From a virus, in IMG/VR virus record IMGVR_UViG_3300010885_013813, positions 1-28,423 of that record: a stretch of DNA of 28,423 nt. The stretch is one strand, 5' to 3'. A model generated the notes under the pieces. That model had not been told where the DNA came from and did no database searches. It saw nothing but the letters and a program-made list of their open reading frames with translations. Shown here piece by piece: positions 1 to 28,423 of the stretch. The position numbers and the translations under genes are program-made. The stretch's first letter is position 1, and every line of letters begins with the position of its first letter.

Positions 1-1
1 A

Positions 2-1786
2 GGAACTGGGTATGCAGTTAATGACAAAATCAACATATTGGGCGGTACTGGATATGGAGCCAATGCAAAAGTAACCACAACTGATACTAATGGCAGCATA
101 ACAGGAGTATCATATATTCCAAACGGAACCATATCTCTTGGTGGAAATGGGTATACTATTGGCGCAATAAAACCAACACAAAATGTGGCAGACCCTACGG
201 TAATATCTTCGATTATCGCGGCAGGTGGATACTCAATTGGTACAGGGTTGCCACGGATTACAGTGACGTCAATAAACAACACAGCAGCCGGTGCTGTACT
301 AATGGTCCCGGGTATTGTTGGTACTGGAGTTAATCTCAACCCAAACTACAATGGAGTTGGTAAAATAACGGAAATTATTGTAAGTGATTATGGTGAAGAT
401 TATACATCACGACCATTGGTATCATTGAACGTCCAAGATATACTAGTTAATGGATTATTAGGATTTGCAACCTCACAACTACCAGCTCGAGGTGATGTAA
501 TATATCAAGGCACATCTCAATCATCTGCGCTGTTTGTTGCTTATGTTGATTCTGTATATCCAGTATTAGCTAATTATAATAACGCCACCGATAATATATT
601 TATTATTAGGGTTTATAATTACAATTCATCCCCAGTTGTTGGTCAAGCATTAAGTACTAACACATTAAATATGAATATGGTGTCGGGAATAACCAATGAA
701 CAATTATCAGCAATAAAGCTATCTAATGAGTTCCCTGGGCTGGATTTTAACCGATTCAACAACACACTGAACCCAGGATCGCTGATATATGGCGATGGGA
801 CAGCAAAAGCATCCGCAACATTCTTAAATGGACTAACTATAGGGAATGGTCAATACATAGATAGCTCAGGACAACCTAGCTCATTTAACGTATTACAGAG
901 CGAAAACTATAATACGTTCACATACCAAATAACATTAGATAAGGAGATCGCCAAATATCGATCAACGCTATTGAACTTAATACACCCAATAGGCACTAAA
1001 CTTGTGGGCAGATGTACACTATCATCAAATTCATCTATTGATTTTGGAGCATCAAGTAACACAACAACCGGACACACGTTACAATATTATAACAATGGCG
1101 AAAAGTCAACAATAACATCAATGGTCGCCAATGTATCTAATAAATCAATAAGTAGTAATGTTGTGTTCATCACTATGCCAGACATCACATCATTCATAGT
1201 ACCAAACAAAACTAGAATAAACTTAACGTGCTATAATGGCCAAGTAATATCTTCATTAGTTGTTGGCATGGATAATGGTGTATTCGAAGATGAAATGTCC
1301 GAAAACAATTCTGAAGATTTGAACACAGAAACCGGAGTGGAAGACATACAGTCATATGGCGGAACATATGTGCGACTACAAGAAAATACTTGGGTAAATA
1401 TAGCCAATGTTGCACACACCACGGCAATTGCTGGAAGTAATACCATCGCAATTAACTCAATTACCAACTCATACAACATTATAAATAATGGTAACTACCA
1501 GTACACAGACGGCCCTATTAGGGACATAGTCAGTGTCGGTGATGTGATATTAATTGCCAACAATGATCCGCTAACCGTATCTGGAGTATCTAATACTACA
1601 ATCACCACCTCTACATATATAAGTAATACAGTAACTTCGTTGTTATCAGTAAACAAAACATTGGTAGCACATAGCGATAGTGTTGTACTATATGGACCAC
1701 TTGGCGATATAGTACTGACTTACATTACAGACGAGCTAGGTAATTCATTAGCAACAGAACTTGGTTCAATTATATTAATAGGTTAA
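2..1786 (+). CDS. Large baseplate wedge/structural protein (gp7 position), 5' end outside window
   Basis: The frame is open from the first bases of the window, so this is the C-terminal part of a longer gene. A TTG at 38 is not a credible start because the same frame continues upstream with in-phase GTGY-type sequence. The first ~130 residues carry glycine-rich repeats (GTGYAV, GGTGYG, GGNGYT) like the insert in the gp8 homologue downstream. A central part (about 780-1030) has the pattern YGDGTAKASATF, then NTFTYQITLDKEIAKY and LLNLIHPIGTKLVG, which I recognise from structural proteins of T4-like phages. In T4 the gene just before gp8 is gp7, the wedge initiator, so gp7 or a functional equivalent is the best positional guess. 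I see no direct alignment to T4 gp7. Certain as a virion-type coding region; the specific gp7 assignment is weak. Confidence 0.8.
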   Translation, partial: GTGYAVNDKINILGGTGYGANAKVTTTDTNGSITGVSYIPNGTISLGGNGYTIGAIKPTQNVADPTVISSIIAAGGYSIGTGLPRITVTSINNTAAGAVLMVPGIVGTGVNLNPNYNGVGKITEIIVSDYGEDYTSRPLVSLNVQDILVNGLLGFATSQLPARGDVIYQGTSQSSALFVAYVDSVYPVLANYNNATDNIFIIRVYNYNSSPVVGQALSTNTLNMNMVSGITNEQLSAIKLSNEFPGLDFNRFNNTLNPGSLIYGDGTAKASATFLNGLTIGNGQYIDSSGQPSSFNVLQSENYNTFTYQITLDKEIAKYRSTLLNLIHPIGTKLVGRCTLSSNSSIDFGASSNTTTGHTLQYYNNGEKSTITSMVANVSNKSISSNVVFITMPDITSFIVPNKTRINLTCYNGQVISSLVVGMDNGVFEDEMSENNSEDLNTETGVEDIQSYGGTYVRLQENTWVNIANVAHTTAIAGSNTIAINSITNSYNIINNGNYQYTDGPIRDIVSVGDVILIANNDPLTVSGVSNTTITTSTYISNTVTSLLSVNKTLVAHSDSVVLYGPLGDIVLTYITDELGNSLATELGSIILIG

Positions 1787-1793
1787 AACAAAA

Positions 1794-2705
1794 ATGGCTA
1801 CAATTAAAATATCACAACTACCATCCAATTCGTTAAATGCAAACACGTCCAATACAATATTTGTTTGTACGGACATACAAACGGCAATAACCTCTAGGAT
1901 AACAGAAACACAACTGGCCAGCAGTTTGTACTCCACTAATGTATTGAATGTTGGCATAACCCCAGTAACATTACCTAATGTAATGGTACAGATTTATGGT
2001 ACTGCATATAATGCCGCATTACAATTGAATAACCAAAATATGGCGAGCACTGGGTCAGTCGACTACATCGGCACCGCAGACGTAGGCACGAATTCTAATA
2101 ACTATATTGATTTGGGTATTAATAATTCAACATATACTGATTCATCATATTCGTCCATGGGTGCACTCGATGGATACCTATACGTGAATGGGTCATCTAG
2201 TACATCGACGGATGGTAATCTAATAATAGGTACAGCATCCTCTGGGGGCAATGTAATAATCATTGCCGGGGGTACAACTTCTGCTAATATTATATGTAGG
2301 TTAAATAAGTCTTACATTGACGTTCTTAGGGACCTTCGAGTAACTGGTAATGTCATAATTTCCAATACAGCAACTTGCGGTACAGTAACATATGGGAAGC
2401 AAGTACTATCACCAAATTACATTACGGTAACTACTTCAGCGTTGGCCGTTCAGTTAAGCAATATATCATCAATGAATACGCTGTTGACCGCACCCAGCAC
2501 AGCAACAGTAACGATCACAATGCCACAGAATCCAGTAAATGGACAATTATGCGGATTCGTGAATGCAAGTTCTAATGCAACAACATATGCAAGCGCAGCA
2601 GCCAACCCAACATTGATACCAACATTTGCTGGCGCAACAGCTATAGGCAAATCATTTAGATACTGCTATAATAGCGGATTAACATCATGGATTGCTGCGG
2701 CATAA
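1794..2705 (+). CDS. Small fibre-like structural protein between gp7-position gene and gp8
   Basis: 303 residues, starting 7 bases after the previous stop; a purine-rich AGG near 1780 is the only candidate ribosome site. The N-terminus (MATIKISQLPS) resembles short attachment segments of phage fibre proteins. Residues ~70-165 form a glycine/asparagine-rich module (TGSVDYIGTADVGTNSNNYIDLGI, interrupted here for length, then DGYLYVNG, GNLIIGTA, GNVIIIAGG) that I know from many tail fibre proteins. The last ~65 residues, with TVTITMPQNPVNGQLCGFV and a terminal YNSGLTSWIAAA, look like a divergent version of the C-terminal cap seen in the proteins at 11492 and 20437. T4 has no extra gene at this place, so this is an accessory baseplate or fibre component by context. 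The specific function is unknown. Confidence 0.85.
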   Translation: MATIKISQLPSNSLNANTSNTIFVCTDIQTAITSRITETQLASSLYSTNVLNVGITPVTLPNVMVQIYGTAYNAALQLNNQNMASTGSVDYIGTADVGTNSNNYIDLGINNSTYTDSSYSSMGALDGYLYVNGSSSTSTDGNLIIGTASSGGNVIIIAGGTTSANIICRLNKSYIDVLRDLRVTGNVIISNTATCGTVTYGKQVLSPNYITVTTSALAVQLSNISSMNTLLTAPSTATVTITMPQNPVNGQLCGFVNASSNATTYASAAANPTLIPTFAGATAIGKSFRYCYNSGLTSWIAAA

Positions 2706-2717
2706 TAGGGACACCAT

Positions 2718-4100
2718 ATGGCAAATACAAATTTACTAACAAATTCATTTAGAGTTGCTCAAGTAGACCAGACATATTATTCACCAACTTCGGTTGTTTA
2801 TGGATCTAATAATACCATCTCATCTACTTACTGCTTTCTTTCTAGAATAGACCCATGGAGTAACGACAATAATCCAGATATTCCGACAGATAGTCAGGCA
2901 TATGTAAAACAGGTATACAAGAATATCTTTGTAGCAAAAAAGATCGAATCATCTGACATTAGTCCAGTTATCCAACGCAATAATTGGACGGCAAACACTA
3001 TATATGACTACTATTCAGACACAGTAAACATGACAGATAAAGACCCCATTACCGGGGTAAATACAAAAAACTACTACATTAATAATAGTTACAACCAAGT
3101 ATTCAAGTGCCTATGGAATGGTAACGGGAATCTATCAACACATGAACCTATTTTCCAGCCAGGCACTTACGGCACAAACAACATATACACCTCAACAGAC
3201 AACTACAAATGGAAATACATGTACACCATAGATGTTGGTTCACAAATAAAGTTCATGGATAGTAAGTGGATACCAATCCCTGTTGATAAGTACACCTCGG
3301 ACGCAGCAAACCCATTAACACATACTGCTGGGTATGGTGACATCGAAGTCATCAATGTTACTAATGGCGGCACCGGGTATACACCATCACAGACACCTAC
3401 TGTCCGCATTATTGGGGATGGGTTTAATGCTACGGCTAATGTTGTTTTACATAATGGAGCAATATCCGATATTACAGTAAAATCTGCCGGATATAATTAT
3501 ACAACGGCAGTACCGACAATATCAATAAATGCAGGGGGTGGTGGTAGTGGTGCTGTAATAATAGCACCAATATCACCAGTAGGGGGACACGGAGCCGACC
3601 CCATTGCCGAATTGGGGTGCTGTAATATAATGTACACATGCACCTTCAACGGAAGTGAAGGTGGAAAAGTACCAACTACTATTGATTATAGACAAGTTGG
3701 TCTGATGATAAACCCAATTGACACGAATACAACACCAGAAACTGGTACTGATTCTATATATAAAGTGTCAACAGATTTTATATTATCATCAGGTAATGGG
3801 GAGTTTTTGTCCGATGAAAACATATCCCAAACCGACTCGACCGGTAATATATCATTTTCAGCCACATCATTATGCTTTGACACCGCAGCAAATATACTAT
3901 CATTTATAAATGTCACTGGAATTCCTGTGATAAATAGACCTGTAATTGGTGCACTTTCCGGGTGTGCTAGAAATTTAGTAGGGATAGATCCTTCTATATT
4001 AGTACCCCAGTCTGGATACATCACATATATAGAGAACAGATCAGGAATACAAAGAAGTGTGGATGGAATCGAGCAAATTAAGTTTGTGCTTTCATTTTAA
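2718..4100 (+). CDS. gp8: Baseplate wedge protein gp8
   Basis: 460 residues against 334 in T4 gp8. The N-terminal third has the gp8 landmarks: TYCFLSRIDPWSNDN (T4 has FITFGRSEPWSSNEN), a following IPTDS, then NNWTANTIYDYY and the CLWNGNGN / DNYKWKYMYTI segment matching T4's YVWEYLFEI. The C-terminus, GYITYIENRSGIQRS through IKFVLSF, closely matches T4's EMIYMENRPPI through INILFTF. The extra length is largely a glycine-rich insert at residues ~211-285 (NGGTGYTPS, then AGGGGSGAV), followed by SPVGGHGADPIAELG. Inserts of this kind are known in gp8 homologues of marine T4-like phages. In T4, gp8 is a dimeric wedge component joining gp10, gp7 and gp6 in the baseplate. An AGGGA lies upstream of the ATG. 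High confidence. Confidence 0.93.
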   Translation: MANTNLLTNSFRVAQVDQTYYSPTSVVYGSNNTISSTYCFLSRIDPWSNDNNPDIPTDSQAYVKQVYKNIFVAKKIESSDISPVIQRNNWTANTIYDYYSDTVNMTDKDPITGVNTKNYYINNSYNQVFKCLWNGNGNLSTHEPIFQPGTYGTNNIYTSTDNYKWKYMYTIDVGSQIKFMDSKWIPIPVDKYTSDAANPLTHTAGYGDIEVINVTNGGTGYTPSQTPTVRIIGDGFNATANVVLHNGAISDITVKSAGYNYTTAVPTISINAGGGGSGAVIIAPISPVGGHGADPIAELGCCNIMYTCTFNGSEGGKVPTTIDYRQVGLMINPIDTNTTPETGTDSIYKVSTDFILSSGNGEFLSDENISQTDSTGNISFSATSLCFDTAANILSFINVTGIPVINRPVIGALSGCARNLVGIDPSILVPQSGYITYIENRSGIQRSVDGIEQIKFVLSF

Positions 4101-4130
4101 TTACTAATATTAACTAATAAGAGAACTCTA

Positions 4131-7100
4131 ATGGCATTAAACTTCAATATCGCCCCATTTTTTGATGACTTCGACCCATCCGACAATTACCACAGAATCC
4201 TGTTCCGACCAGGATATTCGGTACAAGCTCGAGAATTAACACAATCGCAAACAATTATACAAAACCAAATCACACAGTTTGCGTCATCGATATACACACA
4301 AAATACACCAATATCTGGCGGCAAAGTAACCACCAATCTTAAATGTCATTACGTTAAACTAAACCCAACATACGCAACTACTACAATATCTATAAGCTCA
4401 CTCGCGGGGAGCTTAGTTACTGATGAACATGGAATCATAAAGGCTACGGTATTAGTAGCACAACAAAATCCAGGGAATACTGGACTATTCCCAACACTAA
4501 TCTTGTCATATATCTCTGGACAACACTTCACAGATTCATCGCTATTGTGGACAAATGGAGTAGCAATAGGTACGGCGATAGGTATTGCTGGCGGGAACAC
4601 ATCTACCGGGAAATCATCGGTGGCGTCAATATCTGCAGGCGTGTTTTATGTCATCAATGGTTATAGTAATATCATAAAAAATAGTGTGCAGACAACATAT
4701 AACGTAGGTAATTTTGTTAATGTCCAAGAACAAACAACAGTATTAGATGCATATGATAATACGCCATCACTCCGAATAGGTTTAAATATAAATGAAAATG
4801 TTGTAGATAGCTCATCAGATCCAACATTGCTCGACCCCGCCATAGGTGCATCTAATTTCCAAGCACCAGGTGCCTCCCGATATCAAATAACAGTAGCACT
4901 AGAAACTAGACAAACTACCGCAGGAGATGATTCAGGATTCATAGAGTTAGTACGAACTGCTAATGGTATTATAGTCAACCAAACGGACCAAACCGTATAT
5001 TCAACTATTGATGACTATTTCGCAAAGCGAGATTTTGAAACAAATGGAGATTATATTGTCGAAGATTTCAAATTAACAACATCCCCTAGTATCAATGGGA
5101 CAACCAATCAATACGACCTTAATATAGGAAAAGGCGTAGCATATGTCAGGGGATATAGGATAGAAAACCAATCTAATATTATACTAACCAGTGACAGAGC
5201 AAGGGAACGCGCAAATGTAGTATCGGACACTACCTATGTCACCTATGGTAATTATTTCGTTGTCGACACTACTAAGGGATTCTTCGATTTTGCCACAATA
5301 CCATCAATAGATTTACATTGCGTAACTGCAGCAAACATAGTATCAACTAACTCAACTACATATAGTTCCACTTTAGTTGGTAGTGCATTAATACGACAGC
5401 TAGATTACCAATATGCTACAAATTTAGCATTAGCAAACACGTTTGTTTACAATGCTCACGTTTCAGACATTAACACATACTCACTAACTGGAAACTCAAC
5501 CTCGGGTAGCAGCACAACTTCCATTACATTCTATGATATTACTGGTAAGTTTTCGAATGCCAATAATGCATACAATGGATCAACATTAACGATTAACAGC
5601 GGCACCGGGGCTAGTCAGGTAGTCGTGTTATCTGAATATAATGGATCAACTAAAACAGCAAAAGTAACCCCAACACTATTCGTTGCCCCAGACACGACCA
5701 GTACATTTACTATCGCATTCAATAAAACAAACACTAATTCTATAGTTCAGGCAAATGCCACATATGCACTAACGGCCAACGCTAACATAAATGTTAATGG
5801 TAAACAAGGGTACACCACTATTTTACAAAGTGCACAAAAACCAGAATTAATAGCTCAGCTTGGTATGTCATATGTTGGCAGTGCTACTAGTTCAAGTTAT
5901 TACACAACCCAAACATTCAGAGGTCTTGGGTTTGATGGCAGTGGCAACCTAACAATAAAATCAAACAACAGTTCTTTGTTTATTGGTTCAGTGAACCAAT
6001 CATTCTATGGAGAACCATTCAATCAGTTATTTACAGTAATAGACACAACTACTGGTAACACACTACCATTCAATGATTCTGGTAATTCTGCGATAGTACT
6101 TTCAAACACATCCATAAAGTTCGTAGCCCCAGCATATGCAGGCAAATCTAGCGGAATTGCTGTTATTGCTAGTATGTTTACACCCAGTGCGGACAACACT
6201 AATATATTTAAATATAAAACTATCATTAAAGGTAATACTACATATTCAGGAACATTCACCAACCCAAATAGTGTAGCAAACGTACAATTTACTGTGGCGG
6301 CAGGAAACCCATCAGGGCAGGTTCTTATATTACGAGCAGCGGTTAATACAATTAAGATCCCTCTGTACGTAGCTGATGTGAAAACAGTAGTAAAAGTATA
6401 CGACATGAGAACCAGCGGAGTAACCCCAACAGGACTATTGTCACAATACACCGACATTACCACATCATTTACATTTAATGATGGACAGTTAGATTCACAA
6501 TACCAACATTCATACATCAAATTACGGGAAGGATGCACTTTCCCAATAGGTGATATTATCGTGGTATTTAACTATTATCTACATTCTGGTGGTGATGGAT
6601 ATTTTAACATAAACTCATACATGAACGCAACACCACCAGAAACGTCTATAGCAAATATACCAGTATACGTGGCGTCAAATGGCATAACGTATAATTTAGG
6701 AGATTGTATAGATTTCCGACCAAGTCGAAAGAATATGATAGCTAACCCTGGCTGGGAATATACGGCAACAACAAATATTGACGGCAAAGATACACACGGG
6801 GTATTATTACCAAAAAACGAATCGGTGCACATGTGCAATTACTCATATTACTTAGGGAGAAAAGATAAGTTAATATTATCTAAAGACAAAGTTTTCTCAA
6901 TAATTAAAGGAGCACCATCACTAAATCCAATATTCCCAACAGCACCTGCGGGATCGTTGGTTCTAGCTAATATCGCATTAGACCCATATACGTCATACGT
7001 ACAAGGCGAAGGACCTTCTTCTTTATCTGGAGAAAGTGCACTTGGCGTGAGAATACCAACAATACCATCAAACCTGAGTATAGATAAAATACCACACAAG

Positions 7101-10100
7101 CGATGGGCTAAATCGGACATCACAGCATTACAGTCACAAGTAAATAATCTAGAATATTACACATCACTAAGTTTGATGGAACAACACACAAATGCACTGC
7201 AAGTCCCAGATTCGAAGGGACTCAATAGATTTAAAAATGGAATATTGGTAGACACCTTTGCCGACTTTAGCGCAGCCGATACCTCAAACCCAGATTATTC
7301 TGCAAACATAAACATTAGAAAAGGTCAACTATACCCAATAACAGAAATAGACAATTATCAATTACACCACGTAGATGTTCTTAACTCATTCAGCACCCAC
7401 AAGGGCACCGATAATTATGCAGTAGATAGTCTGGGACATGGCACCACCAACATTTTCACACTACCATATAGCACAAATATACTTATTAATCAGCCGTTCG
7501 CTACGTCAGTAATATCCGCCAATCCATTTGATGTGATAACGTCTACAGGTGTCATGACTATTAACCCACCCATAGACAACTGGGTTAATAGCATAGAACC
7601 ACCATCAATAACTATCAGCACACCGCACCTACAGATGGCACAATATCCAGGTGCTATGAACTTAACTAATGCAGGAGACTTTGCGTCACTTGTTGGAACC
7701 ACAACAGCAACCAACCCATCACAGGGGGCGGTGACTCAATCATACATCAGTCAAACTGTCGGATTAACCACCGCCGAAGTATCAAAGGCGGTTTCCCAAG
7801 GACTTGTTACTAATAAAGGATATGTCACCAACTCTGCAGTAGCTCCATTTATAAGAGCGCAAGAACTTATCATAAGAGCTAAAGGACTAACGCACAACTC
7901 TCCAGTGTCATGTTGGTTCGATGGCACTAACGTTGACAAGTGGGTAACATCACCAAATGTTATCCTACTTAAAGATGTCACCGGAACATTCTACGATGAC
8001 AACATCATAGGATTCTACGAATCAAACATTAGTACATTCTTTCCTATTGGTAGAGTAGTTTCTACTACAGTAACTAGCAGCAACACCGTTACGTTATATG
8101 TGGCAACTACAATAAACCCACCACCAGAATCAACATCAACATTATTAATAAATGCATATTTCGATTCACATGGTAACTTTTTACCAAATGGGACAACAGG
8201 TTCAGGTAATGTGGTTTTACCTGCCGGGTCTGGTGGTGGATTACACGCAATCCACCACAATGGGAAAGTAACACACGTTGGCGGCGGTTATACTCAGGTA
8301 TTAAACCCTTTAACCGCCGCTGCTACAATATACAAATCACCATTAGTACCTACAGGTACACGTACAGCAAATGCGACAACTTGGGGTAAATATGGCTTCT
8401 CGGATTTCCTAAACCAGTATGGTGTATGGGACGCCATTCTCCCGCCAAATTCAAATGGTGGGACTTTTGCCGCATCACACAAAATTAATATAACTAAAGC
8501 AGGATCGTATTTAATAACAGCGGATTGCTATGGTTCGGCAACTATACAGGTGAACGGAACCACTGTACTGACACTACCCATGAAATATACGGGGACAGTA
8601 TATACATACGCAGTAACATTAGCCGCAGGTATTAATACAATAAGTTGGTCCGCAGTAAACACACAAACCCTAAACTACTCAACATCAAGTGCGACTAGAG
8701 GATACTCTTCATTTGCTCTCACATTAGGCCCAGTAACTAGCCAAGGAGCGGACGGTGATGAATTTACTGACCCTAATGAGGCGAGCGAAGGTGAGGTGTA
8801 TTTATTATTCAATACCGTCACTCCACCAAATTTATCATACACACCAGCAGCGGGCACTGAAACAGCAATGATCGGTGGCGGTTCGTATTATGAAAAAGTA
8901 ACAAAATTAATATTGGATTTTGATGCACTAACCGCAGCAAATACAATATATGTTGGAAGCACAATAACGGTTAAAGCGTTTAGCATAACTGGATACACAT
9001 ATGGTGCAATGTACATACCACCATTACCAAAATACGCTGGCGATGGTGATCCTGTATATAGCGCAAATTATGCTAGTGATGTCAAAAAGTGGAACGCCGC
9101 ATACGGCGTCGGAACACAACCACCAAAATACATCACGTCTACTGAATGGTTTCCTACTTTAATTACCGGATATGATAAAGCAACAAACACAATAACAGTA
9201 CAAACCCCTGTTGATATTAGTATAGGCATTAATACAATATTTGGTGGTGATATAACGTCAACATATACTATAGATGGAGTTGAGTTTAGTACAGCAAATG
9301 CTATAGCTAAGGGCAACGCAATTCCGCAAAAATCCACAGACGACCACGGCCAGTTTGTGGGCATATTCAACGTGCCCGGATCAAATTTCTACAACGGACA
9401 GCGAACATTCCGATTAGATAACAGGACTGATCCAATGTCACCAGATACGGCAACAACATATGCCGAGGCTATATTCACATCAGGAAATATTTCTGGAGTA
9501 GAGAGCCTATCCGCGTCAATCGACGCATCAGCAATACCAATAATCCCAGTCGCACAACAGTCATTGTCACCAACAGCAAACCCAAATGTTTCAACTTTAG
9601 ATGCGCTGGCCCAGTCATTTATAATAGATAAAAACACATACCCAAATGGGGTATTCGTTAGCTCGGTTGATCTATTCTTCCAGTCAAAAGATAAAGTCGC
9701 TGACATAAAAGTTTCTATAGTTGATACAATAAACGGAGTCCCTAATGGAAAATCATTACACTATTCGACCACAATACTGAAGCCTTCAGAGGTAGTTACA
9801 TCAAATGCACCACATTACCTAAGTTCAACAACAGCAACAACATTCAAATTCCAAGCACCAGTTTACATACAGCCTGGTATATTGTATGCGATAATGATAC
9901 AGTCATCATCAAAAAACTATACTCTATATTTTGGTGAACAAAACAAGACCATAGATGGTCTGTATAAGTCCACAGCACCAGCACAACCAGGTGGTGTCGT
10001 AACGGGAGTACCAAAGATTGGCGGTGCCCCATACATTGGTTCGTTGTTCGAGTCACAAAACTCAATCACATGGACACCAGACCAAACTAAAGATTTAATG

Positions 10101-11270
10101 TTTACTATAAAACAATGCGTGTTCAATACAAGTATAACACCAAGCTTGGACTTTGTGTTACCAATAAACTTACCAAAACGAAAATTAGGAACTAGTGATG
10201 TGTTGTATGGTATTAATCCAAATATAGTCTCCAACTTATATTCTAAATATACTGCAAACACACCAGTACACGCATTAAACTTTACTACCACAGAGTTCAC
10301 ACCAACAGCAACTAAAATAGATTACCAATATAGCACAACATTAACTAACACACTACAACCAACAGCATTTTCAAGTGTGTCCCCGGGTGGGTTTGCCGCA
10401 CCAACTCAAGATAATTTGCATTTGAACGATGGACTCGGTGAGCGGATATTACTAAATACATCAAATAACTCTATCCAATTTCTAGCAAAACTGACATCTA
10501 ATGATAAAAACGTCAGTCCAGTTCTTGCTGACGATGGGATAACCGCATATACTGTATTATATTATATCAATAATATGGGTATGGATACTAGCAAGATACA
10601 GATCACAAATACTGGTACTGGGTATAATGTAGCCACAATGAATGTCACAATATCAGCACCAGATGTTGGTAACAATCAAGCAGTGGTAGCATATAAAACA
10701 ACATCAGGCAACCTCACATCAGTATATGTCACAAACCCAGGTTCGGGATACCTAACTACACCTACAATAACAATCAATGACCCAAGTACTAGATCAGGAA
10801 ATGTTAATGCTGTTGTTACTGTATATGGAGAAACCTCAGCAAAGGGCGGAAATAGTTATGCAAAATATATAACTAAACCGGTGACGCTAACACCAGACAA
10901 TGAATCTGGCGACCTTAGAGTATACTATACTGCATATAAACCAGCAGGGGCTGATATTGTAATATACTATAAGATACTTAACTCCGCAGACTCGTCAAAA
11001 TTTACAGACCAACATTGGCAAATCATGACCCAAATCTCAAATAGAAATGTATATTCAACAGACAGATCAAATCTTATTGAATACCAATGGGCACCGGGAA
11101 TACTCAACGCAGCCAATAACAATATATCATATGTCAGCACCAATGGACAAACCTATAATAAATTTGTACAGTTTGCCATAAAAGCGGTAATGTTAACTAA
11201 TGACAATACTAATGTACCGTTCTTAAGTGATATTAGAGCATTAGCACTACCAAGCGGAACATACACATAA
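4131..11270 (+). CDS. Giant DUF4815-type baseplate/virion structural protein
   Basis: 2379 residues, by far the largest product here. The N-terminus (NIAPFFDDFDPSDNYHRILF, then RPGYSVQARELTQSQTIIQN at ~27-46) is the hallmark of the DUF4815 family of large T4-like virion proteins. Other family landmarks follow in order: DCIDFRPSRKN (~860), a short coiled coil ITALQSQVNNLEYYTSLSL (~995-1015), LNRFKNGILVD, VAPFIRAQELIIRAKGL (~1240), FRLDNRTD (~1760), and QSFIIDKNTYPNGVFVSSVD (~1826). Residues ~1420-1540 look like an inserted jelly-roll or lectin-like domain (GVWDAILPP, AGSYLITADCYGSATIQVNG). Residues ~2150-2235 carry two GTGY/GSGY repeats. It sits where T4 has genes 9 and 10, so a role at the baseplate rim or as fibre attachment platform is inferred from position. 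An AAGAGA precedes the ATG. The family call is firm; the role is not. Confidence 0.9.
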   Translation: MALNFNIAPFFDDFDPSDNYHRILFRPGYSVQARELTQSQTIIQNQITQFASSIYTQNTPISGGKVTTNLKCHYVKLNPTYATTTISISSLAGSLVTDEHGIIKATVLVAQQNPGNTGLFPTLILSYISGQHFTDSSLLWTNGVAIGTAIGIAGGNTSTGKSSVASISAGVFYVINGYSNIIKNSVQTTYNVGNFVNVQEQTTVLDAYDNTPSLRIGLNINENVVDSSSDPTLLDPAIGASNFQAPGASRYQITVALETRQTTAGDDSGFIELVRTANGIIVNQTDQTVYSTIDDYFAKRDFETNGDYIVEDFKLTTSPSINGTTNQYDLNIGKGVAYVRGYRIENQSNIILTSDRARERANVVSDTTYVTYGNYFVVDTTKGFFDFATIPSIDLHCVTAANIVSTNSTTYSSTLVGSALIRQLDYQYATNLALANTFVYNAHVSDINTYSLTGNSTSGSSTTSITFYDITGKFSNANNAYNGSTLTINSGTGASQVVVLSEYNGSTKTAKVTPTLFVAPDTTSTFTIAFNKTNTNSIVQANATYALTANANINVNGKQGYTTILQSAQKPELIAQLGMSYVGSATSSSYYTTQTFRGLGFDGSGNLTIKSNNSSLFIGSVNQSFYGEPFNQLFTVIDTTTGNTLPFNDSGNSAIVLSNTSIKFVAPAYAGKSSGIAVIASMFTPSADNTNIFKYKTIIKGNTTYSGTFTNPNSVANVQFTVAAGNPSGQVLILRAAVNTIKIPLYVADVKTVVKVYDMRTSGVTPTGLLSQYTDITTSFTFNDGQLDSQYQHSYIKLREGCTFPIGDIIVVFNYYLHSGGDGYFNINSYMNATPPETSIANIPVYVASNGITYNLGDCIDFRPSRKNMIANPGWEYTATTNIDGKDTHGVLLPKNESVHMCNYSYYLGRKDKLILSKDKVFSIIKGAPSLNPIFPTAPAGSLVLANIALDPYTSYVQGEGPSSLSGESALGVRIPTIPSNLSIDKIPHKRWAKSDITALQSQVNNLEYYTSLSLMEQHTNALQVPDSKGLNRFKNGILVDTFADFSAADTSNPDYSANINIRKGQLYPITEIDNYQLHHVDVLNSFSTHKGTDNYAVDSLGHGTTNIFTLPYSTNILINQPFATSVISANPFDVITSTGVMTINPPIDNWVNSIEPPSITISTPHLQMAQYPGAMNLTNAGDFASLVGTTTATNPSQGAVTQSYISQTVGLTTAEVSKAVSQGLVTNKGYVTNSAVAPFIRAQELIIRAKGLTHNSPVSCWFDGTNVDKWVTSPNVILLKDVTGTFYDDNIIGFYESNISTFFPIGRVVSTTVTSSNTVTLYVATTINPPPESTSTLLINAYFDSHGNFLPNGTTGSGNVVLPAGSGGGLHAIHHNGKVTHVGGGYTQVLNPLTAAATIYKSPLVPTGTRTANATTWGKYGFSDFLNQYGVWDAILPPNSNGGTFAASHKINITKAGSYLITADCYGSATIQVNGTTVLTLPMKYTGTVYTYAVTLAAGINTISWSAVNTQTLNYSTSSATRGYSSFALTLGPVTSQGADGDEFTDPNEASEGEVYLLFNTVTPPNLSYTPAAGTETAMIGGGSYYEKVTKLILDFDALTAANTIYVGSTITVKAFSITGYTYGAMYIPPLPKYAGDGDPVYSANYASDVKKWNAAYGVGTQPPKYITSTEWFPTLITGYDKATNTITVQTPVDISIGINTIFGGDITSTYTIDGVEFSTANAIAKGNAIPQKSTDDHGQFVGIFNVPGSNFYNGQRTFRLDNRTDPMSPDTATTYAEAIFTSGNISGVESLSASIDASAIPIIPVAQQSLSPTANPNVSTLDALAQSFIIDKNTYPNGVFVSSVDLFFQSKDKVADIKVSIVDTINGVPNGKSLHYSTTILKPSEVVTSNAPHYLSSTTATTFKFQAPVYIQPGILYAIMIQSSSKNYTLYFGEQNKTIDGLYKSTAPAQPGGVVTGVPKIGGAPYIGSLFESQNSITWTPDQTKDLMFTIKQCVFNTSITPSLDFVLPINLPKRKLGTSDVLYGINPNIVSNLYSKYTANTPVHALNFTTTEFTPTATKIDYQYSTTLTNTLQPTAFSSVSPGGFAAPTQDNLHLNDGLGERILLNTSNNSIQFLAKLTSNDKNVSPVLADDGITAYTVLYYINNMGMDTSKIQITNTGTGYNVATMNVTISAPDVGNNQAVVAYKTTSGNLTSVYVTNPGSGYLTTPTITINDPSTRSGNVNAVVTVYGETSAKGGNSYAKYITKPVTLTPDNESGDLRVYYTAYKPAGADIVIYYKILNSADSSKFTDQHWQIMTQISNRNVYSTDRSNLIEYQWAPGILNAANNNISYVSTNGQTYNKFVQFAIKAVMLTNDNTNVPFLSDIRALALPSGTYT
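8380..8745 (+). other. Carbohydrate-binding-like insert domain inside the DUF4815 protein
   Basis: The residues encoded here (~1418-1538 of the protein) read as a self-contained beta-sandwich: NQYGVWDAIL, a KINITKAGSYLITADCYG strand pair, ATIQVNGTTVL, AAGINTISWSAV and a closing YSSFALTLG. The pattern resembles PA14- or galactose-binding-like modules found inserted in fibre-associated phage proteins. The segment lies between family-typical blocks of the host protein. Domain identity is from pattern recognition only. Confidence 0.5.
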
Positions 11271-11488
11271 TGTACGTTCAAATTACAGGAACTAACTTTA
11301 TTAGAGATACAAATTCAATGGCAATCATTAACACGGATGTTAATGATAAGAACGAGTATTACAACAAAGTTAAACTACTAAGTCTCCAAAAACAAGAGAT
11401 AAATACACTAAAAGAAGAGATCGACATCATCAAATCCGATATGTCCGAGATAAAGAATCTAATGGTCGAACTAATCAATAAGGTCTAG
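11270..11488 (+). CDS. Small coiled-coil protein coupled to the DUF4815 gene
   Basis: 72 residues. The ATG shares its A with the TAA of the preceding gene, so translation is probably coupled. The N-terminal half contains FIRDTNSMAIINTDV, a motif I recognise from small conserved proteins of marine T4-like phages that sit next to the DUF4815 gene. The C-terminal half (LSLQKQEINTLKEEIDIIKS and MSEIKNLMVELINKV) has clear heptad spacing of hydrophobic residues and is predicted to form a coiled coil. No function is known to me; a small virion or assembly component is inferred from context. The fused start, conserved N-terminal motif and heptads make a spurious reading frame unlikely. Confidence 0.82.
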   Translation: MYVQITGTNFIRDTNSMAIINTDVNDKNEYYNKVKLLSLQKQEINTLKEEIDIIKSDMSEIKNLMVELINKV

Positions 11489-11491
11489 TAA

Positions 11492-13792
11492 ATGGCAAAT
11501 ACAATAAACATCCTACAATATACAAACACTTTTGGCGATTGGATTGTTAACACAAACGCAATGGCTAATGAAATCAATTATATTGGATCCCAAGCATGGA
11601 CAAAAGATTCCGGACTACTAACACTAAATGGAATACCATTGGGACTTCTTGTTAAAAATGACACCACAGTTGGTGGTAAATTATCAGTGACAGGGATAGG
11701 ATCGTCGGCAAACATTAGCAACAACCTATGGGTCGGCGGTCAATTAACACTAGCCAATTCCGGATTGAGTATCTCCACATATGGCACCGCAAACATTGGA
11801 AGCACACTAACAGCTAACGGGACTGCGAATGGTCTTATAGTAGCCAATAACACATTAATGTATGGAAACACAACCATTTATGGCATCGGGAATATACTAG
11901 GCAGTGGTAATGCACTAACCGTAGCAAATAATGTTGTAATCGGAGCAAACACAACAACAAACAACCTCACAGTTACTAGTCGTAGTAACAACAACATACT
12001 CAACGCAAATACACTCACAATAGCAACAAACACAACAACATCAAATTTGATTGTTACTAGTACAGCAAATGTGACTAGTGCGAATGTGGGTACTTTGGTA
12101 GTTACCGGAGCATTAACAATAACAGGGAATTATATTCAATCAGGTCCGACAACATACACATCACCAACATTCACACTAAACTCAGGCGCAGCTGCACAGA
12201 ATGCATCATACACCGTCAACAGATCAGCTGCCGGAGCAAACTCAGAAATACGATGGAACGAGTCTAGTTTGTATTGGGACATATTAGACGTGAATGCTAG
12301 TGGCACATATTCGAGAATAATGACCGCTAATATGATAAGCAGCTCTATCATATCAACAAGTACAACAACAATAGCATCATCAGCAGCGGCAAACACATTA
12401 AACAACTACATAAATTCAGCAAACACATGGGCACAAGGCAATGTTGGGTCAGCATTGTCACAAGCATTTGCTAATACAGGAGCTGGACTCAACGCAGCTA
12501 ATACATGGACACAAGCCAATGTTGGATCAGCATTGTCACAAGCAAAATCATACACTGACAGTAAATCAGGATTTACCAATAGTATGACATTTTCTAGTGA
12601 CGTTACAGTTGCCGGAAATTTAATAGTGAATGGAGCATCTGCATCATTTAACGTACAAAATATAATTGCAGTAGATAATAATATCACATTAGGCAACGTA
12701 GCAACACCAACAAATGTTACTGCCGATGGTGGTGGTGTTACTTTGATAGGCGCAACGAACAAAACACTTAATTATGACAACGCAAACACCGCATGGACAA
12801 GTTCTGAAAACGTTAATCTGTATACAGGAAAAGTTTATAAAATTGCGGGAACGACTGTATTATCAGGATCTACATTAGGTTCAGGTATTACCGCATCTAG
12901 TTTAACTAGCGTCGGTACCATATCATCAGGCACATGGTCCGGTTCATTTGGCACAGTATCGGGGGCTGCCTTAACATCATTAACTGCCGGTAATTTATTA
13001 GGAACTATCCCTAGTGCAGTATTAACAAATTCAACACACTACATTGGAACTACCGCAATTACATTAAGTCGAGCGACAGGTGCTCAGACATTAACCGGCG
13101 TTAATATTGATGGCACCGCAGGAAATACATCAGCATCACTAACAATAACTACCGGTGGCGCGGGTACAGCACCAGGCAGTACCTTTAATGGTGGAGCCGC
13201 AGTAACAATATCATATAATAGCATCGGAGCATCCCCGTTAGCAGGGTCGTCATCGTTAGTAACTACAGGTATTATAAGTACAGGAACATGGAACGCAGGT
13301 GTCATCGGTATTGCATATGGCGGCACAAACTCAACAGCAACAGCAACTGCAAATGGGATTGGTTATGGGACGGGAATTGCACATGCATATACAGCAAATT
13401 CAACATCAGCCGGTCAAGTATTAACAACAGTTGCTGCTGGTGGCATCCCATCATGGCAGTCTCAATTGACAACAACAAGTATCGCAAATACGTCAAATCT
13501 ACCAATAACAGTTAGTGCTGGATGTATGCATTACCAATCTAGCGTAACAGCACAAGCAGTCGCAATAACAATTAACAACCCAACAGGCACCGCAGTCGAT
13601 GGACAGAAATTAATTATAAGACTTAAGGATAATGGCGTGGTTCAAACTGTCACATGGCAATCATCATATAGAGCTATGGGTAGTTATCTCCCAGCATCAA
13701 CTGTAGTAGCATCTAAAACTACTTATGTTGCTTGTGTATACAATGGTGCAGATTCAGTGTGGGATGTAGTTTCCGCAACTACCCAGTTCTAA
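11492..13792 (+). CDS. Modular tail fibre-like protein (cassette copy 1, fibre gene)
   Basis: 766 residues, starting 3 bases after the upstream stop, with AAGG at 11478-11481. The N-terminus (NILQYTNTFGDWIVNTNAM) is the attachment segment typical of T4-like marine fibre proteins. After repetitive Asn/Thr/Gly-rich shaft sequence come SYTVNRSAAGANSEIRWNES (~247), a doubled ANTWxQxNVGSALSQA segment (~310-350), VDNNITLG with TADGGGVTLIG and TSSENVNLYTGKVYKIAG (~390-455), and a GGTNSTATATANGIGYGTG module (~610) ending GIPSWQS. The last ~65 residues (DGQKLIIRLKDNG, WQSSYRAMGSYLP, WDVVSATTQF) form a C-terminal cap shared with the product at 20437. A beta-rich trimeric fibre that contacts the host or carries the next gene's product is inferred. 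Confidence 0.9.
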   Translation: MANTINILQYTNTFGDWIVNTNAMANEINYIGSQAWTKDSGLLTLNGIPLGLLVKNDTTVGGKLSVTGIGSSANISNNLWVGGQLTLANSGLSISTYGTANIGSTLTANGTANGLIVANNTLMYGNTTIYGIGNILGSGNALTVANNVVIGANTTTNNLTVTSRSNNNILNANTLTIATNTTTSNLIVTSTANVTSANVGTLVVTGALTITGNYIQSGPTTYTSPTFTLNSGAAAQNASYTVNRSAAGANSEIRWNESSLYWDILDVNASGTYSRIMTANMISSSIISTSTTTIASSAAANTLNNYINSANTWAQGNVGSALSQAFANTGAGLNAANTWTQANVGSALSQAKSYTDSKSGFTNSMTFSSDVTVAGNLIVNGASASFNVQNIIAVDNNITLGNVATPTNVTADGGGVTLIGATNKTLNYDNANTAWTSSENVNLYTGKVYKIAGTTVLSGSTLGSGITASSLTSVGTISSGTWSGSFGTVSGAALTSLTAGNLLGTIPSAVLTNSTHYIGTTAITLSRATGAQTLTGVNIDGTAGNTSASLTITTGGAGTAPGSTFNGGAAVTISYNSIGASPLAGSSSLVTTGIISTGTWNAGVIGIAYGGTNSTATATANGIGYGTGIAHAYTANSTSAGQVLTTVAAGGIPSWQSQLTTTSIANTSNLPITVSAGCMHYQSSVTAQAVAITINNPTGTAVDGQKLIIRLKDNGVVQTVTWQSSYRAMGSYLPASTVVASKTTYVACVYNGADSVWDVVSATTQF
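12419..12544 (+). repeat. Internal 78-base-spaced duplication in fibre gene
   Basis: Bases 12419-12466 and 12497-12544 encode ANTWAQGNVGSALSQA and ANTWTQANVGSALSQA. Five of the 48 bases differ by direct comparison. The offset is 78 bases (26 codons), in frame. It lies in the shaft region and could be read as a coiled-coil or helix repeat. Confidence 0.85.
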
Positions 13793-13801
13793 TAGGAGAA
13801 C

Positions 13802-13843
13802 AATATGGCAGCAAGAACATTATATTGGGTTGGTGGTACCGGG
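13802..13843 (+). repeat. 42-base identical repeat, copy 1 (start of adhesin gene)
   Basis: Bases 13802-13843 are identical to 21163-21204. They cover the three bases before the ATG and the first 13 codons. The first mismatch is A at 13844 against T at 21205. Identity at synonymous sites marks recent shared ancestry or gene conversion. Confidence 0.95.
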
Positions 13844-16800
13844 ACTTGGGATACAACTACAACACATTGGAGTCTGTTGTCACAGGGGTTTGTTGCATCA
13901 TGCCCAACACCAACATCATTGGTTATAACTAGTGTAGCACCAACTGTCAACCTAGTAGCCGGCACTAAGGTTTACAACCAAATAAATGGACTGCTCGGAA
14001 CTATTGTTTCCGGGAGTGGATTGACTTACGTGATATCAGGAGGAGCCATAGCGGGATCGCAGCTGATGACCGCAGCAGTCACTGGTGCAGCTGTACCAAC
14101 GTCAATAGATACCGTAATCTTTGATGGTAATTCGTTTGGGTTTTTGCAATCTTCCTTCCTTAACATAGCGGGAACAACCACCGCAACCACATTAACACTA
14201 ACAGCCGATACGCACTTACCTGCTGGGGTTGCAATATACGATGGCGATGGTGCAGTGCTGGGTACTATCACAACCACAGGAACAGGAACCGTTTTTGCAC
14301 TTACCGGTGGGTCTTCTTCCACGATAAGATCAACGCTGACATCGTTGGATGCGGCAATGCCATATACAGTAACACATAGCATAGCATCGGCAGTTGCCTC
14401 CATTATTATGGATGGTCCAATAACTTTCGCAGGAACTGGCACATTAAATATTGCAAGTACACTCGGTGCTGGGTTAAGTATAGGCCAGTTCCGACAGGGA
14501 TCGACCCTCCCAATCTGGAACAAGACAGGAGCGGTCACATTCAGCGGCACTAATGTAACATATGATGCTATTATTAACACATTTCTATCACCAATTATTA
14601 TATCCGGTGCTACCACCGTTCTAGGTGGATCTGGTTGGTCATGTTCTGGTGGTTGGTCTGGTGGGTATACTGGACAACTACTTGGCTCTTACGGAACCGC
14701 AAATGCGTCAGCCAGCTCAGTCACATTAACTAGCGGAACCATTGACATAAGTGTTTACATCACATGTACCAATTATACACAGACAACAGGAACTAATAAT
14801 GGATTAGAAATTCGATGTTCCTCTCTCGGAGGAAATGTCACGTTAAATGGCGGAACATTAAATTCATCATTCATATATTGCGGAGCATTTGTTATGTCAG
14901 GAGCAACCAGTATTAATTCTGGTTATACTGATTGCTCAACGTATGTCCAAAATGCAGGAACTAGTAATTATTTTGATATGACTGGCGGCATTTTCGCATC
15001 AGGTGCGATTACCCACTTTGCCGGGTTAATTGATGTAGGACTAATGGATTGTAGTAATTACATAGCCACAGGCACAACAGCAGCGAGTCTGAATGGTACA
15101 AACATCAATATTAATGGAAATAACTCAACAGTGGTGGCTGCAACAAACCCACTATGGACAACCAATTCAGCACTATCAGCATCTATTTTTAACTATACAT
15201 ACATCGGCGCAGTAGGCACTAGAATTATCACAGTACAAAGTCCTGGTGGTGCTGCAGTAACTCATTCATTCGGGTCAGCTACTGACATTGTCAGTATAAC
15301 CACAGGATCAGTACTTTCCATTCTTGATCTGACTAATTTCACAGGAACAGTTGCCGGCGGAGATTTTTCATTAGATAACAGCTACAATAGTATTACGGCA
15401 GGGTGGGCAGGGACAATAACGCCGCCCACAATTTCACCAATAGGATGGACGAACACAGGAACAATCACATATATAGGGACAGGATCCACCTTCCAAGACA
15501 CCTTACGCGGAATAGGTGTTGGTAGTACCATGACAACAACAGGGATAATAACTAACCCAATTGTAGCACAATGTACAGGAAGTGGTTCTCTTGGGTTTTC
15601 TCCCTTGTCACCGTGCATCATAACTACTGGGAGTTTTACATTAATATCAGGGACAGTGATAAGCAATAATAATTTAGTCTGTTCATCATTCACCATTACC
15701 CCTAATGCACTAACTAGGTATGTAGATTTTAGCTCTGGTGGTATTACTGTAACTGGTGGCGGCACGTCAATATCAGTACCCACGACTAGCGCAAATCTTG
15801 TAAATTGCAGTGTTGCTTCAGGGTCGATAATTAATATTGCTAATAGCTCAGCCACATTAACGCTATCTACAGGAACTCAAGCACCAACATATAACATAGC
15901 CAATAATGTTTGCAGCAATATTTCATGTAGCATAAATCCACAGACATTCGCCAATTCGAGAATACAAGCGATATTCAACTGCACATCAAGGACACTTACA
16001 GCAAATACCATAATATTAAATAGCTCGAATATAGCAGTTGGTCAAATATATACCACAAGCACATCAACATCTTTTAATATAACCCCAAGCGCAGGCAATA
16101 TAACAGGATTACCAGGAGTAACAACACCAACCCAGCTTATGACAACAGGGACACGAGCATTAGTACAGGTGCCAGGTGCTCTTGGTGCTACGAATATGCG
16201 CAAGTTAGAAACAAACAGCATCACCATCAATACAGGCGATAATGTATACTACTCAGGACATTTAATTGGGAATGTCACTGCGGGCGGAACATACACATTA
16301 TCTATACCAATTAACGTAACTAACATATTTTATGCACTTTCTTCAGTTCTTGTAGACATCGTGTCGCCGACATATTTTTCGGGTAACGTTGTCACATCAT
16401 TCGTAAGCACATCCAGCATAACTGTACCAGTAAATTCAGCGATATATGACACATTGGGCACACTGGTTGGTAATATAACCACAGCAGGAACATACGTAGC
16501 AGCAACTCTTGTGCCGGTAGCAAATGGAATAACACGATCAGCACAAGTGCTTTCATATACCCCAACTGCAACAAATACCGTAAATCTAGTGTCTGGGCAT
16601 TATTATGGAGGATTGTACTTTTACAATTTCAGCGGACATGTCCCAAATATTACATCTACCATATGTGGGGATTTATTGCTAAGTCCATCGATGGTGTTTA
16701 TGTCCGGTGCGCAAGCAGGTGCAAATACATTAACATTTTCTGATAGTTTTAATGGACAGATGAGCATGATAACACCTAACGGACTAACAATAGACTGTCC

Positions 16801-17560
16801 AATAAACATTAAAGCTAATACAATGTCTACTATCTCATTAGGGTCGGATTTGATTATAGGGAGTACGAGAAATCTCTCACTAACATCAGGGAGTTTTTAT
16901 GATAGTGGATGGTCTATAAATGTAGGGAGTTTCTCGTCGACAGGAACTGCGACAAGATCAATAGGGTTTGGTGGGACTTGGTCCATTGCGGGGACAGGCG
17001 CTTGCTGGAACATATCAGGAACAGGAATAACTACTAGCTTCGTATATGCTGGCTCGAACGGAATGTCTACTGGTCATGAATATACTAATATTGTGTTGAC
17101 TGATTCCTCTACTGCAGGTAGAACTTTTGCCGGAAATAGCCTGCAGTACGGCACAGTACAGATAGGAACCACTCCAGGTGATGCAACAGCATCAATCACA
17201 ACATTCACAGGAAACAATAGTTTCTATAGTTTGATCAATAATAAGGCTTCAGGAACTATTAAATTTACGGCAGGATCAACCACGAATACTGCTCTTTTCC
17301 AGCTACAAGGTGCTACTATTACATCAGATACCACAGCAGTTCATTATTTAGTAAACAATAGTGCATTATATGTGCCACCTATTTCACTCAATTACAAAAA
17401 TGATTGGCTATGTGAACCAATAACCCTTTCATATAGCGCAGCATCATCTAACCCCAACACAGTAAAGTGCTTCGCGGGGGCGACTTCAACATTTGGAACA
17501 TCAGTAAGCGGGTGGATACATGGATACCCATCAACCGGTTCATTTTTTGATGTATTTTGA
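13805..17560 (+). CDS. Giant repeat-rich adhesin, MAARTLYWVGGTG family (cassette copy 1)
   Basis: 1251 residues with an AGGAG at 13794-13798 before the ATG. The N-terminus MAARTLYWVGGTGTWDTTTT is identical for 13 residues to the product at 21166. This YWVGGTG-W module occurs at the start of many phage and metagenomic surface proteins. The body is almost entirely Gly/Thr/Ser/Asn beta-sequence (parallel beta-helix or beta-sandwich repeats), with at least five copies of an approximately 50-residue repeat (consensus Y-D/N-x-x-G-x-x-x-G-x-I). The C-terminal ~200 residues (SGTGITTSF, RTFAGNSLQYGTVQIG, TIKFTAGSTTNTALFQLQG, HYLVNNS, then GWIHGYPSTGSFFDVF) form a conserved end module. There is no signal peptide or enzymatic motif I can see. 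By position and architecture it is a receptor-binding or spike-like appendage; this role is inferred. Confidence 0.87.
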   Translation: MAARTLYWVGGTGTWDTTTTHWSLLSQGFVASCPTPTSLVITSVAPTVNLVAGTKVYNQINGLLGTIVSGSGLTYVISGGAIAGSQLMTAAVTGAAVPTSIDTVIFDGNSFGFLQSSFLNIAGTTTATTLTLTADTHLPAGVAIYDGDGAVLGTITTTGTGTVFALTGGSSSTIRSTLTSLDAAMPYTVTHSIASAVASIIMDGPITFAGTGTLNIASTLGAGLSIGQFRQGSTLPIWNKTGAVTFSGTNVTYDAIINTFLSPIIISGATTVLGGSGWSCSGGWSGGYTGQLLGSYGTANASASSVTLTSGTIDISVYITCTNYTQTTGTNNGLEIRCSSLGGNVTLNGGTLNSSFIYCGAFVMSGATSINSGYTDCSTYVQNAGTSNYFDMTGGIFASGAITHFAGLIDVGLMDCSNYIATGTTAASLNGTNININGNNSTVVAATNPLWTTNSALSASIFNYTYIGAVGTRIITVQSPGGAAVTHSFGSATDIVSITTGSVLSILDLTNFTGTVAGGDFSLDNSYNSITAGWAGTITPPTISPIGWTNTGTITYIGTGSTFQDTLRGIGVGSTMTTTGIITNPIVAQCTGSGSLGFSPLSPCIITTGSFTLISGTVISNNNLVCSSFTITPNALTRYVDFSSGGITVTGGGTSISVPTTSANLVNCSVASGSIINIANSSATLTLSTGTQAPTYNIANNVCSNISCSINPQTFANSRIQAIFNCTSRTLTANTIILNSSNIAVGQIYTTSTSTSFNITPSAGNITGLPGVTTPTQLMTTGTRALVQVPGALGATNMRKLETNSITINTGDNVYYSGHLIGNVTAGGTYTLSIPINVTNIFYALSSVLVDIVSPTYFSGNVVTSFVSTSSITVPVNSAIYDTLGTLVGNITTAGTYVAATLVPVANGITRSAQVLSYTPTATNTVNLVSGHYYGGLYFYNFSGHVPNITSTICGDLLLSPSMVFMSGAQAGANTLTFSDSFNGQMSMITPNGLTIDCPINIKANTMSTISLGSDLIIGSTRNLSLTSGSFYDSGWSINVGSFSSTGTATRSIGFGGTWSIAGTGACWNISGTGITTSFVYAGSNGMSTGHEYTNIVLTDSSTAGRTFAGNSLQYGTVQIGTTPGDATASITTFTGNNSFYSLINNKASGTIKFTAGSTTNTALFQLQGATITSDTTAVHYLVNNSALYVPPISLNYKNDWLCEPITLSYSAASSNPNTVKCFAGATSTFGTSVSGWIHGYPSTGSFFDVF
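13950..16560 (+). repeat. Five dispersed copies of a ~50-residue repeat domain
   Basis: Approximate copy positions are 13950-14090 (AGTKVYNQINGLLGTIVSGS), 14211-14390 (GVAIYDGDGAVLGTITTTG), 15994-16190 (NTIILNSSNIAVGQIYTTS), 16230-16370 (GDNVYYSGHLIGNVTAGG) and 16425-16560 (NSAIYDTLGTLVGNITTAG). The shared pattern is a hydrophobic-Y/L-D/N-x-x-G-x-x-x-G-x-I/V-x-x-x-G hairpin followed by beta strands. The boundaries are by eye. Confidence 0.65.
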
Positions 17561-17572
17561 ATATTACTATTA

Positions 17573-17580
17573 TATAAATA
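17573..17580 (+). promoter_or_regulatory. T4-type late promoter (TATAAATA)
   Basis: An exact TATAAATA octamer lies in one of the two longest intergenic gaps (17561-17609), 29 bases before the ATG at 17610. T4-like late promoters consist of this -10 element read by the gp55-type sigma factor. A second near match (TATAAATG) lies at 17586-17593. Initiation would be expected roughly 6-7 bases downstream of the octamer, leaving a short leader that includes AAGGA at 17598-17602 as ribosome site. About two chance matches per strand are expected in a window this A+T-rich, but the intergenic placement favours function. Confidence 0.65.
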
Positions 17581-17609
17581 TATAATATAAATGCCATAAG
17601 GAATATTAC

Positions 17610-17948
17610 ATGTCAGCAGCATACTCGAATCTTTTTATGGACCAGGGATCAACATTCCAAACATCAATAGTATTAAATGATGCGTCGGGTAATGCGTATA
17701 ATTTGACTAATGTGGTTGTACATAGTACAATTAGAAAATCATATACTTCAGCAAATGCCACTGCTGTATTCCAGACTACATTAAATACAGGTAGTGGCAC
17801 TGTAACATTAGATCTTGGTGCCAACACCACGGCCAACATTGCTAGTGGTAGATATGTGTATGATGCTATGTTAACTAATAACCTAACTCAGGTATCCACC
17901 AGAATATTAGAAGGTATAATACAAGTTTCACCTTCGGTCACCAGATAA
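17610..17948 (+). CDS. Small BppU-N-like structural protein
   Basis: 112 residues, with AAGGA at 17598-17602. The sequence MSAAYSNLFMDQGSTFQTSI, then NLTNVVVHSTIRKSYTS, SGTVTLDLGANTTANIASGR and YVYDAMLTNN with RILEGIIQVSPSVTR, follows the fold pattern of BppU N-terminal-like domains: a small beta-sandwich with the set dqG-tf, l-A-iRk-y and GrYvYDve motifs. Related small proteins occur in fibre regions of T4-like marine phages. It is first in a short run of genes behind the late promoter motif and is followed two bases later by the gene at 17951. An adaptor or baseplate-peripheral role is inferred from the family resemblance. Confidence 0.82.
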   Translation: MSAAYSNLFMDQGSTFQTSIVLNDASGNAYNLTNVVVHSTIRKSYTSANATAVFQTTLNTGSGTVTLDLGANTTANIASGRYVYDAMLTNNLTQVSTRILEGIIQVSPSVTR

Positions 17949-17950
17949 CT

Positions 17951-18256
17951 ATGCCGACTGTAACGATAACCCAACCAGCCATAATAACAGTTAGGGTTGG
18001 TGGTGGAATAATACCTAGAGTTACTGAAATAACCACCGTATCAACGTCACCACCAATAGTCAAAGTTGATAATGGCGCACAACAAAGAGTATCTTCTGTT
18101 AATTCGTCTATAAATTCATTAAGCCACCTAAGTGATGTTAATATGATTGGGGCCATAGATGGGTCTGTTGTTGTTTATCAAGCAAACACAAATAATTTTG
18201 TAGTAGAAACACTAACATCAGTTTTAAATACCATCGTGGATGGTGGAGCATTCTAA
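17951..18256 (+). CDS. Small hypothetical structural protein with DGGAF C-terminus
   Basis: 101 residues, starting two bases after the previous stop with no strong ribosome site, so translational coupling is likely. The N-terminal half is beta-rich (TVTITQPAIITVRVGGG). The C-terminal half has LSHLSDVNMIGAIDGSVVVY followed by QANTNNFVVETL, the 'L-x-x-LsDV... dGdvLvY... t-n-k-f-v' pattern common in phage fibre and collar proteins, and the chain ends VDGGAF. That ending is shared in type (DGG-x-F) with the products at 18269 and 19996. The precise function is unknown; virion association is inferred from the motif and the neighbourhood. Confidence 0.8.
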   Translation: MPTVTITQPAIITVRVGGGIIPRVTEITTVSTSPPIVKVDNGAQQRVSSVNSSINSLSHLSDVNMIGAIDGSVVVYQANTNNFVVETLTSVLNTIVDGGAF

Positions 18257-18268
18257 TAAGGAAAAACT

Positions 18269-19963
18269 ATGGCTAACACTAAAATACTAATAAAAAGATC
18301 GACAACCACAACCACACCAGCCACTAGTTCATTACAGGCGGGTGAACTCGCATATTCATATCTATCTAATACAGCATTCATTGGCAACTCTGATGGCATT
18401 GGCGTACTCAAGATTGGCGGAGCATCATACACAGCAGCTATAGATGCAGCAACAACGTCTAATACAGCATCAACAATAGTAAAACGAGACGTTAATGGTT
18501 CATTTTCAGGAAACCTAATTGGTAACGCCACTAGTTCATCTTCACTGAATGCCCCACAAAACTTCTCTATCTCTGGTGGCGACATAGCAGCAGCAACAGT
18601 AGCATTCTCCGGAAACAATGCAGTTGCACTTAATGCAAGTTTAAATGCTGTGCCTGGACTCACTGCTGGATCTGTCGGTTCATCGTCATCAATACCAGTA
18701 ATAGCATATGGTGCTAATGGTAGAATTCTTTCCGTATCATCTGCTTCTATTGGAACAGCAACAGTAACAGTATCAGGAAATACCGGAACAGATACATTCG
18801 GAAGTACATTAACATTTCAGGGCGGTGGTACTGGTATAACCACAATAGTATCGGGTGCGGTCGGTGCCCCAATAGTAACGATCAATACAGATAACACAGT
18901 ATTACGCGCTAATACTTCAGTTGGTACACAAATAATAAACTCAGAATTATCCATACCATCTAACAATGTATCTATTGGAGGCACATTAACGGTATCCAAC
19001 CTGAATGTTTCAGGTGCTATTATTCAAACTAACGCAACATCAACGATGAACGTTAACGACCCGATAATGTATCTTGCCGCTAATAATTCAGGGAATGCTG
19101 TTGATATAGGCATGGTTGGTCACTTTGTTGGGCAAGGTACTTCCACATATTCACACTACCAACATACAGGATTTGTTCGTGATTTTAATGATAACAAGTG
19201 GAAATTGTTCAGTAACGTATCATCAGAACCAACAACAACCGTCGTGTTTGATGCGACCACATTATATGATGTCATAAAAACTGGTGGACTTGACGCATCA
19301 GGTGGCAACATCACTTCAGCCAACTCAATTACAGCGGTATCGTTAGCATTAACAACAGCACTGCCGGTAGCTTCTGGTGGTATAGGTATTAACACATTAC
19401 CAGCAAATCAGATATTGCTAGGTTCTGGTACTAATGCAATTCAGGCTCTAGCTAACGTAACGGCGATATCAGCAACATCAATAACTAACAACCAAACGCT
19501 CTCAGCATTAACAACCGATACGTATGGTCGGGTATTAACATTCACAACGCAAGCAATTGGCGGATTAACTGTATCCCAAGGTGGCACAGGCAATACAGCA
19601 TTTACGGCAGGGTCTATTTTAGTAGGCAATGGCACCGGCGCATTATCTGTATTAGCAAATACAACATATACCGCAACAGGATCTGCCGCATATAACAACA
19701 CAATAACATCACTAACAGTTGATGCGTATGGACGACTAACCGCAGCAACATATTCAGCGATTTCTGGGTTAACTGTTACTCAAGGTGGTACCGGACTTAC
19801 TACTGCAACTACCAATGGAATTACATTTGGTAATGGTGCCAGTGCTATTGGTGTTACTGCCGCCGCAGGTACTGCTGACCAGACGTTTTCTACTCAAATA
19901 CTAACAGCAACTAATGCAGGTGTTCCTATTTGGGCATCGGCTCTCGATGGCGGCCAATTCTAG
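18269..19963 (+). CDS. Tail fibre-like protein with Mtd-type N-terminus and three 68-residue repeats
   Basis: 564 residues, with AAGGA before the ATG. Residues 1-~60 (MANTKILIKRST, LQAGELAYSYLS, DGIGVLKIGG) match the pattern of the Mtd N-terminal-like segment (IKRst...GELa...G.l.IG) used to plug fibres into baseplates. A middle block (~250-330) with DPIMYLAANNSGNAVDIGMV, QHTGFVRDFNDNKWKLFSNV and EPTTTVVFD is a widespread fibre module in marine phages. From residue 365 three copies of a 68-residue unit occur (PVASGGIG, TVSQGGTG, TVTQGGTG), the last ending GVPIWASALDGGQF. The GGTG module is also seen in the product at 11492. A trimeric appendage protein is inferred; the attachment partner is not visible. 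Confidence 0.88.
   Translation: MANTKILIKRSTTTTTPATSSLQAGELAYSYLSNTAFIGNSDGIGVLKIGGASYTAAIDAATTSNTASTIVKRDVNGSFSGNLIGNATSSSSLNAPQNFSISGGDIAAATVAFSGNNAVALNASLNAVPGLTAGSVGSSSSIPVIAYGANGRILSVSSASIGTATVTVSGNTGTDTFGSTLTFQGGGTGITTIVSGAVGAPIVTINTDNTVLRANTSVGTQIINSELSIPSNNVSIGGTLTVSNLNVSGAIIQTNATSTMNVNDPIMYLAANNSGNAVDIGMVGHFVGQGTSTYSHYQHTGFVRDFNDNKWKLFSNVSSEPTTTVVFDATTLYDVIKTGGLDASGGNITSANSITAVSLALTTALPVASGGIGINTLPANQILLGSGTNAIQALANVTAISATSITNNQTLSALTTDTYGRVLTFTTQAIGGLTVSQGGTGNTAFTAGSILVGNGTGALSVLANTTYTATGSAAYNNTITSLTVDAYGRLTAATYSAISGLTVTQGGTGLTTATTNGITFGNGASAIGVTAAAGTADQTFSTQILTATNAGVPIWASALDGGQF
19361..19960 (+). repeat. Three in-frame 204-base protein repeats
   Basis: Repeat units begin at 19361, 19565 and 19769, exactly 204 bases apart (68 codons). 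The last runs about 192 bases to the stop. Each has L-[TP]-V-x-x-GG-[TI]-G, then an L/I-x-x-GNG or GSG step and a Y/T-rich stretch with DxYGRxLT. They are diverged at the base level, so this is an old repeat in a fibre shaft rather than a recent slip. Confidence 0.85.
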
Positions 19964-19973
19964 GAACATATAT

Positions 19974-19997
19974 ATTTGATTTATAGGAATATCAAAT
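19974..19997 (+). promoter_or_regulatory. Possible small hairpin over the start of the gene at 19996
   Basis: ATTTGAT (19974-19980) and ATCAAAT (19991-19997) are perfect inverted complements. They enclose a 10-base loop that displays the ribosome-site bases TAGGA and place part of the start codon in the stem. The stem has one G-C pair, so stability is doubtful. Chance is possible in A+T-rich DNA. Confidence 0.3.
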
Positions 19998-20433
19998 GCC
20001 CGAAAAGTACATGAATTATTATGTTGAATTGTTGAGTGCTACCGTAAATGATATCGTTCTTAGAAACATCTCGCTCCAAGCAAATGCAAAGATTAGTGAT
20101 GACGTTATTGCTGAACAACAACAACATGTACAAAATGCAATAGAACAACAAAACACCATCAATGATCTCAATAGTCAAATATCCACAATGCAACAAAGCA
20201 TAACAGCGGTCGAAGAGTCCAAACATCAGCTAGCACATATAGACACATTCAGAAGTGAATTGATTAAAGCTAGAAAAGAAAATGATGATCTACATGACTA
20301 CTATGACAGACTAGTTACTGAGCTTAATAGTCAAATAACATACTTGGAATTAACACCTGCACAACGAAAGAAGATAAACAAAATAAATACGCACGAGTTA
20401 TCACCAATCGTAAAAGATGGCGGGGCGTTCTAA
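19996..20433 (+). CDS. Coiled-coil virion-associated protein with DGGAF C-terminus
   Basis: 145 residues. The N-terminus MPEKYMNYYVELLSATVND followed by VLRNISLQANAKISDDV is a signature I recognise in a family of coiled-coil proteins from T4-like marine phages. Residues ~40-120 are rich in Gln, Glu, Lys and Asn with heptad spacing and include QLAHIDTFRSELIKARKEND. The part after that has LNSQITYLELTPAQRKKINK, and the chain ends VKDGGAF. A TAGGA ribosome site at 19984-19988 precedes the ATG. Unlike its Gly/Thr-rich neighbours it is clearly helical, so it may be an assembly factor, clamp or trimerising partner for fibres. That role is inferred; the family's function is not known to me. Confidence 0.85.
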   Translation: MPEKYMNYYVELLSATVNDIVLRNISLQANAKISDDVIAEQQQHVQNAIEQQNTINDLNSQISTMQQSITAVEESKHQLAHIDTFRSELIKARKENDDLHDYYDRLVTELNSQITYLELTPAQRKKINKINTHELSPIVKDGGAF

Positions 20434-20436
20434 TAT

Positions 20437-21156
20437 ATGGCAAATACCTCAGTATTAATAAAAAGATCGTCAGTCACTGGAAGAACACCATCGTCTTTGG
20501 TTTTAGGGGAACTGGCGATAAACTATACCGATGGTAAATTGTTTTATAGTAATGGCACTAATGTATTATCAATATCCGGCGGAGGTTCATCATCAAGCTC
20601 CTTCTCTACTATTAGTGATGGCACGAACTTAATAGTAGCGACAACACCAACAAACACACTACTGATATCTGGGTCTAATGGCATTAGGGTATTGGGAGAT
20701 GGTACCGCAAAATCTATTACTATTGGGCTACCAGCACCAGGAGCATCTGGTAACGTACTGACATCAACAGGGAGTACATGGCAATCATCAGCCGTTAGTG
20801 GTGGAGGCGGATCTTCAACCGTAACAATCAGCCCAGCTTTTGTTGCAGCAACTTCAACGCTAACCCCAGCAGTAGGGACGACAGGTGCTCAGATATTAAC
20901 AGGAGTAACCACACAAAATCAACTTATTAACATACTGACACCAACAGGAACCCCACAAGAAGGACAGAAACTTGTAATTAGAATTAAAGATAGTGCACCA
21001 GCGGTAGGGTGGGGTATTATCTGGTCGGCGAGCTATACAGCAATTGGATGCTACTTACCGGGAATTACTGTACCAAGTAAAACAATGTATATAGGATGTA
21101 TGTATAATTCAGGAACAACAAGTTGGGATGTTGTATCTGTAACTATTGGATTTTAG
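20437..21156 (+). CDS. Short fibre protein with C-terminal cap (cassette copy 2, fibre gene)
   Basis: 239 residues, starting three bases after the previous stop. The N-terminus MANTSVLIKRSSVTGR with LVLGELAINYTDGKLFYSNG is the Mtd-like attachment segment, and the 14 bases TAATAAAAAGATCG are shared with the start of the gene at 18269. A short Gly/Ser linker follows. The last ~68 residues (EGQKLVIRIKD, WSASYTAIGCYLPG, MYIGCMYNSGTTSWDVVSVT, ending IGF) match the C-terminal cap of the 766-residue product at 11492, with most of the intervening shaft missing. It is therefore a minimal fibre: plug plus cap. It precedes the second MAARTLYWVGGTG adhesin just as the longer fibre precedes the first, which suggests that the two products of each pair work together. 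Confidence 0.88.
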   Translation: MANTSVLIKRSSVTGRTPSSLVLGELAINYTDGKLFYSNGTNVLSISGGGSSSSSFSTISDGTNLIVATTPTNTLLISGSNGIRVLGDGTAKSITIGLPAPGASGNVLTSTGSTWQSSAVSGGGGSSTVTISPAFVAATSTLTPAVGTTGAQILTGVTTQNQLINILTPTGTPQEGQKLVIRIKDSAPAVGWGIIWSASYTAIGCYLPGITVPSKTMYIGCMYNSGTTSWDVVSVTIGF

Positions 21157-21162
21157 TGAGGT

Positions 21163-21204
21163 AATATGGCAGCAAGAACATTATATTGGGTTGGTGGTAC
21201 CGGG
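21163..21204 (+). repeat. 42-base identical repeat, copy 2 (start of adhesin gene)
   Basis: Partner of 13802-13843. The identity ends at 21205, after which the two genes share only protein-level similarity (SWDLTTTHWS against TWDTTTTHWS). Confidence 0.95.
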
Positions 21205-24200
21205 TCTTGGGACCTCACCACGACACATTGGTCACTAAGTTCCGGTGGTGCTGGTGGGGTGGCAGCACCAACGACAACAGATTTTATAAATTTTGATATA
21301 AATTCTAACGGGATGGGTGGTGGCGCCACAGCATATACTGTAACCAGAACAGCAACAATAACACCAGTATCTGTTGATATGGATGAAAATATCACATTTG
21401 CCGGAACTTCAGGATTCTCGTTCGCATCAGGGGCAGATGGTATTCGTGTCGGACAAGCTACCCAAGCTGGACACATTCTTCCCGCTTATACAAATACCGG
21501 TACTATTGCAGTATTAGGACTCGGCACAAATGTATATGGGGGAGGGACGTTGTCAATAACAACATCCAATATACCAAGCTGCTCTGTCACATTTTCAGGA
21601 AACCTCTCGGTTATTGGTGGGGTAGGTATAACAACCACAGGAACTTTAACACAATCTAGTTCGGGCAGCACAAACAACTGCAACTATATGATATGCGGTA
21701 TTTATATACATTCAGGTGGGTTCAATAACTCTGGAGTAACGACAGTGTCTGGTGCATGTACACACACAGGGGGTGTCATTTACTGCTATTTAACGTGTGG
21801 TAGTTATATAGCAGCCAGCGGGAGTGGAACTCTTTTATCATCACAAACCATAATAACAGGATCTGGTATATCCGTAGTCACCATTAGCTCAACCACATGG
21901 AACACGAACATGGGGGCGGCTATACCAGGTGGTTTTGTGTTGGTTGGGGGGACGCCAATGCTGGTGAGTTTTTATTACACATATGCCGGAAATGTTGGAA
22001 CAAGGACTATAGTTTCAACGGCCACAAATGCGGTATGGACAAATCATTTTTTTGGAACGCCAGCAAACCCTGGCGGGGCAGCAGATACTATTGCATTTAG
22101 CGGAACTGTAGCTATGAAGTCCGGGGGTTTTGATTTTAGTGGATGTGGTATGATTACAGTTACAGGGACATGTGCATTCACTCTGGATAGCACTAATGCA
22201 CCAGGCAACGTTGTAGCAACAAGACCGATGAACTGGACACATAGTGGTGTCCTTACTTATTTAAATACGCTAACTGATGCGACCCCATTTAATAGTGGGA
22301 CAACACAGGGTGACTTTTGGTGCATTATACCAAACTCAATCATAGTTAATTTACCATCGTTTGTGAATAACGTGCAAATTATCGCACTCAACGTAAGGTC
22401 AACAGGACTACTAACATTAACGCAAGGACAAATATCAACCAATTATGGCGAATATTGCCAATTTGGTACTTTTATAGTAACATCTAATTCCAATTATAGA
22501 TGGATCGATTTTATGGCTTCGGGATTAACACTCACAGGAGCAGGACTTAATGCAAATATTGTTCCAGCAACTCAAACCAATTACGCAGTCACCAAGTCTT
22601 CCATTATAAATGTCGCTACCGGTGGTGCAGCAGCAACCACTATTACACCAGGAACCCAACAACTAACACAAAGTTTATTAGGGACCAGTTTAGTAGATAC
22701 ACTAACTATCCTTAATGATATTTTCACAATAATCCCACCAAACGCTAGAATTATCGATGCCACTAACTCCGATATAGGATATATAACAAGTATCATGAAT
22801 GGCTTTAACTGGTATTACCCATCATATCGGTTTGATTATGAATATGTCGGGGGAATGTCAAGAGCACAACAAACAATGGCGGCAGTGATGCCACTAACAG
22901 GGTCGTCCGATGGGACTAATTTGACCATAACAAGTCCTGGCTATATTGTAGCCGCAAACAATTTACTATTATCATCTACTCACACCCCCGTAGGCACTAT
23001 TACTGCTGGTGGACTAGTCAGTAGCTCAGTTTTAGTTAGTATATCATCAGCCATCGCGTCAGCAACACAAACAATGTATGAGGCTTTTCCAATTACTGCC
23101 ACATCTAATGCAACGTATTTGACTGTATTAACATCACCAAACGGTACTGTGAATTTCAAATCTGGACAGTATGTATATAACACAACATCTGGCACATTAG
23201 TTGGTACTATTATCAATAGTGGCAGCGCTTATATCAACCAAACAATAGCAATAAGTGGCGGCGTGAATAATGTAACGAGCATATCCGCAGCACTAATTAT
23301 ACAAACTCTGCCATTAGCAGCTGTGTCAGTTGGCTCTGCACTTAGTGTATCTGGAGCTGGTGCTACGTTAACCACCGGGCAACAAATAAAAGATACCGTT
23401 GGTAATCTTATCGGAACTATCCAATCAGGTGGAACAGGTACTACGTTCGCACTCAATGTTGGAGCATCAATAATTGGCTCATCAAATTTAAGAGCAATAT
23501 GCGCAGATTTCATCGGATCAACTATTGGTAAAATATATATACAAACGCCGGCACTTACTTATTTAGAGGCAGATTCCCCAGTAATGGATGCAAATTATAA
23601 TGTACTCGGCTATGTTTATTCACCAGGAGTACCATTATTATATTGGAATAACTTTTATATTACAACAATCCCATGTAGTGCTTCACCTGTCCTGTCATCA
23701 GCGTTTGCAAGTTCTTCTACATTAGCATTGTCTACTCTGCAATCATTGATAACCAAAGTGCCCACCACAATGCTGACATCTTCTAATTTTGATTGGAATG
23801 TGATGCCTAGTCAGTCATTTGTCGGCAAAGTAGTAACTACATTGACCGGAGCAACTAGCATAGCAACTAGCGCAAATACACGAGGAATAATTAATTCTAG
23901 TAATGTTATTGTTGGTGTGTTTGATACAACATCAACCGGCACATTGTCTGCGACACTAACATCGGCAATAGCAAATAGCACAACACAAACTTACACTGTA
24001 TGTGATGTGTTCCATGTCGTAAGTTCTTCCGGCAATAATATTACAATTAACGATACAACAACACACACTACCCTGGTGGCAGGAACCAAAATATATAACT
24101 CCGTTGGGCAGTATATAGCAAACATCATAAGTGGTAGCGGCACTAATTATATAATGAATGGACCATTCTACAGTGGGGGGTTTCCTATAGCGGCAGTACC

Positions 24201-25461
24201 CCCAATCGCAGTAACAACTAGTGGGATAATATCCGCAACTTTGAATATAATATCACCAGCTGGCGGTATTGTTGTACCGACAAATGCACAGGTTTATGAC
24301 TACTATAATACACATATAGGCACCATATCAGGTGCGGCATCGAGCACATCATTCCCATTGCTCCCATACTACCTACCATTAGATGAATCATATACCACAA
24401 GTGTCGGATATGATGCATATGATCCAATAACTACTGGACCAGCACAAACAAGACCAATACAACAAATGTCAGCTACTATCACAAATGCTTACACATTAAC
24501 AATTACCACAAGCAGCCAGCTTGGGTCTTTGAGTTTCAACAGATTCGTAGGTGCTCTTTCTGGACTAGCGACAGAATCATTTACGGTAAATGGGTCTTTG
24601 TCATTATGTAAAAATATGGGATGGTCAACTACTGGCACATTATATATGGCTAATGATAATAATACAAATTCTATATCTACCAATGGCACTACACTTGGTT
24701 GCCCGGTAGTTTTCAACACACCATTTAGCCAAGCATGGGGAACATGGGTAACTGTTGGAAACTTCACAACATCACAAATGGTAACACTATCTGGGGGGGA
24801 TTTAATTATATCCGGATTTACTTTTTCTTGCCCCACATTACAAATTACCGGATCTACTAGATGTAGTCTACAGTGGGGACAGGCATACTCAGTTACTGGA
24901 CAGAATACATCGATACTTAGTTTAACTGGTTCCGGTGTATGTTTAAGTACTCCTAGCACTAATTTTTCATCAATAGGTTTATGGGGGCAAATCAATTTAG
25001 ATAATAACACAACAACAACGAGAACAATTAATGGAGGTTCCGGAAACTATCCGGGGATACAAATAGGACCTACCGGCAGTATGACCAATTCAATAACCGT
25101 AATAAATGGTGGATCGTATCAAGACATTTGGTCACCAAAAATAGGCGCACACACCGTTCAGTTCACCGCAGGGACAACTTCATATTTTACTAAATGGAAT
25201 TTGTCGGGTACTTCCGGAAACCCGGTGACAATATCATCAACAACAGCATCTTATCATTATTTGGTTGGTATTGGTATGAATGAATGTAATGCTGACTATT
25301 TAAATATTTCGTGGAGTATCGCAATGTGGAATAATACGGGGGACCCAAGATATCATAAAACTTGGTTTGCAGGACCAGCCAACCATTCATCAAAAGATAT
25401 TAATACCAGTGGGTGGATACTCACTTACCCAAATAAAGGATCAATGTTGGATGTATTTTAA
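21166..25461 (+). CDS. Giant repeat-rich adhesin, MAARTLYWVGGTG family (cassette copy 2)
   Basis: 1431 residues, with GAGG before the ATG at 21157-21165. A paralogue of the product at 13805: the first 13 residues are identical, and both share in order a Y-T-Y-x-G-x-V-G-TR-I block (~265), long Gly/Thr/Ser beta-sequence, a FTAGTTSYFTKWNLSGTSGN type block with HYLVGIGM, and a final W-x-x-x-P-x-x-GSMLDVF (GWILTYPNKGSMLDVF). The last ~60 residues include the KTWFAGPANHS pattern common at adhesin ends. The middle (~525-1080) holds about eight copies of the ~50-residue Y-D/N-x-x-G-x-x-x-G-x-I repeat, against five in the other paralogue. There is no visible catalytic motif. A host-contact spike or fibre tip is inferred. 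Confidence 0.87.
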   Translation: MAARTLYWVGGTGSWDLTTTHWSLSSGGAGGVAAPTTTDFINFDINSNGMGGGATAYTVTRTATITPVSVDMDENITFAGTSGFSFASGADGIRVGQATQAGHILPAYTNTGTIAVLGLGTNVYGGGTLSITTSNIPSCSVTFSGNLSVIGGVGITTTGTLTQSSSGSTNNCNYMICGIYIHSGGFNNSGVTTVSGACTHTGGVIYCYLTCGSYIAASGSGTLLSSQTIITGSGISVVTISSTTWNTNMGAAIPGGFVLVGGTPMLVSFYYTYAGNVGTRTIVSTATNAVWTNHFFGTPANPGGAADTIAFSGTVAMKSGGFDFSGCGMITVTGTCAFTLDSTNAPGNVVATRPMNWTHSGVLTYLNTLTDATPFNSGTTQGDFWCIIPNSIIVNLPSFVNNVQIIALNVRSTGLLTLTQGQISTNYGEYCQFGTFIVTSNSNYRWIDFMASGLTLTGAGLNANIVPATQTNYAVTKSSIINVATGGAAATTITPGTQQLTQSLLGTSLVDTLTILNDIFTIIPPNARIIDATNSDIGYITSIMNGFNWYYPSYRFDYEYVGGMSRAQQTMAAVMPLTGSSDGTNLTITSPGYIVAANNLLLSSTHTPVGTITAGGLVSSSVLVSISSAIASATQTMYEAFPITATSNATYLTVLTSPNGTVNFKSGQYVYNTTSGTLVGTIINSGSAYINQTIAISGGVNNVTSISAALIIQTLPLAAVSVGSALSVSGAGATLTTGQQIKDTVGNLIGTIQSGGTGTTFALNVGASIIGSSNLRAICADFIGSTIGKIYIQTPALTYLEADSPVMDANYNVLGYVYSPGVPLLYWNNFYITTIPCSASPVLSSAFASSSTLALSTLQSLITKVPTTMLTSSNFDWNVMPSQSFVGKVVTTLTGATSIATSANTRGIINSSNVIVGVFDTTSTGTLSATLTSAIANSTTQTYTVCDVFHVVSSSGNNITINDTTTHTTLVAGTKIYNSVGQYIANIISGSGTNYIMNGPFYSGGFPIAAVPPIAVTTSGIISATLNIISPAGGIVVPTNAQVYDYYNTHIGTISGAASSTSFPLLPYYLPLDESYTTSVGYDAYDPITTGPAQTRPIQQMSATITNAYTLTITTSSQLGSLSFNRFVGALSGLATESFTVNGSLSLCKNMGWSTTGTLYMANDNNTNSISTNGTTLGCPVVFNTPFSQAWGTWVTVGNFTTSQMVTLSGGDLIISGFTFSCPTLQITGSTRCSLQWGQAYSVTGQNTSILSLTGSGVCLSTPSTNFSSIGLWGQINLDNNTTTTRTINGGSGNYPGIQIGPTGSMTNSITVINGGSYQDIWSPKIGAHTVQFTAGTTSYFTKWNLSGTSGNPVTISSTTASYHYLVGIGMNECNADYLNISWSIAMWNNTGDPRYHKTWFAGPANHSSKDINTSGWILTYPNKGSMLDVF
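22735..24410 (+). repeat. Eight-copy array of the ~50-residue repeat domain
   Basis: Approximate copies: 22735-22900 (NARIIDATNSDIGYITS), 22951-23090 (NNLLLSSTHTPVGTITAGG), 23153-23330 (GQYVYNTTSGTLVGTIINSG), 23371-23520 (GQQIKDTVGNLIGTIQSGG), 23566-23700 (DSPVMDANYNVLGYVYSPG), 23870-24010 (TRGIINSSNVIVGVFDTTS), 24073-24230 (GTKIYNSVGQYIANIISGS) and 24273-24410 (NAQVYDYYNTHIGTISGAA). They are near-contiguous here, with spacing of about 130-220 bases, whereas in the paralogue they are scattered in two groups. Confidence 0.65.
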
Positions 25462-25479
25462 TTGACAAGTATGATAATG

Positions 25480-25487
25480 CATAAATA
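25480..25487 (+). promoter_or_regulatory. Candidate late promoter upstream of gp13
   Basis: CATAAATA matches the T4 late -10 element TATAAATA at seven of eight bases. It lies in the 50-base gap between the adhesin gene and gp13, 25 bases before the ATG at 25512. A TTGACA at 25462-25467 is nearby, but no -10 box at proper distance completes a sigma-70 promoter. Confidence 0.45.
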
Positions 25488-25511
25488 GTACAATAACCTA
25501 AAGAGTTCAAT

Positions 25512-26285
25512 ATGGCAACGATCAGTAGTAGAGAAGATTTTAAGAATTACTGTCTAAGAAGACTTGGTGCTCCTGTCATTGAAATAAATGTGGACGAAGA
25601 GCAAATTGAAGATCGAATAGATGATGCACTCCAGTACTGGACGGATACGCATTTTGATGGTATGCAGAAAGTATACTACATTAAACAAATACAGCAATCA
25701 GATATCGACAATAAATTTCTTGATCTGAGTCAATCTAAAGATGCACTTGGTAACCCAATGGAAATCATTGGTGTTACACGAATATTTCCAATATCAGATT
25801 CACAATCTACCATTAATATGTTCGACCTTAGATATCAACTTAGATTGAATGAATTGTACGATTTCACATCTACATCATATATCAACTATACTATGACTAT
25901 GCAGCATTTGCGTGATCTTGAGATAATGTTTACTGGTGAAGTTTTTATACGTTTCCAGAGACATATGCAAAAGTTGTTCATTGATTGGTCATGGGGTAAA
26001 CAAGATTGTCCAGTGGGTACTGTTGTTATAGCTGAATGTTATGCAGCAATTAATCCAGATGTGTACAAGGGAGTATGGTCTGACCGTTGGCTGAAAGAAT
26101 ATGCCACAGCATTAATAAAGAGAACTTGGGGCACTAATATGTCTAAGTTCGAAGGGTTACAATTACCTGGTGGTGTTAGTCTTAATGGCACTAAAATGTA
26201 TGACGAAGCACTAGTTGAGATTGAAAGATTAGAGCGAGAAATGGAAATGAACTATGGTGCTCCTTTAGATTGGTACACAAATTAG
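25512..26285 (+). CDS. gp13: Neck (head completion) protein gp13
   Basis: 257 residues against 309 in T4. The N-terminus SREDFKNYCLRRLGAPVI followed by INVDEEQIEDRIDDALQYW is a clear match to T4 gp13 (REDFK..CLRRLG.PVI.INVD...DRIDDALQY). Downstream landmarks include WSDRWLKEYATALIKRTWG (~195-215) and a C-terminal helix EALVEIERLEREMEMNYG, both typical of the family. In T4, gp13 forms a ring of the neck beneath the portal and, with gp14, makes the head competent to join the tail. It sits in T4 order before gp14 and gp15. An AGAG lies before the ATG. The homologue is shorter than T4's, as is common in marine T4-like phages as I know them. Confidence 0.95.
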   Translation: MATISSREDFKNYCLRRLGAPVIEINVDEEQIEDRIDDALQYWTDTHFDGMQKVYYIKQIQQSDIDNKFLDLSQSKDALGNPMEIIGVTRIFPISDSQSTINMFDLRYQLRLNELYDFTSTSYINYTMTMQHLRDLEIMFTGEVFIRFQRHMQKLFIDWSWGKQDCPVGTVVIAECYAAINPDVYKGVWSDRWLKEYATALIKRTWGTNMSKFEGLQLPGGVSLNGTKMYDEALVEIERLEREMEMNYGAPLDWYTN

Positions 26286-26289
26286 TTGT

Positions 26290-26297
26290 TATAAATC
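26290..26297 (+). promoter_or_regulatory. Candidate late promoter upstream of gp14
   Basis: TATAAATC matches the late element at seven of eight bases. It lies in the 30-base gap between gp13 and gp14, 18 bases before the ATG at 26316, which would leave only a very short leader with TAGGA. Supportive but not decisive. Confidence 0.4.
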
Positions 26298-26315
26298 AAT
26301 AACTTAGGAACATTC

Positions 26316-27197
26316 ATGGCAATATCACACTATTTCGGAAACTATTCAAACATAGGTGAGCAACGAATCATAGAAGATTTGATTGTCGAGTCTATTAAAA
26401 TCCAAGGTTTTGATGCGTACTATCTACCCAATGATAATGATGCGGCCCGTGATTTGCTTTATGGCGAAGACCCAGTAAAGAAATTCGGATCAGCATTCCC
26501 GGTTGAGATGTACCTTTCTAATGTTTCTGACTACGGCGGAGAGAAAGACTTCTTCTCTAAGTTTGGTCTGGAAATCAAGAATACTGTTAGTGTTATTCTA
26601 TCTAAGAGAGCATTCTCACAAAGAGTGCCACAGAACACATTCACACGACCACGAGAAGGTGATTTGGTTTATATACCAGTTACTAATGGTGTTGGTGAAT
26701 TGTTCGAAATCAAATTCACTAATCAGAATAAAGACTTTAGTATGCTCGGAAGAAAAGTGCCATACTTCTATGAGTTAGAAATGGAGAAATTCAAATACTC
26801 ACATGAAATCATAAACACGGGTATAGCGGACATAGACTCTATTGTCACTGAATCTAGTTACACGTTACATCTTAATACTGGAGTTGGTGCTGGAAATTAT
26901 ATCACCCAAGAAATAGTATTCCAATCAGCAGATCTCACATTAGCAAATGCCACATCATATGGTACAGTACAATCATGGACACCGTTATCTAATTTACTGT
27001 CAGTGACAAACATATTTGGTGCGTTTGTAGATAATCATCTTATATATGGCAATTCCAGTCAGGCCCAGTATTGGTTGACCACATTTGACCCACTACAATC
27101 CCCTGCTATTAAAGAGAACTATGATAACAAGTTCATTAATGTATCTGCTAATAATATACTAAATACATCTGAAATCAATTCTTTTGGATCATTATAA
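26316..27197 (+). CDS. gp14: Neck protein gp14
   Basis: 293 residues against 256 in T4. The N-terminal region EQRIIEDLIVESIKIQGFDA with YYLPNDND, LYGEDPVKKFGSAFPVEMYL, DYGGEKDFFSKFGLEI and RPREGDLVYIPV agrees with the T4 gp14 pattern (E..LIEDLVIESIKI.G.D..Y.PR, then GED....F..A..IEMYL...Y.G..D...KFGL). The C-terminal third is less conserved. In T4, gp14 follows gp13 in the neck and links it to the tail terminator. A TAGGA precedes the start at 26316. The last base of the stop codon is the first base of the gp15 ATG, so gp15 translation is probably coupled. Confidence 0.94.
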   Translation: MAISHYFGNYSNIGEQRIIEDLIVESIKIQGFDAYYLPNDNDAARDLLYGEDPVKKFGSAFPVEMYLSNVSDYGGEKDFFSKFGLEIKNTVSVILSKRAFSQRVPQNTFTRPREGDLVYIPVTNGVGELFEIKFTNQNKDFSMLGRKVPYFYELEMEKFKYSHEIINTGIADIDSIVTESSYTLHLNTGVGAGNYITQEIVFQSADLTLANATSYGTVQSWTPLSNLLSVTNIFGAFVDNHLIYGNSSQAQYWLTTFDPLQSPAIKENYDNKFINVSANNILNTSEINSFGSL

Positions 27198-28009
27198 TGA
27201 CATATAACAGAGTTATTCGTAATGTTACTACAGCTTTTAGTGATTTATTCTCGAATATCACACTAATCCGATACAACCCCGACGATACTGAGCAAGAACG
27301 ATTTGTGGTCCCTATTGCACACGCAGCTAAAGAATTGTATGTGATGAGGTTGCAAGGTGATCCTGATGCTGATAAGAAAATCCAGATGACACTTCCTAGA
27401 ATGTCGTTTGAGATGACAGGAATATCGTACGATAGTGCACGAAAACAGAATACCAATATCAAGAACTTCAATCAGGTCGGGGGCGTTGTCAATTCTCAGT
27501 ATAATCCAGTTCCATATGACATAGATTATTCATTATACATATATGTGAGGAATATTGAAGACGGCACACAAATTATTGAACACATATTACCATTCTTCAC
27601 GCCAGATTACACAATAAAGATCAATTTGATACCACAAATGGGTATCACAAAAGAGATCCCAATTATACTCACCGACACAAATTATGAGATAACATATGAA
27701 GGTGATAGTAGCTCAGATACTAGGGTGGTTATATGGACATTAAATTTCAAAGCAAAAGCTTTTCTGTATAGGGATGTTACTACAGTTGGATTGATTAAGA
27801 AGGTGAATATTAATATGTTTGATATGGACTCTAAAACATTATATTCACAGACCATTTGTACTATATACCCATATACAGCAAACGCAATGGGGCCATACAT
27901 AATACAAACTACCACGACCGAACCGATGCCAAATACTAGCGTTGTCGTAGCATACTCGGCGACTTCCGACCTAATGTTGAGTTTTGGCCCTCTTCTGGAT
28001 TTACTATAA
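27197..28009 (+). CDS. gp15: Tail terminator/sheath stabiliser gp15
   Basis: 270 residues, close to T4 gp15 (272). The landmarks match in order: FSDLFSNITLIRYN (T4 MGDLFSNIQIKRQ), FVVPIAHAAKELYVMRL (T4 IRVPITYASKEHFMMKL), LPRMSFEMTGISYD, VVNSQYNPVPYDIDYSLYIY (T4 VVSQYNPSPIKMIYELSIF), QIIEHILPFFTPDY (T4 QIVEQILPYFQPHF), and IWTLNFKAKAFLY (T4 IEWSLTFEVNGWMY). In T4 it forms a hexamer that caps the tail tube and sheath and contacts the neck. The start overlaps the gp14 stop by one base. Confidence 0.96.
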   Translation: MTYNRVIRNVTTAFSDLFSNITLIRYNPDDTEQERFVVPIAHAAKELYVMRLQGDPDADKKIQMTLPRMSFEMTGISYDSARKQNTNIKNFNQVGGVVNSQYNPVPYDIDYSLYIYVRNIEDGTQIIEHILPFFTPDYTIKINLIPQMGITKEIPIILTDTNYEITYEGDSSSDTRVVIWTLNFKAKAFLYRDVTTVGLIKKVNINMFDMDSKTLYSQTICTIYPYTANAMGPYIIQTTTTEPMPNTSVVVAYSATSDLMLSFGPLLDLL

Positions 28010-28018
28010 GGACAATAA

Positions 28019-28423
28019 ATGACACAAATTCTAAAATTCAGAAGATATCCAGACACACAAATAGCTAACATAATTGGCGCAGATGGTGAGTTAATTGTAG
28101 ATACTACAAAGAAAACAATAACTGTACACGATGGTATTACATTAGGTGGGGCATCATTAGCAACAGAAGCATATGTCGATACAAGAATCAATAACGATTA
28201 TATTCAACTTTCTATATTGGGTTCTGATATTATTGCGTTACGAGCAAATGATGGAATAACACTAGCTTCATCTAAATTATATACAGATGGTGCTAATACA
28301 TTCCTTCAAGCAAATGATGGAATAACACTAGCTTCATCTAAATTATATACAGATGGTGCTAATACATTCCTTCAAGCAAATGATGGAATAACACTAGCTT
28401 CATCTAAATTATATACAGATGGC
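28019..28423 (+). CDS. Fibre-like protein with Mtd-type N-terminus, 3' end outside window
   Basis: Starts 9 bases after the gp15 stop with AAGGA at 28008-28012; 135 codons are visible and the frame stays open to the window end. The first ~50 residues (ILKFRRYPDTQIANIIGADG, then ELIVDTTKKTITVHDGITLG) match the Mtd N-terminal-like plug pattern (lkFRr....a.i.GadGElivDttkktitVhDG.t.GG). Then comes ATEAYVDTRINN, a common start of fibre shafts, and from residue 76 near-perfect 22-residue repeats (see the repeat entry). In T4 the next gene is 16 (small terminase), so this gene is an insertion relative to T4 order. A fibre, whisker or collar appendage is inferred; the length and C-terminus cannot be seen. 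Confidence 0.87.
   Translation, partial: MTQILKFRRYPDTQIANIIGADGELIVDTTKKTITVHDGITLGGASLATEAYVDTRINNDYIQLSILGSDIIALRANDGITLASSKLYTDGANTFLQANDGITLASSKLYTDGANTFLQANDGITLASSKLYTDG
28244..28423 (+). repeat. Perfect 66-base tandem repeat (22-residue unit)
   Basis: Unit 1 is 28244-28309, unit 2 is 28310-28375 and unit 3 is 28376-28423 (cut by the window end after 48 bases). Units 1 and 2 are identical at every base; unit 3 matches over 47 of 48, ending C instead of T at 28423. Each unit encodes A-N-D-G-I-T-L-A-S-S-K-L-Y-T-D-G-A-N-T-F-L-Q. The identity means very recent duplication or ongoing unequal exchange. The total copy number is unknown. Confidence 0.97.

Follow-up and report, generated by a model that had tools for sequence, protein, structure and literature searches.

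Two fibre and adhesin gene pairs in a T4-like structural block

We analyzed IMG/VR fragment IMGVR_UViG_3300010885_013813, a 28,423-base stretch of DNA referred to here in full as the window. It covers a structural block of a T4-superfamily myovirus, with a gp13-type neck gene and T4-like structural gene order, and its source is a freshwater T4-like virus of bacteria. The fibre genes lie directly upstream of the neck gene, in synteny with the T4-like methylophage Melnitz and Caulobacter phage Cr30, and the order of small genes and fibre genes is the same in Melnitz. Unlike the window, Melnitz and Cr30 have neither the fibre cap nor the YWVGG adhesin start described below at the ends of those fibre genes that were read. 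The genes of the region are as follows.

11492..13792, + strand: fibre 1 (766 aa; ORF), with site-1 anchor, repetitive shaft and C-terminal cap
13805..17560, + strand: adhesin 1 (1251 aa), YWVGG family, N-terminal MAARTLYWVGGTGTWD..THWS, C-terminal GSFFDVF; homologous to adhesin 2
17610..18256, + strand: two small conserved genes between the fibre sites, 112 aa (match to PHROG 1084/3304, L-shaped-fibre assembly) and 101 aa
18269..19963, + strand: fibre 3 (564 aa), resident, without cap; orthologues 55% (G002) and 44% (G003) identical
19996..20433, + strand: coiled-coil protein (145 aa), resident; orthologues at 56% and 35%
20437..21156, + strand: fibre 2 (239 aa; ORF), with site-2 anchor and cap
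21166..25461, + strand: adhesin 2 (1431 aa; ORF), YWVGG family; homologous to adhesin 1
25512..26285, + strand: neck protein, T4 gp13 type (phrog_211, E 1.3e-39), the conserved right border of site 2

The original prediction described two gene pairs with the same order and a shared fibre cap, joined across fewer than 15 bases. Both pairs (11492–13792 with 13805–17560, and 20437–21156 with 21166–25461) are located exactly there, with gaps of 12 nt in the first and 9 nt in the second. The neck protein has relatives in 2,378 phage records and is 94% identical in the sister phage G002. Genes between the two fibre sites are orthologous and in unchanged order in the sister phages, the 112-aa gene having orthologues in G002 and G003 and the 101-aa gene in G003.

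Several features of the assemblies were recorded alongside. The right end of the window (28243–28422) consists of perfect 66-nt tandem repeats (LQANDGITLASSKLYTDGANTF), and contig L009 stops in this array too, probably because the assembly broke there. The homologue in G002 of the 2,379-aa gene at 4131–11270 is present as two ORFs (L270 reverse strand, about 12200). Near fibre site 2 of G002 lies a 168-aa ORF resembling an HNH-type endonuclease (L212 8261–8767).

Resident anchors carry related caps

Each fibre could be divided into an N-terminal anchor and a C-terminal cap.

11492..11791, + strand: site-1 anchor at the N-terminus of fibre 1 (MANTINILQYTNTFGDWIVNTNAMANEIN), with an orthologue in the corresponding position of G002
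13526..13789, + strand: fibre 1 C-terminal cap, PHROG 3030 (E 4.5e-16)
20437..20724, + strand: site-2 anchor, fibre 2 N-terminus (MANTSVLIKRSSVTGRTPSSLVLGELAINYTDGKLFYS); orthologous N-termini 52% (G002) and 49% (G003) at the same site
20902..21153, + strand: fibre 2 C-terminal cap, PHROG 3030 (E 7.4e-11)

The N-termini of fibre 1 and fibre 2 are unrelated to each other and instead match fibres at the corresponding site of sister phages. Residues 1–314 of fibre 1 match the site-1 fibre of G002 (s_fib1, 37.5%; L270 reverse strand 14612–17530), the distal end of which is unlike that of fibre 1. A single-protein search of IMG/VR and cultured phages with the site-1 anchor matched a near-identical contig alone, and the G002 homologue was located by synteny. 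Residues 1–117 of fibre 2 match the site-2 fibres of G002 and G003, where this N-terminus again carries other distal ends.

Related phages were compared for one or two cassettes, as the original prediction had proposed. In G002 the anchors are site-matched, the distal domains of the two sites differ from those of the window, and its 65-kb contig has no YWVGG start. In G003, site 2 runs through further fibres to a cap fibre and a 3,092-aa YWVGG protein directly before the neck gene. Because site-matched anchors bear other distal ends in these phages, the anchors appear to be resident and the tips exchanged. Both window fibres are composites of a site-specific anchor and a module-type distal end.

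In contrast to the anchors, the caps are related, and both match the PHROG 3030 profile at the fibre C-terminus. No function is assigned to this family; we place it at the end of a fibre whose gene is followed by an adhesin gene. The fibre 1 cap is predicted to be a compact all-beta domain (AF2 pLDDT 87.6). In BFVD, numerous tail fibre proteins and minor tail proteins carry it at their ends; the PDB gave no significant match.

The adhesins are diverged homologues

The adhesins have the following features, the repeats having been located by iterated HMM searches.

13934..14044, + strand: adhesin 1 internal repeat of about 40 aa (LVAGTKVYNQINGLLGTIVSGSG)
14198–14311 and 16217–16306, with weaker 15845–15925 and 16436–16498: further copies of the repeat in adhesin 1
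16469..17557, + strand: adhesin 1 C-terminal domain, the family-wide beta-rich repeat, with hundreds of domain matches in YWVGG proteins
23146–23235, 23353–23463, 24055–24165 and 24280–24333: repeats of about 40 aa in adhesin 2
24385..25458, + strand: adhesin 2 C-terminal domain

We define the YWVGG adhesin family by a YWVGG[TS]GxW..WS N-terminus, a beta-rich C-terminal repeat and a hydrophobic F-rich end, all of which were found here. The original prediction held that the adhesins had diverged widely and that their middles had been swapped. Divergence between the proteins is indeed large, but the middles align at 27–30% identity (68 bits, versus at most 27.7 for shuffles). Rather than exchanged segments, they are homologues that have diverged and gained small internal repeats. 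Among the fetched ORFs, the repeat profile is strong in adhesins 1 and 2 alone; related inserts occupy the same N-terminal place as the adhesin 1 repeat in L137, L153 and L198.

Searches of Pfam, PHROGs and NCBIfam returned no known adhesin, enzyme or lectin family for YWVGG proteins, and sequence searches of the PDB returned no match. The adhesin 1 C-terminal domain is predicted to be beta-rich (AF2 pLDDT 71.6). Against PDB folds the C-terminal model gave no significant hit (best E 0.9), in a list composed mostly of beta-helices. A direct tblastn search of cultured phages with the adhesins found no match.

A 42-nt identity points to recent copying at the adhesin starts

The adhesin genes begin with an identical stretch of DNA.

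13802..13843, + strand: exact 42-nt repeat, copy 1, comprising AAT and the first 13 codons of adhesin 1
21163..21204, + strand: exact 42-nt repeat, copy 2, at the adhesin 2 start

As the original prediction reported, the identity is exact. Both copies are flanked on each side by mismatches, with an approximate match reaching 69 nt at 90%. No exact direct repeat to the left of the right-end tandem array is longer, and the longest repeat in 100 Markov shuffles averaged 15 and reached at most 19. Assembly artefact was rejected as its source, since a second contig, IMGVR_UViG_3300009151_000177, also contains both copies.

Protein constraint does not account for the identity. Given the same residues and this phage's codon usage, agreement at all 12 non-Met codons has a probability of 4.7e-6; past codon 13, residues common to both adhesins are mostly on different codons. 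When this protein module was compared between phages in 3,475 pairs, positions with a shared residue had the same codon at a frequency of 0.37, and no identical run was longer than 27 nt. The 42-nt identity is therefore beyond protein constraint and private to this genome. Because the codon agreement exceeds chance and the cross-phage pairs show nothing comparable, we conclude that recent copying inside this genome produced the identity. The tract is short and ends abruptly between diverged paralogues, as gene conversion would leave it.

The original prediction had allowed that the 42 bases might instead recur in unrelated genes as a common module start. At the protein level such a start does recur, in at least 120 stretches of an IMG/VR scan, but at the DNA level it does not. 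We also considered whether the 42 nt are a selected DNA or RNA element, such as a translation start or recombination site, rather than a product of copying. An onset 3 nt ahead of the start codon and a sharp stop at codon 13 would fit such an element. The bases are not kept by other phages with the module, as the cross-phage codon identities and run lengths show, and on these pairs we rejected both a common start and a DNA element; a selected element is highly improbable.

The cap and adhesin recur as a pair in other phages and prophages

The cap and YWVGG pair is a widespread, uncharacterised two-gene fibre tip. Among the matches listed, a cap fibre lay within 1.5 kb upstream in 31 of 80 N-terminal YWVGG cases. 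In an independent sample chosen by cap, YWVGG was next in 34 of 76, and others had motif variants (RFWVGG, RYWILG) or alternative second genes, some of them glycine-rich. In L334, L315, L360, L289 and L216 the cap fibre is followed by other second genes, of a glycine-rich SGTTWTVP type or a MAISFISAGTQ type. The position after the cap fibre is thus a swappable slot.

Most phages have a small gene (MKIDFEF...DALHLPDDH...) between cap and adhesin, which is absent from both window pairs. Its product (MKIDFEFxTxxGxFxDALHLPDDHxxTxxEIxAMKQQRxDNWIAxITAPP), encoded between cap fibre and YWVGG gene in L117, L148, L153, L201, L273 and others, has no PHROG match and a borderline match to DUF2673. The five matches in bacterial genomes are surrounded by tail genes of phages or prophages, two of them directly follow a cap fibre, and the pair occurs in the prophage-like loci L279 and L281. 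A count with a pattern that misses some codons found a second N-terminal YWVGG start in none of 50 other YWVGG-carrying records, most of them fragments; two copies per genome therefore look unusual.

One isolate, the Methylophilaceae siphovirus P19250A, was reached via the cap. Its host is Methylopumilus planktonicus (PMC7678222). As in the window, a cap fibre (APC43905; phrog_3030 E 3.8e-21) is followed, 22 nt downstream, by a MADRYWVGGTGTW...NFFFMF protein (APC43906). Unlike the window, P19250A is a siphovirus with a single copy, placed after host-specificity protein J, and the C-terminal half of its adhesin is rich in glycine (weak PF21722 match). APC43906 (KX815270, L277 5257–8034) is annotated as a ‘PE family protein’; it is a probable adhesin of the YWVGG family next to a cap fibre.

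Origin of the two modules

The original prediction proposed that a complete fibre and adhesin cassette was duplicated as a unit, its ends conserved and its middles swapped. Part of this is supported: a common origin of the caps and adhesins, and recent copying of DNA over the 42 nt. Identical order, the same joint and the 42-nt identity all fit the proposal. The fibre N-termini are unrelated, however, each anchor being related to site-matched fibres of sister phages, and the adhesin middles are homologous rather than swapped. Full-length homology of both genes at both sites is thus lacking, and duplication of the whole cassette is very unlikely; it fails for the fibre half, and its adhesin half is taken into the explanation that we prefer. 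The related units are the tip modules of cap and adhesin, not whole cassettes.

Phylogenetic trees paired the two window copies in three separate segments. The caps are sisters (95/84; SH-aLRT 91 with 98 rows), as are the adhesin N-termini (99/89) and C-termini (SH-aLRT 87). Branches in these trees are long (1.3–1.7 changes per site for the C-terminal domain, 0.8–0.9 for the fibre 2 cap), so attraction or similar base composition could partly underlie the sister pairing, and sampling of this phage's relatives is thin.

We consider the best explanation, at a probability of roughly 60%, to be that a tip module was transferred long ago between the two fibre sites, that the copies diverged and that the adhesin start was recently converted, with the module forming a gp38-like docking tip. 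The two fibre sites of the T4-like structural block would each have kept a resident anchor and would both bear distally a travelling two-gene module, in which the cap is followed by a YWVGG adhesin with its own gene. Recombination, either in this genome or in that of a close ancestor, most likely copied one module to the second site, and strong divergence of the two copies would have followed. Gene conversion may later have replaced the first 13 codons in one adhesin with those of the other. The direction and timing of module copying we infer.

Because branches are long and sampling is thin, the main rival is that the two modules were captured independently from one environmental pool, with conversion at the adhesin start alone and no duplication here. 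The module is widespread and swappable, and the copies are as far apart in protein sequence as the 27–30% identity of their middles. Caps from outside the window are closer to the fibre 1 cap (59%) than the fibre 2 cap is, and the adhesin N-termini have outside relatives at similar identity. Against two captures, all three tree segments still group the window copies, the 40-aa repeat profile is strong in these two adhesins alone among the fetched ORFs, and both copies lack the small gene usual elsewhere. We regard double capture as possible but the less probable account, and favor transfer between the sites.

A putative docking tip resembling gp37 and gp38

In phages of the T2/S16 type, a separate gp38 protein sits on the tip of the gp37 fibre and presents variable loops presumed to bind the receptor (PMC6851490; PMC12892980). 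For S16, this attachment to the gp37 tip is made by conserved gp38 tryptophans (PMC6851490). The window is similar in that each adhesin is encoded by a separate gene directly downstream of a fibre gene, and both adhesins combine a conserved N-terminus with a variable body. They differ from gp38 in being much longer (1251 and 1431 aa) and in occupying two fibre sites. No gp38 match was found in Pfam or PHROGs for either adhesin, and no glycine-rich sandwich was recognised.

Based on gene order, the conserved aromatic N-terminus and the variable body, a T2/S16-like docking logic without detectable homology seems plausible. The cap would end the fibre, the adhesin N-terminus (YWVGGxGxW..TxxW) would dock on it, and the long beta-rich body with its inserted repeats would contact the host. 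Strong co-variation of cap and adhesin was rejected: across phages, the cap and the adhesin N-terminus show weak joint inheritance (Mantel r 0.18, p 0.03), less than would demonstrate a tight lock-and-key.

Strain variation drew attention to adhesin 2. Compared with co-occurring strain contigs (L007, L009), all nine differences in adhesin 2 were nonsynonymous, in a comparison of two contigs from one metagenome with few changes; adhesin 1 had none. Adhesin 2 held 9 of the 16 strain differences within 17% of the compared sequence, while five of the remaining seven were synonymous. Because all nine changes alter the protein and adhesin 1 has none, these data suggest that adhesin 2 is a contact protein under diversifying selection. 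Since all of these changes are nonsynonymous, a diversity-generating retroelement was considered as the source of variation and set aside, as the changes are not adenine-specific. In one metagenome, the assembly breaks inside this gene (window 21166–25461).

YWVGG proteins are long and repetitive and belong to no recognised enzyme or lectin family, and might accordingly be read as structural decoration or depolymerase-like shaft proteins rather than receptor-binding tips. Their recurrent place directly after fibre caps and after host-specificity protein J, together with the exclusively nonsynonymous changes in adhesin 2, argues against this reading, which we consider unlikely. We infer that the YWVGG adhesins contact the receptor; the YWVGG protein is probably the receptor-binding component, and this phage would carry two host-contact pairs, as originally predicted.

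Implications

To our knowledge, the receptor-binding proteins of most environmental phages are not recognisable from sequence. With a PHROG 3030 cap followed by a YWVGG start as a signature, the gene likely to contact the host could be named in many uncultured phages and in prophages, and also in one isolate, P19250A, with a misannotated adhesin. More tentatively, cap and YWVGG may form a general, undescribed plug-in receptor-binding tip, mobile among unrelated tailed phages (T4-like, siphoviral and prophage) and socketing onto different anchors. Where it occupies two sites, as here, conversion at the docking segment may let either adhesin fit either fibre type even as adhesin 2 diversifies. 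Two copies with a DNA-identical start would illustrate how a phage could diversify two tips yet keep them interchangeable.
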